64,000 bases of DNA from Aeromicrobium sp. PE09-221 (GTDB lineage Bacteria > Actinomycetota > Actinomycetes > Propionibacteriales > Nocardioidaceae): the NCBI RefSeq assembly GCF_002174305.1, contig NZ_MIJB01000005.1, positions 62,001 through 126,000 of the forward strand. The letters run 5' to 3'. Below are positions 1 through 64,000 of the stretch, one piece after another. Position 1 is the first letter of the stretch; every line of letters begins with the position of its first letter. Under the pieces are notes generated by a model. The model searched no databases. It worked only from the letters and a program-made list of their open reading frames with translations, and had not been told where the DNA came from. Position numbers and translations under genes: made by a program.

Positions 1-252
1 GTCGAAGGTCGTCAGCACCAGCACCGGAACATCACTGTCGCGCTCACGCAACCGGTTCAGCGTCCAGATACCGTCGTACTGCGGCATCCTCAGATCGAGC
101 AGGACGACATCGGGAGCGCTCCCCTCGATCGCCACCAGTGCCGACTCGCCGTCATCCGCCTCGCCCACCACCTCGATGCCCGCGAGGTCCAGCAGGGTGC
201 GGATGCCCTGCCGCACGAGGGTCTGGTCGTCGACGACCACCACGCGGGTCAT
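1..252 (-). CDS. Response regulator, NarL/FixJ type, receiver domain (partial, runs off the left edge)
   Basis: The first 84 residues of a receiver domain are visible. They show the acidic pair D8-D9, the phospho-acceptor D53 in a VVLLDLRMP context, and a conserved switch threonine in LTTFD at the edge. The C-terminal LuxR-type HTH expected for this family lies outside the window, so the output domain is inferred. The ATG (250-252) overlaps the TGA of the upstream kinase gene (ATGA), so the two are translationally coupled and form one two-component system. The system probably controls the divergent ABC exporter operon starting at 1457, as is common for this arrangement in Actinobacteria; the target is inference. 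Confidence 0.9.
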   Translation of the reverse strand, partial: MTRVVVVDDQTLVRQGIRTLLDLAGIEVVGEADDGESALVAIEGSAPDVVLLDLRMPQYDGIWTLNRLRERDSDVPVLVLTTFD

Positions 253-1346
253 CGAACCGGCACCCGAGCCTCGACGCGGAATCCCTGTTCGCCGTCGAAT
301 TCGACGGCGCCGCCGAGTGCCGCGAATCGTTCCGTGAGCCCGTTCAACCCGTTGCCGAGCCGGACCCCCGAGGCACCGACGCCGTCGTCCGCCGCACGGA
401 GCATCACCATCAGCCCGTCCCGGCGGACATCGACCATCAGGTTCTCCGCGCGCGCGTGCCGCAGGGTGTTGGTGACGATCTCCTGCATCGCTCGCACGAT
501 CGCCTCGGTCTGCTGCTCGTCCAGCACGATGTCACCCTCAACCTCGACATCGACGTCGAGACCCGGCGCATCCTTGCCCACCTGCTTGAGCGCCCGCGCG
601 AGATCGGTCGGACGGTCGCGCAACTCACCGACCGTCGACCGCACATCCGCGAGCAGGTCCCGCGCGACCCGATCGGCACGCTCGACATGCTCCCTGGACT
701 CGGTTCCTTCCCGATGCCGGGCCGCCTCCAGCTCCAGCGTGAGAACGGTCAGCTGATGACCGATGAGATCATGCAGGTCGCGCGAGATCCGCAGTCGCTC
801 GGCAGACCTCGACGTCTCCTCCAGCAGCACACTCTGCGCCTGCAACTCCACATGCGCCTCCGACAGCTCGCCGCGGAGCCGCTGCTCCCGGGAGATCGCG
901 GCGACACTGAAGTAAGTGGCGATCTGGATCAACAGATAGAAACCCGTGGTGATGGCGGTGTTCTGCCAACCCTGATCAGTCCGCCAGGTCGCGGCGCCGA
1001 TGACCACCGTATTGGCGGCGATGATCACGGCGGTCGTGCGGCCGGTGACGAGGTCGGGACCGAAGGCCGCGAGCATGACGAGGAGGATCGGCAGCAACCC
1101 CGGGAAGTCGACCGTGAGGAGCAACACCCAGCCCGCGAAGATCGCGAGTCCGTAGGCCCAGCGCCCCAGTCCGGAGCTCGCGAGCGCCGCGACGACGAAC
1201 GCGAGGAAGGCGATGGCGAAGAGGGCGAGCCACAGCGGGTAGGGGATCGTGGTCACGCTCCATCCCAGGATAACTGGCAGTGAGACGCCGGCGCACACCA
1301 CGAGCATGACGAGGCCAGACCATTCCTCGGGGGCCAGACGTCGCAT
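249..1346 (-). CDS. Sensor histidine kinase, NarL/DesK type (HisKA_3)
   Basis: A 365-residue membrane kinase. The N-terminal 150 residues hold about five hydrophobic segments. A short coiled linker (155-185) follows, then the HisKA_3 dimerisation domain with phospho-acceptor H192 in SRDLHDLIGHQ. The C-terminal HATPase has the N box (VTNTLRHARA, near N293) and a G box DDGVGASG near 320. It phosphorylates the response regulator encoded immediately downstream, with which it overlaps by 4 nt. The start is placed at ATG 1344-1346, because TACGCT lies 6 nt upstream of it, the leaderless promoter spacing repeated in this window. The stimulus is unknown; cell-envelope stress or drug sensing is plausible given the divergent exporter. 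Confidence 0.93.
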   Translation of the reverse strand: MRRLAPEEWSGLVMLVVCAGVSLPVILGWSVTTIPYPLWLALFAIAFLAFVVAALASSGLGRWAYGLAIFAGWVLLLTVDFPGLLPILLVMLAAFGPDLVTGRTTAVIIAANTVVIGAATWRTDQGWQNTAITTGFYLLIQIATYFSVAAISREQRLRGELSEAHVELQAQSVLLEETSRSAERLRISRDLHDLIGHQLTVLTLELEAARHREGTESREHVERADRVARDLLADVRSTVGELRDRPTDLARALKQVGKDAPGLDVDVEVEGDIVLDEQQTEAIVRAMQEIVTNTLRHARAENLMVDVRRDGLMVMLRAADDGVGASGVRLGNGLNGLTERFAALGGAVEFDGEQGFRVEARVPVR

Positions 1347-1352
1347 GACACC

Positions 1353-1358
1353 AGCGTA
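1353..1358 (-). promoter_or_regulatory. -10 element (TACGCT) of a leaderless promoter for the histidine kinase
   Basis: TACGCT lies 6 nt before the kinase ATG, so transcription would begin at or next to the start codon. No Shine-Dalgarno sequence fits in the gap. Confidence 0.5.
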
Positions 1359-1443
1359 GAGCGCCGCATGCCCGCCAAGGGGTGCCGGAAGTCATGTCCG
1401 CATCGCTGACGATCGGCACGGGCGTGAGACCCGGTGATCGACC

Positions 1444-1449
1444 TAGGGT
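1444..1449 (+). promoter_or_regulatory. -10 element (TAGGGT) of a leaderless promoter for the ABC exporter operon
   Basis: TAGGGT is followed by exactly 7 nt and then the ATG at 1457. No ribosome-binding site is visible. This spacing selects the 1457 start over an in-frame ATG at 1382. Confidence 0.55.
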
Positions 1450-1456
1450 CGCCACC

Positions 1457-2200
1457 ATGACTGAACCCGCCGTTCTCGTGGAGAACATCCGCAAGCGCTA
1501 CCGCGACACGATCGCGGTCGACGACGTGAGCTTCCGGATCGGCCACGGGGAGGTGCTCGGCGTCCTCGGCACGAACGGCGCTGGCAAGAGCACGACCGTG
1601 GAGATCATCGCAGGCCTGCGCGCGCCCGACTCCGGAACGGTGCGCGTGTTAGGCCTCGACCCGCGCCGCGACCGCAAGGCCGTGCGCCATCTGCTCGGCG
1701 TGCAGTTGCAGGAGGCCCGGTTGCACGATGCGCTCACGGTGAGCGAGCTCGTGGAGATGTACCGCAGCTTCTACCCCGATCCGCGACCCGCCGACGAGGT
1801 CATCGAGATGGTCGAGCTAGGCGGCAAGCGCGACACCCGCTTCGAATCGCTCTCCGGCGGTCAACAGCAGCGCCTTTCCATCGCCCTCGCCCTCATCGGC
1901 CGACCGAAGGTGGTCATCCTCGACGAACTCACCACCGGGCTCGATCCCCGCGCGCGGCGGCGCATCTGGGGAGCCATCGAGTCATTGACCGAGGAGACCG
2001 TCATCCTGGTCAGCCACGCCATGGACGAGGTGGAGCGGCTGTGTGACCGAGTGGTCCTGCTCGACGCCGGGCGGGTCGTCGCCGAGGGCACACCCGCCGA
2101 GGTGACCGCCCGGGCCGGGACCAGCACGCTCGAGGAGGCCTTCGTCGCGATCACCGGCCACGATCTCGACAGCGTCGAGGATGAGGAGGACGCGGCATGA
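1457..2200 (+). CDS. ABC-2 type exporter, ATP-binding protein
   Basis: A 247-residue ATPase subunit of a drug or lipid exporter. Walker A GTNGAGKST lies at residues 38-46, the Q-loop glutamine near 83, the signature LSGGQQQRL near 132, Walker B VVILDE near 152 and the switch histidine in VSHAMDE near 187. The closing residues form the short C-terminal tail typical of the DrrA/CcmA family. It energises the membrane protein encoded next, with which it overlaps by ATGA. The start at 1457 gives a family-typical N-terminus; an upstream in-frame ATG at 1382 would add 25 unconserved residues. The divergent two-component system is its probable regulator. The substrate cannot be read from sequence. 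Confidence 0.93.
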   Translation: MTEPAVLVENIRKRYRDTIAVDDVSFRIGHGEVLGVLGTNGAGKSTTVEIIAGLRAPDSGTVRVLGLDPRRDRKAVRHLLGVQLQEARLHDALTVSELVEMYRSFYPDPRPADEVIEMVELGGKRDTRFESLSGGQQQRLSIALALIGRPKVVILDELTTGLDPRARRRIWGAIESLTEETVILVSHAMDEVERLCDRVVLLDAGRVVAEGTPAEVTARAGTSTLEEAFVAITGHDLDSVEDEEDAA

Positions 2201-2955
2201 GCACCAATACCCCCGCCTTGAGACCACTGGCGATGCTGGTGCGCGGGGAGGCCAAGATGGTCATCCGCGATACGGCCGGACTCGTCATCCCCGTCGCGCT
2301 GCCGCTGCTCATCATGGTGATGAACGCATCGTCGGCGAGCGACGAGGAGATCGTGGGCGGGAGGACCGCACTGGACATCTTCGTCCTGCCGATCGTCTTC
2401 GCCATCGTCATCGCCACCATCGGCATCATCAACATGCCGAGCTTCCTGACGATCTACCGCAAGACCGGGATCCTGCGCCGGCTGGCGGTCACGCCCATCT
2501 CGCCGATGACCGTCCTCGGAGCTCAGGTGATCGTCAGTCTGGTCCAGGCGCTGCTGGGCCTGGCGATCGCCTTCACGGTCGCGGCGGTGGCCTTCGACGC
2601 CCGCCTGCCGATCGATCTCGTCCCCGCGCTGGGCATCGTGGCCCTGTCGATCGCAGCGATGTACGCGCTCGGCATGGTCGTCGCCGCCCTCGCTCCCACA
2701 CCCAATGCCGCGATCGCCATCGGCCTGATCACCTTCTTCACGATCGGCGCCCTCGGTGGGATGTTCGGCGGCCCGGATACCCTCCCCGAGGTCATCGACC
2801 GCATCGGCGCTGTCCTGCCCTTCGGCGCGGCGGTGGACGGCCTGTCCGCGGCCTGGGCCGGTGAGCCGGTTCCCTGGCGCTGCTGGGTCAGCCTCGGCGC
2901 CACGTCGGTCCTCGGGGCGGGGATCGCGGCGGCGACCTTCCGCTGGGACCGATGA
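2197..2955 (+). CDS. ABC-2 type exporter, permease
   Basis: A 252-residue integral membrane protein with six hydrophobic segments and the ABC-2 family layout: a cytoplasmic N-terminus, then a pattern like NMPSFLTIYRKTGILRRL before the central helices. The family motif segment GILRRLAVTPISP matches the coupling region of DrrB-like permeases. It partners the ATPase encoded upstream (4-nt overlap) and itself overlaps the next gene by 4 nt, so three genes form one coupled operon. It exports an unknown substrate, probably a hydrophobic drug or lipid. Confidence 0.92.
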   Translation: MSTNTPALRPLAMLVRGEAKMVIRDTAGLVIPVALPLLIMVMNASSASDEEIVGGRTALDIFVLPIVFAIVIATIGIINMPSFLTIYRKTGILRRLAVTPISPMTVLGAQVIVSLVQALLGLAIAFTVAAVAFDARLPIDLVPALGIVALSIAAMYALGMVVAALAPTPNAAIAIGLITFFTIGALGGMFGGPDTLPEVIDRIGAVLPFGAAVDGLSAAWAGEPVPWRCWVSLGATSVLGAGIAAATFRWDR

Positions 2956-3539
2956 TCCTGATCGCTGCCATCGCGGCCGTGGCCTTCCCGGTCGTGTTCA
3001 CCCTCGACGGGTGGACGCGGCCGGACTACGGCCCGAGGCGACAGCCGGTGAGCGCGTTGGCCCTCGGTCCGCGGGGCTGGGTGCAGACAGCGAACTTCCT
3101 CCTCGTCGGGGCGGGGATCGTCGTCGGTGCGGCCGGGCTGGCGGGATCGCAGCCCTGGTCCGCGATCGCGATCGGCGTCCTCGGATGTGCCCTGATCGCC
3201 TCGGGAGCTTGGCGGATGGATCCGATGCGCGGCTACCCGCCCGGCACCCCCGATACGACACCCGACTCGTTCTCGATCGCCCATCGACGCCACGACCAGG
3301 CCGGCGCGATCGTCTTCGGCGGTTTTCCGGCCGCGGCGGCCGTGGTGGCACTGACGGGGGACGATCCCCTTCTCCGCTGGTCATCCCTCGCGGTCGCACT
3401 CGTCTCGGGATTCCTCGCCACGCGCTTCGCCACCGCGTGGGAGAACGACGCGCCCGATGCGGGCCGGTGGCAACGGCTCTTTCTGTGGGTCGCCTTCATC
3501 TGGCTCGCGGCGGTCTTCGTGACGGGCCGGCCGGAGTAG
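2952..3539 (+). CDS. DUF998 family membrane protein
   Basis: A 195-residue protein with about six transmembrane segments. It shows the DUF998 hallmarks: a first helix followed by RPDYGPRRQPVSALALGPRGWVQ, and a central DPMRGYPPGTPD loop before IAHRRHDQ. The family's biochemical role is unknown. It is the third gene of the exporter operon (ATGA overlap with the permease), so it may assist or respond to the exporter. It ends with a TAG at 3537-3539. Confidence 0.85.
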   Translation: MILIAAIAAVAFPVVFTLDGWTRPDYGPRRQPVSALALGPRGWVQTANFLLVGAGIVVGAAGLAGSQPWSAIAIGVLGCALIASGAWRMDPMRGYPPGTPDTTPDSFSIAHRRHDQAGAIVFGGFPAAAAVVALTGDDPLLRWSSLAVALVSGFLATRFATAWENDAPDAGRWQRLFLWVAFIWLAAVFVTGRPE

Positions 3540-3575
3540 AATCTGAGTGACCGGACCGGCGAGGCGGTGAGACCC

Positions 3576-4110
3576 GTGACCGAGAAGATCCTCTACAAGG
3601 ACATCGTCCCCTATGAGGTGCCCTCCTCCCTCGACGCCCTGCGGGGCCCGGACTCAGGCGAGATCGAGCTGCCGATTACGGTCCACTGGGGACCCCGGCG
3701 GGTTTTCGATCTCGATCGTGAAGGTCTCCGTCTCGCCGCCTACCAGGCCATCGTGCGCGAGGGCACGCCCGAAGACCAGGAAGCTCTGCTCAATGCCGAT
3801 CTCTTGCGGCGAGTGTGGCCTGATCTCATGCTTCCCGAACGATGTGGACTTCGCCGTCAACTGGCGGGCGGATGTTCCCGTCCACCTCGGCATCGGGCCA
3901 GTTCTCACCGAACGAGATGCGGTGGCGGGCAAACTCAGTGCTGCCTATTCACGCGGTGAAATCCGCGACTATCTCGATCTTGACGCCATCCGTCGCTCCG
4001 CCCGGTACACGGATGATGAGTTGCTTTCGTTGGGGCATGAGCATGACGTCGGCTTTGACCCCGGATGATCTCTCCGCGATTCAGGAACGTCTGCTGGCCT
4101 GGGGCGGTTC
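3576..4110 (+). pseudogene. Remnant of an antitoxin-like gene fused by deletion to an AbiEii-type nucleotidyltransferase
   Basis: Three reading frames join to make one broken locus. From GTG 3576 to about 3845 a frame encodes an N-terminal stretch containing ELPITVHWGPRRVFDLD and LNADLLRRVWPDLMLPER, which resembles the small protein encoded just before AbiEii/AbiGii toxins in Actinobacteria. From about 3845 to 4068 a second frame encodes a toxin-like C-terminal part: LTERDAVAGKLSAAYSRGEIRDYLDLDAI and LGHEHDVGFDP. A third frame from about 4060 continues DPDDLSAIQERLLAW. The end of the first gene and the nucleotidyltransferase core are missing, so an internal deletion plus two frame changes inactivated it. 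The assignment to the MNT/AbiEii group rests on remembered family patterns. Confidence 0.55.
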
Positions 4111-4167
4111 GGCTCCGAGACGAAGCGAAGGGGTGACGAGAGCGCCCAACGCGCTCATACTGTCGCC

Positions 4168-4596
4168 ATGGGAGCCCGACTCTCGGAGCGACTGGCGGCG
4201 ATCGTGGACGCGCTGCCACTCGAGTCCGGCCTGCGCGTCCTCGAGATCGGTGGCGCCCCGGGGGCTGCCGCCGTCGAGGTGGCTCGTCGGGTCGGTGAGA
4301 CCGGGCACGTCCTCGTGATCGACCGCTCGCCGGCGGGTACTGCGCAGATCCAGCGACGAGCGAACGATCTCATCGACTCGGGCCTCCTCTCGGTGCGCTG
4401 CGTCGCGATCGAGGACTTCGTCCTGGGGCCCGATGAAGAGCCTTATGACCTCGCCTTCGCGGTGCGGGTCGGCTGTCTGGACGGACGCCACCCCCGTCTC
4501 CGGCAGGCCGCCCACCGTCGCATCCGCGACGCACTGCGCCCCCACGGCCGACTCCTCATCGACGGCGGCGATCCACTCCAAGAGATCGCGGTCTGA
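4168..4596 (+). CDS. Small class I SAM-dependent methyltransferase
   Basis: A 142-residue protein with motif I LRVLEIGGAPGAAA near residues 22-35, the acidic end of strand 2 in LVIDRSP (about residue 50) and motif IV-like PYDLAFAVRVG. It is short for a free-standing methyltransferase, ending soon after the LLIDGG strand, so it lacks a clear substrate-binding C-terminal part. CATACT lies 6 nt before the ATG and may be the -10 of a leaderless transcript. The substrate is unknown. It is flanked by a decayed locus upstream and a hairpin downstream and stands alone. Confidence 0.7.
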   Translation: MGARLSERLAAIVDALPLESGLRVLEIGGAPGAAAVEVARRVGETGHVLVIDRSPAGTAQIQRRANDLIDSGLLSVRCVAIEDFVLGPDEEPYDLAFAVRVGCLDGRHPRLRQAAHRRIRDALRPHGRLLIDGGDPLQEIAV

Positions 4597-4626
4597 CAGC
4601 GCGACCCCTGGGCGGCGGTGGCCCAG

Positions 4627-4654
4627 CAACCTCAAACGCGACGCGATGAGGTTG
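4627..4654. terminator. Stem-loop between convergent genes
   Basis: Arms CAACCTCA (4627-4634) and TGAGGTTG (4647-4654) pair perfectly over 8 bp with a 12-nt loop. They sit between the methyltransferase gene and the convergent rbsD/fucU-like gene. There is no T-tract, so the terminator role is inferred from position. Confidence 0.45.
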
Positions 4655-4709
4655 ACCGTCGACCGCCACGACGGCGAAAGGTTGATGACCTACCGCCAAC
4701 GGGGTGGGA

Positions 4710-5153
4710 TCAGTCTCCGGGCTGGAGATCGGGCCAGACGCCCTTGGTGAGCAGGAAGCAGCCATAGGGGCGGGTCTCGCCGGTCGCCACCACGAGCCGC
4801 ACCGAGCGCGCGGCCTCGTAGAAATCGAGTCGGTGGATGGGCGCGGCCCCGACCTGACGCCCTTCGGCGGCGGCGACGGTCTCGATCGCCGCCTGCGCCA
4901 CCTCGCGCTGCTCCTCGCCGGGTGCGCCGATCATGTACCGCAGCGGCGAGGTGAGGAACTGATCCAGCGGCATCACCGTCGTGATCGCGCGGATCGCCTC
5001 GGTGGAGTCCACCCCGTCCAACCGGACGACCTCCACTCCGGCCGCATAGGCGGGATAATTGGTGTCCACCACGGCCACCTCGTCGCCATGTCCCATGCGC
5101 GCGAGCGCGTAGAGCAGCTCCGGTCCCAACAGCGGGTCGACGCCCTTCAGCAC
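4710..5153 (-). CDS. RbsD/FucU family sugar mutarotase/pyranase
   Basis: A 147-residue protein of the D-ribose pyranase / L-fucose mutarotase family. The conserved N-terminus has the catalytic histidine H22 in ALARMGHGDEVAVVDTNYP, and the C-terminal half carries ETRPYGCFLLTKGV, closer to FucU than to RbsD. It interconverts anomers or ring forms of a free sugar in the cytoplasm so that the kinase can use it. It is the last gene of a LacI-controlled operon, 2 nt after the GH106-like gene, together with a permease and a ribokinase. This suggests that hydrolysis of an imported glycoside releases a sugar needing mutarotation. Confidence 0.88.
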   Translation of the reverse strand: MLKGVDPLLGPELLYALARMGHGDEVAVVDTNYPAYAAGVEVVRLDGVDSTEAIRAITTVMPLDQFLTSPLRYMIGAPGEEQREVAQAAIETVAAAEGRQVGAAPIHRLDFYEAARSVRLVVATGETRPYGCFLLTKGVWPDLQPGD

Positions 5154-5155
5154 GG

Positions 5156-7870
5156 TCAGTCCTTCCGATGGGTCGCAGACGGGGTCACGGCGGGCACGAG
5201 CACGGGCACCGCGCCCAGGCCGCTGGGCGCGAGGCCATCGCCTTGCTGCCCGGTGCCCCGGTAGTAGGCATTGGCGGCGGACGAAGCCACCTGGATCTCG
5301 ATCAGGTTCTCCCCGCGGCGCAGCGTGGTCTCAGGGATCAGGACCCGGCCGGGGGCCCACGGCAACTCCCGCAGCTTGCGGCCGTTCACGCTCACCGCGG
5401 CCGACCCATGGACGACGGGAAGCACCAGCTCCCAAGAGCGATCCGTCTCATCGAGGGTCACGCTCGTGCGATAGGTGCCGATACCCGAGAAGGTCTCGAA
5501 GCCCTGGCACTCCCAGCCTCGGGCCGGATCGACGACCACCTCGGCGCCCTCGATCTCGACGGTCCACCCGTCGACGAGGAAGCGCCGTTCCGGAGCAGTC
5601 TCGCCGGTCGGCTCGATCTCCGCCAAGAGCACCTCACCGGGCCCGAGCGTGATGCTGAAGGACTCATCCGCCCCGTGCCAGTCCTCCACGATCCCGGTGC
5701 TCGGATCCCAGCGGCGGACGCGACTGTGCAGCGTGCCGGGACGCACGACGACGGGCCGTGCATGCTCGGCGTCGTTGAAGGCCATCGCCCGGAGACCGCC
5801 GGGACCGTGGCCCCGTCGCGTCCAGAGCTGCCCCTCGACGCCGCTCTCGTCATCGATCCGCGGTCCGGACGGAATCGCCGCGAAGACCCGCGGGCGCACC
5901 GCCGAGGCCCAGTCCGGCTGCTCCTCCCAGGCGATCCACGAGGGACTCTCGCGCAGCTGTGCGACGCGCTCGGCGATGACCTCTTCGTGTCCAGCGGCCT
6001 GCGTCGCCCGCGGAGTGACGCCCGTCGAGAACACGCAGCCTCCGGAGGCGACGAACGCCTCGAGCACCTCCAGTGTTCGGTCATCGCGGAGGACCTCGAC
6101 TCCGGGCAGCACGAGCACCCGGTACGCCCGCCCGTGCGGCAGTCGCAGACCGCCATCGGCGATGACGGCTGCACGCAGGTCACGTTCGTCGACGAGGTGA
6201 TAGCCGACACCGTCGCGCGCGAGGTGCTCGGTCCAGAAGGCCGTGTGCTCGCCGAACTCGTGCTCTGGACCGCCGAACCAAGCGGTGCGCAGAGGGTAGA
6301 GCACCGCCACCTCGTTCAGCGGCTCCATGCCGTCGAGGAAGACCGAGACACGAGCCGTCTCCTCCGCGTACGCTCGGTGATAGCCGAACCACGGCTCGAA
6401 GTTCACCCCGGGGGCGAAGTCGAAGCGCGGGTTCGTGAACATCTCCTCGCCCTCGTGGCCGTCGGTGAGCCAGTACGCGTGCATGAGGATCTGGCGCGCG
6501 CCGAAGGCGAAGTGCCGCAGGGTCTGCGAGCGCAGCTGCGCCAGGGTCAGTTCCCACCAACCGGCGGCGAAGTGCGAGCCCGGGACGACCCGGCCGAAAT
6601 ACTGTTCGACGATGCACCCCGAGCGCCCGTGGGCACGGGCGACCGAGTCGCCGAACGTGGCGGGCAGCTGCGGATACTCGTTGCGGGCATCGACGGCGGT
6701 GATCTGGCGCCAGGCGTCGACACCGAAGTAGTCGAGGCCGAAGTTGGTACGCGGGTCATCGGCGATGATCGTGCCGGTCGGGTCCCAGGAGGAGACGTGC
6801 GCGAGCACCTCGTGCCCCGTCAGCAGCACCCCATGGTCGTCGCACCAGCGCCGGAGCGTGCCGAAGAAGGAGTCGATGGCCCGTCCCGCGTAGCGCTCGA
6901 AGAACTCCGCGCGCAGAGCCGCGGTCGCGTCGCCGATATCTCCCGCGAGGGAGGCGAGCATCGCCGGCCACCGCCGGCCGACCTCGCTCTCCAGCTCGGC
7001 ATAGAAGTCCGCGTCGTACATCAGCGTCGCGGCGATGACACCGGGATTCTGCTCCCAGGTGAAGAAGCAGGCATGGGGCTGGTCGAAGAAGGCGTACTGG
7101 ACCGTGGTGCCCAGATGCTCGCCGAAGGCTTGCGCGTAAGGGGCGTAACCGACCTCCGTGAAGCGCTCGGCGGCCGCCGGGTCGAGGTAGTTGATCATCC
7201 GGCTGCTCGCGCACCGCGCGCTGACGAAGAAGACGAACTCCGCGTCGTCGCCGAGCGTCTCACCGGTCAGATCGGCAGCGAGCGCGCACCCGGCCTCGGT
7301 CGCCTCGGTGATCGTCGCGGCGGCCGAGACCTCATGTACGTCGGCGCCGTCGCGGACGACCGCGGCGACGAGTGTCCAGTCGTCCCAGCGTGGGCTGCCA
7401 CCCTCGAAGACCCAGTTCATCCCGGCATCGAGCAGATAGGCCACGTCCTGCGGACGGATCCCGTCGATGCGCGCTGTGACGCGTCCGGCGGTCCCGGGCA
7501 CCGCGACGTGGAACAGGTGACGCTCGCGCAGGTGGTCATGTCCCTCGACCACCCGTCCGCCCGCGTGCCCGCTGAGCCAGTTGTACTCGTCATAGATGCC
7601 CACGACCATGCCGTGGCCGGCGGCCTCGTCCGCTGCCAGCCGGCAGAGTTTCAGGTACTCGTCGGACAGATACTCCTCCAGTGGGAAGGACATCCGGGTC
7701 TGGATCTGGAAGGACTGATAACCCGCGTCCCGCATATCGCGGACCTGCGCGACGATCTCCTCAGGAGTCGGCAGCCGATGCCAGAACCAGTACGCGGCCG
7801 GGGCGTTGTACGGCCCCGGGGCCGCGAACTCCTCGGCACTCCCGGTGGAGACGACCTGGATCTCAGGCAC
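5156..7870 (-). CDS. GH106-like glycoside hydrolase, intracellular
   Basis: A 904-residue protein without signal peptide. The N-terminal part has YWFWHRLPTPEEIVAQVRDM and VVGIYDEYNWLSGHAGG, the pattern of the GH106/alpha-L-rhamnosidase-like (beta/alpha)8 group. The middle contains a glutamine-amidotransferase-like trimerisation segment (RVLVLPGVEVLRDD). Residues near 790-880 form a galactose-binding-like beta-sandwich as in GH2-type enzymes. The start codon is GTG 7868-7870, overlapping the permease gene by 8 nt. It probably hydrolyses a glycoside after uptake by the NCS1 permease encoded upstream. The exact bond is unknown. Rhamnosidase is the nearest named activity, but the ribokinase and RbsD/FucU neighbours make a pentoside or nucleoside plausible. 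Confidence 0.75.
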   Translation of the reverse strand: MPEIQVVSTGSAEEFAAPGPYNAPAAYWFWHRLPTPEEIVAQVRDMRDAGYQSFQIQTRMSFPLEEYLSDEYLKLCRLAADEAAGHGMVVGIYDEYNWLSGHAGGRVVEGHDHLRERHLFHVAVPGTAGRVTARIDGIRPQDVAYLLDAGMNWVFEGGSPRWDDWTLVAAVVRDGADVHEVSAAATITEATEAGCALAADLTGETLGDDAEFVFFVSARCASSRMINYLDPAAAERFTEVGYAPYAQAFGEHLGTTVQYAFFDQPHACFFTWEQNPGVIAATLMYDADFYAELESEVGRRWPAMLASLAGDIGDATAALRAEFFERYAGRAIDSFFGTLRRWCDDHGVLLTGHEVLAHVSSWDPTGTIIADDPRTNFGLDYFGVDAWRQITAVDARNEYPQLPATFGDSVARAHGRSGCIVEQYFGRVVPGSHFAAGWWELTLAQLRSQTLRHFAFGARQILMHAYWLTDGHEGEEMFTNPRFDFAPGVNFEPWFGYHRAYAEETARVSVFLDGMEPLNEVAVLYPLRTAWFGGPEHEFGEHTAFWTEHLARDGVGYHLVDERDLRAAVIADGGLRLPHGRAYRVLVLPGVEVLRDDRTLEVLEAFVASGGCVFSTGVTPRATQAAGHEEVIAERVAQLRESPSWIAWEEQPDWASAVRPRVFAAIPSGPRIDDESGVEGQLWTRRGHGPGGLRAMAFNDAEHARPVVVRPGTLHSRVRRWDPSTGIVEDWHGADESFSITLGPGEVLLAEIEPTGETAPERRFLVDGWTVEIEGAEVVVDPARGWECQGFETFSGIGTYRTSVTLDETDRSWELVLPVVHGSAAVSVNGRKLRELPWAPGRVLIPETTLRRGENLIEIQVASSAANAYYRGTGQQGDGLAPSGLGAVPVLVPAVTPSATHRKD

Positions 7871-9374
7871 GCGCGGCCTGCTCCTTCTCCACGGCCGAGT
7901 AGTCCGGCTTCGGGTCCTGCTTGAACACGAAGGTCACGATCGCATACAGCGCCGAGCCGACCACCATCGCGATCACCACCCCGATATTGCTCGCGCCGAG
8001 CACGCCGTCTCGCTGCTCCTGGGTGAGCAGGAAGCCTACGACGCGGGCGATGTACGGATCACCGGAGGTCACGAGGCCGAGACCGAGGACGGTCGCGACG
8101 ACAAGGGACATCAGCGCCGTCCAGCGTCCGGAGCGACCGCCCTGCCCCGCGGGCAGCGCCATGTCCACATTCCAGCCCATCCGGCGCTGCCGGATGAAGT
8201 CGACGAGCTGGATGCCGCCGAGCGTGCCCATCGCCACGGCGATCAGGGCGAGGAAGGCCTGGAAGGTCGCAAGGAAGGACGTGGAGACGAACAGCAGGTA
8301 GAACGCCCCGGCCGCGATGATGACGCCGTTGATGATCGTGATGACGACGCGGCTGCCGGGCACCCCCACCGCCATCAGAGCGAGGCCCGAGGAGTAGATG
8401 CCGGTCATCGCCGCGGAGATCAGCGAGATGACGATGACGATGCTGAACGGCACGAAGAACCAGGTCGGCAGCAGGACGGTCAGGGCGGCGATCGGGTCGA
8501 TCGCCGCCTGCCCCCCGAGGTCGGGATTGGAGCCCGCGAGCAGGATGCCGAGGATCAGCAGCACGGTCACCGGCAACGCGATACCGAGCGTGGTCCAGCC
8601 GATGACGCCGCGAGCCGGGGTGTCGCGCGGCAGATAGCGGGCGAAGTCACCGCCGTAGTTGAGCATGCCGAGCCCGACCATCGTCATGGCCATGACGATG
8701 CCGCCGATGAAGGCGAGGGCCGAGCCGGAGGGGTTGTCGCCGAGACGGTCCCAGTGGATGTGCGGGACGATCATCGCGATGAAGACCAGTGTCATGACCC
8801 CGGTGAGCGCCGCGATCCACTGCTCGGCCTTCATGATGACGGCGTGGCCGGCGACCGCGAACCACATCGTCAGCACCAGGACGATGACGAACCACACGAG
8901 GATCAGCCAGGAGACGGGTCGCCCCGCTTCCGTGGCGAACTGTTCCGGCCACAGCCGGGCGAAGATATTGGCACCGGTCGTGGAGGCCAGCGTGATGATG
9001 GTGACCTTCCAGCCGATATTGGACAGATAGGCGAAGAAGGCCGGGATCTTGTTGCCCTCGTAGCCGAAGGCGAAACGGGTCTGCGTGAGCGTCGGCAGCC
9101 CGGTACGCGGTCCGCCGACCGACAGGATGCCCACGAGGAAGGCCGAACCGGCATAGCCGATGGTGCCGGCGATGATGGCCTGCACCGGGCTGAGGCCGAG
9201 ACCGAACACGTAGATGCCGTAGCCGATGCCCATGATGGAGACATTCCAGGCGAACCACACGGCGAAGAGTCCCGCCGACTTCCCTCGGCGTTCCTCGAGC
9301 GGCACCGGGTTGACGCCGTTGAGCTCAGGACCCTTCTGGGCGGCGACCGGCCGCTCGTGAGCTTCATTCGACAT
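7863..9374 (-). CDS. NCS1-family permease (purine/cytosine permease-like)
   Basis: A 503-residue protein with about twelve transmembrane helices. NCS1 hallmarks include WFAWNVSIMGIGYG in helix 1 and GLPTLTQTRFAFGYEGNKIPAFFAYLSNIGW around helix 3. NCS1 proteins import nucleobases, nucleosides, hydantoins or related small rings by cation symport. Here it sits between ribokinase and a glycoside hydrolase, not with base-catabolism genes. The cargo is therefore more likely a nucleoside or other small N-containing glycoside than a free base (inference). ATG 9372-9374 is preceded by GGAGGA at about 10 nt. Confidence 0.87.
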   Translation of the reverse strand: MSNEAHERPVAAQKGPELNGVNPVPLEERRGKSAGLFAVWFAWNVSIMGIGYGIYVFGLGLSPVQAIIAGTIGYAGSAFLVGILSVGGPRTGLPTLTQTRFAFGYEGNKIPAFFAYLSNIGWKVTIITLASTTGANIFARLWPEQFATEAGRPVSWLILVWFVIVLVLTMWFAVAGHAVIMKAEQWIAALTGVMTLVFIAMIVPHIHWDRLGDNPSGSALAFIGGIVMAMTMVGLGMLNYGGDFARYLPRDTPARGVIGWTTLGIALPVTVLLILGILLAGSNPDLGGQAAIDPIAALTVLLPTWFFVPFSIVIVISLISAAMTGIYSSGLALMAVGVPGSRVVITIINGVIIAAGAFYLLFVSTSFLATFQAFLALIAVAMGTLGGIQLVDFIRQRRMGWNVDMALPAGQGGRSGRWTALMSLVVATVLGLGLVTSGDPYIARVVGFLLTQEQRDGVLGASNIGVVIAMVVGSALYAIVTFVFKQDPKPDYSAVEKEQAARA

Positions 9375-9437
9375 GCTGTGTTCCTCCGTTGTTCCGGCGC
9401 GACGCCCTCGGCGCGCCCTGACTGTGAGCGGCGTCGG

Positions 9438-10349
9438 TCAGACCGGGATCGGTCCGAGCCGGACGAGGTCCTCGTCGACGCGGAAGGCGCCCTGCGCACC
9501 GCGGTAGCCGACCGCGATGCTGGCGGCACGGACGGCCCACGCCACCGAGTCGGCGAAGGACGCGCCGTTGCCGAGCGCGACACCCAGGGCCCCGCAGAAA
9601 GTATCTCCCGAGCCCACGGTGTCGACAGCGGTCACCGTCGGGGCGGCGATGTGCACGATCTCGCCCTCCGACCTGGCCAACGCGCCGTCGGCGCCGAGGG
9701 TCACACAGGCCTCGATATGTTCGGGCAGCCGGGCGAGCAGCACACGGCAGTCGTCGACCGATCCCGGCTCTGGCGCATCGAGCAGTGCCGCGAGCTCATG
9801 CTGGTTCGGCGCGAGGACATCGACGGTGTCGAGCAGCTCGCGAGCGATCGGACGCGAGGGGGCGGGGTTGAGCACCACCGTTCCACCCTCGTCCTTCGCG
9901 CGCCGGGCGGCCTCGGTCACCACATCCACCGGGATCTCCTGCTGGAGCAGCAGCACACCCCCGGGTCCATCGAGCAGGGCGGCCGGCAGATGGCCGGGGG
10001 TGAGGCGGGCGTTGGCACCGGGGCTGACGACGATCATGTTCTCGGCGGCATCGTCGATGAGGATGAGCGCGGCGCCCGTGGGGACGCCGTCGAGGGTGAC
10101 GAGACCGGCGACGTCCACCTCCGCCTCGACGAGCTCGGAGCGGACATCGGTGCCATCGGCGCCGATGGCACCGACGAAGCGGGTCACGGCACCGAGCCGG
10201 GCGGCGGCGACCGCCTGGTTGGCTCCCTTGCCGCCCAGGGTCTGCGCGAGGTCCCCGCCGAGCAAGGTCTCACCGGGCCGCGGGAACTGCGAGACGGCGA
10301 CGGTCGCGTCTCTGTTCACCGAGCCCACGACGGTGACCTGCGGGCGCAT
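9438..10349 (-). CDS. rbsK: Ribokinase, PfkB family
   Basis: A 303-residue sugar kinase. The N-terminal signature GGKGANQAVAAARLG is ribokinase-specific, and the C-terminal PfkB motif has VDTVGSGDTFCGALGVAL with its catalytic aspartate. It phosphorylates ribose or a related pentose with ATP in the cytoplasm. The start is ATG 10347-10349, giving the standard MRPQVTVVGSVNRD N-terminus; an upstream in-frame start at 10397 would place unconserved residues over the operator. It is the first gene of the leftward operon and diverges from the LacI gene, whose candidate operators lie just upstream of its start. Confidence 0.9.
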   Translation of the reverse strand: MRPQVTVVGSVNRDATVAVSQFPRPGETLLGGDLAQTLGGKGANQAVAAARLGAVTRFVGAIGADGTDVRSELVEAEVDVAGLVTLDGVPTGAALILIDDAAENMIVVSPGANARLTPGHLPAALLDGPGGVLLLQQEIPVDVVTEAARRAKDEGGTVVLNPAPSRPIARELLDTVDVLAPNQHELAALLDAPEPGSVDDCRVLLARLPEHIEACVTLGADGALARSEGEIVHIAAPTVTAVDTVGSGDTFCGALGVALGNGASFADSVAWAVRAASIAVGYRGAQGAFRVDEDLVRLGPIPV

Positions 10350-10364
10350 CAGTGGCTCCCATCT

Positions 10365-10394
10365 GGGAGATCGTTCTCCCGGTAATCGATTTCC
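10365..10394. promoter_or_regulatory. Two adjacent LacI-type operators between ribokinase and lacI-family genes
   Basis: GGGAGATCGTTCTCCC (10365-10380) has perfect 6-bp arms around TCGT. GGTAATCGATTTCC (10381-10394) has an AATCGATT core. Both are CG-centred inverted repeats, the hallmark of LacI/GalR operators, with centres 15 bp apart. They lie 16 bp upstream of the ribokinase start, where a bound repressor would block transcription of the operon. Confidence 0.6.
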
Positions 10395-10492
10395 CAATGG
10401 TGACCCACGTCGCTTTCGCCGTCAACCCCGGGTGTCGAGGCGGGAGCCTTGCGATAGCCTCAGGACCCATCCATCGATGAGAGGAAGACCCC

Positions 10493-11497
10493 GTGAACAG
10501 GCATCGCGTCCGCCTCATCGACGTGGCCGAGGCCGCGGGCGTGTCCCGGGCGACCGCCTCACGGGTGCTCTCGGGATCTCCCCGCCATGTCGATCCGGTC
10601 CTCGCCGAACGGGTCTGGACGGTCGCCCGCAGGATCGGCTACCGTCCGCACCTCTCGGCGCGTGCCCTCCGGACCGGTCAGACCGGCACCATCGGCATCG
10701 TCGTCCCGACGCTCGCCAATCCGTACTTCGTCGCGCTGGCCGAGGCCTTCGCGAGCGAGGCACGCGACCTCGGCGCCGACCTCCTCATCGCCGACTCCCG
10801 CAACGACATCGAATCCGAGATGACGCATCTGCGCCGTCTCGCCGACGGCCGGGTCGATGCCATCGCCATCGTCCCGGTCTCCTATGAGGACTCCGGTGCC
10901 GCCCTCGCCGAGGCACTCGATGCCGTGCCGATCGTGCAGGTGGACCGCCGCACCCGAGACGGCAGCACCGCGGCGATCGTCCTCGACAATGTCGCGGGGA
11001 TCAGGCTGCTCATCGACCACCTACACTCAGTGGGCCGCGAGCGCATCGCCTATGTGGGCGCGGAGACCGCGTCCTCCTCCGGGGCCGAGCGGCTCGCGGC
11101 CTTCGGCGATCTCGCCGGCACCGGGTCCCCCACCACCGTCGTCTCGGAGTTCTCGACCTCTGCAGGACGGGAGGCCGCACGGCACCTGCTCGACTCGGCC
11201 GCGGATATCGACGCGATCATCTGCGGGGCGGACGTGCTCGCCGTCGGACTGCACTCGACACTCCAGCGCAGCGGCGTCTCGCTGCCCGGCGATATCGCCC
11301 TGGTCAGCTTCGACGACTCCGAGCTGCTCGAACTGACCGATCCGCCGATCACCTCGCTGTCACCCCCCGTGGGGGAGATCGCGCGGCGCACGACGGAGCT
11401 GCTGATGGGCGAGGGCGACGACTGGCGCGAACCCTCCGTCGAGCGACTCGAGCCCGGGATCGTCACCCGTGAGTCCACCCGCCAGATCGATCCGTGA
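10493..11497 (+). CDS. LacI-family transcriptional regulator
   Basis: A 334-residue repressor. The N-terminal HTH reads RLIDVAEAAGVSRATASRVLSG with the hinge following near residue 50. The rest is a periplasmic-binding-protein-like effector domain (IGIVVPTLANPYFVALAEAF; DDSELLELTDPPITSL near the end). The start is GTG 10493 with a GAGAGGAAG ribosome site. It is transcribed divergently from the ribokinase-permease-hydrolase-mutarotase operon and most likely represses it until the sugar or its phosphate binds. GATAGCCT about 40 nt upstream is a fair -10. Confidence 0.92.
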   Translation: MNRHRVRLIDVAEAAGVSRATASRVLSGSPRHVDPVLAERVWTVARRIGYRPHLSARALRTGQTGTIGIVVPTLANPYFVALAEAFASEARDLGADLLIADSRNDIESEMTHLRRLADGRVDAIAIVPVSYEDSGAALAEALDAVPIVQVDRRTRDGSTAAIVLDNVAGIRLLIDHLHSVGRERIAYVGAETASSSGAERLAAFGDLAGTGSPTTVVSEFSTSAGREAARHLLDSAADIDAIICGADVLAVGLHSTLQRSGVSLPGDIALVSFDDSELLELTDPPITSLSPPVGEIARRTTELLMGEGDDWREPSVERLEPGIVTRESTRQIDP

Positions 11498-11580
11498 CCT
11501 CAGGAACCGCGTTGCGCTCCGTCGAGCAGGGGCCTGGTGGACTGCTATCTGAATATCGCCCGCATGACCGTCGGGCTGCC

Positions 11581-12966
11581 TCACTGACGCCAGCGCGACC
11601 GGGCCCAGACCGCGACGAGTCCGGCGGCGACCACCAGGATCGCCGCCGCATCCCATCCCTCGGCCTGGGAGACCGTGGTGCCGCCGACGAGCAGGGCGAC
11701 GAGCACCGCGTCCGCGAGCCAGAGCAGGCGACCGGCCGACGAGATCTCACCCACCGGGGTCATCACCGGGGTGAGCAGTTCGAGGGGCATGTGCCCCTTG
11801 AACACCGACAGCGCCCGACAGGCGACGACCAGCAAGGCGAGCGCGACGGCCACATGCGGCGAGCCGCCGAGGATCGCCGCGCACCCCATGACGACGGTCA
11901 GCAGCACCGTCGGCACCACGAGGTGCTGGAGAGCGGCAGCCGCGGGTCCGACTCCAAAAGCGGAGGGGCGCTCCCGGTCGAAGGCATGGAACCGAAGACC
12001 GTCGCTGAGGAAGCACGCGCCGATATAGGCGACCGTCACCGAGATCAGGGCGATCAGCGGCGTGACGGCCTCCTGGGCGACTGGCACCAGGAGCCCCGAC
12101 CCGGCCGCGGCGAGGAGACCGGTGACCGTCCGCCCGGGCGCCCGTCCGAGACCGATCAGGTCGCGGCGCACGAACGGCGGTGCTGCGAAAGCGGGCCGCC
12201 AGTGACGGCCGAGGTGCGTGGGTGCCCGCAGCACGGCGGCGGCCGAGGCCAGATCGGCCGTCGTCGCGAAGACCTCGACCCGGCTCCATCGGACGGCTTG
12301 TGCGCGCAGTCGGCTCGGACGGATGGCCGACAACGCACGCTGCACGGCCGCCATGGTCGAGAGGGCGATCGGCAGCACCAGCAGCGGCCACCACGCCTGG
12401 TCTCCGTCGAGTGAACGCCACGCATCCGTCCACGCGAGACCGGCACCGGCCGAGAGCAGAACGAGCAGGGCCGTGGTCTTCCATCGACGCGCCTGGCCGC
12501 TGAGCCAGGTGACCGCGAGCAGCACACCGATACCGAGCGCGACGGCCAGCACCGTCGCAAGTCCGACCGGATCGGGCCAGGTCGAACGCGAGACGACGGC
12601 CACCACGACCACGAACAGCACGGCGAGGACGGTGACCAGCAGGCTCCGCCACCAGGAGGGACGCAACCGGCTTGCCAAGGGGTCGGGGCCGGCGACGACC
12701 CATTCGGCGTACGGCGCCGAGACGGCGACGGGACCGCGCGTCCGGCCTGCCACTGCCACCCCGATCGCAGCGAACACGGCGACGATCGCGGCCGTCCACC
12801 ACGGCGGCGACCACTGGGCCGCCGGAGCGATCTGCTGGGTACTCCACCGCGCCAGAGGGAGGACGAAGACGAGCACGAAGAGGACCATCGTGTAGATGTC
12901 CGTCGCTCGGTCGGCGGAACGCGGTCGCGCACGGAGCTCCTTGAGCAGCAGATCCGGTGCGCTCAC
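11581..12966 (-). CDS. ABC exporter membrane protein (uncharacterised)
   Basis: A 461-residue protein with about ten to twelve hydrophobic segments and a polar N-terminus (LLLKELRARPRSADRATDIYT). No named family is recognised with certainty; the fold resembles large actinobacterial ABC-2 type exporters. It overlaps the upstream ATPase gene by ATGA, so the two form one transporter. Nothing indicates the substrate. Confidence 0.72.
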   Translation of the reverse strand: MSAPDLLLKELRARPRSADRATDIYTMVLFVLVFVLPLARWSTQQIAPAAQWSPPWWTAAIVAVFAAIGVAVAGRTRGPVAVSAPYAEWVVAGPDPLASRLRPSWWRSLLVTVLAVLFVVVVAVVSRSTWPDPVGLATVLAVALGIGVLLAVTWLSGQARRWKTTALLVLLSAGAGLAWTDAWRSLDGDQAWWPLLVLPIALSTMAAVQRALSAIRPSRLRAQAVRWSRVEVFATTADLASAAAVLRAPTHLGRHWRPAFAAPPFVRRDLIGLGRAPGRTVTGLLAAAGSGLLVPVAQEAVTPLIALISVTVAYIGACFLSDGLRFHAFDRERPSAFGVGPAAAALQHLVVPTVLLTVVMGCAAILGGSPHVAVALALLVVACRALSVFKGHMPLELLTPVMTPVGEISSAGRLLWLADAVLVALLVGGTTVSQAEGWDAAAILVVAAGLVAVWARSRWRQ

Positions 12967-13592
12967 AGGCTGACCCGACGATGCGCGAGACGCGCGACGA
13001 GATCGTGGTCATGGCAGGCCATCACCACGGAGCGGCCCTCGGCGAGCACCCCCTCGATCGCCGCCGCCAGCAGATCCTTGCGGTCGGCATCCAGCCGCTG
13101 CTCCGGCTCGTCGAGCAGGATCACCCGAGATGGCCGGGCGAACACGAGGGCGAGGCTGAACAGCTGCTGTTGCCCCGAGGACAGCTCGTGGACGAAGCGA
13201 TCGCGCAGGCCTTCGATGCCGAATCGCGCGAGGTCGGTATCGACCTCGCCGCTCAGACTCCAGGTGGCATGCACCAGCTGGAGGTGATCGCCCACCGTGA
13301 GATCGGGGTACAGCGCCGGCACGCCGATGAGGGCTCCAAGGGCGGAGCGGACCACGTCGGAACGCTCGTCGACCGGCTCGTCGTCGAGCAGCACACTGCC
13401 CGCGCTCGGGGCGAGTCGGCCGGTGAGGAGGCGCAGCAGAGTGGTCTTGCCCGATCCATTGGGACCCGTCAGCGCCACGCACTCCCCCGCGGAGACGGTG
13501 ATGTCCGTCGGCGCGACGAGGGGCTGATCGTCGATGCTCGCCGTGATTCCCTCAGCGGCGAGCACAGGTCGGGTGTCAACGGTGTCGGCCAT
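12963..13592 (-). CDS. ABC transporter ATP-binding protein
   Basis: A 209-residue ATPase with Walker A LTGPNGSGKTT near residue 38, a variant signature LSSGQQQLFSLAL near 137, and Walker B VILLDEPEQRLDA near 157. The signature has serine in place of the usual second glycine, as in some heme- or lantibiotic-type exporters. It pairs with the overlapping membrane protein gene downstream. TAGGGT lies 8 nt before the ATG, and a DnaA-box-like TTGTCCACA is just upstream. The cargo is unknown. Confidence 0.87.
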   Translation of the reverse strand: MADTVDTRPVLAAEGITASIDDQPLVAPTDITVSAGECVALTGPNGSGKTTLLRLLTGRLAPSAGSVLLDDEPVDERSDVVRSALGALIGVPALYPDLTVGDHLQLVHATWSLSGEVDTDLARFGIEGLRDRFVHELSSGQQQLFSLALVFARPSRVILLDEPEQRLDADRKDLLAAAIEGVLAEGRSVVMACHDHDLVARLAHRRVSL

Positions 13593-13600
13593 CGTCGTTC

Positions 13601-13606
13601 ACCCTA
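13601..13606 (-). promoter_or_regulatory. -10 element (TAGGGT), leaderless-type promoter of the ABC ATPase gene
   Basis: TAGGGT ends 8 nt before the ATG at 13590-13592. There is no room for a ribosome-binding site between them. Confidence 0.45.
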
Positions 13607-13690
13607 TCGAGTTGTCCACAGGCCGCGGCCGAGTGGCTGGACGAGAACCGGAGGCCGCTGTTCGATGATGGCTATGACGAAGGAGCGATC

Positions 13691-13696
13691 TATGCT
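13691..13696 (+). promoter_or_regulatory. -10 element (TATGCT), leaderless promoter of the Uma2 gene
   Basis: TATGCT, 7 nt, then ATG 13704. The spacing identifies 13704 as the start rather than the in-frame ATGs upstream. Confidence 0.55.
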
Positions 13697-13703
13697 GAGT
13701 GCC

Positions 13704-14258
13704 ATGGCGACCATCGAGGCGCATGGGCTGCCGCACGGCAGGTCCCTGACCCGCGACGATCTGGACGCGATGCCCGATGATGGGCATCGCTACGAGCTCG
13801 TCGACGGGGTGCTCGTCGTGAGCCCCGCACCACGGCGCAATCACCAGCGCGCGGCAGCACAGCTGTTCCGCGCTTTGGATCGCGTGGTGCCCGAGCAGTG
13901 GGAGCTGTTCTTCGCGCCATTCGACGTGGTCCTCGCGGGAGACACCGTGCTCCAGCCCGATCTTCTGGTCGCCGACCGCGACGCTTTCACCGAACGCGAT
14001 CTTCCAGGCCCACCGTTACTGACCGTCGAGGTGCTCTCGCCGTCGACGCGCAGTTTCGATCTGCTGCTGAAGAAGGATCGTCTCGAGCGGGCGGGGTGCG
14101 CCCACTACTGGGTGGTCGATCCCGACGAGCCGTCGATCCTGGCCTGGTCCCTCACTGATGGCGTCTATCGCGAGGTGGCACGTGCGGCCGGGACCGATTC
14201 CTTCGTGGTCACGGCTCCCCTCGCCGTCACGATCGTCCCCGCCGACCTCGTCCGCTGA
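13704..14258 (+). CDS. Uma2-family (DUF820) restriction-endonuclease-fold protein
   Basis: A 184-residue protein with the DUF820/Uma2 pattern: YELVDGVLVVSPAPRRNHQRA, then VLQPDLLVADRD, LTVEVLSPSTRSFDLLLKKDRLERAGCAHYWVVDPD. The D, E and K residues of these three segments form the PD-(D/E)XK nuclease core. The cellular role of Uma2 proteins is not settled. It stands alone, 7 nt from the convergent recQ-like gene. The frame stays open far upstream, but the TATGCT-N7-ATG promoter fixes the start. Confidence 0.85.
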   Translation: MATIEAHGLPHGRSLTRDDLDAMPDDGHRYELVDGVLVVSPAPRRNHQRAAAQLFRALDRVVPEQWELFFAPFDVVLAGDTVLQPDLLVADRDAFTERDLPGPPLLTVEVLSPSTRSFDLLLKKDRLERAGCAHYWVVDPDEPSILAWSLTDGVYREVARAAGTDSFVVTAPLAVTIVPADLVR

Positions 14259-14265
14259 CGAGCCA

Positions 14266-16356
14266 TCAGCCCACCGAGGCCAGCGCGAAGGGCAACACGG
14301 ACGGGGCGCCGACGGCGCGCAGTGCCCGGGCGGCGACGGTAAAGGTCCAGCGGCTGTCGACGAGATCGTCCACCAGCAGGATCGGACCGGGCGCACCGGA
14401 CACCGCTCCAGCCAGCTCGGTGCCCACCGAGAACCGCCCCCAGACCGAGGCCAGCCGGAACGCGCTGTTGCCGCCAGGACCGACCACCGGCACCGCCGGG
14501 TCGACCTCGAGCGCACCGAGCAATGGGAGCCGACCCCGCTCGGCGATGAGCTGGGCCGTGGACGCGACCAGCTGCGGCCGGGTGACCGAGGGCATCGCGA
14601 CGACGCCGACCGGGCGCTGCTGCCACGGCCAGTCGCGCAGGGTGGCGATGACCCCCTCGGCCAGTCGTTCGTCCATCGGGGCATCGGAGGCCCCGGCGGC
14701 GAACACCTCGCGCAACACGCCACCCCAGCCGAGATCCGTGAGGCGGGCGATGGCCCGGCCAGGCTCGTGCCGTTCCTCGACCGCGATCCGCCCACGGACG
14801 TCGATCCCCCGGCGATCGGCGCCGGTGGGCCACTGGCCCCGGGGATCGATGGGCACGCCCACCCGCCGCAGCTGGCAGGCCGCCTGCTCGGCCGCGCCGC
14901 CAGGCACCTCCGTGGGATACCAGGCACCCGCACACACATCGCAGCGACCGCACGGTTTCGCGGTGGGGTCGTCGAGGTCCTGCTGCAGGATCTCCATCCG
15001 GCACCGCTCACCCCGCTCGTAGGCCAGCATGGACTGCTGCTCGACCACCCGCGCCTGCTCGATCCGTGCGTAACGCTCGGAGTCGTACTCCCACGTGGCG
15101 CCGGTGGCGACCCACCCTCCGCGGACCCGCCGCACCGCACCATCGACGTCGAGCACCTTCAGCAGAAGCTCGAGCTGAGTACGCCGGATATCGACGAGTG
15201 CCTCGAGGGCGGGGGTCGACAACGGCTCGGGCCCGAGTTCGCCCAGCACCGCGCCGACCCGCTCAGGATTGGGCATCGAGACAGTGGCGAAGTACCGCCA
15301 GATGTCCGGATCCTCCGGGCCCGGGAGCAGCAGGACATCGGCGTGCTCGGTCGCGCGGCCCGCGCGGCCGACCTGCTGGTAGTAGGCGACGGGTGACGAC
15401 GGCGCACCCACATGCACGACGAAACCGAGATCGGGCTTGTCGAAGCCCATGCCCAGGGCGCTGGTGGCCACGAGCGCCTTGACCTCATTGGCCTTGAGCG
15501 CGCCCTCGAGGCGCTCACGTTCGTCGGGATCGGTGCGCCCCGTGTACGCCGCGACCTCATGACCGGCCTCAGCCAGCAGCCGAGCGGTGTCCTCCGCCGC
15601 GGAGACGGTGAGGGCGTAGACGATGCCGCTGCCCGGCAGCTCGCCCAGATGCGCGACGAGCCAGGCGAGCCGATCCCGGGCGCTCGGCAGCTGCAGGCAG
15701 CCCAAGCGCAGCGAGTCGCGGGCGAGCGATCCGCGCAGCGTCAGGACCCTTTCGCCGAGCTGGTCCGCGACATCGGCGACCACACGCGCATTGGCCGTGG
15801 CCGTGGTGGCGAGCACCGGCACATCACGTTGCAGATCGGCGAGGAGCGTGGCGATGCGTCGATAGTCCGGCCGGAAGTCGTGACCCCAGTCGGAGATGCA
15901 GTGCGCCTCGTCGATCACCAGAAGCCCCATCCGCGCGAGGAGATCGGGCAGCTGCTGCTCGCGGAACTCCGGATTGTTGAGCCGCTCGGGGGATACGAGC
16001 AGGACGTCGACGTCATCGGCGGCCAGACGGGCGTTGATGGACTCCCACTCATCGACCGTCGCCGAGTTGATCGCGGCCGCGCGCACCCCGGCACGTTCGG
16101 CCGCAGCGACCTGATCGCGCATCAGGGCCAGCAAGGGCGATACGAGCAGGGTGGGGCCCGCACCGCGTTCACGCAGCAGCGCTGTGGCCACGAAGTACAC
16201 CGCGGACTTGCCCCATCCGGTGCGCTGGACCACGAGAGCGCGACGGCGGTCGTCGACCAGCGCACTGACCGCCTCGAACTGACCCTCGTGGAAGACCGCA
16301 TCGTCTCGCCCGGTCAGCCGGCGCAACAGCTCGAGGGATCGCTCGTGGGTGCTCAT
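14266..16356 (-). CDS. recQ: RecQ-type ATP-dependent DNA helicase with a phosphoribosyltransferase-like C-terminal domain
   Basis: A 696-residue protein. The helicase core has Walker A QRTGWGKSA, the DEAH box VIDEAHCISDWGHDFRPDYRR, TTATAN motif III, and motif VI QQVGRAGR. A cysteine cluster (CRMEILQQ...CGRCDVC) forms the RecQ zinc-binding segment near residue 450. After it, in place of an HRDC domain, the last 150 residues end with ILLVDDLVDSRWTFTVAARALRAVGA, which is a PRPP-loop signature of type I phosphoribosyltransferases with the usual TG-T altered to SRWT. This domain order is known in Actinobacteria, but its role is unclear. The helicase unwinds DNA during recombination repair. The gene is convergent with the Uma2 gene. 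Confidence 0.9.
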   Translation of the reverse strand: MSTHERSLELLRRLTGRDDAVFHEGQFEAVSALVDDRRRALVVQRTGWGKSAVYFVATALLRERGAGPTLLVSPLLALMRDQVAAAERAGVRAAAINSATVDEWESINARLAADDVDVLLVSPERLNNPEFREQQLPDLLARMGLLVIDEAHCISDWGHDFRPDYRRIATLLADLQRDVPVLATTATANARVVADVADQLGERVLTLRGSLARDSLRLGCLQLPSARDRLAWLVAHLGELPGSGIVYALTVSAAEDTARLLAEAGHEVAAYTGRTDPDERERLEGALKANEVKALVATSALGMGFDKPDLGFVVHVGAPSSPVAYYQQVGRAGRATEHADVLLLPGPEDPDIWRYFATVSMPNPERVGAVLGELGPEPLSTPALEALVDIRRTQLELLLKVLDVDGAVRRVRGGWVATGATWEYDSERYARIEQARVVEQQSMLAYERGERCRMEILQQDLDDPTAKPCGRCDVCAGAWYPTEVPGGAAEQAACQLRRVGVPIDPRGQWPTGADRRGIDVRGRIAVEERHEPGRAIARLTDLGWGGVLREVFAAGASDAPMDERLAEGVIATLRDWPWQQRPVGVVAMPSVTRPQLVASTAQLIAERGRLPLLGALEVDPAVPVVGPGGNSAFRLASVWGRFSVGTELAGAVSGAPGPILLVDDLVDSRWTFTVAARALRAVGAPSVLPFALASVG

Positions 16357-16441
16357 GCCCCGATCGTGTCAGGTCGCGCCGACAGGGTGGCCGGATGTCC
16401 ACAGGCTCCCTTCCCCGAGGGCATTCTCCGGTGCGTCGTCC

Positions 16442-16447
16442 TACCCT
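16442..16447 (+). promoter_or_regulatory. -10 element (TACCCT), leaderless promoter of the GAF/PP2C gene
   Basis: TACCCT, then 7 nt, then ATG 16455. This rejects a start at the in-frame ATG 16395, which lies upstream of the promoter. Confidence 0.5.
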
Positions 16448-16454
16448 GAGAGAC

Positions 16455-18137
16455 ATGGAGGCGGCCCAGCACACGGAGACGAGCGCCGATGCCGTGTACG
16501 ACCGCTACTCGCGACTGGTCCAGGATCTCCTCGGCGTCCCGGTTGCCCTGGTGACCAAGGTGGCCGACGACCATCAGCGGTTCATCGGCGCCGTCGGCCT
16601 CCCCGAGCCCTGGCAGACCGACCGCACCACCCCGCTCTCGCATTCCTTCTGCCAGTACGTGCGCTCCGAGGACGCGCCGCTCGTCGTCAGCGACGCCAGG
16701 GAGGTGGAGACACTCCGCGACAATCTCGCGATCGGGGATCTGGGCGTCGTCGCTTACGCCGGCGTGCCGCTGCGCGACGCCGGGGGCAGCACGATCGGGG
16801 CGCTCTGCGCCATCGACACCGAGCCCCGCGCCTGGGAGGATCGCGAGCTCGCGGTCCTCCACGACATCTCCCTCGCCTGCACAGCGCACCTGCGATCGTC
16901 AGCCGCCGCGACCGAGGCCACCGCCGCCCGCCAACGGGCCGAGCGTGAGCGCCGCCGTACCGCCGCACTGCTGCAGATGGCCGAGGCCTTCGTGGCGACG
17001 ACCACGATCCGCGAGGTGCTCGAGGCCGCCGGCCGGCTCGGCGAGCTGGTGGGTGCGGGAGCGGTCAGCATCGGCGTGCCCGACTCAGCAGGCGCCCTGG
17101 TCTGGCACGCGAAGGACGGCGGACAGACCACGACCAGTGCCGAGCACTGGAACGGTCTCCGGCGCGCGATGCCCGCGACCCCGATCTTCACGACCTCCCC
17201 CGAGGCACTCGGACCCGAGCTCTTCGAGCTGCTGCCCGCCGAGGTGACTGCGAACGCCACGGGGGCCGCGACGGTGCTGCCACTGCGCGTCGAGAGTCGC
17301 ACCATCGGGCTGGCGGCGATCGTCTGGTCGGACACCGTCGCCGTCCCCGCGGCCGATCAGCTCACCCTGACCGCGCTCGCCCGCTACACCTCCGTCGCAC
17401 TCGACCGTGCCCAACTGCTGGAGGCGCGCCAGGACGCCGCCCATCACCTCCAACGGTCCATGCTCACCGAGGTCCCCGAGATCCCGGGGCTGCCGATCCG
17501 CGCGGTCTATCGGACCGCTCACGTCGCCGACGAGGTGGGCGGCGACTGGTACGACGTGCTGGAACTCGTGGACGGACGGGTGGCCGTCGCGGTGGGCGAT
17601 GTCGCCGGACACGACATCGAGGCCGCGTCGGCGATGGGGCAGCTGCGCTTCGCCCTCCGCACGCTGCTGTGGAGTCGCCGGGACGAGCCGGCCGCCCTCC
17701 TGTCGGCGCTGGACGATCTCAACTCGAGCATCGGACCGGATGCGCTCACGACCGTGGTGCTGGCCATCCTCGGCGAACCGGAGTCAGACGGCAGCCGCAC
17801 GCTGACCTGGAGCAATGCCGGCCATCTTCCGCCGATCCTCCAGCGCTCAGGACAGCCGGCCGTCCTGATGGAGGCATCCCCCGATCTGATGCTGGGCGTC
17901 TCACCCGGCGGGTCGCGCTCCGATCATCTGACCCGCCTCGAGCCGGGGGACATCTTCGTGCTCTATACCGATGGGCTGGTCGAACAACGCGATGCCGATG
18001 TGGCCGAGCGACTCTCCGATCTCACCCGTGCCCTCGATGAGCACGACCCGCTCCGGCCCGATGAGATCGCTCGTGCCCTGACCGACGGCCGCGACCGTGG
18101 CGACGATGTCGTCCTCCTCACCCTCCGTGTCAACTGA
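16455..18137 (+). CDS. PP2C/SpoIIE serine phosphatase with two GAF domains
   Basis: A 560-residue soluble protein. GAF domain 1 spans about 15-150 (FCQYVRSEDAPLVVSDAR, then VPLRDAGGSTIGALCAID). A helical linker and GAF domain 2 follow at about 170-320. The SpoIIE-type PP2C domain occupies 330-560, with metal-binding aspartates in DEVGGDWYDVLEL, VAVGDVAGHD and FVLYTDGLVEQRD. Such proteins (RsbU/RsbP-like) dephosphorylate anti-anti-sigma factors or other partners in response to signals bound by GAF. No anti-sigma or STAS gene lies nearby, so the partner is encoded elsewhere. Confidence 0.88.
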   Translation: MEAAQHTETSADAVYDRYSRLVQDLLGVPVALVTKVADDHQRFIGAVGLPEPWQTDRTTPLSHSFCQYVRSEDAPLVVSDAREVETLRDNLAIGDLGVVAYAGVPLRDAGGSTIGALCAIDTEPRAWEDRELAVLHDISLACTAHLRSSAAATEATAARQRAERERRRTAALLQMAEAFVATTTIREVLEAAGRLGELVGAGAVSIGVPDSAGALVWHAKDGGQTTTSAEHWNGLRRAMPATPIFTTSPEALGPELFELLPAEVTANATGAATVLPLRVESRTIGLAAIVWSDTVAVPAADQLTLTALARYTSVALDRAQLLEARQDAAHHLQRSMLTEVPEIPGLPIRAVYRTAHVADEVGGDWYDVLELVDGRVAVAVGDVAGHDIEAASAMGQLRFALRTLLWSRRDEPAALLSALDDLNSSIGPDALTTVVLAILGEPESDGSRTLTWSNAGHLPPILQRSGQPAVLMEASPDLMLGVSPGGSRSDHLTRLEPGDIFVLYTDGLVEQRDADVAERLSDLTRALDEHDPLRPDEIARALTDGRDRGDDVVLLTLRVN

Positions 18138-18145
18138 CGCACCCG

Positions 18146-18231
18146 TAGAGGTCGGAACCCGTTGAGTGTGACGTTTGGACGGTGATTTCCCCGATTCTGC
18201 CGTCCAAACGTCCCACTCAACGTGACCTCTA
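18146..18231. repeat. Long two-part inverted repeat between convergent genes
   Basis: Inner arms at 18161-18182 and 18200-18221 pair over 22 bp with one mismatch around a 17-nt loop. Outer arms TAGAGGTC (18146-18153) and GACCTCTA (18224-18231) pair perfectly over 8 bp. The TAG stop of the mmpL-like gene lies inside the right outer arm. It could act as a bidirectional terminator, but it is longer and more structured than usual and lacks T-tracts, so a REP-like palindromic element is an alternative. Confidence 0.75.
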
Positions 18232-20569
18232 GGCCTTCGCGGCGGGCTTCTCTCCCAGGGACTCGAGCAGCTTCTCCCCCTCGACATCGAGATCGGGGAG
18301 CAGGCGGTCGAGCCAGCGCGGCAGGCGCCAGGCGCGATCGCCGAACATCGCCATCAGCGCCGGGACGAGCGTCATGCGCACGAGGAAGGCGTCGATCGCG
18401 ATCGCCACAGCGAGCGCGAATCCAATCTGCTTGATCATCGGATCGCCGTTGAAGATGAAACCGGCGAACACCGACACCATGATGATTGCCGCGGCCACCA
18501 CGACCCGGCTGGAGTGGGAGAAGCCGTCGATGACGGAATCACGTCCGCGGTGACCGTGAACCCACGATTCGCGCATCGAGGAGACCAGGAAGACCTGGTA
18601 GTCCATCGCGAGGCCGTAGGCGATGCCGGTCACGAGGATCGGCAGCATCGCCATGACCGGGCCGGTCGAGTCCAGGCCGAAAAGCTGGTTCACCCAGCCC
18701 CACTGGAAGACCGCCGTCGTCAAGCCGAGGGTCGCCAGGATCGAAAGCAGGAAACCCGCGGTCGCCTTCAACGGCACCAGCAACGAGCGGAACACCAGGG
18801 TGAGCACGATGAGCGACAGCACGAGGACGATCGCCAGATAGACCGGCATGACATCGCCCATCTTCTCGGCGATGTCGATGCCCATAGCCGTCTGTCCGGT
18901 GATGCCGAGCGTGACGCCGAAGTCCTGCTCGTAGCCGGCCGAGGCATCGCGCAGGTCGTGGACAAGCGTGTCGGTCTCCGGATCGGTCGGCCCACTCGTG
19001 GGGACCACCGACATGATGACGGTGCGGCCGTCCTCGCTCATACCCGCGACCTCGGCGGAGGCGACGTCGTCGTTGCCGGAGATGTCCTCGACGACTGCCC
19101 CGACCGCGGTCGGATCGACGGGGTTCTGATCCGCCGATGCCACCACGACGAGCAGCGGACCGTTGGACCCCTCGCCGAAGGCGCGGCTGGTGGCCTCGTA
19201 GCTCTCGCGCTGGACCGACCCCTCGTTGTAGTTCTCGCCCGACGGCAGACCCATGCGCATGTCGAGGGCGGGGATGGCGGCGACGGCCGCGATCGCCACG
19301 ACGCCGATCGCGACGACGAAGCGGTTCTTGGTCACGAAGTCGGCCCAGCCCCGGGCGATGCCGTGGTCGTCGCCGTCGACGACCTTGCGCGCGTAGCTCT
19401 CACGGGCCTTCTGGCTGACGATCCGCTCCCCGACGAGACCGAGCAGAGCGGGCAGCAGGGTCAGCGCGACGAGCACCGCGATCGCGACGGTGGCCGCGGC
19501 GATGATCGCCATGCTGCTCAACAGGCTGATGCCGATCACGAGGAGCGCGAGCAGGGCGATGACCACGGTGGTCCCAGCGAAGAACACCGCGCTGCCGGCC
19601 GTTCCCACAGCGCGTCCGGCCGCTTCGTGTGCGGAGAGGTCTTGGCGCATGACCAGCCGACGCTGCCGGTTGACGATGAAGAGCGCGTAGTCGATGCCGA
19701 CGGCGAGGCCCAGCATGAGGCCGAGGACGAGGGACATCGAGTTGAGCTGATAGAAGTGCGCGAGGGCGTAAGCACCGCCCACGCCGGTGCCCACGCCGAC
19801 GAGGGCCGTCAGGAGCGGGAGGCCGGCGGCGACGAGCGATCCGAGGGTGAGGATCAGCACCACGGCCGCGACCACGAGGCCGACGACCTCGCCGACGCCC
19901 ACGACCTCGGGCAGTTCCTGCAGCGATCCACCCGGCAGGACGTTGATGCCAGCATCCTCGGTGGGCTGCTCGGCGGCGTGCAGGACGTCCTCGATGGTGC
20001 CCTGCGGCAGGTCGAAGGTCTGCTGGGTGAACTGGAACTGCAGCATCGCGACGCTGCCATCGGCGGAGACGACCATGCCCGGCACCGGTTGCGCCTGCGC
20101 GCCTTCACCCACGACGAGCGGCAACGGCTGCTCGAGCTCGATGCCTGAGGCACGCGCCGCGAGCGCCTCCTGGACGGCCGCGACCTGTTCGGCGGCCTGG
20201 GCCTGCGCGGCCTCCGGGTCGGCGCTGGCGGCCAGCTCGGCGGGATTGACGACCTCGTCGTTCTCGTACACATCGGCCGCGGCCTGGCCCAGTGCGGCGG
20301 CAGCCTGCGGGTCGTCGTAGAACGTCGTGTCGTCGGGAGCCTCGAAGACGATGGCCCCTTGTCCACCGGCAGCCTCGGGAAGGTCGGCGGAGAGCTGATC
20401 GATGACATCCTGAGCCGGGACGTCGTTGATCGTGAACTCCGAGCTCATGCGCGGCGTGTTCAGCGCGAGGGAACCACACGATGACGGCAAGCAGGATCAC
20501 CCACGCGCCGATGAATCGGAACGGATGGGCGAAGGCCGACTTACCGAGCCGGTACAGCAGCGTGGACAC
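18229..20569 (-). pseudogene. MMPL-family (RND-type) exporter, frameshifted near the N-terminus
   Basis: A GTG start at 20567-20569, with a GAGGAGAG ribosome site, encodes STLLYRLGKSAFAHPFRFIG and the first transmembrane helix, ending VILLAVIV. Near 20475-20482 the frame changes by one base. The remaining 740 residues (LALNTPRMSSEF onward to KPAAKA at 18229) are intact and contain the two MMPL domains with about eleven helices. Removing a single T from GTGTGG would restore one protein of about 775 residues. The product would export lipids or drugs across the membrane. The divergent TetR gene is its likely repressor. Either the gene is newly inactivated or the base is an assembly error; an internal restart (ATG 20448-20450) would lose the first helix. 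Confidence 0.82.
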
Positions 20570-20658
20570 GCGTGCGCTCTCCTCAGAACGAAGTGATAGG
20601 CAACTCTCATATCGTAGAATGGGGTCCCAACCAGGACACGTGTCAGCGCAGGAGAGTC

Positions 20659-21270
20659 ATGTCACAGCGCCGCGACAGCCGTCGCAATGCCGAGCGCATC
20701 GTGCAGGCACTGCGCGATCTGTGGACCGACGAGGGCTCGCCCTCGATGCAACAGGTGGCTCAGCGCGCCGGCGTGGGCATCGCGACGCTCTATCGCCATT
20801 TCCCGAATCGGGGCTCGCTGGAGAAGGCAGCCTTTCAGTCGCTCTTCGCCGAGGAGATCGCGCCGATCGTCGATCGTGCGGCCGCAGCGGACGAGCTGGA
20901 CCTGCTCACGGTGGCCGAGGAGTTCGTGACGGCGATCGGCCGCTATGCACCCCTGCTCAGCGTGATCGAGGTCTCCGTGGTGACCGACGAGGCGCTGGAC
21001 ACCTTGGCCGAGTCCTTCCTCGGGCTCCTGCACGATGGACAGGACTCGGGGGTGTTGCGCGCCGATCTCGAACCGGTCAACCTCTTCTGGGTCCTGCGGA
21101 TGCTGGTGCTCGGACTGACCTCGGAGCTGTCGTCACCCTCGGTGCGCCGGCGCTATCTGGCGCTGGTGATGCCGTCCGTGATGCCCGGGGGTCCGCCGAT
21201 ACCGGCCCTCGCGGCCGAGGACTACGACCGCATGGGGGTGGCACCCGAACACCGCGGCCCTCGCAGGTGA
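20659..21270 (+). CDS. TetR-family repressor, probably of the MMPL exporter
   Basis: A 203-residue regulator with the N-terminal HTH SMQQVAQRAGVGIATLYRHFPNRGSLEKAAF. The start is ATG 20659 (MSQRRDSRRNAERI) with AGGAGA 5 nt upstream; upstream in-frame starts would read through the promoter. It is divergent from the MMPL gene, the usual layout for a repressor of its neighbour. The C-terminal ligand domain follows the TetR_C group seen in MMPL-linked repressors. Confidence 0.88.
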   Translation: MSQRRDSRRNAERIVQALRDLWTDEGSPSMQQVAQRAGVGIATLYRHFPNRGSLEKAAFQSLFAEEIAPIVDRAAAADELDLLTVAEEFVTAIGRYAPLLSVIEVSVVTDEALDTLAESFLGLLHDGQDSGVLRADLEPVNLFWVLRMLVLGLTSELSSPSVRRRYLALVMPSVMPGGPPIPALAAEDYDRMGVAPEHRGPRR

Positions 21271-21354
21271 CCTGCTTCCTCGCGGCCGGGTTGGCCGCTC
21301 CTCGCCCGTTCCGGCGCGGCGGAGGTACCCATGCAACTCCATCCGGCGCTTGGG

Positions 21355-22311
21355 TCAGGCCGTGTCGAGGCAGGTGAACTGACGGCGATAGGCAGCCGGG
21401 CTCGTGCCGCGCAGCGCACCGAAGTGATACCGCAGGGTGGCCGCAGCGCCGAACCCGCACCGGCTGGCGATCTCCTCGATGGACAGCCGGGTCTGCTCCA
21501 GCAGTTGCTCGGCGCGAGCCACCCGCTCGGCGGTCAGCCACTGCAGCGGTGTCGTACCGGTCTCGTCTCGGAAGCGCCGAGCGAAGGTCCGCTCCGACAT
21601 GGTGGCGACCCGCGCCAGGTCGCCGACTGTGAGCGGTTCGTGGAGTCGATCGCGGGCCCACTGCAGCACATCGCCGAGCGACTCGCAGTCCTCGGCGCGC
21701 ACCGGCGTCGGCACGAACTGCGCCTGCCCTCCCCCGCGATGGGGAGGCATGACGATCCGGCGGGCAGCGGTAGCGGCGGTCGCGGCGCCGAAGGCCTTGC
21801 GCATCAGATGCAGATTGGCATCGATCCCGGCCGCCGAGCCGGCCCCGGTGAGAATCGGGCCGTCCTCCACGTAGAGCACGGAGACATCGACCTCGGTGTC
21901 CGGGAAGCGCGCCGCCATCTCCTCGCCGTAGCGCCAGTGGGTCGTAGCACGGCGATGGTCGAGGAGTCCGGCATAGCCGAGCATGAAGGCCGCCGTGCAG
22001 GACGCGACGATGGTGGCACCGTGGTCATGCGCTGCCCGCAGGGCCTCACTGATCGCGGGTTGCTCGACACGGAAATCCCGGCTCGCGGCGACGGCGACGA
22101 GATCGGCGGTCGCGACTCGCTCGAGATCGTGCTCGACATACAGATCGAAGCCGGCCGAGCCGCTCACCCGCCCCGGCCGCGGCGTGCACATCGCGACGTC
22201 GAAGACCGGATTGTCGTCCTCGGGGTGGAAAGGCTCGGCCCAGATCTCGGTGATGACGCCGAGGCCGAAGGGCTCCACGCCCTCCGGCACGACCACGGCG
22301 ACCGAGCGCAT
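21355..22311 (-). CDS. GlxA-type AraC-family regulator with DJ-1/PfpI domain
   Basis: A 318-residue protein. The N-terminal 180 residues form a class I glutamine amidotransferase-like (DJ-1/PfpI) domain with the nucleophile-elbow cysteine in VASCTAAFMLGYAGLLD. The C-terminal 100 residues are an AraC double HTH: VATMSERTFARRFRDETGTTPLQWL and SIEEIASRCGFGAAATLRYHF. The start is ATG 22309-22311, preceded by a strong AGGAGGTG. It is an activator or repressor of unknown targets, standing alone between two unrelated units. Confidence 0.9.
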   Translation of the reverse strand: MRSVAVVVPEGVEPFGLGVITEIWAEPFHPEDDNPVFDVAMCTPRPGRVSGSAGFDLYVEHDLERVATADLVAVAASRDFRVEQPAISEALRAAHDHGATIVASCTAAFMLGYAGLLDHRRATTHWRYGEEMAARFPDTEVDVSVLYVEDGPILTGAGSAAGIDANLHLMRKAFGAATAATAARRIVMPPHRGGGQAQFVPTPVRAEDCESLGDVLQWARDRLHEPLTVGDLARVATMSERTFARRFRDETGTTPLQWLTAERVARAEQLLEQTRLSIEEIASRCGFGAAATLRYHFGALRGTSPAAYRRQFTCLDTA

Positions 22312-22392
22312 CGCACCTCCTGGCGGGATCTTGACGAATGATGTCCTTCCAGCCACTCGTGGCTGGAATTGAATGGTAGCACGATATCAGCC

Positions 22393-22581
22393 ATGGCGCT
22401 GCTCATCATCGTTTTCGCTCTCCTCGCCGGGCTGTCCTTGGTCGCCCTGGCACGCGATCTCCGCCGCGACGGCTACGGTGTCCGACCCCCACCGTCCTCA
22501 CGTGACACGTCTCGCGGAGACGCCGCGGCCGCGCCGACCGAGGTGGGACGACGTGCTCGCAGGCCGTGGTCACCGAGGTGA
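22393..22581 (+). CDS. Small single-pass membrane protein, unknown function
   Basis: A 62-residue protein: MALLIIVFALLAGLSLVALA forms one transmembrane helix, followed by a charged R/D/P-rich tail beginning RDLRRDGYGVRPPP. Small proteins with this layout are frequent in Actinobacteria and have no assigned role. The ATG lies 81 bp from the divergent GlxA-type gene. Confidence 0.6.
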   Translation: MALLIIVFALLAGLSLVALARDLRRDGYGVRPPPSSRDTSRGDAAAAPTEVGRRARRPWSPR

Positions 22582-22641
22582 CCGACGGCGCCCCGAGACT
22601 GTCTCGCTCGATCGTCGGGCTCAAGCATCGAGCGGTGGGAC

Positions 22642-22672
22642 ACGCACCTCTCGCGGCACGGGAGAGGTGCGT
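22642..22672 (-). terminator. Stem-loop terminator of the erm gene
   Basis: ACGCACCTCTC (22642-22652) and GAGAGGTGCGT (22662-22672) form a perfect 11-bp stem with a 9-nt loop, 28 bp past the erm stop codon. No T-tract follows. Confidence 0.65.
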
Positions 22673-22699
22673 AACTCACCACCCCCCCCCGGGCGGGCG

Positions 22700-23446
22700 T
22701 CAGGTGCGGCGCGCAAAGAGACCGGCCCACTGCTCCGGGCTCAGGTCGCGAGGCAGGTCGCGTGGCCCGACCCCCAGTTCACGGAGTAGTCGGTCGGGAC
22801 ACGGTGCCCCGGCCGACCGGAGCATCGCGGCGAGTCCGCGCCCACGCGCCGTGAAGACGGTCTTGACGAAGCGCTCGTAGTCGCGGCGACGGTCGGCCGG
22901 CAGCAGTGGGTCGGCTCGACGGCGGATCGTGAGAATGCCGCCGTCGACGCTCGGCCGCGGCCGGAAGGCCTCCGCGGGCACACGCCGGTCGAGCCGCACC
23001 GTGAACCACGGGTCGGTCTGCGCGGTCAGCATCGTCCGGCCGCCGACCCCGGCCCGCTTGCGCGCTACTTCCCACTGCAGCAGCAGCACCGCATCGGTCC
23101 ATCCGGATGAGGACAGCAGCCGCCGGAGGATCGGCGTGGTCAGGTGGAAGGGGAGATTGCCCACGACGACCGGGCGGTCGAGACGGACCCGCAGCGCATC
23201 CAGGTGCATCACCTGGGCGCCCGGCGCGGAACGCTTCGTCGCCTGGACGCAACGCGGGTCGATGTCGATGGCGAGCAGCGGCCGCCCAAGCTCCGCGAGC
23301 GGCCGGGTCAGCGCGCCACGGCCGCAGCCGATCTCCAGGACGGGTCCGGAGGTCTGGTCGACGAGGTGGAGGATGCGGCCGATGGTGCCGCGGTCATGCA
23401 GGAAGTTCTGGCCGAGCTCATGTCGGCCACCAGAAGGGGATCGCAC
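22700..23446 (-). CDS. erm: Erm-family 23S rRNA (adenine-N6) methyltransferase
   Basis: A 248-residue protein carrying the Erm hallmark RHELGQNFLHD at the N-terminus, SAM motif I PVLEIGCGRGALT near residue 36, the acidic motif II LAIDIDP, and the adenine-binding motif IV VVGNLPFHLTTPILRRLL near 94. Erm enzymes methylate A2058 of 23S rRNA and give resistance to macrolides, lincosamides and streptogramin B. The start is GTG 23444-23446 with CTGGAG 6 nt upstream. The 140 bp before it hold a short ORF and hairpins that look like a translational attenuator. KsgA is excluded because the HELGQNF variant is Erm-specific. Confidence 0.9.
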   Translation of the reverse strand: MRSPSGGRHELGQNFLHDRGTIGRILHLVDQTSGPVLEIGCGRGALTRPLAELGRPLLAIDIDPRCVQATKRSAPGAQVMHLDALRVRLDRPVVVGNLPFHLTTPILRRLLSSSGWTDAVLLLQWEVARKRAGVGGRTMLTAQTDPWFTVRLDRRVPAEAFRPRPSVDGGILTIRRRADPLLPADRRRDYERFVKTVFTARGRGLAAMLRSAGAPCPDRLLRELGVGPRDLPRDLSPEQWAGLFARRT

Positions 23447-23452
23447 GAAGTG

Positions 23453-23486
23453 CTCCAGTGTGAAGAGGGAATGACGAGTACTGGAG
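23453..23486 (-). promoter_or_regulatory. Hairpin sequestering the erm ribosome-binding site
   Basis: On the erm transcript CTCCAGT (23486-23480) pairs with ACTGGAG (23459-23453). The latter contains the erm Shine-Dalgarno CTGGAG 6 nt before the GTG. The 7-bp stem with a 20-nt loop would keep erm off until the structure is opened. Confidence 0.6.
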
Positions 23487-23488
23487 GT

Positions 23489-23521
23489 ACGGCGCGACGA
23501 GGTTCAGCGAGGACGCGCCGT
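23489..23521 (-). promoter_or_regulatory. First hairpin of the erm leader
   Basis: ACGGCGCG and CGCGCCGT arms (23514-23521 and 23489-23496) form a perfect 8-bp stem beginning at the last base of the leader stop codon. A ribosome held at the end of the leader ORF would cover the first arm. Confidence 0.55.
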
Positions 23522-23583
23522 CAGGCGCTGCGCTCGCGAACGAGGCTCAGCCGCCCGTAGGCGGCCTTGGTTATCGATCCCAT
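23521..23583 (-). CDS. erm leader peptide (20 residues)
   Basis: ATG 23581-23583 to TGA 23521-23523 encodes MGSITKAAYGRLSLVRERSA. It ends 74 nt before the erm start. The C-terminal RER matches the +X+ motif at which macrolide-bound ribosomes stall in known leader peptides of erm genes. TAGACT lies exactly 7 nt upstream of the ATG, so it is a leaderless first ORF of the erm transcript. Its function as an attenuator is inferred from position, motif and hairpins. Confidence 0.6.
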   Translation of the reverse strand: MGSITKAAYGRLSLVRERSA

Positions 23584-23590
23584 GCGGGCC

Positions 23591-23596
23591 AGTCTA
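23591..23596 (-). promoter_or_regulatory. -10 element (TAGACT) of the erm leader transcript
   Basis: TAGACT-N7-ATG, the leaderless spacing found elsewhere in the window. The divergent GNAT gene shares this promoter region. Confidence 0.55.
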
Positions 23597-23617
23597 GTAC
23601 AGAGAGATGATGGAGCG

Positions 23618-24064
23618 GTGTACCCCGTCCTCAGACCTTTACGCAGTGCCGACGAGCCGTCGGTGGTCGAGATCTGGCGGCGTGCCGTGGAGGCGACCCA
23701 CGAGTTCCTCTCTCCCGAGGACATCGACTTCTACGAGGGGCATATCCGCGACACCTATCTCCCGGCCCTCGACGTGACCGTCGCGGAGCTGAGCGGGCGC
23801 ATCGTGGGCTTTCTCGGATTGCAGGAGCATCGGGTCGAGATGCTCTTCGTGGACCCCGAGGCGCACAATCTGGGCATCGGTACTCGCCTGCTCGCCCACG
23901 CCGCCGCCCGGCACGCCAGGCTCGATCTGGACGTCAACGAGCAGAACCCGTCGGCCCTGGACTTCTACCGATCCCGAGGCTTCGTCGAGACCGGACGGTC
24001 ACCGACCGACGGCGAGGGACGTCCTTTTCCACTGATCCATCTCAGCGGGCCCTATCCGCGCTGA
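23618..24064 (+). CDS. GNAT-family N-acetyltransferase
   Basis: A 148-residue acetyltransferase similar to YjaB. Motif A reads VEMLFVDPEAHNLGIGTRLLAHA, with the acetyl-CoA pyrophosphate loop in NLGIG, and the C-terminal strand is DVNEQNPSALDFYRSRGF. It transfers acetyl from acetyl-CoA to an unknown amine. The start is set at GTG 23618 because the conserved N-terminus begins YPVLRPLRSADEPSVVEIW. In-frame ATGs upstream (23567, 23582) would overlap the erm promoter, so the start is uncertain by about 17 codons. It is divergent from erm; no functional link is evident. Confidence 0.82.
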   Translation: MYPVLRPLRSADEPSVVEIWRRAVEATHEFLSPEDIDFYEGHIRDTYLPALDVTVAELSGRIVGFLGLQEHRVEMLFVDPEAHNLGIGTRLLAHAAARHARLDLDVNEQNPSALDFYRSRGFVETGRSPTDGEGRPFPLIHLSGPYPR

Positions 24065-24087
24065 GTCACCCGCTTTGGTGGGTCAGC
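24060..24087 (+). terminator. Stem-loop after the GNAT gene
   Basis: Arms 24060-24070 and 24077-24087 form an 11-bp stem with one mismatch, one G-T pair and a 6-nt loop. It overlaps the GNAT stop codon. Confidence 0.5.
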
Positions 24088-24198
24088 GTCCTTTCGCAAG
24101 GGCAGAATGGACGCCTCAGCACCGCCCGCCCGCGAGAGACGGACGCTCACTCACCGGCCCCGGCATGCGGGTCGTGAGTTGGACACGACCGCGCTGAG

Positions 24199-24480
24199 TC
24201 ACTCGCCCAGCAGCGACAACGCGGTCCACGCGTGTCCGAGGCGATCGGCGAGACCGAGACGGTCGGCGAGCTCGACCGGATCTCGCGGATCCTCGTAGAG
24301 ACTCGCGAAGAGATCGAGAGCCTCCCCGACGCGGAGCTTCGGCTGCAGCCCGGCCTGTTGAAGCTGCACCCCGATATCGCATGGCGCGGCGGCGCGGTCG
24401 CAGGGCGGGTCGACCCCCAGGACCTCGACGGTCCCCGCGTCGGCTGGCGCCAGTCCGGCGATCCGCCAGAGCCGTATCAA
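24199..24480 (-). pseudogene. Fragment of an ABC-2 exporter ATPase
   Basis: The minus strand encodes IAGLAPADAGTVEVLGVDP, then DIGVQLQQAGLQPKLRVGEALDLFASLY and DPVELADRLGL. This aligns with the region between Walker A and the signature of DrrA-type ATPases, including the ATPase encoded at 1457 in this window. Walker A is missing upstream, and the frame ends at ALSLLGE where LSGGQ should occur. The fragment is therefore a decayed internal piece. The residues before 24480 do not belong to the family. Confidence 0.7.
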
Positions 24481-24540
24481 CCGATCGGTCAACCCACCGG
24501 AGTGGGCGATCCGTGGTCCGGCATGGTTCACTAGTGCTCC

Positions 24541-24642
24541 AGGAGGGGAGTATCCCCACTCACGTCCGACTCGTCATCACGTGCGACACCGATGTCGTCC
24601 CGGGTCGGCGGCCGGTTTCCCACCCGGCGGGAGAGACCTCCG
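24541..24642 (+). promoter_or_regulatory. yybP-ykoY (Mn2+) riboswitch upstream of the TerC gene
   Basis: The stretch carries both invariant pieces of this class: GGGGAGTA at 24545-24552 and GAGAGACC at 24631-24638. GGAGG (24542-24546) pairs with CCTCC (24637-24641) to close P1. GC-rich hairpins fill the space between. This class senses manganese and controls Mn exporters and TerC/Alx proteins, which is exactly the gene that follows 30 nt downstream. TAGTGC just before 24541 may be the -10. Confidence 0.85.
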
Positions 24643-24671
24643 GTGATTCGACACGCACCGAAGGATTCTCT

Positions 24672-25694
24672 GTGGACGTCTCTCTGCTGACCTGGATCGT
24701 CACGATCGCCGCGATCGCCGGCTTCTTCGTCTTCGACTTCTTTGCGCACGTGCGCACCCCACATGCCCCAACCCTCAAGGAATCCGGCTTCTGGTCGGCC
24801 TTCTATGTCGGCATCGCGGTGATCTTCGGCTTCCTGGTCATGTGGGTCTGGGGCGGCACCTACGGTGGTGAGTACTTCGCCGGCTATGTCACGGAGAAAG
24901 CGCTCAGCGTCGACAATCTCTTCGTCTTCGTCATCATCATGGCGAGCTTCTCGGTGCCCCGGGAGTATCAGCAGAAGGTGCTGCTGATCGGCATCGCGAT
25001 GGCGCTGGTGATGCGCGGCGCCTTCATCGCCCTGGGCGCCGCGGCGATCAATGCCTACGCCTGGGTCTTCTATCTGTTCGGCGCGTTCCTGATCTACACG
25101 GCCATCAAGCTCATCATCGATCACGTCAGGGATGATGACGATGAGGCCGGCGAGAGCCGGATCACGCGACTCGTCAAGCGCATCCTGCCGACCACCGACG
25201 AGTACCACGGCGACCGCCTCACCGTCCGCATCAATGGCAAGCGAATGGTCACGCCGATGCTGCTGACGCTGGTAGCGATCGGCTTCGCCGACCTGGTCTT
25301 CGCGGTCGACTCCATCCCAGCGATCTACGGCCTGACCCAGGAAGCGTATCTGGTGTTCACCGCCAACGCCTTCGCCCTGCTCGGCCTGCGTCAGCTGTTC
25401 TTCCTCATCGGCGGACTGCTCGACCGGCTCGTCTACCTCTCCTACGGATTGTCGCTCATCCTCGCCTTCATCGGCGTGAAGCTCGTGCTGCACGCTCTGC
25501 ACGAGAACACGCTGGGCTTCATCAACGACGGCGAGCATGTCGAGGTGCCCGAGGTCTCCACGGGGACGTCGCTCATCGTCATCATCGGCATCCTCGTCAT
25601 CACGACGGTCGCCAGCCTCCTCAAGACCGGCGGCAAGGCCCAGCCGTTGCCCACGGTCGAGGAGGCCCAGAAAGATCCCACTCACGAGGACTGA
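24672..25694 (+). CDS. TerC/Alx-family membrane protein (probable Mn2+ exporter)
   Basis: A 340-residue protein with about nine transmembrane helices. TerC hallmarks are VTEKALSVDNLFVFVIIMASFSVP (helix 3) and DLVFAVDSIPAIYGLTQEAYLVFTANAFALLGLRQLFFLIGGL, whose aspartates bind metal. Alx of E. coli and relatives export manganese and help metallate exported enzymes. The start is GTG 24672 (VDVSLLTWIVTI), preceded by GAAGGATT. The upstream yybP-ykoY riboswitch indicates induction by manganese. Confidence 0.92.
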   Translation: MDVSLLTWIVTIAAIAGFFVFDFFAHVRTPHAPTLKESGFWSAFYVGIAVIFGFLVMWVWGGTYGGEYFAGYVTEKALSVDNLFVFVIIMASFSVPREYQQKVLLIGIAMALVMRGAFIALGAAAINAYAWVFYLFGAFLIYTAIKLIIDHVRDDDDEAGESRITRLVKRILPTTDEYHGDRLTVRINGKRMVTPMLLTLVAIGFADLVFAVDSIPAIYGLTQEAYLVFTANAFALLGLRQLFFLIGGLLDRLVYLSYGLSLILAFIGVKLVLHALHENTLGFINDGEHVEVPEVSTGTSLIVIIGILVITTVASLLKTGGKAQPLPTVEEAQKDPTHED

Positions 25695-25859
25695 GCGCCG
25701 CGTGCCGCTCACGGCGGTGGTTGACGGTGCACCGCGATCTGGCGGCACGCGATGGCGGTGTGCCATCGACCATCCCGAGCGCCTCGATCGTTGACCAGTC
25801 ACCGAATACCGGCGGCGCCCCATCGCGGTGAGCGATCACCCACGGGGGCTCCCCGCACG

Positions 25860-26132
25860 TCAGCGACGTTGATAGATGTCGCGACGATGGCCGACCGCGA
25901 CGACCAGGACCCGCAGCACGCCATCGTCGATCTCGTAGACGACACGGAAATCACCGGTGCGGACGCGCCACTCACCCGAGCCGCCCGCGAGCTTCTTGGC
26001 GCCCGGCGGACGCGGTTCGGACACCAGCAGTTCCACGGCCGCCTGCACCCTACGCCGGGCCGGCGGATCGAGCTTGCGGAGCTGGCGCGCCGCAGCCGGA
26101 CTCACCTCGATGCGATAGCCCGCGGAGGTCAT
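25860..26132 (-). CDS. RelE/ParE-family toxin of a type II toxin-antitoxin pair
   Basis: A 90-residue basic protein with the RelE fold pattern: YRIEVSPAAARQLRKLDPPARRRV, KKLAGGSGEWRVRTGDFRVVYEI, and the C-terminal strand VLVVAVGHRRDIYQR. The conserved K, R and C-terminal R-x-x-Y residues resemble ribosome-dependent mRNA interferases of the RelE group. Its ATG overlaps the antitoxin stop (ATGA). The toxin would cleave mRNA on the ribosome when free of antitoxin. Confidence 0.9.
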   Translation of the reverse strand: MTSAGYRIEVSPAAARQLRKLDPPARRRVQAAVELLVSEPRPPGAKKLAGGSGEWRVRTGDFRVVYEIDDGVLRVLVVAVGHRRDIYQRR

Positions 26133-26395
26133 GTGAGACCGAGATCGGCCTTGACCTGTTCCCATGGAACCGGTGCCTCACCGGTCTCCGCCATCTCGGC
26201 CCGGGCGGCAGCCGCCGCCCGGATATCGGCCAGGTCCTCTGCCGCTTCGACCAGCCGCTCGAGCTCCTCGGCATCCATGACCGCGGCGACCCGACGCCCG
26301 CGGCGAGTCAGGAAGACCGGTTCGCGCCCGATGCGGGCCTCCTCGACGACATCGGCCAGACGCGCCCGGGCCTCGCTGATGGTCATCTCACTCAT
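26129..26395 (-). CDS. Phd/YefM-family antitoxin
   Basis: An 88-residue protein. The Phd/YefM DNA-binding N-terminus reads TISEARARLADVVEEARIGREPVFLTRRGRRVAAVMDAEELERLVEA. The C-terminal tail is charged and would wrap the toxin. It is the first gene of the pair and represses its own promoter, for which a palindrome with a TGTACA core is present upstream. TATGAT lies 6 nt before the ATG, so the operon is leaderless. Confidence 0.9.
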   Translation of the reverse strand: MSEMTISEARARLADVVEEARIGREPVFLTRRGRRVAAVMDAEELERLVEAAEDLADIRAAAAARAEMAETGEAPVPWEQVKADLGLT

Positions 26396-26401
26396 AGCGC
26401 C

Positions 26402-26407
26402 ATCATA
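26402..26407 (-). promoter_or_regulatory. -10 element (TATGAT) of the toxin-antitoxin operon
   Basis: TATGAT-N6-ATG on the minus strand. The matching -35 position falls inside the palindrome at 26417-26436, so a bound antitoxin complex would block RNA polymerase. Confidence 0.6.
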
Positions 26408-26416
26408 GCCGAAGAA

Positions 26417-26436
26417 GCTGAAATGTACATTTCAGC
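26417..26436. promoter_or_regulatory. Perfect 20-bp palindrome, candidate autoregulatory operator of the TA pair
   Basis: GCTGAAATGTACATTTCAGC reads the same on both strands. Its TGTACA core is the hexamer bound by E. coli YefM-YoeB. It lies over the -35 of the antitoxin promoter and 2 bp past the nhaA stop, so it may also act as the nhaA terminator. Confidence 0.7.
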
Positions 26437-26438
26437 GC

Positions 26439-28277
26439 TCATAGCCGGCCGCGCAGGGAACGGTCGGCAGCGCGCTGTTGTTCGAGGACGGCGATGAGGG
26501 TGCGCGCATCGTGCGAACCCCGGTGCCGCACGCCGTTGAGAAAGAAGGTCGGCGTGCCCGTCGCCCCGCTGGCATATGCGCTGACCTCATCGGTCCGGAC
26601 CCGGTCGCGGACCTGCGCATCGACGCAGTCCCGCGCGAACTGGTCGAGGTCGAGACCGAGCTGGTCGGCGTATCGCAGCAGGTCGTCACCCTCCAGATGG
26701 GCCTGGGAGCTGAACAGCAGGGAGTACATCTCCCAGAACTTGCCCTGGCGCCCGGCCGCCTCGGCGGCGATGGCCGCGTCGAGGGCGCGCGGGTGGACAT
26801 CCTCGAGGGGCAGGTGGCGCACGGCGAAGCAGAGATCATCGCCGAAGTGCGCCCGCAGGTCGTCACCCATGCCGGTGCTGCGCGCGCAGAAGGGGCATTC
26901 GAAGTCGAAGTACTCGACCACGACGACCGGCGCATGGGGATCGCCGTGGATGTGGTCGCGCCCGGGATCCAGGGGCGGCTCGAGCAACACCGGCAGGTCG
27001 GCGCTCTCCTCGCCCAGGTGGTTCCGCGCGACCCAGAATACGACCCAGCCGACCGCCCAGGAGAGTCCCATCGCGATCAGCACGCCGATCACGGCGAACC
27101 TCGCGGTCTCACCCTCGAAAGCCAGCGACACGATCAGCAGCGACATCGTGAAGCCGATACCCGAGAGGGCCGCCCCTCCCGCGACGCTGCCGGGTCCGAC
27201 CCCGTCCGGGAGCGTGCCGAGCCGCAGCCGGACGGCGGCCCACGCCCCGAGCGAGATGCCGAGGGTCTTGCCGACCACGAGGCCGGCGACGATGCCCCAG
27301 GTCACCGGGGAGCGTAGTGCCTCGCCGAGGACACCGCCGCGCAGGTCCACGCCGGCATTGGCGAGGGCGAAGATCGGCACGATCACGAGGGCGACCGGTG
27401 AGGCGATGACGGTGTGCAGCCGCTCGTTGACCGAGATGGAGCGTGCCAGGCCCGCTTGAGCCACCCGCGCCACCCGCGCTTGCGGCGACTGCCAGTAGTC
27501 GCGGAAGAGGTACTTGGCGCGGATGACGTCCTCGCGCTCCGGTGCCGCCGCGGGGACGAGCAGACCGGCAGCCATGCCGGCGAGCGAGGGATGGATGCCT
27601 GAGAGCAGGGTGGCCGCCCACAGCACGACGATCACGACGACATAGGGGCTGCTGCGCCACTGCCGCGACCTGCCGAGCAGCCACAGCAGACCGAGGCATC
27701 CGAAGGCGATGAGGAGCGGCGTGACGGAGAGGTCATCGGTGTAGAAGATGCCGATGACCGACACGGCGAGGAAGTCGTCGACGACCGTGAGCGCGAGGAG
27801 GAAGACCCGCAGCTGGCTCGACATCGCGGGCCCGACGAGTGCGAGAGCCCCGAGCAGGAAGGCGGTGTCGGTGCCGACGACCGCACCCCAGCCCTGGGCC
27901 GCCTCGCGTCCGGCGATCGCCAGGTAGAGCAATGCCGGCAGCACCACGCCGCACAGCCCCGCGACAAGGGGCACGACGGCACGACGGCGGTCACGCAGCG
28001 ACCCGACCGCGAACTCCTGGCGCACCTCCAGGCCGATGAGGAAGAAGAAGACCACCATGAGGCCGTCGTTGACCCAGTGATGCAGGTCCATATCGATGAT
28101 GAAGTCACCGATCTCGACCATGATCGGGATCTCCAGCAGATGCTCGTAGCTGCCGGAGAACGGGGAATTGGCCCACACCAGGGCGAACAGCGCGACGCCG
28201 ACGAGCAGCAGGGCGCTCCCGGACTCGGTCTTCAGCCGTTCGATGACCCGTTGGACCGCCGCGTCGACCGCGCTCAT
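26439..28277 (-). CDS. nhaA: NhaA Na+/H+ antiporter fused to a DsbA-like thioredoxin domain
   Basis: A 612-residue protein. Residues 1-400 are NhaA with twelve helices, including FFFLIGLEVRQEFAVGSLRD, GTDTAFLLGALALVG and the ion-binding double aspartate in LTVVDDFLAVSVIGI. Residues about 415-610 form a DsbA-type thioredoxin domain with the CPFC active site in YFDFECPFCARSTG and the cis-proline loop ATGTPTFFLNGVRH. This fusion is known in Actinobacteria; the thioredoxin part may sense redox or serve as an oxidoreductase. The start is placed at ATG 28277 after GAGGGG; an in-frame start 39 codons upstream adds unconserved residues. Confidence 0.92.
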   Translation of the reverse strand: MSAVDAAVQRVIERLKTESGSALLLVGVALFALVWANSPFSGSYEHLLEIPIMVEIGDFIIDMDLHHWVNDGLMVVFFFLIGLEVRQEFAVGSLRDRRRAVVPLVAGLCGVVLPALLYLAIAGREAAQGWGAVVGTDTAFLLGALALVGPAMSSQLRVFLLALTVVDDFLAVSVIGIFYTDDLSVTPLLIAFGCLGLLWLLGRSRQWRSSPYVVVIVVLWAATLLSGIHPSLAGMAAGLLVPAAAPEREDVIRAKYLFRDYWQSPQARVARVAQAGLARSISVNERLHTVIASPVALVIVPIFALANAGVDLRGGVLGEALRSPVTWGIVAGLVVGKTLGISLGAWAAVRLRLGTLPDGVGPGSVAGGAALSGIGFTMSLLIVSLAFEGETARFAVIGVLIAMGLSWAVGWVVFWVARNHLGEESADLPVLLEPPLDPGRDHIHGDPHAPVVVVEYFDFECPFCARSTGMGDDLRAHFGDDLCFAVRHLPLEDVHPRALDAAIAAEAAGRQGKFWEMYSLLFSSQAHLEGDDLLRYADQLGLDLDQFARDCVDAQVRDRVRTDEVSAYASGATGTPTFFLNGVRHRGSHDARTLIAVLEQQRAADRSLRGRL

Positions 28278-28416
28278 ACCGCTCACCCCTCGGACAACTC
28301 CGCCGAGCGTCAACTTACTCCCGCCGGACGTGCGCGACGAGTGTGATGCTTGCGTCCCACGATCCCGCTCGGAGAGGATCGCCACGGCAGCCACGCCGAT
28401 TCACCGGGAGGGCCGG

Positions 28417-29235
28417 ATGCAGCACACGACCGCACGCGACATGACCTTCGAGGTGGAGCAAGGAGGTGACGGGCCACCGGTCGTACTCCTGCACGGCTTT
28501 CCCGAGACGGCGGCCACCTGGCGCGCTGTCGCGGGAATGCTGCAAGAAGCGGGCTACCACACCTACGCGCCGAACCAGCGCGGCTACTCGCCGGGCGCAC
28601 GCCCCGAAGCGGTCGAGGCCTACGCCATGGACACGCTCGCCGACGATGTCCTCGCGCTCGCCGACGCCTGGGGCCTGGACCGCTTCCACGTCGTCGGTCA
28701 CGACTGGGGAGCGGCGGTGGCGTGGAAGCTCACCGCCTTGCATCCGGAACGGGTGGAGACCCTGACCGCGGTGTCGGTGCCCCATCTGGCCGCCTACGGC
28801 TGGGCCTTGGCGAATGACGCCGATCAGCAACGCCGTGCGTCCTATATCGGGTTGTTCCGCGACGGCCAGCGCGCCGAGGGGCTACTACTGGAGGACGACG
28901 CGCGACGGCTCATCGCGATGTTCGAGGGCCGTGTCCCGGACGACCTGGTCGAGGAGCACGTCTCAACGCTCCGCGAGCCGGGAGCACTGACCGCCGCGCT
29001 CAACTGGTACCGGGCCATGGGTCCGGAGACCGACCTGCCCGCGGTCCGTGTGCCGACCACCTACGTCTGGAGCACAGCCGACCAGGCTCTGGGTCGGGCC
29101 GGCGCGGAACGCTGCGGCGACCACGTCAACGCGGACTACCGCTTCGTCGAACTCGAGGGAGTCTCCCACTGGATACCCGAGGAGGCCCCCGGCGAGCTCG
29201 CCGAGATCATCGTCGCGCGGGCCTCGGGACAATGA
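28417..29235 (+). CDS. Epoxide hydrolase-like alpha/beta hydrolase
   Basis: A 272-residue enzyme with HGFPETAATW (oxyanion loop) and the nucleophile elbow VVGHDWGAAVAW, where aspartate replaces serine as in epoxide hydrolases and haloalkane dehalogenases. The catalytic histidine lies in EGVSHWIPEEAPGEL. Start ATG 28417 with GGGAGGG upstream. It probably hydrolyses an epoxide; HGFPE followed by W favours epoxide hydrolase over dehalogenase. It precedes the MOSC gene by 9 nt, suggesting one transcript. Confidence 0.87.
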   Translation: MQHTTARDMTFEVEQGGDGPPVVLLHGFPETAATWRAVAGMLQEAGYHTYAPNQRGYSPGARPEAVEAYAMDTLADDVLALADAWGLDRFHVVGHDWGAAVAWKLTALHPERVETLTAVSVPHLAAYGWALANDADQQRRASYIGLFRDGQRAEGLLLEDDARRLIAMFEGRVPDDLVEEHVSTLREPGALTAALNWYRAMGPETDLPAVRVPTTYVWSTADQALGRAGAERCGDHVNADYRFVELEGVSHWIPEEAPGELAEIIVARASGQ

Positions 29236-29244
29236 TGTTCCCGG

Positions 29245-29922
29245 GTGGCGGCGCTGCGCCGCTATCCGGTCAAGGCCATGGGCGGAGAGTCGTTGCGGAA
29301 AGTCGACCTCGACGATCGCGGACTGGTCGGCGACCGCTGGTTCGCGGTCACCGACGACGACGGGCGATTCGCGGCGCTGAAGAACACCCGACGCTTCAAG
29401 CGACGCGATCGCGTCGTCGACTACCGCGCGAGCACCACCGCGGACACTGTGGTGGTGGCGTGCGCCGAGGATCGCTGGAGGGTCGGTGATCCCGCACTCG
29501 ACGAACACCTGAGCACGCGACTCGGCACCCGAGTGCGGGTGACGGCGGAGGACACCGCGCCCCATCAGGACGGCGGAGCCGTATCGCTCATCGGATCGGC
29601 GACATTGCAGTGGTGTGCCGAGCGCTGGGGGCCCGCCGGGGATGCCCGCCGGCTGCGCGCCAATATCGTCGTCGAGACCAGTGTCCCCTTCGAGGAGGAG
29701 GACTGGGTAGGCTCGACCGTGCGCATCGGGACAGCGGCACTGCACATCGTGGAACGGGTACGGCGCTGCCGAGTGATCGATGTAGCCCAGGACGGCGTCG
29801 TCCCCCAGGCGTCCTGGCTGAAGGAGCTCGGGCGGGAACGCGACCTGCTCCTGGCCGTCTACGCCGATGTGACCGGGCGGGGAGTCATCGCCCTGGGCGA
29901 TCCCCCGCGGCCGGGGCGATGA
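29245..29922 (+). CDS. MOSC-domain protein
   Basis: A 225-residue protein with an N-terminal beta-barrel (LRRYPVKAMGGESLRKVDLDDRGLVGDRWFAV) and the MOSC core containing RRCRVIDVAQDGV, whose cysteine is the likely molybdenum-sulfur carrier residue. Proteins of this group (YcbX, mARC-like) reduce N-hydroxylated compounds or carry sulfur for molybdenum cofactor. No fused ferredoxin domain is present. The start is GTG 29245, with only a weak ribosome site (TCCCGG). Confidence 0.85.
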   Translation: MAALRRYPVKAMGGESLRKVDLDDRGLVGDRWFAVTDDDGRFAALKNTRRFKRRDRVVDYRASTTADTVVVACAEDRWRVGDPALDEHLSTRLGTRVRVTAEDTAPHQDGGAVSLIGSATLQWCAERWGPAGDARRLRANIVVETSVPFEEEDWVGSTVRIGTAALHIVERVRRCRVIDVAQDGVVPQASWLKELGRERDLLLAVYADVTGRGVIALGDPPRPGR

Positions 29923-29944
29923 TCCGAGCGACGAGGATCGGGGG

Positions 29945-31318
29945 ATGGACATGTCCAGCACTGGCGTGATCGAGGAACTGGCGCGGGAGCTTCCGGCGGG
30001 CACCGTCGTGACCGACACCGAGATCCTCACGTCCTATGCACGCGACCGTGAGTTGTGGGCACCGTCGGCCACACCGCTGGCGGTGGTGCGGCCGAGGAGC
30101 ACCGAACAGATCGGGGCCGTGATGCGGTGGGCGAGCCGCCACACGATCCCCGTCGTCCCGAGGGGCGCCGGCTCCGGTCTGGCCGGGGCGGCGAACGGGA
30201 TCGACGGCGGGATCGTGTTGTCGCTCGAGGCGATGGACCAGGTGCTCGCTGTCGACCCCGTGGACCGTTACGCGGTCGTCCAGCCGGGTGTGATCACCGC
30301 CGACCTCAAACACCTCGCCATGACCCACGGACTGCGGTATCCGCCCGATCCGGGGTCGGCCGAGTTCTGCACGATCGGCGGCAATGTCGCGACGAATGCG
30401 GGCGGATTGTGCTGCCTGAAGTACGGCGTCACCCGCGATTCCGTCATCGGGCTGGAAGTGGTCCTCGCCGATGGACGGGTCCTGCGTCTCGGCGGTCGCA
30501 CCGTGAAGGACGTGGCGGGGCTCGACCTCCTCGGCCTCTTCGTAGGGAGTGAAGGGATGCTGGGGGTCGTCACCGAGGTGACCGTGCGCCTACGTCCCGC
30601 CCCACGCGAGATCGCGACGCTGGTCGCGACCTTCGACGAGCTCTCAGGGGCCGGGCGTGCGGTGGCAGGAGTCCTGACCGAAGGTCGTCCGAGCATGTGC
30701 GAGCTGATGGACGCGCCCACCGTGCGTGCCGTGGAGGCGTATCGGCCCAGCGGCCTGGACACGGAGGCGGCGGCGCTCCTGCTGGTGCAGACCGATGACG
30801 GCGATGCCGAGGCGATCGAGCGCTGCGCGCGGGCCTGCGAGGAGGCCGGCGCCCGATTCGTGATGACGACACGGGACGATGCCGAGACCGAGCTTCTGAC
30901 GATGGCACGACGGACAGCCCTGGATGCCCTCGAGGCCGGTGGGCAGTGGCTGCTGGACGATGTGTGCGTCCCGCTCTCGTCGGTGCCGGATCTCGTCGCG
31001 GGGTGTCAGGAGATCGGGGCGCGTCACGCGGTGACGGTGGCGTGCTTCGGTCATATCGGCGACGGCAACATGCATCCCACCGTGGTCTTCGACCACGGTG
31101 ACACCGCTGCCGAGTCACGCGCGCGGCATGCGGCAGAGGAGATCGCTCGGCTCGGCCTGCGGCTCGGAGGCACGGTGACCGGGGAGCACGGGGTCGGCCT
31201 CGCCAAGCGCGATCTGATGGCCGAGCAGGTCGGTGCGGTCCATCTGGGGGTCCAGCGAGCGATCAAACACGCCCTCGACCCGGCGGGGATCCTCAACCCC
31301 GGCAAGTCCCTCGGCTGA
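29945..31318 (+). CDS. FAD-linked oxidase, GlcD/D-lactate dehydrogenase type
   Basis: A 457-residue flavoprotein. The FAD-binding PCMH domain shows VVPRGAGSGLAGAANG and GGNVATNAGGLCCLKYGVTRD. The C-terminal FAD-oxidase domain shows ACFGHIGDGNMHPTVVF, with the conserved His residues, and LGGTVTGEHGVGLAKRD near the end. It oxidises a 2-hydroxyacid (glycolate or D-lactate most likely) using FAD. No GlcE/GlcF partners are adjacent, so it may be a single-subunit D-2-hydroxyacid dehydrogenase. The ATG at 29945 or 29951 may be used. Confidence 0.88.
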   Translation: MDMSSTGVIEELARELPAGTVVTDTEILTSYARDRELWAPSATPLAVVRPRSTEQIGAVMRWASRHTIPVVPRGAGSGLAGAANGIDGGIVLSLEAMDQVLAVDPVDRYAVVQPGVITADLKHLAMTHGLRYPPDPGSAEFCTIGGNVATNAGGLCCLKYGVTRDSVIGLEVVLADGRVLRLGGRTVKDVAGLDLLGLFVGSEGMLGVVTEVTVRLRPAPREIATLVATFDELSGAGRAVAGVLTEGRPSMCELMDAPTVRAVEAYRPSGLDTEAAALLLVQTDDGDAEAIERCARACEEAGARFVMTTRDDAETELLTMARRTALDALEAGGQWLLDDVCVPLSSVPDLVAGCQEIGARHAVTVACFGHIGDGNMHPTVVFDHGDTAAESRARHAAEEIARLGLRLGGTVTGEHGVGLAKRDLMAEQVGAVHLGVQRAIKHALDPAGILNPGKSLG

Positions 31319-31336
31319 GCCAACCCGTCGCGCCGG

Positions 31337-31357
31337 CGTCGTTCGTCAGCGACGACG
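31337..31357. terminator. Small stem-loop between convergent genes
   Basis: CGTCGT (31337-31342) pairs with ACGACG (31352-31357) around a 9-nt loop in the 62-bp gap between the flavoprotein gene and the TetR gene. Weak. Confidence 0.35.
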
Positions 31358-31380
31358 TGGCGTTGACCAGCTACCGCTGC

Positions 31381-31959
31381 CTAGTGGTCAAGGGTCGCGA
31401 GGTGGTGGCGAAGGGCGACCCGGACCCCCTCGGCGTCCAACTCACCGTGTGGGGTGATCACATCGAGCGTCAGGCCGCCGACCAGGGCACTGAGCCGCGT
31501 CGCCTCAGCCTCATGTCCACCCACGCCCGCCGACGCGAGAGCGGCCGCCAGTGCCTCGTGCAGATCACGTCCCATCCGGGCGGTCGCCGCGGCGAGGATC
31601 GGCCGGGTGCGGGAGGCGACGATGAACTCGACCAGCACCACCGCCTCGGCGGCCCGCTCCTCGTCGACCGGCAGCACCTCCTCGACGAACAGCGCCAACC
31701 GCTCGGGCCAGTCAGCGCCGATGTCGTCGAGCCGATGTCGCTCCAGCCGCTCCCCCATCCGGCGGCCGATCTCCTCAGCCGTGGCACTCAGCAGATCCTC
31801 GCTGCCCTCGAAGTAGTGCCGCACGGAACCGACATTGAGACCCGCCTCGTCGGCCACCCGCCGCAAGGACAAGGCTGCGGCCCCGTCGCGAGCCACGAGG
31901 CGCAGGGCAGCGGTGACCACGTCCGCACGTCTGCGGGCCGCATCCAATCGAGCCGGCAT
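31381..31959 (-). CDS. TetR-family regulator following the ABC-F gene
   Basis: A 192-residue regulator with HTH ALSLRRVADEAGLNVGSVRHYFEGSEDLLSA and an alpha-helical ligand domain. It starts 1 nt after the ABC-F stop codon, so the two are cotranscribed. Cotranscription suggests it controls the ABC-F operon or responds to the same antibiotic. No operator could be assigned. Confidence 0.88.
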   Translation of the reverse strand: MPARLDAARRRADVVTAALRLVARDGAAALSLRRVADEAGLNVGSVRHYFEGSEDLLSATAEEIGRRMGERLERHRLDDIGADWPERLALFVEEVLPVDEERAAEAVVLVEFIVASRTRPILAAATARMGRDLHEALAAALASAGVGGHEAEATRLSALVGGLTLDVITPHGELDAEGVRVALRHHLATLDH

Positions 31960-31960
31960 C

Positions 31961-33616
31961 TCAAGCCGCCCAAACGGGCTCGTCGGCCTCGCGGACGACG
32001 CCCGCGTCGTCGATCACGAGGTAGCGGTCGAATTCCCGGGCGAACCAGCGGTCGTGCGTGACAGCGAGCACGGTGCCGTCGAAGGCCCGCAGCGCCTGCT
32101 GGAGCGCCTCGGCCGACAGCAGGTCGAGATTGTCGGTCGGCTCGTCGAGCAGCAGGAGGGTCGCGCCCCCCAGTTCCAGCAGCAGGATCTGGAAGCGAGC
32201 CTTCTGCCCGCCGGACAACGAGGTGAAGTCTTGCTCGGCGGAGCTGGCCAGTTCGTAGCGATCGAGAGCTCGCGAGGCGGTCTCTCGGTCCATGCCGTCG
32301 CGGTGCTCGTCCCCCCGATGGAGGATCTCGATCAGTGTTCGGCCGTCCAGGTCGGGGCGGCCCTGGGTCTGCGCGAACCAGCCGGGCCGCACCCGAGCCC
32401 CGAGGCGGGCGACGCCCGTGCAGTCGACCGACTCGATCGGCAGGTCGCCGACGGGCCGGTGTTGCACATCGGGCTCGGTGCCGCCGGCCGCAAGCAACCT
32501 CAGCAGATGGGACTTGCCCGTGCCATTGGGTCCGAGCACCGCGAGACGGTCGCCGTACCAGACCTCCAGGTCGAAGGGGTCGGTCAAGCCCATCAGCTCC
32601 AGATGCTCGCAGACGATCGCGCGCTTCCCGGTGCGGCCGCCCCGCAGTCGCATGTCGATGCGCTGCTCCCGCGGCCGCTCCTGCGGCGGGCCGGCCTGCT
32701 CGAAGCGGGCGAGCCGGGTTCGGGCGGCGCGGTAGCGCGAGGTCATGTCGGAGTTGTATGCGGCCTTCTGCTTGTACATCTGGACCAGCGCCTTGAGCTT
32801 CGCGTGCTCGTCATCCCAACGGCGCCGCAGTTCGTCGAGACGCTCGAAGCGTCGTTCGCGGGCCTCGTGATAGGTCGCGAATCCGCCCGGATGGGTCCAT
32901 GTCGTGTTGCCTGCGGCCCCCAGCTCGAGCGTGACGATGCTGTCGGCGGAACGCGCCAGCAGCTCACGGTCGTGGCTCACGAACAGCACGCTCTTGGGCG
33001 TGGCGCGCAGCTGCTCTTCCAACCAGTGCTTGCCCGCGACATCCAGGTAGTTGTCGGGCTCGTCGAGCAACAGCACCTCATGGGGACCGCGCAGCAGAGC
33101 CTCCAACACGAGGCGCTTCTGCTCACCGCCGGACAGCGTACGCACATCACGCTCCCGGCAGGTCTCGAAGGACTCGCCCAGTGCCGCGACCGTACAGGTG
33201 TCCCACAGCACCTCGGCCGCATAGCCCCCGGAATCGCCCCAGGCCGCGAGTGCCGAGGCGTACGACAGCTGAGCCGACTCGGTGGCGAGCTCAGTCATCC
33301 GTCGCTCGGCGGTGGAGAGCCGCTCGGCCGCCTCCCGCACAGAACGGGGGGCCACCGAGAGCAATACGTCCGCGATCGTCGCGGCGGACTCATCGATGAA
33401 CTGCCACATGATCCCGAGGCCGCCGGTCACCTGTACCGCACCGCCCGAAGCGTTGAGCGTTCCGGCGATGATGCGCAGCAACGACGTCTTCCCCACGCCA
33501 TTGGCTCCGATCAGGGCGACCGTGGAGCCCTCCGCGACACGGAAGGAGACATCGTCGAGCAGGACGCGTCCGTCCGGGAGCGCCAGTGAGCAGGCGGAGA
33601 CGTCGAGGTGGCCCAT
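31961..33616 (-). CDS. ABC-F family ATPase (ribosome-protection or translation factor type)
   Basis: A 551-residue soluble protein with two ABC cassettes and no membrane segments. Walker A motifs are GANGVGKTSLL near residue 38 and GPNGTGKSHLL near 350. Signatures are LSGGEQKRLVLEALL and LSGGQKARFQILLLELGG, with Walker B in LLLDEPDNYLDV and LLLDEPTDNLDL. The basic P-site tRNA interaction linker (YKQKAAYNSDMTSRYRAARTR) lies near 270. ABC-F proteins act on ribosomes; some displace macrolides, lincosamides or pleuromutilins, others are housekeeping. The adjoining TetR gene favours an inducible resistance role (inference). Confidence 0.88.
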   Translation of the reverse strand: MGHLDVSACSLALPDGRVLLDDVSFRVAEGSTVALIGANGVGKTSLLRIIAGTLNASGGAVQVTGGLGIMWQFIDESAATIADVLLSVAPRSVREAAERLSTAERRMTELATESAQLSYASALAAWGDSGGYAAEVLWDTCTVAALGESFETCRERDVRTLSGGEQKRLVLEALLRGPHEVLLLDEPDNYLDVAGKHWLEEQLRATPKSVLFVSHDRELLARSADSIVTLELGAAGNTTWTHPGGFATYHEARERRFERLDELRRRWDDEHAKLKALVQMYKQKAAYNSDMTSRYRAARTRLARFEQAGPPQERPREQRIDMRLRGGRTGKRAIVCEHLELMGLTDPFDLEVWYGDRLAVLGPNGTGKSHLLRLLAAGGTEPDVQHRPVGDLPIESVDCTGVARLGARVRPGWFAQTQGRPDLDGRTLIEILHRGDEHRDGMDRETASRALDRYELASSAEQDFTSLSGGQKARFQILLLELGGATLLLLDEPTDNLDLLSAEALQQALRAFDGTVLAVTHDRWFAREFDRYLVIDDAGVVREADEPVWAA

Positions 33617-33739
33617 GACCCCTGTTTATCACAGTCGGGATAAATGTCGGCGTGTGGCCGCATTGGTGAGGTGTCACAGCCAGGCGCCGCGCGAACTGTG
33701 CAGATCTGGGGTAGTGAGACCGATGTCACACAGGAAGGA

Positions 33740-33758
33740 TCGAGGGGATACCCCTCGA
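33740..33758. promoter_or_regulatory. Palindrome in the leader of the NCS2 permease gene
   Basis: TCGAGGGG and CCCCTCGA form perfect 8-bp arms around ATA, 3 nt before GGAAGGG, the ribosome-binding site. It may be a hairpin controlling translation or a protein operator. Its role is unknown. Confidence 0.45.
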
Positions 33759-33772
33759 CCCGGAAGGGCCCC

Positions 33773-35141
33773 GTGAGTACCAACAACTCCATCCACGCGC
33801 GTTACGACATCGATGAGATGCCTCCCTGGGGCGAGGCGACACTCCTCGGCGTCCAGCACGTGCTCGTCATGATGGCCAGCAATGTCACCCTGCCGATCGT
33901 GCTCGCGACCGCGATCGGTGCGACCACCGGCGAGACCGCCTTCCTCGTGCAGGTGGCGTTGCTGGTCGCCGGTCTCACCACCTTCCTGCAGACCGTCGGC
34001 TTCGGGCCGGTCGGCTCTCGGCTCCCGATCGTGCAGGGCACCAGCTTCGGCTTCCTGGCCGTCTCGATCCCCCTCGCCCAGGACTACGGCATCGCCGCGG
34101 TCTTCGGCGGAGCCATCTTCGCCGGTGCCGTGCAGGTCGCCCTCGGCTTCAGCCTCAGGTGGCTGCAGGTGCTCTTCCCGCCGCTCGTCAGCGGCATCGT
34201 CGTGCTGGTGATCGGCATCGGCCTGCTGCCGACCGGCATGGCGCTGTTCGCCGGCGGCAACGGTGCCGCGGACTTCGGTTCCTTCGCCAACCTGGGCCTG
34301 GCGTCGCTGGTGCTGGTCATCATGCTCGTGCTCTACCGCTTCGGTAATGGGCTCGTCGGAGCCTCGGCCGTGCTCATCAGCCTGGTCATCGGCTATCTGG
34401 TCGCCATCCCGGGGCAAGGTCGACTTCGCCGAGATCAATGACGCCCAGTGGTTCGCCATTCCCACGCCGCTCGAATTCGGGCTGGACTTCCCGGTGGCGG
34501 CGCTGATCGCCATGGGCGCGATGGCGATCGCGACCTCGGTGGAGACCATCGGCGACCTGTCCGCGGTCACCAAGAGCGGCGCGGGCCGCGAGGTCACCAA
34601 GAAGGAGATGTCCGGCGGCGTGATCGCCGATGGCGTCTCCACCGCCTTCGCCTCGCTGTTCAGCGCCCTGCCCAACACGACCTTCGGTCAGAATGTCGGC
34701 CTCGTCGCCTTCACCGGTGTGATGAGCCGCCACGTCGTGTCGATCGGCGCTGCCTTCCTGGTCTTCCTCGGGCTCTTCCCGAAGTTGGCGACCCTCATCG
34801 CGCTGATGCCGTCCTCGGTGATCGGCGGCGCGGCGGTGGTCATGTTCGGCATGATGCTCGGCGCGGGTATCAAGCTGATCGCCGAGAACCCGCTGGACCG
34901 CCACGACATGCTCGTCATCGCCGTGTCGATCGGCGTCGGCCAGGGCTTCGCGGCCGTGCCGGACTCGATGGCGCTGATGCCCGAGAACATCAAGGTGCTT
35001 CTCGAGACCGGCATCGTCCCGGCGGCGATCCTGGCGGTGGTCATGAACCTCACCCGGCCGAAGCCGGACGAGGGCATGCCCCTCGACATCGACGTACCCC
35101 TCCCGGACTCGGCCCCCGAGGAACGGCGCGACCGGCGCTGA
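33773..35141 (+). pseudogene. NCS2-family uracil/xanthine permease, frameshifted
   Basis: GTG 33773 opens a frame with VLVMMASNVTLPIVLATAIG, the start of an NCS2 permease, which continues through GYLVAIPG. At GGGG (34411-34414) one extra G changes the frame, and that frame ends at 34441. A second frame continues the protein as KVDFAEINDAQWF onward, with the family motif SVETIGDLSAVTKSG and SALPNTTFGQNVGLVAFTGV, ending EERRDRR at 35141. Deleting one G gives a normal protein of about 455 residues with some fourteen helices. It would import uracil, xanthine or uric acid by H+ symport. The homopolymer makes a sequencing error as likely as a real mutation. Confidence 0.85.
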
Positions 35142-35146
35142 CCCGC

Positions 35147-35464
35147 ATGTCAGGGGACTTCGCCCCTCCCCCCGACGTCGGGGATGTCGCCGGTCTCCCG
35201 CACACCGAGATCGACGCCCTCTTCCACGGCCCGCCGTGGACTCCTCGCGAGGAGTTCGTCGGCGATGTCGAGCCATCCCTGCACACCTTCTTCACCGACC
35301 AGGAGCACATCGTGCGGTGGTCGATCAAGACCCGCAACACCTACCGTGAGGGGGTTCCCGCCCTGGCATCGAGCCATCCACATCTCGTGATCGTCCGGCT
35401 GCGCTCGGCTGCGGAGGTTGAGCGATGGCTCGCCGGTCCGTTGTGCGACAGCGTGACGGGGTGA
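35147..35464 (+). CDS. Hypothetical protein, 105 residues
   Basis: ATG 35147 begins 5 nt after the NCS2 stop codon. The protein is acidic at its N-terminus (PPPDVGDVAGLPHTEIDALF) and has HPHLVIVRLRSAAEVERWL near its end. The reading frame is open and in a normal codon context, but no family is recognised. It has no signal peptide or membrane helix. It may be cotranscribed with the permease. Confidence 0.55.
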   Translation: MSGDFAPPPDVGDVAGLPHTEIDALFHGPPWTPREEFVGDVEPSLHTFFTDQEHIVRWSIKTRNTYREGVPALASSHPHLVIVRLRSAAEVERWLAGPLCDSVTG

Positions 35465-35470
35465 GGCGGC

Positions 35471-36046
35471 TCAGGCGTCCAGATCGTCGTCGCTCCAGAG
35501 GGACGCTGCGCCATGGCCGAGGAGGAGCTTGGGGTAGTACGCCCACGCGAACCACGGGGCGGCCGTGGATCCGCCGAGCACACGGTCCAGCAAGATACCG
35601 CCCGCGGTGAGTCCGTAGCCCAATGATCGGCGGTACCGAGGACGCGAGGCGATCACCTGGGTCGCCGCGATGAGGTAGCCGTAGCGGGCCGCGGCCTTCG
35701 CCACGCCACGTACCCGGCCCTCGTGGTGTCGGTCGAGCCAGGCGATCAGCGCCGGATGGGCATGGAGCGCGACGAAGCGCAGGCGATCGGCATCCTCGGT
35801 GCCGTCACCGTGGTAACGCCGGGCACATGCGCGGGTGTTGTTGACGTACGCTCCGCCCCAGAGATCGGCGGCGAGTCCCGACGCGATGACGGCATCGGGC
35901 ACGCTGCCGCCACGGCGGCGCGCGATGACGGGGGCGATCGCGGCTCCGACGGCAGCGACTCCCGCGGTAATCCGCTCATTGGTCGGGGTGGCCTCGGGCC
36001 CGATGAAATCGGCCCACGTCTGTCGCACTCTTTCCTGCCACGTCAT
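35471..36046 (-). CDS. Hypothetical protein, 191 residues
   Basis: ATG 36044-36046 (MTWQERVRQTWADFIG) to 35471. The protein is alanine- and arginine-rich with NNTRACARRYHGDGTEDADRLRFVALHAHPALIAWLDRHHEGRVRG in the middle and a hydrophobic C-terminal part. It may have one or two membrane-associated segments. No family is recognised. It converges with the 105-residue gene. Confidence 0.6.
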   Translation of the reverse strand: MTWQERVRQTWADFIGPEATPTNERITAGVAAVGAAIAPVIARRRGGSVPDAVIASGLAADLWGGAYVNNTRACARRYHGDGTEDADRLRFVALHAHPALIAWLDRHHEGRVRGVAKAAARYGYLIAATQVIASRPRYRRSLGYGLTAGGILLDRVLGGSTAAPWFAWAYYPKLLLGHGAASLWSDDDLDA

Positions 36047-36117
36047 GTCGTCATCGTCGCAGGATCCACGCTTCATCACAGCCCGAACGGCCGAGACCAT
36101 TGTGATCGTGACACCGA

Positions 36118-36297
36118 CTAAGCCACGGGACCATCGGGGGACGCCGTGCAGATGCCCGATGCCGAGGAGATCGCCACCGAGCCGACCGCCAGCCAGGCGG
36201 GCACCAGCCGTTCGGTCGCGCCGAGCAGCACTCCGGCCCACATGCTGTCCTCGATCGCCCCGTTGACTACCCGCACACCGTCAGTATGACCACTCAT
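36118..36297 (-). CDS. Possible small membrane peptide, 59 residues
   Basis: ATG 36295-36297 to 36118 encodes a peptide with one hydrophobic stretch, MWAGVLLGATERLVPAWLAVGSVAIS. No ribosome-binding site is clear and no homologue is known to me. The rest of the 36047-36538 gap holds only AT-richer DNA and a small hairpin at 36397-36413 (GGCCCTCG/CGAGGGCC). Weak call. Confidence 0.25.
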   Translation of the reverse strand: MSGHTDGVRVVNGAIEDSMWAGVLLGATERLVPAWLAVGSVAISSASGICTASPDGPVA

Positions 36298-36538
36298 GTT
36301 CGCCCGCTGTTCCGGCCTCCAGGGTCGGACAAGCTGAGCGGAACAGATGTCAGCGCACCAAGAGTTCTGCGTGGAACTGGCAGCCATCTGATCGACGGCC
36401 CTCGCCGAGGGCCATCCGAATCCTTGATGATGACATTGGCGGCTCTGAGCTCGTTCAGCAGTTTCTATCATATCGGCGTGCACATACGTCACAGAGACTT
36501 TCTCAAACTATCGTCCCCGGCCCACGCACGCTGACTCC

Positions 36539-37945
36539 TCAGAAGAAGTCGCCGGCGGCGGCACCGCCGGTGGGCGGCTCGGGCTCGCGCGCCATGGGGG
36601 TGAACCGCGAGTAGTGGCCCTGGAAGGAGACCGCGACCTTGTTGACCGGTCCGGAGCGGTTCTTGGCGACGATGATGTCGGCCTCGCCGGGCCGCTCGGA
36701 CTCGCCCGCTCCCGTCGCATCAGGACGATTCAGCAGCATGACGATATCGGCGTCCTGCTCGATCGAGCCGGATTCACGAAGGTCCGACAGCTGCGGGGTC
36801 TTGTCGGTGCGCTGCTCCGATCCACGGTTCAGCTGGCTGATCGCCACCACCGGCACCTCGAGCTCCTTGGCGAGCAGCTTGATCTGCCGGCTGAACTCCG
36901 AGACCTCCACCTGACGGTTCTCGACCCGCTTGCCCGAGGTCATCAGCTGCAGATAGTCCAACACGATGAAGCCGAGCCCGTGCTGCTTCTTGATGCGCCG
37001 CGCCTTCGAGCGGATATCGGGCATCGTCATGTTCGGCGAATCGTCGATGACGATCGGCGCGGACTGAACGGTCAACAGCGCCCGGCCGATCGCATCCCAG
37101 TCACGATTGGACATGCCGCCGCCACGCATGTGGTGGATGGCGACCTTGGCCTCCGCCGAGAGCAGACGCATCGCGATCTCGGCACCCGTCATCTCCAAGG
37201 AGAACATCGCGCAGGGGATGTTGTCGCGGATCGCGGCCTGCCGGATGAAGTCCAGACCGAGCGTGGACTTGCCGACGCCGGGGCGGGCGGCGACGACGAT
37301 CATCTGACCGGGACGGAACCCGGTGGTGAGCTTGTCCAGGTCGGGGAAACCGCTCAGCACGCCGCCGAGATCGCCATCACGGTTCTGGATCTGCTCGATC
37401 TCATCGATCGTGTCGGTCATCAGCGCCGACAGCAGACTGTAGTCCTCGCCCTTGCTGGCGCCGTCGACATCGAGCACCTCGGCCTGCGCCCGGTCGACGA
37501 TCTCGCTGACCTCGCCCTGACCGCTCTGGCCGAGCTGGGCGATACGCTGTCCGACCTCCACCAATCGACGCAGGACGGCCTTCTCGTGGACGATCTCGGC
37601 GTAGTAGTCGACATTGGCGGCGATCGGCACACCCGCGACGAGATCGTGGAGATAGGTGGCCCCGCCGACGCGAGTGATCTCGCCCCGCCGCTGCAGCTCG
37701 GCCGCGACCGTGATGGCATCGGCCGGCTCCCCACGGTTGGCGAGGTCGACGATCGTTTCGAAGATCAGCTCATGGGCGGGCCGGTAGAAGTCGCGCGCCT
37801 CGAGGAGATCGGCGGCCGGGTCGATCGCGTTCTTGCTCATCAGCATCGCACCCAGAACGCTCTGCTCGGCGGCCATGTCCTGCGGGGGTACGCTGCCCGC
37901 TCCCTCAGGGGGCTGGGGCTCCTCGTACAGGTCCGCGACACTCAC
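36539..37945 (-). CDS. dnaB: Replicative DNA helicase DnaB
   Basis: A 468-residue hexameric helicase. The N-terminal domain starts PPQDMAAEQSVLGAMLMSKNAID. The RecA-like domain has Walker A VVAARPGVGKSTLGLDFIRQ near 225, FSLEMTGAEIAMRLL, Walker B FIVLDYLQLM near 332, and the arginine-finger region KNRSGPVNKVAVSFQGHYSRF near the end. It unwinds the fork during chromosome replication. GTG start 37943-37945 preceded by GGAGGAG. The 380-bp gap upstream carries DnaA-box sequences. Confidence 0.97.
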   Translation of the reverse strand: MSVADLYEEPQPPEGAGSVPPQDMAAEQSVLGAMLMSKNAIDPAADLLEARDFYRPAHELIFETIVDLANRGEPADAITVAAELQRRGEITRVGGATYLHDLVAGVPIAANVDYYAEIVHEKAVLRRLVEVGQRIAQLGQSGQGEVSEIVDRAQAEVLDVDGASKGEDYSLLSALMTDTIDEIEQIQNRDGDLGGVLSGFPDLDKLTTGFRPGQMIVVAARPGVGKSTLGLDFIRQAAIRDNIPCAMFSLEMTGAEIAMRLLSAEAKVAIHHMRGGGMSNRDWDAIGRALLTVQSAPIVIDDSPNMTMPDIRSKARRIKKQHGLGFIVLDYLQLMTSGKRVENRQVEVSEFSRQIKLLAKELEVPVVAISQLNRGSEQRTDKTPQLSDLRESGSIEQDADIVMLLNRPDATGAGESERPGEADIIVAKNRSGPVNKVAVSFQGHYSRFTPMAREPEPPTGGAAAGDFF

Positions 37946-38061
37946 CGCTGATTCTCCTCCTCAAGGGGTCTGGACTGCCACCGTACGGGGCCGCGCCGAC
38001 ACTTTCCGACACCGCTCCGACGCGTCACAGTAGACCTCGCGAGCGTCCCACTTCCAGTACG

Positions 38062-38149
38062 TTATCCACAGGCCCTGTGTATGTCTGGGGAGAACCGGTG
38101 GGAAACGCCGAGCAGCTTGTGCACAGACCGTGGAAGACTCTGTGGACAA
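38062..38149. promoter_or_regulatory. Cluster of DnaA boxes between dnaB and the MATE gene
   Basis: TTATCCACA at 38062-38070 (+) is a consensus DnaA box. TTGTGCACA at 38117-38125 (+) differs by one base from the high-GC consensus TTGTCCACA, and TTGTCCACA itself is at 38149-38141 (-). Three boxes in 90 bp is far above chance. The gap (37946-38324) holds no gene. They may regulate dnaB or titrate DnaA; oriC itself is not here, as dnaA and dnaN are absent. Confidence 0.65.
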
Positions 38150-38324
38150 GACTGATTCCGCGCTCACCCGATGGGCTCTGACCTGCGAAAACACTCGACA
38201 CACCGTGTGGAGGAAAGAAACTTCGGCGTCCATGTTCCCGCGTGGACAGACCACTGTCGGGGATGCCCCATGGGCGCGTAAACTGCTCCACGATGCCCGT
38301 TTTCCCCATGTTCTCCCCAGCCCC

Positions 38325-39626
38325 GTGAGGGACATCGACCGGCGCATCCTCGCGATCTCGATCCCGGCCTTCGCCGCCCTCATCAGCGAGCCCCTGATGC
38401 TGATGGCCGACACCGCGATCATCGGCCATGTCGGCCGCACCGAGTTGGCCGGACTGGCCGCGGCATCCACGGTGCTGATGACGGTGGTCGGCCTGTGCAT
38501 CTTCCTCGCCTATGGCAGTACCGCCACAGTCGCGCGTCATCAGGGAGCAGGGGACGACCGGCGCGCCCTGCAGAGCGCGCTGGGAGGTGTCTGGCTCGCC
38601 CTCGGACTCGGTGTGATCCTCGGTGCCGGCCTGGCTGTGTTCGCCCGGCCCCTGGGACGCTCCCTCGCCAGCTCCCCACAGGTCGCCGATCTCGCCTACG
38701 ACTACCTCATCGTGGCAGCCGCCTCCGTCCCGGCGCTGCTGCTCGTGCTCGCCGCCACCGGCGCACTGCGCGGACTGCTCGATCTCCGTACTCCCCTCCT
38801 GGCCATGATCGCGGCGAACCTGGTCAATGTGATCATCACGCTGCTGCTCGTCCACGGTCTCGGGTGGGGGTTGCGCGGCGCCGCACTCGGCCTGGTGATC
38901 GCCCAGTGGTTCGCCGCCGTCTGGCTCTGCCTGGTCGTCATCCGTCGCGCACGCGCCGTCCGGGCGTCGGTCCGTCCCGATCTCGGCGAGGTGCTCACCG
39001 CCGCCGCGGACGGGGTGCCGCTGCTCGTACGCACCCTCACCCTGCGGATCTCGCTGATCATCGCGACCCTCGTGGCCGCCGGACTCGGCGACGCGCCGCT
39101 GGCCGCCCACCAGATCGCCACCACGGTCGTGTCCTTCCTGGCCTTCGCCCTGGACGCCCTGGCGATCGCCGGCCAGACCCTCACCGGTCGCACCCTCGGT
39201 GCCTCTGATGCCACCGGCACCCGCGCCATGACCCGGCGGATGATCGCCTGGGGCGTGGGAGCGGGGGTGGTCTTCGGTCTCGTGATCGCGGCCGCCTCAC
39301 CCCTCCTGGTGCGGGGCTTCACCTCCGATTCCCTCGTGCAGTCCACGGCCATTCCCGCCCTGCTCGTCGTCGCGGCGATCCAGCCGCTCTCCGGGGTGGT
39401 CTTCGTGCTCGACGGCGTGCTCATCGGTGCCGGGGACGGCGTGTACCTGGCCTGGGCGGGCATCCTCGTGCTCGCGCTCTATGCGCCGGCCGCTCTCGCC
39501 GTGGGCTGGCTGGACGCCTCATTCATGTGGCTGTGGGTCGCTTACGGGGTCTTCATCACCGCCAGGCTCGCAACGCTCTGGTGGCGTCAGCGCGGAGACG
39601 CCTGGATGGTGCTCGGCAGCCGTTGA
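38325..39626 (+). CDS. MATE-family efflux transporter (DinF type)
   Basis: A 433-residue protein with twelve helices. The N-terminus DIDRRILAISIPAFAALISEPLMLMADTAIIGHVGRTELAGLA is the DinF-subfamily pattern, followed by AYGSTATVARHQGAGD. It exports cationic or other small compounds with Na+ or H+ entry. The start is set at GTG 38325 because the conserved sequence begins 2 codons later; in-frame ATG 38232 is the alternative and would add 31 residues. TAAACT at 38279 is a reasonable -10. The C-terminus ends WMVLGSR, a piece repeated at 42779-42802. Confidence 0.9.
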   Translation: MRDIDRRILAISIPAFAALISEPLMLMADTAIIGHVGRTELAGLAAASTVLMTVVGLCIFLAYGSTATVARHQGAGDDRRALQSALGGVWLALGLGVILGAGLAVFARPLGRSLASSPQVADLAYDYLIVAAASVPALLLVLAATGALRGLLDLRTPLLAMIAANLVNVIITLLLVHGLGWGLRGAALGLVIAQWFAAVWLCLVVIRRARAVRASVRPDLGEVLTAAADGVPLLVRTLTLRISLIIATLVAAGLGDAPLAAHQIATTVVSFLAFALDALAIAGQTLTGRTLGASDATGTRAMTRRMIAWGVGAGVVFGLVIAAASPLLVRGFTSDSLVQSTAIPALLVVAAIQPLSGVVFVLDGVLIGAGDGVYLAWAGILVLALYAPAALAVGWLDASFMWLWVAYGVFITARLATLWWRQRGDAWMVLGSR

Positions 39627-39658
39627 CCCCCGCCCAGTCTGGCGGCACAGGAGATGCC

Positions 39659-41209
39659 TCATCGGCCGCCCGAGGGAGTGTGTCCTCGCCCGCGCAGGAC
39701 GAGAACCCCGGTGACCAGCAACGCGGTGAGGCCGACCAGCGAGGCGGCGACGGCAGCGTACGCCTGGAGGGCATCCGTCACGGCCACGTGGACTGCGTCG
39801 AGCAGTTCCGGTCCCGCGGGGCCGAGTGCCCTTGCCGCCGCGATTCCGTCATGGACGCTCTCGAGCGCACGGTCGCCGACGGGGTCGGGAACGCCACCGG
39901 GCATCATCTCGCCGAGCGACCCTCGATAGACGGCCGTCGCGACCGCACCGCCGGTGGCAGCGCCGAGTGCGGTGCCGAGCTCTCCTCCCACCTCCTGCGC
40001 GGCAGCCGCCGAACCCGTCTTCTCGTCCGGAACTCCCGCGATGATCAGGTCGCTGACCAGAGCCGCGGCCGCCCCCTGTCCGAATCCCACTATCGAGAAG
40101 GCCGCGACGACGACGGACAGCGACCTTCCCGGGTCGACCACGACCATGAGCACGAGAAGACCGGCGGCAGCGAGTGTGAGTCCTATCGCGACGACCACGA
40201 CCGGACGAATCCATCTCGTCAGCCGCGCGGCGAGCAACGAGCCGGCGATATTGAGCAGGATGTACGGAACCGTCCAGAGGCCCGCGCGCAAGGGGCTCAG
40301 CCCCACGACCCACTGCAGATGCTGGGTGAGCAGGTAGAACACGCCGACCACGCCCACCCCGGAGAGCAGGATCGTGACGAGAGAGACCGAGACGCGCGGG
40401 TTGGCCAGCAGCGCGAGGTCGAAGAGCGGATCGCGTAGCCGGCGCTGGCGACGCACGAAGACGGCGAGCACGAGGATGCCGACACCCACGGCCAGCGCAT
40501 TCATCCACAGCGGCCCGCCACCCTGGTCTCCGGCGGCCAGTTCCTGGAGCCCGTAGACCATCGCGAGCATTCCCGTCACCGACAGGATGGCGCTGGTGAG
40601 GTCGAGGCCGCCGGAGCCCCGGCCCGTGCGTTCGGGCAGCAGCCGGCGTCCGCCGACCAGTAACAGGACCATGGGTGGAATATTGATGAGGAACACCACG
40701 CCCCACCAGAAATGTTCCAGCAGCGCTCCTCCCAGTAACGGCCCGACGGCACCGCCGGCGGAGAAGGAGCTGAACATGATCGCGATCGCGGACCGCCGCT
40801 GCACATCGTCATGGAACATCACGCGTAGCAGCGAGAACAGCGAGGGCATCAATGTCGCTCCTGCCACCCCGAGCATCGCTCGGGCGGCGATCAGCATGGA
40901 CGCCGTGGTCGAGAAGGCCGCGAGGACCGACAGCAGGGCAAATGCCGCGCTGCCGATCAAGAGCAACCGCCGTGGCCCGATGCGGTCACCCAGACGTCCC
41001 ATCGTCACGAGGAAGCCGGCGATGAGGAACCCATAGACGTGCACGATCCACAAGGCCTGCGAGGCGGTCGGCTCCAGATCGGCACTGACTGTAGGAAGCG
41101 CCAGGAAGAGCACCGTCAGATCGGTCGACAACGCCAACATCGGAAGCACCAGCAGCGCGAGGCCGATCCACTCGCGGGGTCCGGCGCGCCGGACGACATC
41201 CTCCGTCAT
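39659..41209 (-). CDS. MFS drug transporter, DHA2 (14-helix) type
   Basis: A 516-residue protein with fourteen helices. The DHA2 pattern appears as LALLVLPMLALSTDLTVLFLALPTVSADLEPTASQALWIVHVYGF, motif A GRLGDRIGPRRLLLIG and the motif C-like GAVGPLLGGALLEHF. It exports drugs or dyes by proton antiport. Its ATG overlaps the FMN reductase stop by ATGA, so the two are cotranscribed, probably under the divergent TetR. Confidence 0.92.
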   Translation of the reverse strand: MTEDVVRRAGPREWIGLALLVLPMLALSTDLTVLFLALPTVSADLEPTASQALWIVHVYGFLIAGFLVTMGRLGDRIGPRRLLLIGSAAFALLSVLAAFSTTASMLIAARAMLGVAGATLMPSLFSLLRVMFHDDVQRRSAIAIMFSSFSAGGAVGPLLGGALLEHFWWGVVFLINIPPMVLLLVGGRRLLPERTGRGSGGLDLTSAILSVTGMLAMVYGLQELAAGDQGGGPLWMNALAVGVGILVLAVFVRRQRRLRDPLFDLALLANPRVSVSLVTILLSGVGVVGVFYLLTQHLQWVVGLSPLRAGLWTVPYILLNIAGSLLAARLTRWIRPVVVVAIGLTLAAAGLLVLMVVVDPGRSLSVVVAAFSIVGFGQGAAAALVSDLIIAGVPDEKTGSAAAAQEVGGELGTALGAATGGAVATAVYRGSLGEMMPGGVPDPVGDRALESVHDGIAAARALGPAGPELLDAVHVAVTDALQAYAAVAASLVGLTALLVTGVLVLRGRGHTPSGGR

Positions 41210-41829
41210 CGACGCGCCTGCCTCGCGAGTCGGGCGGGACGCAGAGCACGCGCCCACCAGATCAGTTCGTCGTAGAAGTTGCCGGCGGCCCTGCTCACGC
41301 GTGCCGGGTCCGCGGGAACCCCACTCTCGTCGAAGACCTCCCAGAAATCAGGGAAGCTCAGGACATTGCGGATCGTCATCGTACCCAGCTCGACGAACAC
41401 CGTGCGCAACTGCTCGACGGCCTCGATCCCGCCCGTGCGACCGCCATAGGAGACGAAACCGACCGGCGTGGCGGACCACTCGGAGTTGAACCAGTCGATC
41501 GCGTTCTTCAACGAAGCCGGGTAGCCGCGGTTGTACACCGGGGTGACGATGACGATCGCATCGGCCGCCTCGATCTGGTCACCGAGGGCGGTGACATCGG
41601 ACGGCGCGGCTCGCCCCTTGTCGCCGAGATCGGCGGGCAGGTCCAGATCGGCCAGATCGGTGATGGCCAGTTCGATGTCGTCTCGTAGACGGGCTCGCTC
41701 GGCGAGCCAGGATGCCGGAACGTGTCCGAAGCGGCCGGTGCGGACGCTGCCGATCACCATCAGGACTCGCATCCGCTTGGCGGTGTCCGTCATCACGCGG
41801 GTGTCACCGGGTTCAATCTTCGTCGTCAT
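41206..41829 (-). CDS. NADPH-dependent FMN reductase (flavodoxin-like)
   Basis: A 207-residue flavoprotein: LMVIGSVRTGRFGHVPASWL (FMN phosphate loop) and IVIVTPVYNRGYPASLKNAIDWFNSEW with the isoalloxazine-binding loop. It reduces FMN, quinones, azo or nitro compounds with NADPH. ATG 41829 is preceded by AGGAGGAG, choosing it over internal starts. It leads an operon with an MFS exporter, a pairing typical of inducible detoxification of quinones or nitroaromatics. Confidence 0.9.
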   Translation of the reverse strand: MTTKIEPGDTRVMTDTAKRMRVLMVIGSVRTGRFGHVPASWLAERARLRDDIELAITDLADLDLPADLGDKGRAAPSDVTALGDQIEAADAIVIVTPVYNRGYPASLKNAIDWFNSEWSATPVGFVSYGGRTGGIEAVEQLRTVFVELGTMTIRNVLSFPDFWEVFDESGVPADPARVSRAAGNFYDELIWWARALRPARLARQARR

Positions 41830-41846
41830 GACGCTCCTCCTTTCAA

Positions 41847-41869
41847 TTACGTTATGAACCGTAACGCAA
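41847..41869. promoter_or_regulatory. Candidate TetR operator upstream of the FMN reductase operon
   Basis: TTACGTTA (41847-41854) and TAACGCAA (41862-41869) are inverted arms matching at 7 of 8 positions, separated by 7 bp. It lies 17 bp upstream of the reductase start and 74 bp from the divergent TetR start, so it could control both. Confidence 0.55.
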
Positions 41870-41931
41870 TATGCGGAGAGAGCGCAACGCGCAGAGCCCG
41901 GATCCGTGACAGTCCGGCACGAATCCGCTCC

Positions 41932-41937
41932 TAGACT
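41932..41937 (+). promoter_or_regulatory. -10 element (TAGACT), leaderless promoter of the TetR gene
   Basis: TAGACT-N6-ATG 41944. The same hexamer drives the erm leader at 23591-23596. Confidence 0.55.
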
Positions 41938-41943
41938 GGCCGC

Positions 41944-42624
41944 ATGGGACAGCGCAGTGCGGGTGCCGCCAAGGGAGCGAGCGGACGACCGCGCGACCGG
42001 CAGATCGATCAGTCGGTCATCGAGACCACCCTCGCGATCCTGGACGCCGAGGGGTATGCCGGCGTCTCCTTCGAGGCCGTCGCCCGCCGTGCCGGGACAT
42101 CCAGACCCGCTGTGTACCGGCGTTGGTCGACCCGGGCCGCACTCGTGCTGGCCGCCGTCGGCGAACGTCTCGACATTCCCGATCCACCGGACACCGGCTG
42201 CACCTTGTGCGATATCGGCGAGAGCTTCGACCTGTTCCTCGCCTCCTACCGCACGATCCGCCCTGAATCCCTCAGCGCGCTCTATGCCGAATGCGCCACG
42301 GACCCCGATCTGCGCGCTTCCTATCTGGAGACGATCATCGAACCGACGCGCACCGCCGTCGGCATCGCGGTCGACCGAGCGATCGCGCGCGGCGACCTAC
42401 GACCGGACTCCAACCGAGAGGTGCTCCTCGACCTCGTCGGGTCGCTCGTGCACTACCGCAGCATGTTCAGCCCCGACCATCTCAGCGACGACGATGCCTG
42501 GTCGGCCGTCGAGACGCTCCTCCGCGGGGCGGCGCGAGACTATCCCGCTCTCCTGGCCCACAGCGAGGAGCTGGAGAGGCAGCACCTCGACGCCTCGCAC
42601 GGCCAGCATCACCATCCCCACTGA
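41944..42624 (+). CDS. TetR-family repressor of the FMN reductase/MFS operon
   Basis: A 226-residue regulator. The HTH reads VSFEAVARRAGTSRPAVYRRWSTRAALV, the AcrR-type pattern with a TetR_C ligand domain (ALYAECATDPDLRASYLETIIEPTR). The C-terminal tail is His-rich (ASHGQHHHPH) and may bind metal or simply be disordered. It is divergent from its probable target operon, with a palindromic operator in between. Confidence 0.88.
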   Translation: MGQRSAGAAKGASGRPRDRQIDQSVIETTLAILDAEGYAGVSFEAVARRAGTSRPAVYRRWSTRAALVLAAVGERLDIPDPPDTGCTLCDIGESFDLFLASYRTIRPESLSALYAECATDPDLRASYLETIIEPTRTAVGIAVDRAIARGDLRPDSNREVLLDLVGSLVHYRSMFSPDHLSDDDAWSAVETLLRGAARDYPALLAHSEELERQHLDASHGQHHHPH

Positions 42625-42662
42625 AGCCGCGAAGCTGCCCCGCCAGCGCCCGGGCCGTCCGG

Positions 42663-42742
42663 CGGTCAGCGCCGCCAGTAGCCGGTGACGTCGAAGCAGT
42701 CACGGGCGACACCACGGTCGTTCTTCAGATAATCGCGGACCA
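42663..42742 (-). pseudogene. Duplicate 3' end of the SIP gene (island left boundary)
   Basis: The minus strand reads VRDYLKNDRGVARDCFDVTGYWRR then TGA, the C-terminus of the siderophore-interacting protein whose full gene is at 62886-63671. Compared by eye with 62883-62962, 71 of 80 bases match, the first 32 without difference. The remainder of the gene is absent here. The differences show it is not a recent copy of the gene in this genome. Confidence 0.85.
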
Positions 42743-42759
42743 CGGTCGGCTCGTTCACG

Positions 42760-42802
42760 AGGCTCTGGGTCGCCTACGTGGATGGTGCTCGGTGCCCGCT
42801 GA
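42760..42802 (+). pseudogene. Possible 3' end of a second MATE gene
   Basis: TGGATGGTGCTCGG then GCCCGC TGA (42779-42802) encodes WMVLGAR-stop, against WMVLGSR-stop at the end of the MATE gene (39603-39626). TRLWVAY in a shifted frame just upstream resembles ATLWWRQR. Short, so tentative. It directly follows the SIP remnant. Confidence 0.4.
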
Positions 42803-42814
42803 CGATTCAGTCGA

Positions 42815-44434
42815 TCAGTGATCTCCCGGGTCGGGGATGCTCGCGGTATCCAGGACCACCTCGACGAGAATGGGTCCCGGACGTTCGAGCGCGCGTGCGA
42901 GCGCGTCGAAATCGCTCCATTCGGTCACCCGGAGCTCCCTGCCCCCGAGGGCATCGGCGATGCCCGCAAAGCTCGGCCACGAGAAGGTCGTCAACGTGGG
43001 GTCGAAATCCTGATTGACGAAGCGGTAGTACTCGGCGCCGTAGGCATTGTCGTTGAGCAGCACCACGACGAGGTTCGCGTCGTAGCGCACGGCTGTGTTG
43101 AACTCCGTCAGCCCGCCGAGCATGAAGCCGCCATCGCCGACCACCACCAAGGTCCGCGCATCCGGTCGTGCGAATGCCGCGCCGATGCCGTACCCGACGC
43201 TAAGACCGATGTGCCCCACGTTGAGACAGTGGGCATAACGGCACGGATGGGCGACGTCCAGAATGCGAAGCGCTTCATGGGAGAACCGCCCGCCATCGAT
43301 GCACAAGGACCGGTCGGGATCGACGAGTTGATTGACCCGATGCAGCACGCCGGTGAGGGTCAATGGTCCGGTGCCCTGCGCTGCGGACCAGTCCTTGCGT
43401 CGAAAGTCCTCGACCTTGCGGGCCATGTCCTCGGACCTGAAACCCGATGCGGGGGCGCCGGCCTCGTCGAGGATCTCGATCAGTTCAGTCGCCGCCACGC
43501 CGGCGTCAGCGACGATCGCGAGGTCCACCGGGAAGTAACGCCCCAGTGCTCCTGGATCAGAATCGATCTGGACGACGCGCTTACCCTCCAACAACTCCCC
43601 TTTGAGCGTCGTCAGCGAGGTCAGCGCACCGCCGAACACCACCAGGCAGTCGCTGCGTGCGATCGTCTCGCTCGCCACCGGGTTGGCCAGGGTTCCGCAG
43701 ATGCCCACCAGGCACGGGTCGTCGGCGAACAGACCTTTGCCTCTCAACGTCGTGGCGACCGGCGCTCCGAGGCGCTCAGCCAGCTTGGTCAGCGCCGCCT
43801 CGGCGTCACGTGCCCCGCGCCCACCGATCAGGAGGGGGCGACTCGAGCCGATGAGGACGCCGGCCGCCTCCTCCAATGCCTCACGCGAGGGCCGGGCCAC
43901 CCCTTCCTCGATCACTGTCGCCCTCGGGAACTCCATCGAGCACTGCGCCTGATGGAAGTCGCTCGGGATACCCAGGACCACGGGGCGGCGAGCCGACGAC
44001 GCCGACCGAAATGCAGCGGCGAGATCCAACGCGGCTGTCTGCGGAGAGCGGACTTCGCGGTACTCCGCACCGGTCGGCGCGACGACCTCCCGCTGAGGAA
44101 TGTTCTGCAGGTGCATCCCCTCGGCCCGCGACGTGTCGCCCGCGATGACGAGCACCGGGTAGCCGCCGCGAACGGCGTCGAAGAGCGCGCTCACGCAGTT
44201 CGCGATGGCACCGTGGGTGACCGTGGCCACGCCGACGCGGCCCGTGACCGCGGCATGCCCCGCTGCCATGAGCACCGCTCCCCCTTCGTTCGCGGAGGAC
44301 ACGAAGCACGCGCCCGGCAGCCGGTGAAAGCTGTCGGCGATGTACATATTCGCATCGCCCATGACACCGAACATCCGGTCGACGTCGAGCGATCGGAGCG
44401 CCTGTGCGAAGAGTTCGTTGAATGTGCCGCGCAC
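42815..44434 (-). CDS. TPP-dependent enzyme, acetolactate synthase/benzoylformate decarboxylase family
   Basis: A 539-residue protein with the three domains of the family. The catalytic glutamate E50 lies in SSANEGGAVLMAAGHAA. The TPP-binding motif runs from GDGGFMLGGLTEFNTAVRYDANLVVVLLNDNAYG near residue 440-475. Domain 2 (FGGALTSLTTLKGELLEGKRVVQIDSD) lacks the obvious FAD-binding set of true acetolactate synthase, so it more likely decarboxylates a 2-oxoacid or acts as a lyase or ligase. Located at the left end of the island, 30 bp after the TRAP genes, it may process a 2-oxoacid such as an arylglyoxylate or a pathway product. Confidence 0.82.
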   Translation of the reverse strand: MRGTFNELFAQALRSLDVDRMFGVMGDANMYIADSFHRLPGACFVSSANEGGAVLMAAGHAAVTGRVGVATVTHGAIANCVSALFDAVRGGYPVLVIAGDTSRAEGMHLQNIPQREVVAPTGAEYREVRSPQTAALDLAAAFRSASSARRPVVLGIPSDFHQAQCSMEFPRATVIEEGVARPSREALEEAAGVLIGSSRPLLIGGRGARDAEAALTKLAERLGAPVATTLRGKGLFADDPCLVGICGTLANPVASETIARSDCLVVFGGALTSLTTLKGELLEGKRVVQIDSDPGALGRYFPVDLAIVADAGVAATELIEILDEAGAPASGFRSEDMARKVEDFRRKDWSAAQGTGPLTLTGVLHRVNQLVDPDRSLCIDGGRFSHEALRILDVAHPCRYAHCLNVGHIGLSVGYGIGAAFARPDARTLVVVGDGGFMLGGLTEFNTAVRYDANLVVVLLNDNAYGAEYYRFVNQDFDPTLTTFSWPSFAGIADALGGRELRVTEWSDFDALARALERPGPILVEVVLDTASIPDPGDH

Positions 44435-44464
44435 GCTTCGTCCTTCCCTAGGGTGGAACGTCGG

Positions 44465-45757
44465 TCATGAAACCGCGAACAGGATGGTGTTCGGTACCGC
44501 GATGAAGACGCCGAGGGAGGCGAAGTACGGCACGTAGTAGGGATTGACGCCGCGGAAGACCGTCATGACGTCGAGCGACTTATCCAGACCGGCGGTGATG
44601 AAGACATTGACCCCGACCGGCGGCGTCACGGACCCGAGGGTCGTGACGAGTGTGACGATGATCGTGAACCACACCAGGTCGTAGCCGAGCGCCGTCACCA
44701 GCGGGAAGAAGATCGGGATGCTGATGACGAGGAAGCCGAGAGCATCCATGATGGCGCCGCCGACCAGGTAGATCGCGATGACCACCATGAGGATGAAGAA
44801 CGGCGCGACCTGGAGATTCGATACCCATTCGGCGAGTTCGAAGGGCATACGGGTCACCGACAGGAACCGTCCGAAGACCACCGCCCCGGCGATCAACAGG
44901 ACCACCATGGCCGAGGTCCGTAGCGTCCCTACGATGGACTTGCGCAGCACCTCGACCGTCAGGGACCGGTTCACAGCGGCGATGACCAGCGCACCGAGGG
45001 CACCGACCGCCGCCGCTTCGCTGGGAGTGAACCAACCGGCGAAGAGGCCGCCGACCGCCAGCAGGAAGAGGATGCCGGTCTCCACCACACCCTTGAGTGA
45101 GCTGAACCGCTCCGTCCAGGTCGCCTTGGGGCCCGGCGGACCGTACTCCGGCCTGAGGCGGCAGATCACCATGACGGTGATGACCAACAGGACGCCCACG
45201 AAGATCCCCGGCCACAGCGCGGCCTGAAAGAGGCGGCTGATCGACTGCTCGGATTGGACGGCGATGATGATGAGGGCGGTCGACGGCGGAATGAGGACCC
45301 CGAGCGTCCCGCCGATCGCCACCGCTCCCCCGGCGACGCGAGGGTTGTAGCCGTACCGCTTCATCTCCGGCAGCGCCACTGACCCCATCGTGGCGGTCGA
45401 GGCCGAGTTGGAGCCGGAGACGCAGCTGAACGCGATGCTGGCCAGGATCGTCGTCGCGGCGACACCACCGGGGAAGTGCCCGATCCACGCGTAGGCGGCC
45501 TTGAAGAGCTTGCCGCTCATCCCCGTGTGAAAGATGACCATGCCCATGAGGATGAACAGCGGCACGACTGCGAGGCCGTACGACGACATCTGCCGGTACA
45601 CGTCGGCGGCGACGAGCTGTAAGCCCGCTGCCGGCCCGAGCACGATCGTGGAGCCGGCGAGGCCGACCGCCAGCATCGCGAACGACACCGGCATCCGCAG
45701 GAAGAGCAGTGCGAACATCACGAGGATGCCCAACACCGCGAGAGTCGTGGGGTCCAT
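44465..45757 (-). CDS. dctM: TRAP transporter large membrane subunit DctM
   Basis: A 430-residue protein with about twelve helices: LRMPVSFAMLAVGLAG at the start, FSCVSGSNSASTATMGSVALPEMKRYGYNPRVAGGAVAIGGTLGVLIPPSTALIIIA with the Na+-binding region. It is the main membrane component of a tripartite sodium-coupled importer of carboxylates. It follows dctQ and dctP on the same transcript. The cargo is probably an aromatic or other organic acid feeding the island's pathway. Confidence 0.95.
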   Translation of the reverse strand: MDPTTLAVLGILVMFALLFLRMPVSFAMLAVGLAGSTIVLGPAAGLQLVAADVYRQMSSYGLAVVPLFILMGMVIFHTGMSGKLFKAAYAWIGHFPGGVAATTILASIAFSCVSGSNSASTATMGSVALPEMKRYGYNPRVAGGAVAIGGTLGVLIPPSTALIIIAVQSEQSISRLFQAALWPGIFVGVLLVITVMVICRLRPEYGPPGPKATWTERFSSLKGVVETGILFLLAVGGLFAGWFTPSEAAAVGALGALVIAAVNRSLTVEVLRKSIVGTLRTSAMVVLLIAGAVVFGRFLSVTRMPFELAEWVSNLQVAPFFILMVVIAIYLVGGAIMDALGFLVISIPIFFPLVTALGYDLVWFTIIVTLVTTLGSVTPPVGVNVFITAGLDKSLDVMTVFRGVNPYYVPYFASLGVFIAVPNTILFAVS

Positions 45758-45794
45758 CTGTACTCCTTGGGGTGGGGACCGAGGGCGTCAGCGG

Positions 45795-46313
45795 TCAGAA
45801 CACGTTCAGCTCGGGGTCCTCGGTCGACCACGAGAGGGCGCCGCGGGCGAGGTCGGCCACCAGGGCGAGCACGAGGCCGGCGAAACCGACCACGACGACG
45901 TACACCGCGGGCCAGAACGGGATGCCGAGCGACTCCGTAGCCGATCCCTGGGCTCGCATGACCTGGCCGTACACGACGAGGCTCGTGATGACCTGGACGA
46001 ACAGCGCGATCGAGACGATCGTGACGACGGACGCCACGACGATCCGGATGCGGCGAGGCCAGTGGCGGACGAGCAGGTCGATCGACACGTGAGCCCCGTG
46101 GTTCTGGGCGTCGCCGAGCGACAGCCCGAAGACCACCGCCGCCAGCATCGCGACGACCTCGAAGGTGCCGTTAAGCGGTGAACCCGCGACACGCATCACG
46201 ATGTTCGCGATGAGCGCGAGCATGACGAGCACGAGGCAGACCGAGGCGACCCGCACCATGCCGGTGTTCAGCAGCCCGGCGAATCGCACGACCCGCTGCA
46301 GGACGGCGGTCAC
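45795..46313 (-). CDS. dctQ: TRAP transporter small membrane subunit DctQ
   Basis: A 172-residue protein with four helices and the family pattern VFGLSLGDAQNHGAHVSIDLLVRHWPRRIR. It forms the membrane complex with DctM. The GTG start (46311-46313) overlaps the TGA of dctP (GTGA), fixing the N-terminus. Confidence 0.92.
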   Translation of the reverse strand: MTAVLQRVVRFAGLLNTGMVRVASVCLVLVMLALIANIVMRVAGSPLNGTFEVVAMLAAVVFGLSLGDAQNHGAHVSIDLLVRHWPRRIRIVVASVVTIVSIALFVQVITSLVVYGQVMRAQGSATESLGIPFWPAVYVVVVGFAGLVLALVADLARGALSWSTEDPELNVF

Positions 46314-47350
46314 TGCTCGTCCTTCTGATGCTCGTCGGCCAGCTCGCGCATCCGGTCGAGGACGGCCTGGGCGTCGAGGTCCGCCGAGTCGTTGCGGCTC
46401 ACCCACTCGGCCGAGACCTCGTCGAGGACCTCGTCCCACTGGGGCCTTTCGGAGGCGTCCACCTCGACGGTCTCGACACCCTGCTCCTCGGCGAATTCCA
46501 GTGCGGACCCGATGTTCTCGCCGTCGTGGTACTCCGCCGCCCACTGCATCATCTCGGTCTTGAGGTCCTGGATGGCGTCCTTGACGTCGTCGGGCAGCGA
46601 GTCGTAGCGCTCCTGGTCCATCACGGCGACGAAACTGTTCGAGGGACCGAATGGGTAGTCGGTGATGTGTGAGACGTGCTCGGCGAGCCCGAAATCCTCG
46701 AGCACCTCCCGCGAGGACACGTAGCCGCTGACCATGCCGGTCTGAAGCGCCTCGGCCACGTCCGGCATGGGCATGCCGATCGGCGAAGCGCCCAGTCGCT
46801 CGAGAACCGGGATGGTGGCACTCGAGCTCCGCAGCTCGAGCCCGTTCATGTCCGCCGTCGTGGTGATCGGACGGCTCGACTGGATGTAGGACGGCTCGGT
46901 CGTGAAGGCGGTGATGATCTCGTAGCCGTCGAACTCTGGCGGCTCCAGCTCGGTCAGCAGCTCGAGGAACACAGCGCTGGCCGTCGTCGCGTCGGTGATG
47001 CCGATCGGCACCTGGATGGCCGAGGACACCGGGAAGCGTGATGAGTCGTAGGCGGGGCTGTCGAGTCCGATGTCGACGGTGCCGGCCGAGACGCCATCGT
47101 AGATGTCTCCAGAGCCCAGCAACGTGCCGCCGGTGAACAGCTCGACCTCCACAGCGCCGTCGGTGCGCTCCTCCATCTCTTCCTTCCACCGTTCCATCTG
47201 CAGGCTCGGGAAGGACTCGGCAGGCGCGAAGAACGCGTACCGCAGGGTGACGGGGCCGTCACCCTCGCCGCCGGTGGACCCTCCCGCGGTACAGCCGACG
47301 AGCAAGGCCGCAGCGACAGCAGCGGGGATGATGCGGGACAGAACTGACAT
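46310..47350 (-). CDS. dctP: TRAP transporter substrate-binding lipoprotein DctP
   Basis: A 346-residue binding protein. The signal peptide ends in the lipobox LVGC (Cys20), so it is lipid-anchored outside the membrane. The conserved ligand-binding arginine segment is probably LELRSSSATIPVLERLGASPIGMPMPDVAEALQTGMVSGY. It captures the substrate and delivers it to DctQM. The promoter has the island motif ACCC-N4-GGGT at 47417-47428 upstream of TAGCGT. Confidence 0.93.
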   Translation of the reverse strand: MSVLSRIIPAAVAAALLVGCTAGGSTGGEGDGPVTLRYAFFAPAESFPSLQMERWKEEMEERTDGAVEVELFTGGTLLGSGDIYDGVSAGTVDIGLDSPAYDSSRFPVSSAIQVPIGITDATTASAVFLELLTELEPPEFDGYEIITAFTTEPSYIQSSRPITTTADMNGLELRSSSATIPVLERLGASPIGMPMPDVAEALQTGMVSGYVSSREVLEDFGLAEHVSHITDYPFGPSNSFVAVMDQERYDSLPDDVKDAIQDLKTEMMQWAAEYHDGENIGSALEFAEEQGVETVEVDASERPQWDEVLDEVSAEWVSRNDSADLDAQAVLDRMRELADEHQKDEQ

Positions 47351-47385
47351 GGTTGCCTCCTCGGCAAGACCTGAACTGTCTCAGC

Positions 47386-47428
47386 ACGCTAGCCGTCCGA
47401 TGGGGCTCCCGGCGTAACCCAAAGGGGT
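47386..47428 (-). promoter_or_regulatory. Island operator and promoter of the TRAP operon
   Basis: ACCC-AAAG-GGGT at 47417-47428; TAGCGT (-10) at 47391-47386. The operator centre is 31.5 bp from the -10, equal to about -43 from the transcript start. Member 1 of five similar sites. Confidence 0.65.
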
Positions 47429-47503
47429 ACACCTGGGCGCTGAAAGCGCTGTCATCCCGGAGCCTGAGGCACAGTCGGAACCACAACCGAGCGAGGAGAA
47501 CCC

Positions 47504-47899
47504 ATGTCCCAGGACGCGCAGGACTACGTTGACGACATCGCGCGGAGACGCGGTTATGTACTGGAGTACCACCAACGGATGGCCGCAGCGGATGTCGACG
47601 TACTCCGAGCGGCCGACGGTCTCGTCACCGCCGCCTACCTCGCGCCACGGTCCTTGGACCGCAAGACCAAAGAGCTCTTGTTCGTCCTGAGCCTGACCGT
47701 CATGCGGGCAGATCCGGACCACATCGCGAGCCATATCCGGGTCGCCCTCGAGCACGGCGCCACCGCGCAGGAAGTGCTCGAGGCGATCGAGATCGCGTTG
47801 CCCGAAGCCGGGGTCGTGGCCTTTCAGCACGGGTTCGCGGTGTGGGCCGAGGTCACCGGCGCCCCACGCATCACGCCCTCGGAGGCTGTCAGGCGCTGA
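47504..47899 (+). CDS. Carboxymuconolactone decarboxylase-family protein
   Basis: A 131-residue CMD-fold protein: RSLDRKTKELLFVLSLTVMRADPDHIASHIRVALEHGATAQEVLEAIEIALPEAGV. The AhpD-type Cys-x-x-Cys is absent, so it is not a peroxidase-type enzyme; it may be a decarboxylase or isomerase in aromatic breakdown. Start ATG 47504 with GCGAGGAG. It overlaps the end of the reductase gene by 11 nt and is divergent from dctP. Confidence 0.85.
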   Translation: MSQDAQDYVDDIARRRGYVLEYHQRMAAADVDVLRAADGLVTAAYLAPRSLDRKTKELLFVLSLTVMRADPDHIASHIRVALEHGATAQEVLEAIEIALPEAGVVAFQHGFAVWAEVTGAPRITPSEAVRR

Positions 47900-49040
47900 G
47901 CGGTGCTCGAGAGAGGATCGCCGAGCGGTGGTGAGTGAGTTCTCGGGCGGCGTTGACGCAGAGCGCCCCGATCTGAGCTCCCTGTCGCGCGTAGCCGACC
48001 ACCAGACGGTTGGCATCCCGATCGAGGATCTGCACATCGTCGGCCGCATGAGCCCGACCGACGAAGCGAAGGCTGGCGCCGAACTGGTCGGACCAGAAGT
48101 ACGGGACCGGTGAGAACGGCTCGTCGGATCCGAGAAGCACCGAAGCTGCGTGACGCCCCTGATCGACGGCGTTCTTCCAGTGCTCGACGCGAATCGACTC
48201 GTCGAAGAGCGGGTGGTACCAGCGCGTCACGTCGCCGGCGGCGACGATATCGGGGGCACTCGCTCGCAGCGTCCGATCGCAGAGCACACCATCGGCGATC
48301 CCCAACCCGCTGCTGCGCAACCAGTCCACCTCGGGACGGGCACCGACAGCAGCTACCACCACGTCGGCCACGACGGCCGTTCCGTCGCCGAGCCACACGC
48401 GGTAGCGGCCGGCCACCGGTTCGACCTCGACCGCGAGCCGACCCGTGACGAGTTCGACCCCGTGGGTGCGGTGAAGATCGGCGAGCCACGAACCGACGTC
48501 ATCGCCGAGGTCGCGGGCCAGGGGCACGGGAGCGACCTCGATGACGGTCGACCGCAGCCCCAGTTCCGTCACGGTCGCTGCGACCTCGAGCCCGATGAAG
48601 CCTCCCCCGATGACGGCGACGTGCTCGACGCTACCGAGCCTCTCTCGCAGCACGGCAGCGTCGTCCAACGTGCGCAAGAAGTGCACGTGTTCGTTGCCGG
48701 CGCTCAGGCGCCGGGGCGCGGCCCCCGTCGCGATGATCAGACCGTCGTAGGAGAGCGCACGGTCATCCTCGAGGATCACCACCCGCGCTTCGGTGTCGAG
48801 CGCGCGGGCGGGGGTGCCGAGCTCCAGCCGCACGCCGGCTTCCGCGTACCAGGCGGGGTCGCGCAGCGGCGAGGGCATGGGTTCGCCACGCAACGCTTCT
48901 TTGGACAGCGGAGGGCGATCATACGGAAGATGGCGTTCCGCCCCGACCAGGACGATCTCGCCGGTGAAGGCCTCGCCGCGCAGCGCTTCGATGGCATGGA
49001 CCGCGGCGAGCGAGCCGCCCACCACGACGATCCGCTCCAT
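47889..49040 (-). CDS. NAD(P)H-dependent ferredoxin reductase (first copy)
   Basis: A 383-residue flavoprotein of the oxygenase-coupled type (BphA4/ThcD). The FAD motif is VVVGGSLAAVHAIEALRG; PYDRPPLSKEAL follows; the NAD motif is VAVIGGGFIGLEVAATV; FAD binding by APDIVAAGDVTRW and the C-terminal YFWSDQFGASLRFVG. It passes electrons from NAD(P)H to the [3Fe-4S]-type ferredoxin and so to the Rieske oxygenase. A second copy lies at 57930. The promoter carries the island operator. Confidence 0.92.
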   Translation of the reverse strand: MERIVVVGGSLAAVHAIEALRGEAFTGEIVLVGAERHLPYDRPPLSKEALRGEPMPSPLRDPAWYAEAGVRLELGTPARALDTEARVVILEDDRALSYDGLIIATGAAPRRLSAGNEHVHFLRTLDDAAVLRERLGSVEHVAVIGGGFIGLEVAATVTELGLRSTVIEVAPVPLARDLGDDVGSWLADLHRTHGVELVTGRLAVEVEPVAGRYRVWLGDGTAVVADVVVAAVGARPEVDWLRSSGLGIADGVLCDRTLRASAPDIVAAGDVTRWYHPLFDESIRVEHWKNAVDQGRHAASVLLGSDEPFSPVPYFWSDQFGASLRFVGRAHAADDVQILDRDANRLVVGYARQGAQIGALCVNAARELTHHRSAILSRAPLSA

Positions 49041-49097
49041 GGTGCGTCCTCCTGGTTTCGGCAGTATTTCCCCCAGAGTGACACTGCGCCATCGAGC

Positions 49098-49143
49098 GGC
49101 CTACGCCCAGACCCCGTCCGCAATGTCACCCGCTCGGGTGACA
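49098..49143 (-). promoter_or_regulatory. Island operator (20-bp palindrome) and promoter of the first reductase gene
   Basis: TGTCACCCGCTCGGGTGACA at 49124-49143 has perfect 8-bp arms and is the most symmetrical of the five sites (ACCC-N4-GGGT at 49128-49139). TAGGCC at 49103-49098 is the -10, 30.5 bp from the centre. It also lies 130 bp upstream of the divergent luxR-type gene, so autoregulation is possible. Confidence 0.7.
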
Positions 49144-49272
49144 CGAAAGGGGCTGTGTTCGGTCGCTCATCTCACTTAGGATGGCCGGCAACCCTCAGGC
49201 TCCCGCGTGAGGTCGAACACGTCTCCGCATGCTGCTCGGGCGCCCCGACGTCCGAACTCCAGGAGGATGTCC

Positions 49273-50325
49273 ATGTCCGTCGATCACCATCGCCATCTCT
49301 TCACGAACGCCCTGCAGTCGGCGCTGACCCGCACCGAAGTCACCCGCGCCTACCTCGCACACGTGGGCGACGTCGTGCCCGCCGACGGCCTCGGCCTGTA
49401 CGAACTCCACCCCGAGCAAGGCGTCATCGACGTCCGCGCCACGGTCGGTGGGGAGCTTCTCGACGACTACGAGGACTACGGCCGCCAGGACGACCCGGTC
49501 CTGAGGTTCGTCACCGAACAACACCGACCCATCGATTCATCGCGCGTCTGCGCGCCCCATACGTGGAACGCCTGTGGTGCGCGCAACGCCCTCGCCCGCG
49601 AGAACTTCGAGCATTCGATGGAGGCGCCGATCATCGTCTCGGGGGTGCTGTTCGGCACGATCAACTTCGCGCGACCCGGCGACTGTCCGCCGTTCAGCGA
49701 GACCGACCTCACCTCGGCCCGCTTCGTCAGCGAGCAGCTCAGCCTCGCGACGGAGCGGGCCGTGCGCTATGAGTTGACCGGCTACCGGGCGAGCGCCATC
49801 GAGCACGCGCTCGACCGTCTTCCGCAGGCGGTGGTCGTGACCGACCTGGACGCTCAGTTCATCTTCTGCAACCGGTCCGCCCGCGATGAGTGGCAGATCG
49901 GTCCCGACGAGGCGGCGATCGGCAACGACTCGATCACCGGGTTCATCGAAGAGGCGATGACCGCTTTCCGCGCCGAGAACCGCCGCGTGGTGGCCCGCAC
50001 CGTCCGCGACGCCAAGACCGGCCGACAGGCCGTGGTGAAGTCCTACCGCCTGTCAACGAAGGACCGCACCGCCGTGACCATGGTCTTCGGTACCGACGGG
50101 GGGAATGAGCGTCTGCTCCCGGACTGGGGCGTCCTCACCCGCCGCGAACAGGAGATCGCTCAGCTGGTCAGTGAAGGGCTGACCACCAAGGAGATCGCCT
50201 CACGAGCCTTCATCAGCGAGAACACCGTCAAACAGCACCTCAAGCGCATCTTCGCGAAGACCGACGTCAGCAACAGGGCGGAATTGGTCCAGCTCATCTG
50301 GACGTCGCGGCAATCACTGGACTGA
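49273..50325 (+). CDS. LuxR-family regulator with N-terminal GAF/PAS sensor domains
   Basis: A 350-residue regulator. Residues 10-170 look like a GAF domain (LGLYELHPEQGVIDVRATVGGELL, then APIIVSGVLFGTINFARPG). Residues 185-275 form a PAS-like domain (ALDRLPQAVVVTDLDAQFIFCNRSA). The C-terminal HTH is LTRREQEIAQLVSEGLTTKEIASRAFISENTVKQHLKRIF. Start ATG 49273 is 6 nt after AGGAGG; the in-frame ATG 49267 is too close to it. It is the only regulator in the island and the best candidate to bind the five ACCC-N4-GGG sites and activate transcription when a pathway compound binds GAF or PAS. Confidence 0.88.
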   Translation: MSVDHHRHLFTNALQSALTRTEVTRAYLAHVGDVVPADGLGLYELHPEQGVIDVRATVGGELLDDYEDYGRQDDPVLRFVTEQHRPIDSSRVCAPHTWNACGARNALARENFEHSMEAPIIVSGVLFGTINFARPGDCPPFSETDLTSARFVSEQLSLATERAVRYELTGYRASAIEHALDRLPQAVVVTDLDAQFIFCNRSARDEWQIGPDEAAIGNDSITGFIEEAMTAFRAENRRVVARTVRDAKTGRQAVVKSYRLSTKDRTAVTMVFGTDGGNERLLPDWGVLTRREQEIAQLVSEGLTTKEIASRAFISENTVKQHLKRIFAKTDVSNRAELVQLIWTSRQSLD

Positions 50326-50330
50326 CGGAC

Positions 50331-51517
50331 TCACCCTCGCCGGACGCGGCCGACGAGGAGTCCCATGAGCGCTTGGATCACCGCGAGTCCGAGGACGACC
50401 GCCACCACCACGACGCTGGAGGCGGTCGCCTGCTTCGCCCAGCCGACGAGCAGCAGCCCGATCGTGACGCCGGCGTAGCCGACGTTCTGCACCATCGACG
50501 ACAGCGGTCCCGAATCCACCCCGACCGCCGATCTCAACGGGATCAGCGACAAGGCCACCACCATCGAGGCGCCGGCGCCGAATCCCGCCAGCCCCACCCA
50601 GACAAGCGCAGCGGACGGCCATATCCACAGGCCGAGGATCGCCACGAGCACGATGCCAGGCACGAGAGTGGTCGTCATCCGCTGATCGCCGCCGACGTTT
50701 ACGAAGGGCGGCACCACCACGTTGGCCGCGATGCCGACGATGAGGAAGGTCCCCAGGTGGACGCCGGCGGCCCGTGCCGAGACCCCCAACCCCTGTTCGA
50801 TCGTGGGCAGCCATCCGAGCGGCAGGTAGAAGATGCAGGACTGCACGCCGAAATAGGTCGCCAGCTGCCAGGCGAACGGAGATCTCCAGGGAGAGCCGAG
50901 CCGCGGCGGCACGGGCGCTGACCTGTGCTGACGGCCCGCTGCGGCGCGGCCAACGCGATGACCACCGGCACGACCCACACCCCGAGTGCCGTCTGCCACC
51001 CGCGGTCCATCGCCACCGGAACCGCCACCGCCGCCGCGACTGCGGCGACGGCGCTCTGCAAGGCGATGTAGTGCCCGGTCACGGCGGGGACCCGGGTCGG
51101 AAAATCCCGGCGGGTGAGGACCGGCAGCAGGACATTGGCGATCGCGATGCCGCCACCGAGCACGGTGGTGCCCATGACGAGGGCCGCCACCGGCGCGCCC
51201 GGCACCGGCAGCGAGCGCAGCGCGATGCCCAGGGCCGCGAGACCAAGCGCGATGATCACGGCGGTCTCCACGCCCAATCGTGCCGCGATTCGATGCCCGA
51301 AGGGGGAGACGAGAGCGAACGCCGCGATGGGAGCCGCCGTCACCACGCCCTGGACGGCCTCGGAGAGCGCGAGGTCGTCGGCGATCACCGGCAACACCGG
51401 CCCCACGGCGGAGATCGAGGCTCGCAGGTTGGCCGCGAGGACGAGGATCGCGATGAAGGCAACGGCCGAGTACCCCAGGCGCCGCTGCCCCGTCGCTTCA
51501 TCGTCCGCACCGAGCAT
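50331..51517 (-). pseudogene. MFS transporter, CynX/NimT type, frameshifted
   Basis: The N-terminal half (LAANLRASISAVGPVLPVIADDLALSEAVQGVVTAAPIAAFALVSPFGHRIAARLG) reads to PQRAVSTGQ near 50925. A frame change between about 50905 and 50935 follows. The second half continues in another frame as SPFAWQLATYFGVQSCIFYLPLGWLPTIEQG to the TGA at 50331. Joined, they make a normal twelve-helix protein of about 395 residues. It would transport a small aromatic or related acid. Since TRAP genes are intact, uptake may not depend on it. Assembly error is possible. Confidence 0.82.
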
Positions 51518-51554
51518 CGTCAGCGACCAGCGGTGCCCGGACGCCGGCGCCCGA

Positions 51555-52328
51555 TCATGGCCGTCGACCTCCGTCGGTGTTGATGACGGCGCCCGTCGTC
51601 AACCGTGCGGCGCGCCGGTCGGCGAGGTAGAGGTAGGCGCCGGCATGGTCCTCTGGGCACGCGGCCTCACCGAGCAGCGCGCCGGCCGCGATCCGCTCAT
51701 CGCGACCCGGCACGGTCGCTGCGGTCTCGCGCTGCTCCAGGGAGGCCAGACCACCGAATCGCGTGCCGGACGTGCCCCCTGGCGCGACGCCGTTGACGCG
51801 CACGTCAGGGGCCAGGTCCACCGCGAGATGGGCCACCGCTCCCCGCAGCGCCCATTTGGAGCTGCCGTAGAGCACGCCTCCGCCCACGGGATGGAACGCC
51901 GACTCCGACAGCGTCAGCGTCACCGATCCCCGAGTCCGCACGAGCGCCGGATAGGCGGCCCGCACCGCCTGGAGCGCACTCAGCACGTTCAACCGCCAGA
52001 CCTCCTGCGCGGCGGCAGTGAGCTGTGCGGCGTCGAGGGAGCGCACCGAGACGTACTGGTCGAAGATGCCGACACAGCACGTGAGGTGGTCGAGTCCCGC
52101 CTCCCCCGCTGCCCGGGCAACGGCGTCATCGAGCAGGTCGGGGTCCGTCGCGTCCGCCACCATGACGTCGAGCCGCTCGTGATCTGGCAGCTCGGCCGCG
52201 TGAGCCGCCGAGCGCTCGACCACGGTGACCTGGGCGCCCGCGCCGAGGTACGCGAGTGCGGCGGCCCGGCCGATGCCAGAGCCGCCACCTGTTACGAGGA
52301 CGCGCTGCCGGTCGAGGGCCCCGCTCAC
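51555..52328 (-). CDS. cis-Dihydrodiol dehydrogenase (SDR family)
   Basis: A 257-residue short-chain dehydrogenase. NAD-binding VTGGGSGIGRAAALAYLGAGA, the BphB-like segment DHLTCCVGIFDQYVSVRSLD in place of the usual NNAG, catalytic serine in LTLSESAFHP and YGSSKWAL with Tyr and Lys. It rearomatises the cis-dihydrodiol made by the Rieske dioxygenase to a catechol, producing NADH. ATG overlaps the companion-protein stop (ATGA), coupling it to the dioxygenase genes. Confidence 0.88.
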   Translation of the reverse strand: MSGALDRQRVLVTGGGSGIGRAAALAYLGAGAQVTVVERSAAHAAELPDHERLDVMVADATDPDLLDDAVARAAGEAGLDHLTCCVGIFDQYVSVRSLDAAQLTAAAQEVWRLNVLSALQAVRAAYPALVRTRGSVTLTLSESAFHPVGGGVLYGSSKWALRGAVAHLAVDLAPDVRVNGVAPGGTSGTRFGGLASLEQRETAATVPGRDERIAAGALLGEAACPEDHAGAYLYLADRRAARLTTGAVINTDGGRRP

Positions 52329-52600
52329 TGACCCGGGTTCCGGGACAGCAACTCGGTGATGAGTTCAGGCTCCTGGAAGCTGAGGCAGTCGAGGGCGACC
52401 GCATCGAGGAGAACGCGGCTCCCGCGACGCGGCGACCAGATATCGAGCCGCATCCCGTTGCGGGTCTCCACCTTGCGCACCACGACGTCGGTGAACTCGT
52501 TGGCGATGACGATCGGTCCGTCGTTACCGCCGTCGCTGGGGTACTCGGACACGTCGCCGATCTCGGGACGTTCGAACATCGGGTCGGGCTGAGAGGTCAT
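52325..52600 (-). CDS. Small companion protein of the Rieske dioxygenase operon
   Basis: A 91-residue protein: IVIANEFTDVVVRKVETRNGMRLDIWSPRRGSRVLLDAVALDCLSFQEPELITELLSR. Proteins of this shape occur between ring-hydroxylating dioxygenase and dihydrodiol dehydrogenase genes in Actinobacteria and are often labelled dihydrodiol dehydrogenase in databases, although they lack an NAD-binding fold. Function unknown. The start is set at ATG 52598-52600 (MTSQPDPMFERPEIG); a longer frame extends into the beta-subunit gene. It is translationally coupled to the SDR gene. Confidence 0.8.
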   Translation of the reverse strand: MTSQPDPMFERPEIGDVSEYPSDGGNDGPIVIANEFTDVVVRKVETRNGMRLDIWSPRRGSRVLLDAVALDCLSFQEPELITELLSRNPGQ

Positions 52601-52616
52601 CGGGTCACCGTCCGGC

Positions 52617-53144
52617 TCAGATGAAGATGGACATGTTGTGGGCATTGATGAGGGACTGGTCGAAGGCCGCCCACCGTCGGGCGATCTCCCACCCGGCCGG
52701 CGTCGCAGCGCGGCGCACGGTGTCCTTGCGGAACAACGAGTAGAAGCTCGGCGTGGGTTCGTCACCCCGGCTGCGATAGATGAAGCAGTTCGACTGCACG
52801 AGGTATTCGTTCTCCACGTCGCCGGGATCGACGACGACGTTGGTGACGAAGTGGCGGGTGCGCGAGGGCGGTTGTTCGGCCCAGGCGAAGTCCGTCTCGA
52901 GCCGCTGCACCCGCACTTCCAACGTCGCTTTGGTGTCGTCGAAGATCCGCGAGGTCGGCGCGAGCTCCCAGTCGGCGAGCGCCTCCCGGGTGACTCGGAC
53001 CGGCACCTCGTAACGGATGTCGGCGGCCAGGTACTCCAGCCAGTCGCGGAAGCGTCGCTCGTCGAGGGCGAGCGCTTCGCGATAAAGGAAGTCCTGCAGG
53101 CTCATACGGGTCTCGAGGTCGACCTGTGTCGTCGTGGCGGACAC
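52617..53144 (-). CDS. Aromatic-ring-hydroxylating dioxygenase, beta subunit
   Basis: A 175-residue protein of the SnoaL/NTF2-like fold: LQDFLYREALALDERRFRDWLEYLAADIRYEVPVRVTRE and the C-terminal TPAGWEIARRWAAFDQSLINAHNMSIFI. It forms the alpha3beta3 hexamer with the alpha subunit encoded 3 nt upstream. It is structural and may influence substrate range. Confidence 0.94.
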   Translation of the reverse strand: MSATTTQVDLETRMSLQDFLYREALALDERRFRDWLEYLAADIRYEVPVRVTREALADWELAPTSRIFDDTKATLEVRVQRLETDFAWAEQPPSRTRHFVTNVVVDPGDVENEYLVQSNCFIYRSRGDEPTPSFYSLFRKDTVRRAATPAGWEIARRWAAFDQSLINAHNMSIFI

Positions 53145-53147
53145 GGC

Positions 53148-54464
53148 TCACACCTCCCCGACCAGGTAGTCGGCCCACCGGCTCCACAGGTTGCGGAAGT
53201 TGGTGTCGTTCACGTACGGCCGCACGACGTGGCCCGGCCCTGAGAAGTCCTTGTCGCGCTCGCTCTCCATCCCCATGATGTAGGGGAAGTCGACGTTCTT
53301 GACCATCGTCGAGCCGGCAGCTCGGGTGACCTTCGTCCAGTTCTCGAAGTCGTCCTGCTCGAAGGTCCCCGCCTGTCCGAATGCCAAGGTGTACGCGCGG
53401 TACGCCTCGTCCTTGTACTCCTGCGAGGCGTCCTTGGGGACGAGGCACCAGGAGTACATCTCCATCCGTCCCGGACCGGCCGGGTGGTAGAGCCGCATCG
53501 TCACGAACCGCACCCCGGGTTCGCCGGGGACGAGACTGAACGGCTGCATGAGGAACGAGAGGTTCGGGAAGACGGTGCCGACTGCGGTCCGCACCTGTGA
53601 GAACACCTCCACCTGCTCGGGCGTGAACGAGGCCCGCATCCGCTCTGCCAGGTCGTCGGGGAACCCGCCGAACGGCGGGAAGTTCGGGCTGTGCCCCAAC
53701 CCGATGCCGTGACCCAGGCCCGGGATGCTCGCCGCCCACCCCTGGCTGTGCGTGGAGCCCGAGGACGGGAAGTACCCGAGGTTGAAGCCCCACTGGTGCG
53801 CCACCGGCGTGTGGTAGCCGTCGCCGGCGAAGTTCTCGGCGCAGATCTTCCAGTCGGTCTCCGCGACCCAGTGATCCGGCGGACCGTGCACCTCGCTGCC
53901 CTCGCCACCCTGCTTGAGGTAGAAGTCCAGATAGAACTGGAACCCTCCGAGGTACTCCTCCAGCGAGGGTGCGTCGGGGTCGAGGCAGCCGAACACGAGG
54001 CCGGCATACGAGTCCACGCGGACGTTGACCAGGCCCCAGTCCTTGCGCTTCAGCCGGCCCTCATAGCCCTCCTTCATGTACGGAACACCGATCAGCTCGC
54101 CGGAGTTCTTGTACGTCCAGCCGTGGTACGAGCAGCGGAAGTGCGAAGCGTTGCCCATCTCGGACTTGCAGAGCATGTTGCCGCGGTGGCGGCACATGTT
54201 GAGGTTGGCCGAGATGTCGCCGTGCTCGGTGCGCGCCACGATGATGTTGTTGTTCCCGATGTACCGGGTGACGTAGTCACCCGGCGCGGGGATCTCCGAC
54301 TCGTGGGCCAGGAAACACCAGGCCCGTGAGAACAGTCGTTCCTGTTCGAGGTCGTAAATCTGCTGATCGTTGAAGGCGCGGGCCGGGAAACGACCCTCAC
54401 TGATGCCCTGGCGGATGCCCTGGAGCTCGTCGTCCAGGGAGCGGTCGACGCTGGAGGAGGTCAT
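53148..54464 (-). CDS. Aromatic-ring-hydroxylating dioxygenase, alpha subunit (Rieske)
   Basis: A 438-residue catalytic subunit. The Rieske [2Fe-2S] cluster is bound by C91, H93, C111 and H114 (CRH...CSYHGW). The mononuclear iron site has E210-N211 then D215 (bridging), H218 and H223 in ENFAGDGYHTPVAHQ, with the third carboxylate probably in QDDFENW. It adds both atoms of O2 to an aromatic ring, giving a cis-dihydrodiol. The sequence around GDGYHT resembles actinobacterial polycyclic/heterocyclic aromatic dioxygenases. Electrons come through the [3Fe-4S]-type ferredoxin at 59123. The exact substrate is not readable. Confidence 0.95.
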   Translation of the reverse strand: MTSSSVDRSLDDELQGIRQGISEGRFPARAFNDQQIYDLEQERLFSRAWCFLAHESEIPAPGDYVTRYIGNNNIIVARTEHGDISANLNMCRHRGNMLCKSEMGNASHFRCSYHGWTYKNSGELIGVPYMKEGYEGRLKRKDWGLVNVRVDSYAGLVFGCLDPDAPSLEEYLGGFQFYLDFYLKQGGEGSEVHGPPDHWVAETDWKICAENFAGDGYHTPVAHQWGFNLGYFPSSGSTHSQGWAASIPGLGHGIGLGHSPNFPPFGGFPDDLAERMRASFTPEQVEVFSQVRTAVGTVFPNLSFLMQPFSLVPGEPGVRFVTMRLYHPAGPGRMEMYSWCLVPKDASQEYKDEAYRAYTLAFGQAGTFEQDDFENWTKVTRAAGSTMVKNVDFPYIMGMESERDKDFSGPGHVVRPYVNDTNFRNLWSRWADYLVGEV

Positions 54465-54470
54465 GGCAGG

Positions 54471-55514
54471 TCACACCTTCGACGCCTGACGGCCGGCACG
54501 GACACCGAAGCGCTGCTCGATCTCCTGCTGGATCTGCTGGTACCGGTCCACGTGCTCGATGGAGGTGCGCACGTGCTCCTCGGGGACGAGGTCCTCGGTG
54601 TAGGGCGGACGGCACGTGCCGACGTTGATGTACCCGGCGTGGTTGACGCGGATCTTCTCCAGCGGCACGTTGTACTTCGCGAACTCCATGAAGTCCTGGC
54701 CCACGAGGAATGGTTCGTGCGCCCAGCGCAAGCGCTCGGTCAGCCAGCGGGCATCGTCGAAGCGGCCCTGCTGCAGCGCGTCGCGCAGCTCGAGCACGGG
54801 GCCGGGACCCATGGCGGTCGTCGACGACCAGGCCATGCCCACGAGTTCCTCGCCGTACATCTCCCAGGCCGGGAACCAGTCGGTCTCGATCGGCATGAGC
54901 GGGAACTTCGTGCCGGTGTGGGCCATGTCGTTGTGATAGCGGAAACCCACCGAGGCACCGCCGGCGTACTTGACCGCGACGACCTGGGGCAACTCGACGA
55001 GCGTCTTGTAGACCCGACGAGGGATGATGCCGCGGAATGCCGCCGTGTTGTCGTAGACGACGATGGCAAGCTCGGGCACCGCCTCGGCGACGTCGCGATA
55101 GAAGCGCTCCATGACGGGAGCGACCATCTCGCCCCACATCGGCCGGCCGAGGAGCGTGCCGGTGATGCCGAGATCGGCGAGGAACCGCATGCGCTCGACG
55201 GTGTCGCGGGTGTTGAGCGTGGTGGTGCCGATGAAGACCGGGAAGTCCGGGTCGACGTCGCGGACCGTCTCGGCCACGGTGCCGGCGAAGGCCTTCCACT
55301 CGTCCAGGGTCAGCGACGCCATCTCGCCGAGGGTGCCGTTCAGCGCGATCGCGTCCACTCCGTCGGCGATCAGCGCACGGATCATCCGCTCGCTCTCGGC
55401 CAGATCGACGGTGTCGGTCGCGTCGACGCGCTCGGCACCCGGCAGGGCCGGAGTGGGCGGGTAGGCCATGACTCCGCGCATGTCACGACCGGTGACCTTG
55501 GGAAGCTTGCTCAT
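54471..55514 (-). CDS. Hydratase-aldolase, NahE/PhdJ type (DHDPS superfamily)
   Basis: A 347-residue class I aldolase. Hallmarks are VDAIALNGTLGEMASLTLDEWKAF, FIGTTTLNTRDTVERMRFL, and the Schiff-base lysine in VVAVKYAGGASVGFRYH. NahE/PhdJ enzymes hydrate and cleave a benzylidenepyruvate-type intermediate into an aromatic aldehyde and pyruvate. The W and N residues in DWFPAWEMYGEE and FAKYNVPLEKIRVN fit that subgroup. It would act after extradiol cleavage, and the aldehyde dehydrogenase at 61397 would take the aldehyde. Confidence 0.9.
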   Translation of the reverse strand: MSKLPKVTGRDMRGVMAYPPTPALPGAERVDATDTVDLAESERMIRALIADGVDAIALNGTLGEMASLTLDEWKAFAGTVAETVRDVDPDFPVFIGTTTLNTRDTVERMRFLADLGITGTLLGRPMWGEMVAPVMERFYRDVAEAVPELAIVVYDNTAAFRGIIPRRVYKTLVELPQVVAVKYAGGASVGFRYHNDMAHTGTKFPLMPIETDWFPAWEMYGEELVGMAWSSTTAMGPGPVLELRDALQQGRFDDARWLTERLRWAHEPFLVGQDFMEFAKYNVPLEKIRVNHAGYINVGTCRPPYTEDLVPEEHVRTSIEHVDRYQQIQQEIEQRFGVRAGRQASKV

Positions 55515-55548
55515 AGGGTGCTCCTCGTTCCTTGATGTAGACGTTCGT

Positions 55549-56397
55549 TCAGAGCCGGGCCGCCGCGACGGCGGTCCCGGTCAGCCAGGCAGGCACCGGT
55601 TCGTACACGAGGACCTCGAACGAGGTACCCGCGGCGCCGGCAGCCACCAGCCAGGTGCGGATCTCGTGGGCTCCGTTGCCGGCCTCGTCGATCTCGTGCT
55701 GGGTGTAGTCGGTGAGTCGTTCGGGATCGCCGGACTCGAGCCGGGCGATGAAGTCACGGTCGAAATCGGTGTTGATGTCACCGGATTCCGGCAGCCCGAC
55801 CCAGTGGGACAGACCGCCGGTCGCCACCACCACGACCCGCTCGGCGACGCTTTGGGCCTCGACGGCCCGGCGGATCATCGCGCCGAAGTTGAAGCAGCGC
55901 CGCGGAGTCGGCCACGGCGGATTGACGCCGTTGACGATCACCGGCACCAGCGGGATGCGCGACTCGGGGTCGAAGTGCTTGAACGGGACACAGAAGTTCT
56001 CGTCGAAGTCCAGCCCGCCCTCGACGAGCGCCGGGTCGAACTCCGACTCCAGCGCGAAGCCGTAGAGATGCCGGCCGAGGTCCGCGTGCCCGGGGTACCG
56101 GTGTTGCTCGACGTTGAGGAACGACGCCATCTCCTGCGTGACCGGACCGAGGTAGTCGTCGCCGGTCGCGATGGCGAAGGCCGGCAGGTTGCCGAGGTGG
56201 AAATTGGTGAAGTGCTCGACCGACACGGCGATGATCGCGTCGGGCGCCAGTTCCTCGATCTGGCGGCGCACCTGCGTGTAGGCATCCTCCACGGCCTTCT
56301 GCTGCGCGGGTTCGGCCCGTTCGGGCCATCCGGTGATGCCCGGCGAGTGCGAGGCAGCGAACGCCCCGACGATCTTCCCGGTGTTAGCCATTGTCAT
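55549..56397 (-). CDS. Extradiol dioxygenase, LigB-type catalytic subunit
   Basis: A 282-residue class III extradiol enzyme. Metal-ligand and catalytic regions: FAASHSPGITGWP (first His), SVEHFTNFHLGNLPAF (second His), GGLSHWVGLPESGDINTDFDRDF (acid-base His), and NGAHEIRTWLVAAGA (Glu). It opens a catechol ring beside the hydroxyls using Fe(II). It needs the small LigA-like subunit encoded before it (ATGA overlap). Similar two-subunit enzymes cleave biphenyl-type diols in carbazole (CarBaBb) and fluorene (FlnD) pathways. Confidence 0.92.
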   Translation of the reverse strand: MTMANTGKIVGAFAASHSPGITGWPERAEPAQQKAVEDAYTQVRRQIEELAPDAIIAVSVEHFTNFHLGNLPAFAIATGDDYLGPVTQEMASFLNVEQHRYPGHADLGRHLYGFALESEFDPALVEGGLDFDENFCVPFKHFDPESRIPLVPVIVNGVNPPWPTPRRCFNFGAMIRRAVEAQSVAERVVVVATGGLSHWVGLPESGDINTDFDRDFIARLESGDPERLTDYTQHEIDEAGNGAHEIRTWLVAAGAAGTSFEVLVYEPVPAWLTGTAVAAARL

Positions 56398-56642
56398 TTC
56401 TCCCCACGAATCCGCGCGTAGTATTCGGCACGATCGACTTCGAGCTGGATCGCGCAGAAATACAAGAGATAAGGATTGATGCCCTTTTCGTACATGGACT
56501 TGAAATCAAGCTTCTGCAAGTGATCCCGGAACTCGTCCTCGATCCCGTATTCGTCGAGAACCTTGCCGGAATCACGCATATAACGGTCCTTGACGGAGGG
56601 ATCCCGGCGAATGTCCCAGAGCAATTTATGAACGCTGTACAT
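56394..56642 (-). CDS. Extradiol dioxygenase, LigA-type small subunit
   Basis: An 82-residue helical protein: MYSVHKLLWDIRRDPSVKDRY and INPYLLYFCAIQLEV, the LigA pattern. It covers the active site of LigB. Start ATG 56640-56642 after GGAGAG; a longer frame to 56705 would include unconserved residues. It is the first gene of the lower dioxygenase operon (ligA-ligB-aldolase-alpha-beta-companion-SDR) and has the island operator upstream. Confidence 0.92.
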   Translation of the reverse strand: MYSVHKLLWDIRRDPSVKDRYMRDSGKVLDEYGIEDEFRDHLQKLDFKSMYEKGINPYLLYFCAIQLEVDRAEYYARIRGEK

Positions 56643-56703
56643 CGCTGTGCTCTCTCCTTGCCCGAGGTTTCCCCCGTCCCCATGCGGAATATCTCGCAAT
56701 TTC

Positions 56704-56745
56704 AATCTAGGACCGCCGGGGACGGGGGTCGTGACCCTTCCGGGT
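56704..56745 (-). promoter_or_regulatory. Island operator and promoter of the extradiol/Rieske operon
   Basis: ACCC-TTCC-GGGT at 56734-56745 with TGACCC/GGGTCA arms; TAGATT (-10) at 56709-56704, 30.5 bp from the centre. The distal half GGGTCAATTC (56742-56751) is repeated exactly at 61261-61270. The TSS would be near 56697, giving a leader of about 55 nt. Confidence 0.7.
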
Positions 56746-56761
56746 CAATTCGCTCGAGCGC

Positions 56762-57904
56762 TCAGATCTTGTGCGTGAACCAGTCGGTCAGGCGGGCCGT
56801 GGCGACGGAGAAGTAGTCGTAGCTGCAGTGCAGCGAGCCGGCCTGGTCGTAGATGTCGACCGTGACGTCGTCGGTCGTCAGGGCGTCGACGAAGCGCCGC
56901 GCACCGTTGATGTCCATGATGATGTCGTCCGTGCCGTGCATGACATAGACGGGCACGTCGATCTTGTCCGCCACGCCGTCGAGCGTGAACTTTGCGAGCT
57001 TCTCGCGCGCCTCCGCGTCGTCCGCCGATCCGCTCAGCCACTGCAACTGCTCCTGCAGCGGCGGGTAGAACTCGTAGAAGTCCGTGAGGATGCTCCAGGT
57101 GCCGCACCACGCCGCGACCGCCTTCACACGCGGCTCGAAGGCCGCGGCCCGCGGTGCGTAGTAGCCGCCGAAGCTCACGCCGGCGAGGCCGATGCGGTCC
57201 GCGTCGACGTCGTCACGCTGCTCCAGCACATCCAGCACGGCACGCACCGGCACCTCGTAGTCCGGTCGGCTGTACAGCTGCTTGAAGCGCAGCGAGCTGC
57301 CGCGGCCGGGGGTGTCGACCATGACCACGTTCATGCCGCGGTCGGGGAACTCCGAGCCGCCGAGGAAGTACAGCTCCTCAGCCCAGGAGTCGGCGCCGCC
57401 GAGGAACAGCACGGTGGGCCGCCGGGCGCCGGAACCGTCCGGCCGCACGATGTATCCCTCCATCGTCGTGCCCTCGAACGGCACCTCGATCTGCTCGATG
57501 CGGCCGTCGGTGAGAGCGGCGGCACGACGGAAGTTCTCGCGACCGGCGTTGTACGCCTCGTTGCGACGCGGGTCTTGCGAGCGCAGGAAGAACTCCGAGT
57601 GCCGGAAGTAGCTGCAGGAGCGGAAGAGCGCCCGGCGTCCGGTGGTGATGTTGCCCTCGGCCAGTGCGGCTTCGCCCTGCGCGGCGACCTCCCGGGCGGT
57701 GCGCTGCCATTCGCGGTACCAGACCTCGCCGTCGGTCGTCTCCGTCCCGATGCGAGCGGCGGTCCGGCTGCACTCGAAGAGGTCGGCGCCGCCGACCGCG
57801 ACTTGGGCGAGTAGACGCATGGTCTGGATCGACCAGTCCTCGTCCTGCGGGAAGAGCTCGATGGTCGAGAGGGCGTCGGCATTGGTCGGTGTCTCGGTCG
57901 TCAT
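56762..57904 (-). CDS. Alpha/beta hydrolase, C-C hydrolase-like with helical N-terminal domain
   Basis: A 380-residue protein. The first 140 residues are helical (QTMRLLAQVAVGGADLFECSRTAARIG; YFRHSEFFLRSQDPRRNEAYNAGRENFRRA) as in 2,6-dihydroxypseudooxynicotine hydrolase and FrsA-like enzymes. The hydrolase core has GLAGVSFGGYYAPRAAAFE (nucleophile Ser), D in MHGTDDIIMDI and H in GSLHCSYDYF. The family includes C-C bond hydrolases acting on aromatic diketone-like substrates. It probably hydrolyses a ring-cleavage product or the substrate's side chain. It follows the reductase gene and precedes ligA. Confidence 0.82.
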   Translation of the reverse strand: MTTETPTNADALSTIELFPQDEDWSIQTMRLLAQVAVGGADLFECSRTAARIGTETTDGEVWYREWQRTAREVAAQGEAALAEGNITTGRRALFRSCSYFRHSEFFLRSQDPRRNEAYNAGRENFRRAAALTDGRIEQIEVPFEGTTMEGYIVRPDGSGARRPTVLFLGGADSWAEELYFLGGSEFPDRGMNVVMVDTPGRGSSLRFKQLYSRPDYEVPVRAVLDVLEQRDDVDADRIGLAGVSFGGYYAPRAAAFEPRVKAVAAWCGTWSILTDFYEFYPPLQEQLQWLSGSADDAEAREKLAKFTLDGVADKIDVPVYVMHGTDDIIMDINGARRFVDALTTDDVTVDIYDQAGSLHCSYDYFSVATARLTDWFTHKI

Positions 57905-57929
57905 GTGCATTTCTCCTTGGTGGTGGTGG

Positions 57930-59126
57930 TCAGGCGCAGGTGGCGAGATCGGAGGCGGCGTCGGCCCACGACATGCCGTCGCGGATGGCGAGCCGGCAGC
58001 GGGCCAGGCGGCGGGGCGCGTTGATGCAGAGCGCGCCCCGGAGGCGGCCGTCGCGGCCGAAGAGGATGACAGCCGAGTCGTCGCCACGTTCGACGACGAT
58101 GTCGTCGGCAGCATCGGCGCGGCCGACGAAGCGGGCTTTCGCAGCGAACTGGTCGGTCCAGAAGTAGGGGATCGAGCGGTAGCTCTCCCGTTCGCCGAGC
58201 AGGGCGCCGGCAGCGTGCCGGCCCTGCTCGACGGCGTTGGTCCAGTGCTCGACCCGCATGCTCTCGCCGAAGAGCTCGTTATGCCAGCGCGCGACGTCGC
58301 CGGCCGCGACGATGTCCGGGTGGCTGGTGCGCAGGTCGGGACCGCAGACCACCCCGTCTTGGAGGGCGAGGCCGCTTCCGATCAACCAGTCGACGGCCGG
58401 AGTGGCGCCCACGCTCTCGAGGAACAGGTCGGCCTTGAGGGTGTCGCGGCCGGGGCTGCGGACGATCACCCCGCCGCCGGACCGAGGTTCGATGCGGTCG
58501 ACGGACGTGCCACAGCGGATGTCGACGCCTTGCGCCGTGTGCAACTCGCTGAACCAGCCGCCCGCCTCACCCAGTACGCGGGCGAGCGGTGAGGTAGCGA
58601 CGTCGATGACGGTCACCTCGAGGCCTAGCGTGCGAGCGGTGGCGGCCACCTCCAGCCCGATGAACCCGGCCCCGAGGACGACCAGTCGATGTCCGGGCTC
58701 GAGCTGGTCGCGGAGCCGCTGGGCGTCGTCGAGAGTGCGCAGTTGACACAGCCGCGCCGGGTCGCCGCACAACCGGTGCGCGAAGCGACGCGCGGACGAG
58801 CCGGTCGCCACGACGAGTCCGTCGAAGTCGAGCTGCTCCCCCGAGTCCAGCCACAGTCGCTTGGTGGCGGGATCGAGTGCCCGGGCCGGCTCGCCCAGGC
58901 GCAGGGTCACGCCCTGCTCCTCGTACCAGGCCGCCGGGCGCAGGGCGAGACGTCCGGCCTCGACCCCGTCGGTCAGCGCCTCCTTCGACAGCGGCGGGCG
59001 GTCGTACGGCAGGTGATGCTCGGCGCCGACGAGCGTGATCTGGCCCATGAAGCCGCGCTCGCGCAACCCCTCGATGGCGTTGACCCCCGCGAGCGACGCC
59101 CCCACGACGACGACGTTCCGCATCAC
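57930..59126 (-). CDS. NAD(P)H-dependent ferredoxin reductase (second copy)
   Basis: A 398-residue flavoprotein: NVVVVGASLAGVNAIEGLRERG (FAD), PYDRPPLSKEALTDG, LVVLGAGFIGLEVAATARTLG (NAD), HPDIVAAGDVARWHNELF and YFWTDQFAAKARFVG. It shares the full length and motifs of the reductase at 47889 but is clearly divergent from it. Its ATG overlaps the ferredoxin stop by 4 nt, so it is the natural partner of that ferredoxin and of the Rieske oxygenase. Confidence 0.93.
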   Translation of the reverse strand: MMRNVVVVGASLAGVNAIEGLRERGFMGQITLVGAEHHLPYDRPPLSKEALTDGVEAGRLALRPAAWYEEQGVTLRLGEPARALDPATKRLWLDSGEQLDFDGLVVATGSSARRFAHRLCGDPARLCQLRTLDDAQRLRDQLEPGHRLVVLGAGFIGLEVAATARTLGLEVTVIDVATSPLARVLGEAGGWFSELHTAQGVDIRCGTSVDRIEPRSGGGVIVRSPGRDTLKADLFLESVGATPAVDWLIGSGLALQDGVVCGPDLRTSHPDIVAAGDVARWHNELFGESMRVEHWTNAVEQGRHAAGALLGERESYRSIPYFWTDQFAAKARFVGRADAADDIVVERGDDSAVILFGRDGRLRGALCINAPRRLARCRLAIRDGMSWADAASDLATCA

Positions 59127-59335
59127 GCGTCGCTCTGGTTCTCAACGGTGATGGCATGCGCCGGGCAGCCGCGCGCCGACGCCTCGGCCTTGACTCGAAG
59201 CGAGTCGGGGACGACGTCCTGAATCAGGAGTGCCACGTCGTTGTCCTCGTCGAAGTCCCAGATCTCCGGGGCCTCGATGAGGCAGTTGGCGTAGCCCTGG
59301 CACTTGCTCGGATCGAACTTGACGATGATGGCCAT
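59123..59335 (-). CDS. [3Fe-4S]-type ferredoxin
   Basis: A 70-residue protein with KCQGYANCLIEAPEIWDFD and a distal RGCPAHAITVENQ: three cluster cysteines in the pattern C-x5-C...C-P, with the fourth position absent, giving a [3Fe-4S] cluster as in actinobacterial P450 and DbfA3-type ferredoxins. It carries electrons from the reductase encoded next to the Rieske dioxygenase. [3Fe-4S] partners are unusual for Rieske oxygenases outside Actinobacteria. Confidence 0.92.
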   Translation of the reverse strand: MAIIVKFDPSKCQGYANCLIEAPEIWDFDEDNDVALLIQDVVPDSLRVKAEASARGCPAHAITVENQSDA

Positions 59336-59366
59336 CGGTCACTTCCCCACGTCGTGTTGTCGACTA

Positions 59367-60569
59367 TCAGTGCGCCGCTGCCTCGAGGTGCGGCAGCGCT
59401 GGCGAGACCTTCGCCCGGCGGGCGGCCGCCGGGGTGTTCCTGCTGCGGAGCGCCCGCACCTCACCGCTCGTGATCACCGCGGAGATCCCCGGGATGTCGC
59501 CGATCGCGAGGGCGGAGCGCGCGTCGTCGCGCGTGGAGCCCCAGGGGGCGTCGAGGATGACGAGGTCCGCGGCCCGGCCGACCTCGAGTACGCCGGCCGG
59601 CAGGTCCCAGGTGCGGGCGTTGTTGCCGGTGGCGAAAGCCCAGACGACGGCGGGATCGATGCCGGTCCAGGCCGCGATCTCGGCGACGGTCTTGATGACG
59701 CCGAGGGGCATCACCCCCGTGCCGGTCGGGGTGTCCGAGCCGATGACCAGGCGATCAAGCCGATCTTCGTCGGCGCACTTGCGGGCGATGCGGACGGCAG
59801 ATTTGAGATTCCCTGCCTGCACGAGCTGCAGGGCCATGCCGGTTTCCTCGATGATCCGATCCACGCCGGCGGCGTCGAGCGAGGTCGGCCCGCCGTTGAT
59901 GTGGCCGCAGACGTCGGGCGCCAGGTGCAGCAGGTGATCGGGCGAGATGGGCTTGCTGCCCGGGATGCTTGCGCCGCCCGAATGGCACATGACGGTGATG
60001 CCGTGCGCTTGGGCGCCGCGCACCTGGTCGTAGCCGTCGGCTGGGTCCTCGTACAGTCCGAAGCCGAACTTGGCGAGTCGCACGCCCACCTCCTGGAGGT
60101 CGGCGAAGTCACGGTCGGTGAGCGTCGGCTCGAGCACCACGGCACCGGCGTGCACCGTCATGCCATTCGGCCGGAAGTTGTCGAAGCACGTCTTCGCCGC
60201 GATCGCGAGTGCTTTGACGCCGGCGGCCGAGTGCGGCCGTCCCTGGGCGTGGATTTCGCCGGGCGAGACGACGGAGGTGATGCCGCCGTGGACGTAGCTG
60301 GCGAGGAAATCGACGGTCTTCTGCCGCGGCGTGTAGTCACCGAGCACCACGTGACAGTGCGAGTCGATGAGTCCGGGCGCCACCGTCGAGCCCTCTGCGT
60401 CGAGGACGACATCGGCCTGGTCGACCAGTCCGGCGAGGTCCGCCCGGCGGCCGATCGCCGCGATCACTCCGTCCCGGGCCACGACCGTGTCGGCGTCTCC
60501 CACGATGGGTTCGCGCCAGTCGCCGGAGAAGATCTCGCCGGCCCCGACGACGGCGAGCGTGCCGCTCAC
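59367..60569 (-). CDS. Enamidase-like amidohydrolase
   Basis: A 400-residue metal-dependent hydrolase of the amidohydrolase superfamily. The N-terminal beta-sandwich contains ADVVLDAEGSTVAPGLIDSHCHVVLGD with metal-binding HCH; further metal or substrate segments are NGMTVHAGAVVLEPTLTD, VMCHSGGAS, DVCGHINGG and LVIGSDTPTGTG. The pattern is closest to enamidase, which opens a cyclic enamide in nicotinate fermentation. In this island it suggests a lactam or enamide intermediate and hence an N-containing ring substrate (inference). It overlaps the AA_synth gene by 4 nt. Confidence 0.8.
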   Translation of the reverse strand: MSGTLAVVGAGEIFSGDWREPIVGDADTVVARDGVIAAIGRRADLAGLVDQADVVLDAEGSTVAPGLIDSHCHVVLGDYTPRQKTVDFLASYVHGGITSVVSPGEIHAQGRPHSAAGVKALAIAAKTCFDNFRPNGMTVHAGAVVLEPTLTDRDFADLQEVGVRLAKFGFGLYEDPADGYDQVRGAQAHGITVMCHSGGASIPGSKPISPDHLLHLAPDVCGHINGGPTSLDAAGVDRIIEETGMALQLVQAGNLKSAVRIARKCADEDRLDRLVIGSDTPTGTGVMPLGVIKTVAEIAAWTGIDPAVVWAFATGNNARTWDLPAGVLEVGRAADLVILDAPWGSTRDDARSALAIGDIPGISAVITSGEVRALRSRNTPAAARRAKVSPALPHLEAAAH

Positions 60570-61150
60570 GCTCGGCTCCGAGCCTCGGCAACCGTCATGC
60601 CGCCGACTCGCGCGTTGATCCGGCCGCGGTTGGCGACGGCAGCGATCACCACCAGCTCGTCCGGATGCGGCGCATCCGGGACGCGCACCTCGAGCGCGTC
60701 GTAATGGCTGCGCACCCAGACCTCGTCCTTGTAGGCGAGCGGCACGTCGATGACCGATCCGGCGACTGCCGGCTTGGTGGCCGAGGTGATCCAGGCGTCG
60801 CCACCGCCGATGGCGTCGCGGAACGCGTTGCCGAAGATCGAGGTGAGCGCCGCGTTGATGTGCTCCTGCTCGCCGTCGGTACCGACGAGACCGGCTTTAC
60901 CGTAGCTCTCCACCGGCGCACCGAGGAGGCGGGCGGCTTCGGACCCCACCAGCGTGCCGATCTGTGCCGACGCCTCGATCAGCGCCGAGAGATCCTCGAC
61001 GTATCCGGCGCCGGCGTAAGGGTTCTTCAGGACGGCGCACACGGCGACCCGTCGCAGCGGGCCACCCTCGTCGGTTCGCCCGGCGGAGCTCCGCACCTCC
61101 TCCACCTGGGAAAAGACCTTCCGAATCGCCATCTCGTGCGCTGCTACCAC
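60566..61150 (-). CDS. Amino acid synthesis (AA_synth, DUF1185) family protein
   Basis: A 194-residue protein: RRVAVCAVLKNPYAGAGYVEDLSALIEASAQIG, LVGTDGEQEHINAALTSIFGNAFRDAIGGGDAWITSATKPA and DIPLAYKDEVWVRSHYDALEVRV-like segments mark the family. No member has a firm reaction; members often occur next to amidohydrolases and decarboxylases in catabolic operons. GTG start 61148-61150 with AAGGAGG. First gene of the operon AA_synth-enamidase-ferredoxin-reductase-hydrolase. Confidence 0.85.
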   Translation of the reverse strand: MVAAHEMAIRKVFSQVEEVRSSAGRTDEGGPLRRVAVCAVLKNPYAGAGYVEDLSALIEASAQIGTLVGSEAARLLGAPVESYGKAGLVGTDGEQEHINAALTSIFGNAFRDAIGGGDAWITSATKPAVAGSVIDVPLAYKDEVWVRSHYDALEVRVPDAPHPDELVVIAAVANRGRINARVGGMTVAEARSRA

Positions 61151-61221
61151 GATGCCTCCTTACGATCGCCACCCCGCGACGGTCAGATCCCGGGTCGCCC
61201 GTCAACTGGGCCTGAACAGGA

Positions 61222-61264
61222 AGGCTAGGAAGCGGCGAGCCCCCGGGGCGTCCCCCTGGAGGGT
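61222..61264 (-). promoter_or_regulatory. Island operator and promoter of the AA_synth operon
   Basis: CCCC-TGGA-GGGT at 61253-61264 (the site reads ACCC-N4-GGGG on the minus strand); TAGCCT at 61227-61222 is 31.5 bp from the centre. GGGTCAATTC at 61261-61270 repeats the upstream half of the site at 56734. Confidence 0.65.
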
Positions 61265-61322
61265 CAATTCAGGAGCGGGGAAGGCGCCGATCCGCACACC
61301 GACCCTCGGCAGGCGCAATGTG

Positions 61323-61364
61323 ACCCGAAGGGGGTTAGCGCGTCGCGGGAGCGTCATCGAGACT
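61323..61364 (+). promoter_or_regulatory. Island operator and promoter of the aldehyde dehydrogenase gene
   Basis: ACCC-GAAG-GGGG at 61323-61334; GAGACT at 61359-61364 is 30.5 bp from the centre. It is the only plus-strand member and the weakest -10, 70 bp from the divergent AA_synth site. Confidence 0.55.
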
Positions 61365-61396
61365 CGGCGGGAGCATCCGTCGACGAAAGGGACAGC

Positions 61397-62842
61397 GTGA
61401 ATCCGGCAGCACTCGACCCGGGCCGTGGCATCGTCATCGACGGGATGCGCCGCACCGGGACGTCGTCGTTCGAGGTCGACGACCCCGCCACCTGCGATGT
61501 CGTTGCCGAGGTTGCCGACGCCGGGGTCGATGACGCTGCTGCGGCCGTGGACGCGGCGGCGGCAGCGGCTCCCTCCTGGAGATCGCGACCACCGCGCGAG
61601 CGCGCGGCGGTGCTCCACGGCGCGTACGCGCTCATGCGGGAGCGTGCTGGGAGCCTGGCCGAGCTGATCTCTCTCGAAAACGGCAAGCCGCAGGCGGATG
61701 CCATCGCCGAGATCCGTTACGCCGCCGATTTCCTCCAGTGGTATGCCGAGGAAGCCGTGCGCTCGTCGGGCGCCTACGGTGCCGCTCCCGGAGGGGGTTC
61801 GCGGACCATCGTGACGCAGGTGCCGACCGGCGTCGCCGCCCTCGTCACCCCCTGGAACTTCCCCGCCGCGATGGTGACGCGCAAGATCGCTCCCGCCCTC
61901 GCCGCCGGCTGCACGACCATGCTCAAGCCCGCCGCCGAGACACCGCTGACGGCGCTCGCCATCGCGGAGATCCTCGCCGAGGCGGGGCTTCCGCCGGGCG
62001 TCGTGAACGTCGTGCCGACCACCGATCCGGCCGCGGTCGTCGGCCGCTGGCTCAGCGACCGCCGCGTCCGCAAGATCTCGTTCACCGGGTCGACCGCCAT
62101 CGGCAAGGTGCTGCTACGGCAATCGGCCGAGCGGGTCGTGGCTTCCTCCATGGAGCTCGGCGGCAACGCCCCGTTCGTGGTGGCCGAGGACGCCGACGTC
62201 GACGCGGCGGTGCAGGGAGCCCTCGTGGCGAAGTTCCGCAACGGCGGTCAGGCCTGCACCGCAGCCAACCGCTTCTTCGTCCATGCTGCCGTTACCGAGC
62301 ATTTCACGGAGAGGTTCTGCGCAGCGGCGGCGTCGTTGCGTGTCGGTCCTGCCGTCGACGGCGCGGATCTCGGACCGCTCATCTCCGCCAAGGCGGTCAA
62401 TCGCGTGGAACAGTTGGTGGAGGACGCCCTCGCCCACGGTGCACACCTGCGTCACCGAGCGAAGCTCTCGACGTCACGCGGCTGGTTCGTTGCCCCGACG
62501 GTACTGACCGACGTCGACTGTGCGGCTGCGGTGTTCCGCGAGGAGATCTTCGGCCCGATCGCTCCGATCTTCACCTGGGAGGACGAAGCCGATCTGCTCG
62601 AGGAGCTCAACCAGGATGACCTCGGGCTCGCCGCGTACGTGTACTCGACCAACGTGCAGCGGGCCATCCGGTTCGCCGAGTCGCTGGAGGCCGGCATGGT
62701 CGGCATCAACCGCGGTGTGGTGTCCGACCCGTCCGCTCCCTTCGGCGGAGTCAAAGAGAGCGGTCTGGGCCGCGAAGGAGCGCGGGCGGGGCTCGATGCC
62801 TTCTGCGAGACGCGCTATGTGAGCGTCGACTGGCCCGACTGA
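61397..62842 (+). CDS. NAD(P)+-dependent aldehyde dehydrogenase
   Basis: A 481-residue enzyme of the succinate-semialdehyde/salicylaldehyde dehydrogenase type. LVTPWNFPAAMVTRKIAPALAAG (cofactor strand), SFTGSTAIGKVLLRQ, ASSMELGGNAPFVV (general base Glu) and the catalytic Cys in FRNGGQACTAANRF. It oxidises the aldehyde released by the hydratase-aldolase to an acid. It is driven by its own copy of the island operator. GTG start at 61397, with AAAGGGA upstream. Confidence 0.93.
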   Translation: MNPAALDPGRGIVIDGMRRTGTSSFEVDDPATCDVVAEVADAGVDDAAAAVDAAAAAAPSWRSRPPRERAAVLHGAYALMRERAGSLAELISLENGKPQADAIAEIRYAADFLQWYAEEAVRSSGAYGAAPGGGSRTIVTQVPTGVAALVTPWNFPAAMVTRKIAPALAAGCTTMLKPAAETPLTALAIAEILAEAGLPPGVVNVVPTTDPAAVVGRWLSDRRVRKISFTGSTAIGKVLLRQSAERVVASSMELGGNAPFVVAEDADVDAAVQGALVAKFRNGGQACTAANRFFVHAAVTEHFTERFCAAAASLRVGPAVDGADLGPLISAKAVNRVEQLVEDALAHGAHLRHRAKLSTSRGWFVAPTVLTDVDCAAAVFREEIFGPIAPIFTWEDEADLLEELNQDDLGLAAYVYSTNVQRAIRFAESLEAGMVGINRGVVSDPSAPFGGVKESGLGREGARAGLDAFCETRYVSVDWPD

Positions 62843-62882
62843 GGAGTGTCCACCGAGTGGCGCACGCGGTGGCCGGGACGGC

Positions 62883-62962
62883 CGGTCAGCGCCGCCAGTA
62901 GCCGGTGACGTCGAGGCAGTCACGGGCGACGGCGCGCTCGTTCTTGAGGTAGTCGCGGACCT
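62883..62962. repeat. Right copy of the direct repeat (3' end of SIP)
   Basis: Matches 42663-42742 at 71 of 80 bases, the first 32 identical. It is the intact end of the SIP gene. Confidence 0.8.
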
Positions 62963-63671
62963 GGCGGATGGTGCGCGTCTCCCCCGCCACCCAGCAGAAG
63001 GCCTCGCCCTCCCACCAGTCGAGTGAGCGGACGGCCTCGATCCATGCCTCAGGCCCCACGACCCAGCTGACCTCGACACCATCGGGGACGACGAGATCCT
63101 GACGGTGCGACTCGTCGCCGAGCTCGACGACCACCTGCGCACGAATACCCGCCGGACACTCGTCCAGCAATCTGCCGATGGCCGGGAGCGCCGTCTCGTC
63201 GCCGGCGATGAGCATCCAGTCCTGCCCCTCGGGCAGGAGCAGTGAACGCGTCGGACCCACGATCCACGCCGGCTCGCCGGGCACGACCCGCTCGGCCCAA
63301 CCAGCCGCGAATCCGTGACCGTGGCGGACGAAGTCGATATCGAGCTCCCGTGTGGCCGGATCGTAACGCCGAGGGGTGTAGTCCTTCGCGACCGGACGGC
63401 CCCCGGCGCCTCCCCACTCCAACCGATCCGGACCCTGGACCGGCAGTGGCGGACGCTCCTGACCCTCGACCGGGACCAGCAGCTTGACGTGATCGTCGAA
63501 GCCCTCGCTGCGGAAGGCCGGCAGCTCACCACCCTGGACGGCGAATCCGTCGAGCTGCTCACCGGTGAGGGTCACCCGGCGCATGCCCGGCGTGATGTCC
63601 TCGATCCGGACGACTTCGAGCTCACGCAGGACGGTCGACCAGCCGACCGCCTCACGCCGAGTGCGCGCCAC
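62886..63671 (-). CDS. Siderophore-interacting protein (NADPH ferric-siderophore reductase)
   Basis: A 261-residue flavoprotein. FAD-binding region KDYTPRRYDPATRELDIDFVRHGHGFAAGWAERVVPGEPAWIVGPTRS, the SIP C-terminal NAD(P)H domain with LIAGDETALPAIGRLLDE and FCWVAGETRTIRQVRDYL. It reduces ferric siderophores in the cytoplasm to release iron. GTG start 63669-63671. It lies 3 nt after a substrate-binding-protein gene, indicating an iron-uptake operon. Its 3' end forms the island boundary. Confidence 0.92.
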   Translation of the reverse strand: MARTRREAVGWSTVLRELEVVRIEDITPGMRRVTLTGEQLDGFAVQGGELPAFRSEGFDDHVKLLVPVEGQERPPLPVQGPDRLEWGGAGGRPVAKDYTPRRYDPATRELDIDFVRHGHGFAAGWAERVVPGEPAWIVGPTRSLLLPEGQDWMLIAGDETALPAIGRLLDECPAGIRAQVVVELGDESHRQDLVVPDGVEVSWVVGPEAWIEAVRSLDWWEGEAFCWVAGETRTIRQVRDYLKNERAVARDCLDVTGYWRR

Positions 63672-63674
63672 CGG

Positions 63675-64000
63675 TTACTCGCCGCCCTCGAAGCCCACGA
63701 TCGTCCAGTCGATCGGCGCGAAGGTGCTGGGACCGTAATTGCGGACCCGCGGCTCGACGGCCATCGTCACCGGCAAGGGAGCAAGGGGCAGCATGGAGGC
63801 CTGCGACCGCGCGGCCGCGTCGACGGCCTCGACCGCCTGTGTCCACTCCTCGCCGTCGATCGCCGTACGTAGCCTCTCGACCGCCTCGGCGAGCTCATCG
63901 CTCGCCACGCCGGTGAAGTTCTGGTTGGAGTCCACGGGCGCGAAACGGGATGCAACCGCCTCGCTCGGGAAGGGCGACGCGTTCCAGGAGAATCCGACCA
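63675..64000 (-). CDS. ABC transporter substrate-binding protein, family 5 (partial, start outside window)
   Basis: The frame stays open to the window edge with GFSWNASPFPSEAVASRFAP before NQNFTGVASDELAEAVERLRTAIDGEEW and ends DWTIVGFEGGE-stop. The C-terminal pattern (LAPLPVTMAVEPRVRNYGPSTFAPIDWTIVGF) fits SBP_bac_5 peptide/nickel/siderophore-binding proteins. A short 86-residue ORF from GTG 63935 is only its C-terminal part. With the SIP gene just downstream, a siderophore cargo is likely. Confidence 0.72.
   Translation of the reverse strand, partial: VGFSWNASPFPSEAVASRFAPVDSNQNFTGVASDELAEAVERLRTAIDGEEWTQAVEAVDAAARSQASMLPLAPLPVTMAVEPRVRNYGPSTFAPIDWTIVGFEGGE

Follow-up and report, generated by a model that had tools for sequence, protein, structure and literature searches.

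At the locus analysed here, two sets of cargo genes lie between a gene for a MATE-family efflux protein and a gene for a siderophore-interacting protein (SIP), and short copies of the 3' ends of both border genes are joined between the two sets. The question raised is how both cargos came to be placed in a single gap, and why the tails of the border genes are found in the middle of it. The stretch of DNA studied (hereafter the window) comprises 64,000 nucleotides of a contig of Aeromicrobium sp. PE09-221, the genome of which (G000) is 4.0 Mb in 111 contigs. The features concerned are as follows, with G016 and G015 denoting two other Aeromicrobium genomes.

38130..39626, + strand: MATE-family efflux gene, intact, left border of the proposed hotspot (TIGR00797, 260 bits; 94% amino acid identity to MATE of G016)
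39659..41257, - strand: cargo A, MFS efflux transporter, LfrA/QepA-like, with scores under the equivalog cut-offs of these
41206..41829, - strand: cargo A, FMN-reductase-like protein, with weak NCBIfam matches
41944..42624, + strand: cargo A, TetR-family regulator (PF00440/PF16859)
42663..42741, - strand: SIP 3' remnant, 24 codons, the stop codon and 3 nt further
42748..42802, + strand: MATE 3' remnant, 31 and 24 nt flanking a 56-nt deletion, with a stop codon at its end
42803..62842, no strand given: catabolic island, with a collinear copy (86% DNA identity) between MATE and SIP in G015
62886..63671, - strand: SIP gene, intact, right border of the proposed hotspot (PF04954/PF08021; 91% amino acid identity to G016)

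The gene order is thus MATE, MFS, FMN reductase, TetR, SIP tail, MATE tail, catabolic island and SIP, as had been stated in the original prediction. The true start of MATE probably lies within the ORF given. The island encodes a TPP enzyme, a TRAP transporter, two ferredoxin-reductase-like proteins, a LuxR-type regulator, an SDR, the alpha and beta subunits of a Rieske oxygenase, a DHDPS-type aldolase, a LigB/LigA dioxygenase, a hydrolase, an amidohydrolase and an aldehyde dehydrogenase. The island's MFS transporter (50331-51517, - strand) is distributed over two ORFs that overlap in different frames, and in G015 a single ORF of 401 aa takes their place; judged from this, the gene looks frameshifted in the window. 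The ferredoxin-reductase-like genes at 47889-49040 and 57930-59126 are about 65-66% alike at the DNA level in cross-matches between the window and G015, and they are apparently an old pair of paralogues. No recombinase, integrase or transposase was found among the proteins scanned (a few small ORFs, e.g., 52325-52765, lay outside the scan). Base composition was uninformative as a mark of foreign origin, the GC content being nearly equal in the left flank (68.8%), cargo A (67.6%) and the island (68.0%). Two further blocks, at 3613-11497 and at 72227-76606 (in window coordinates, past its right end), had no match in the compared stretches of G015, G016 and G001 and are possibly other variable regions nearby.

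The scar formed by the two tails at 42663-42802 is real, and the predicted succession of a SIP 3' end and a MATE 3' end at the left boundary of the island was confirmed. The SIP remnant (42663-42741) and the end of the intact SIP gene (62883-62961) form a direct repeat of 79 nt with 90% identity (E 4e-26 in a word-size-7 search within the window), and the remnant is in frame with the final 24 codons and the stop codon of SIP. The differences had been put at about 9 of 80; the count obtained here is instead 8 in 79 nt. The MATE remnant could be aligned with the 3' end of the intact gene, which ends at 39626, over 31 and 24 nt on either side of a 56-nt internal gap, and its local score was 51.5, while none of 500 mononucleotide shuffles scored above 27.8. 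Judged by eye, unrelated sequences without homology are joined at the junction of the two tails. When 42640-42860 was searched against 245 genomes of the family, with at most three candidates scored per genome, matches at E<=0.001 were obtained in 55 genomes and were chiefly weak and short. Among these candidates the joined SIP and MATE tails occurred only in the window's own genome. In G016, G001 and G015 the SIP part of the query mapped to the end of the SIP gene and the MATE part to the end of the MATE gene, unjoined.

The gap between MATE and SIP was surveyed in 19 genomes, picked by a SIP match from 49 genomes of the genus, in which MATE and the best SIP match were placed. The original prediction assumed that the two genes converge around variable cargo, and this is the arrangement found: MATE and SIP lie next to each other in convergent orientation in all 19 genomes, and the content of the gap varies among species. 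Taken from one matched end to the other, the gap spans 23.3 kb in the window's genome and 20.1 kb in G015, and in the remaining 17 genomes it measures 9-563 bp. Three states could be distinguished, i.e., a short gap, the island, and the island together with cargo A. G015 carries the collinear island and no match to cargo A, and neither cargo is present in the gap of G016, the nearest relative, or of G001; the MFS gene of cargo A had no tblastn match in the stretches of the three genomes compared. The expected allele with the catabolic cargo alone therefore exists in G015, which has a matching left junction and no SIP remnant. The other expected allele, with the MFS/TetR cargo only, was seen in none of the genomes placed, as the gap is too short in 17 of the 18 others and G015 holds the island alone. 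In the genomes examined, the remnants were never met without the island. A small ORF of ~130-140 aa fills the same gap in G009, G014 and G045 (found by script) and in G003 and G004 (found by eye), and would be a further occupant of the hotspot in these five Aeromicrobium genomes.

The left end of the island was compared between the two genomes that carry it. The island of G015 begins 13 nt past the stop codon of MATE and adjoins the intact gene, with no SIP copy on its left. In the window, 12 nt separate the stop codon of the MATE remnant from the first stop codon of the island, and the alignment with G015 runs through the junction. The MATE remnant is therefore the original left neighbour of the island. 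In the island-free G001, the first 9 to ~20 nt past the MATE stop codon match too, up to CGATCAGTG, and this could be the target site or the site from which an island was lost.

Synonymous divergence showed movement of the island between lineages. Between the window and G015, the median pS (proportion of synonymous differences) was 0.37 in the island (13 genes) vs 0.51 in the backbone (19 genes; one-sided Mann-Whitney, p=1e-4), and from the lower value in the island it follows that it was transferred horizontally; vertical inheritance with losses in G016 and G001 is disfavoured for the same reason. The median pS of the backbone between the window and G016 was also 0.37 (18 genes), equal to that of the island between the window and G015; the transfer was not recent. 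For these estimates 20 island ORFs were picked by script and 13 were kept: those starting at 45709, 50331, 51114, 56394, 58237 and 58689 were taken out by hand because they were spurious, broken or short; that at 47504 was excluded as shorter than 140 codons. The true genes at 57930-59126 and 51555-52328 were missed by the script and are absent from the count. In the flanks, the ORFs at 12957, 28315 and 28963 were removed by hand and others did not pass the filters for length and for identity (60% amino acid identity for G015 and 70% for G016).

The two cargos had been expected to have different closest relatives, and this was confirmed: the triad of cargo A leads to G372, a genome of another family of the order, and the island leads to G015 and to the plasmid pUSK13_1. 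The complete MFS/FMN-reductase/TetR triad is present in G372 at 63, 62 and 69% amino acid identity, and the best relative of TetR (68-69%) is the one adjoining MFS and FMN reductase there. Within the other 48 genomes of the genus, the best match of the FMN reductase reached 46%, and cargo A is without a close relative in Aeromicrobium. Of 391 genomes of the order, two (the window's and G015) have LigB of the island at E<=1e-60, in both cases at the MATE-SIP locus. Core genes of the island occur in island order, at 56-86% amino acid identity, on plasmid pUSK13_1 of Rhodococcus sp. USK13 (10966-17041: amidohydrolase, ferredoxin reductase, hydrolase, LigA, LigB and aldolase). Genes for IS4-family, IS110-family and other transposases are located close to this block. 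A Rhodococcus plasmid is a possible travel route for the catabolic pathway; single-protein searches with the aldolase and TetR returned no plasmid with the entire locus.

The reading that we prefer, with a probability of about 0.6, is that the MATE-SIP gap is an integrase-free hotspot of Aeromicrobium in which an allele with the island was attached next to the resident allele with cargo, probably by one-sided homologous recombination together with illegitimate recombination. The ancestor of the window would have carried an allele of the form MATE-[MFS/FMN-reductase/TetR]-SIP, and DNA from an allele with the island, MATE-[island]-SIP, would have entered it. The incoming DNA would then have recombined homologously on its right side, within or past SIP, while its left end, broken inside MATE, would have been joined illegitimately in the resident SIP about 75 nt ahead of the stop codon. 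The island would thus have been placed beside the old cargo, with both gene tails persisting as the scar, which afterwards would have lost 56 nt and gained substitutions. Evidence against this reading is that cargo A alone lies between MATE and SIP in none of the 19 genomes placed. The original prediction had proposed that two versions of the locus were joined in tandem; the type of event stands, and this order could have arisen by several routes, literal tandem joining among them.

Traces of the homologous side were sought in the border genes. The similarity of MATE to G016 is even along its length, with no tract, and in SIP the differences between the window and G016 cluster near codons 172-221, where 42 of 104 fall within 50 codons (p=0.001 by simulation weighted for site variability). 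A homologous crossover may have left this tract, the importer being either the window or G016, and within it the window shows no unusual closeness to G015. Over its final ~40 codons the intact SIP resembles G016 again, with 2 differences in 75 nt. Because the 3' tail of SIP is G016-like and MATE is without a tract, no crossover point could be fixed. A gene for Ku, a requirement of one type of end joining, was present in all 4 genomes checked. ComEC is likewise encoded in all four; as 10 of 14 control genomes have it too, it says little.

It had also been claimed that the two versions came from different lineages, and on this point the two tails differ. At all eight coding sites where the SIP copies differ, the intact gene is identical to G016 and the remnant alone is changed (8:0, p=0.008), so that SIP does not demonstrate a second lineage; decay of a copy of the same lineage would be enough to produce these differences. 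Counted by hand, synonymous changes make up 5 of the 8 (p=0.04 vs an assumed 28%), an excess that speaks mildly against pure decay, and for both tails together the count is 10 of 18 (p=0.013 vs the same assumed 28%). Pure decay is also opposed by several remnant states that recur in other species. Between the intact and the remnant MATE tail there are 10 differences in 55 nt, and each tail differs from G016 at 5 of 55 (the 24-nt block was counted by hand), so an origin of the MATE tails from different lineages is plausible, on very little sequence (55 nt). In the trees, the SIP remnant and the intact SIP of the window fell together (support 73), and one MATE site united the intact gene and G016 against the remnant (support 81). 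The remnant trees comprised only 75 and 55 nt, with support of 54-81 around the remnants, and were rejected as arbiter of lineage since the sequences are too short.

Other routes to the same arrangement are possible, and in order of falling odds these are a mirror event, plain duplication and a permuted circle. In the mirror event, cargo A would have arrived anchored at MATE, and the final order would be the same. Rather doubtful is a literal tandem duplication within one lineage, in which the MATE-SIP unit was doubled by unequal exchange, each gap took up its own cargo, and a deletion from the first SIP to the second MATE left the two tails. It yields the exact order of the window, and the grouping of the SIP remnant with the window's SIP, with 8 of 8 differences on its own branch, is what a decayed same-lineage copy should give. 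However, the MATE tails differ from each other more than either does from G016, no further trace of duplication was found, and entry of the island into a duplicate is unneeded when an allele of the form MATE-island-SIP already exists in G015. A permuted circle is clearly less probable still. Here the donor would have had the order MATE-island-MFS/TetR-SIP, and a circle closed via the SIP and MATE tails would have been opened between the cargos on entry, which accounts for the native-looking 3' ends of both border genes as well as for both tails in the middle of the locus; yet no donor with both cargos was found, the cargos have unrelated relatives, there is no recombinase among the proteins scanned, and entry at the same gap would be a coincidence. 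Integration of a site-specific element at the 3' end of SIP is nearly excluded: the 20-kb island does lie between direct repeats of 79 nt derived from the 3' end of a gene, in the manner of att-type repeats, but the same island in G015 adjoins an intact MATE without a left SIP copy, the scanned proteins again offer no recombinase, and the MATE tail next to the left repeat is left unaccounted for.

Should one-sided joining be the correct reading, it suggests that foreign genes may accumulate at a single site with no enzyme devoted to their insertion. At most integrase-free hotspots only the result of an exchange can be seen, and here the junction itself is preserved. Moreover, it has a searchable signature, i.e., the 3' tails of convergent border genes joined in reverse order, from which it could be estimated how often cargo is added and how often it is swapped. 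One might speculate, quite tentatively, that convergent pairs like MATE and SIP are docks at which whole cargo alleles accrete serially by one-sided recombination, each leaving a tail-to-tail scar; if this were true, a genome-wide count of these scars could serve as a record of past joining of alleles between species. The type of process is already known; the new element is a clean case from nature, with relatives in the empty and single-cargo states. No description of the MATE-SIP locus was found among the titles and abstracts listed in searches on homology-facilitated illegitimate recombination (HFIR), Aeromicrobium genomic islands and hotspots with flanking core genes.

Three known systems can be compared with the window. 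Hotspots flanked by conserved core genes (Oliveira et al. 2017; PMC5635113) resemble the MATE-SIP gap in that relatives differ in the cargo of one gap, no mobility gene was seen and cargo is exchanged horizontally. Double recombination in the flanks of such hotspots would by our reasoning be expected to swap the cargo, whereas at MATE-SIP the old cargo was kept, the new one was added and a tail-to-tail scar was left. HFIR, as outlined for laboratory transformation and conjugation (PMC3240628), comes close in mechanism, since one homologous and one illegitimate junction would give the order of the window in a single step; its description comes from the laboratory, whereas the case of the window is deduced from a fossil junction, its homologous side being without a fixed position. 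The T6SS loci of Vibrio cholerae with their arrays of sequential displacement, and Rhs loci with strings of orphan 3' regions, for which HFIR has been proposed (PMC5361080), share with the window the arrival of a new module at a fixed locus and the retention of old gene parts behind it. Those loci keep immunity genes or the 3' ends of effectors, whereas the window keeps short tails of the border genes, and its cargos are efflux and catabolic genes.
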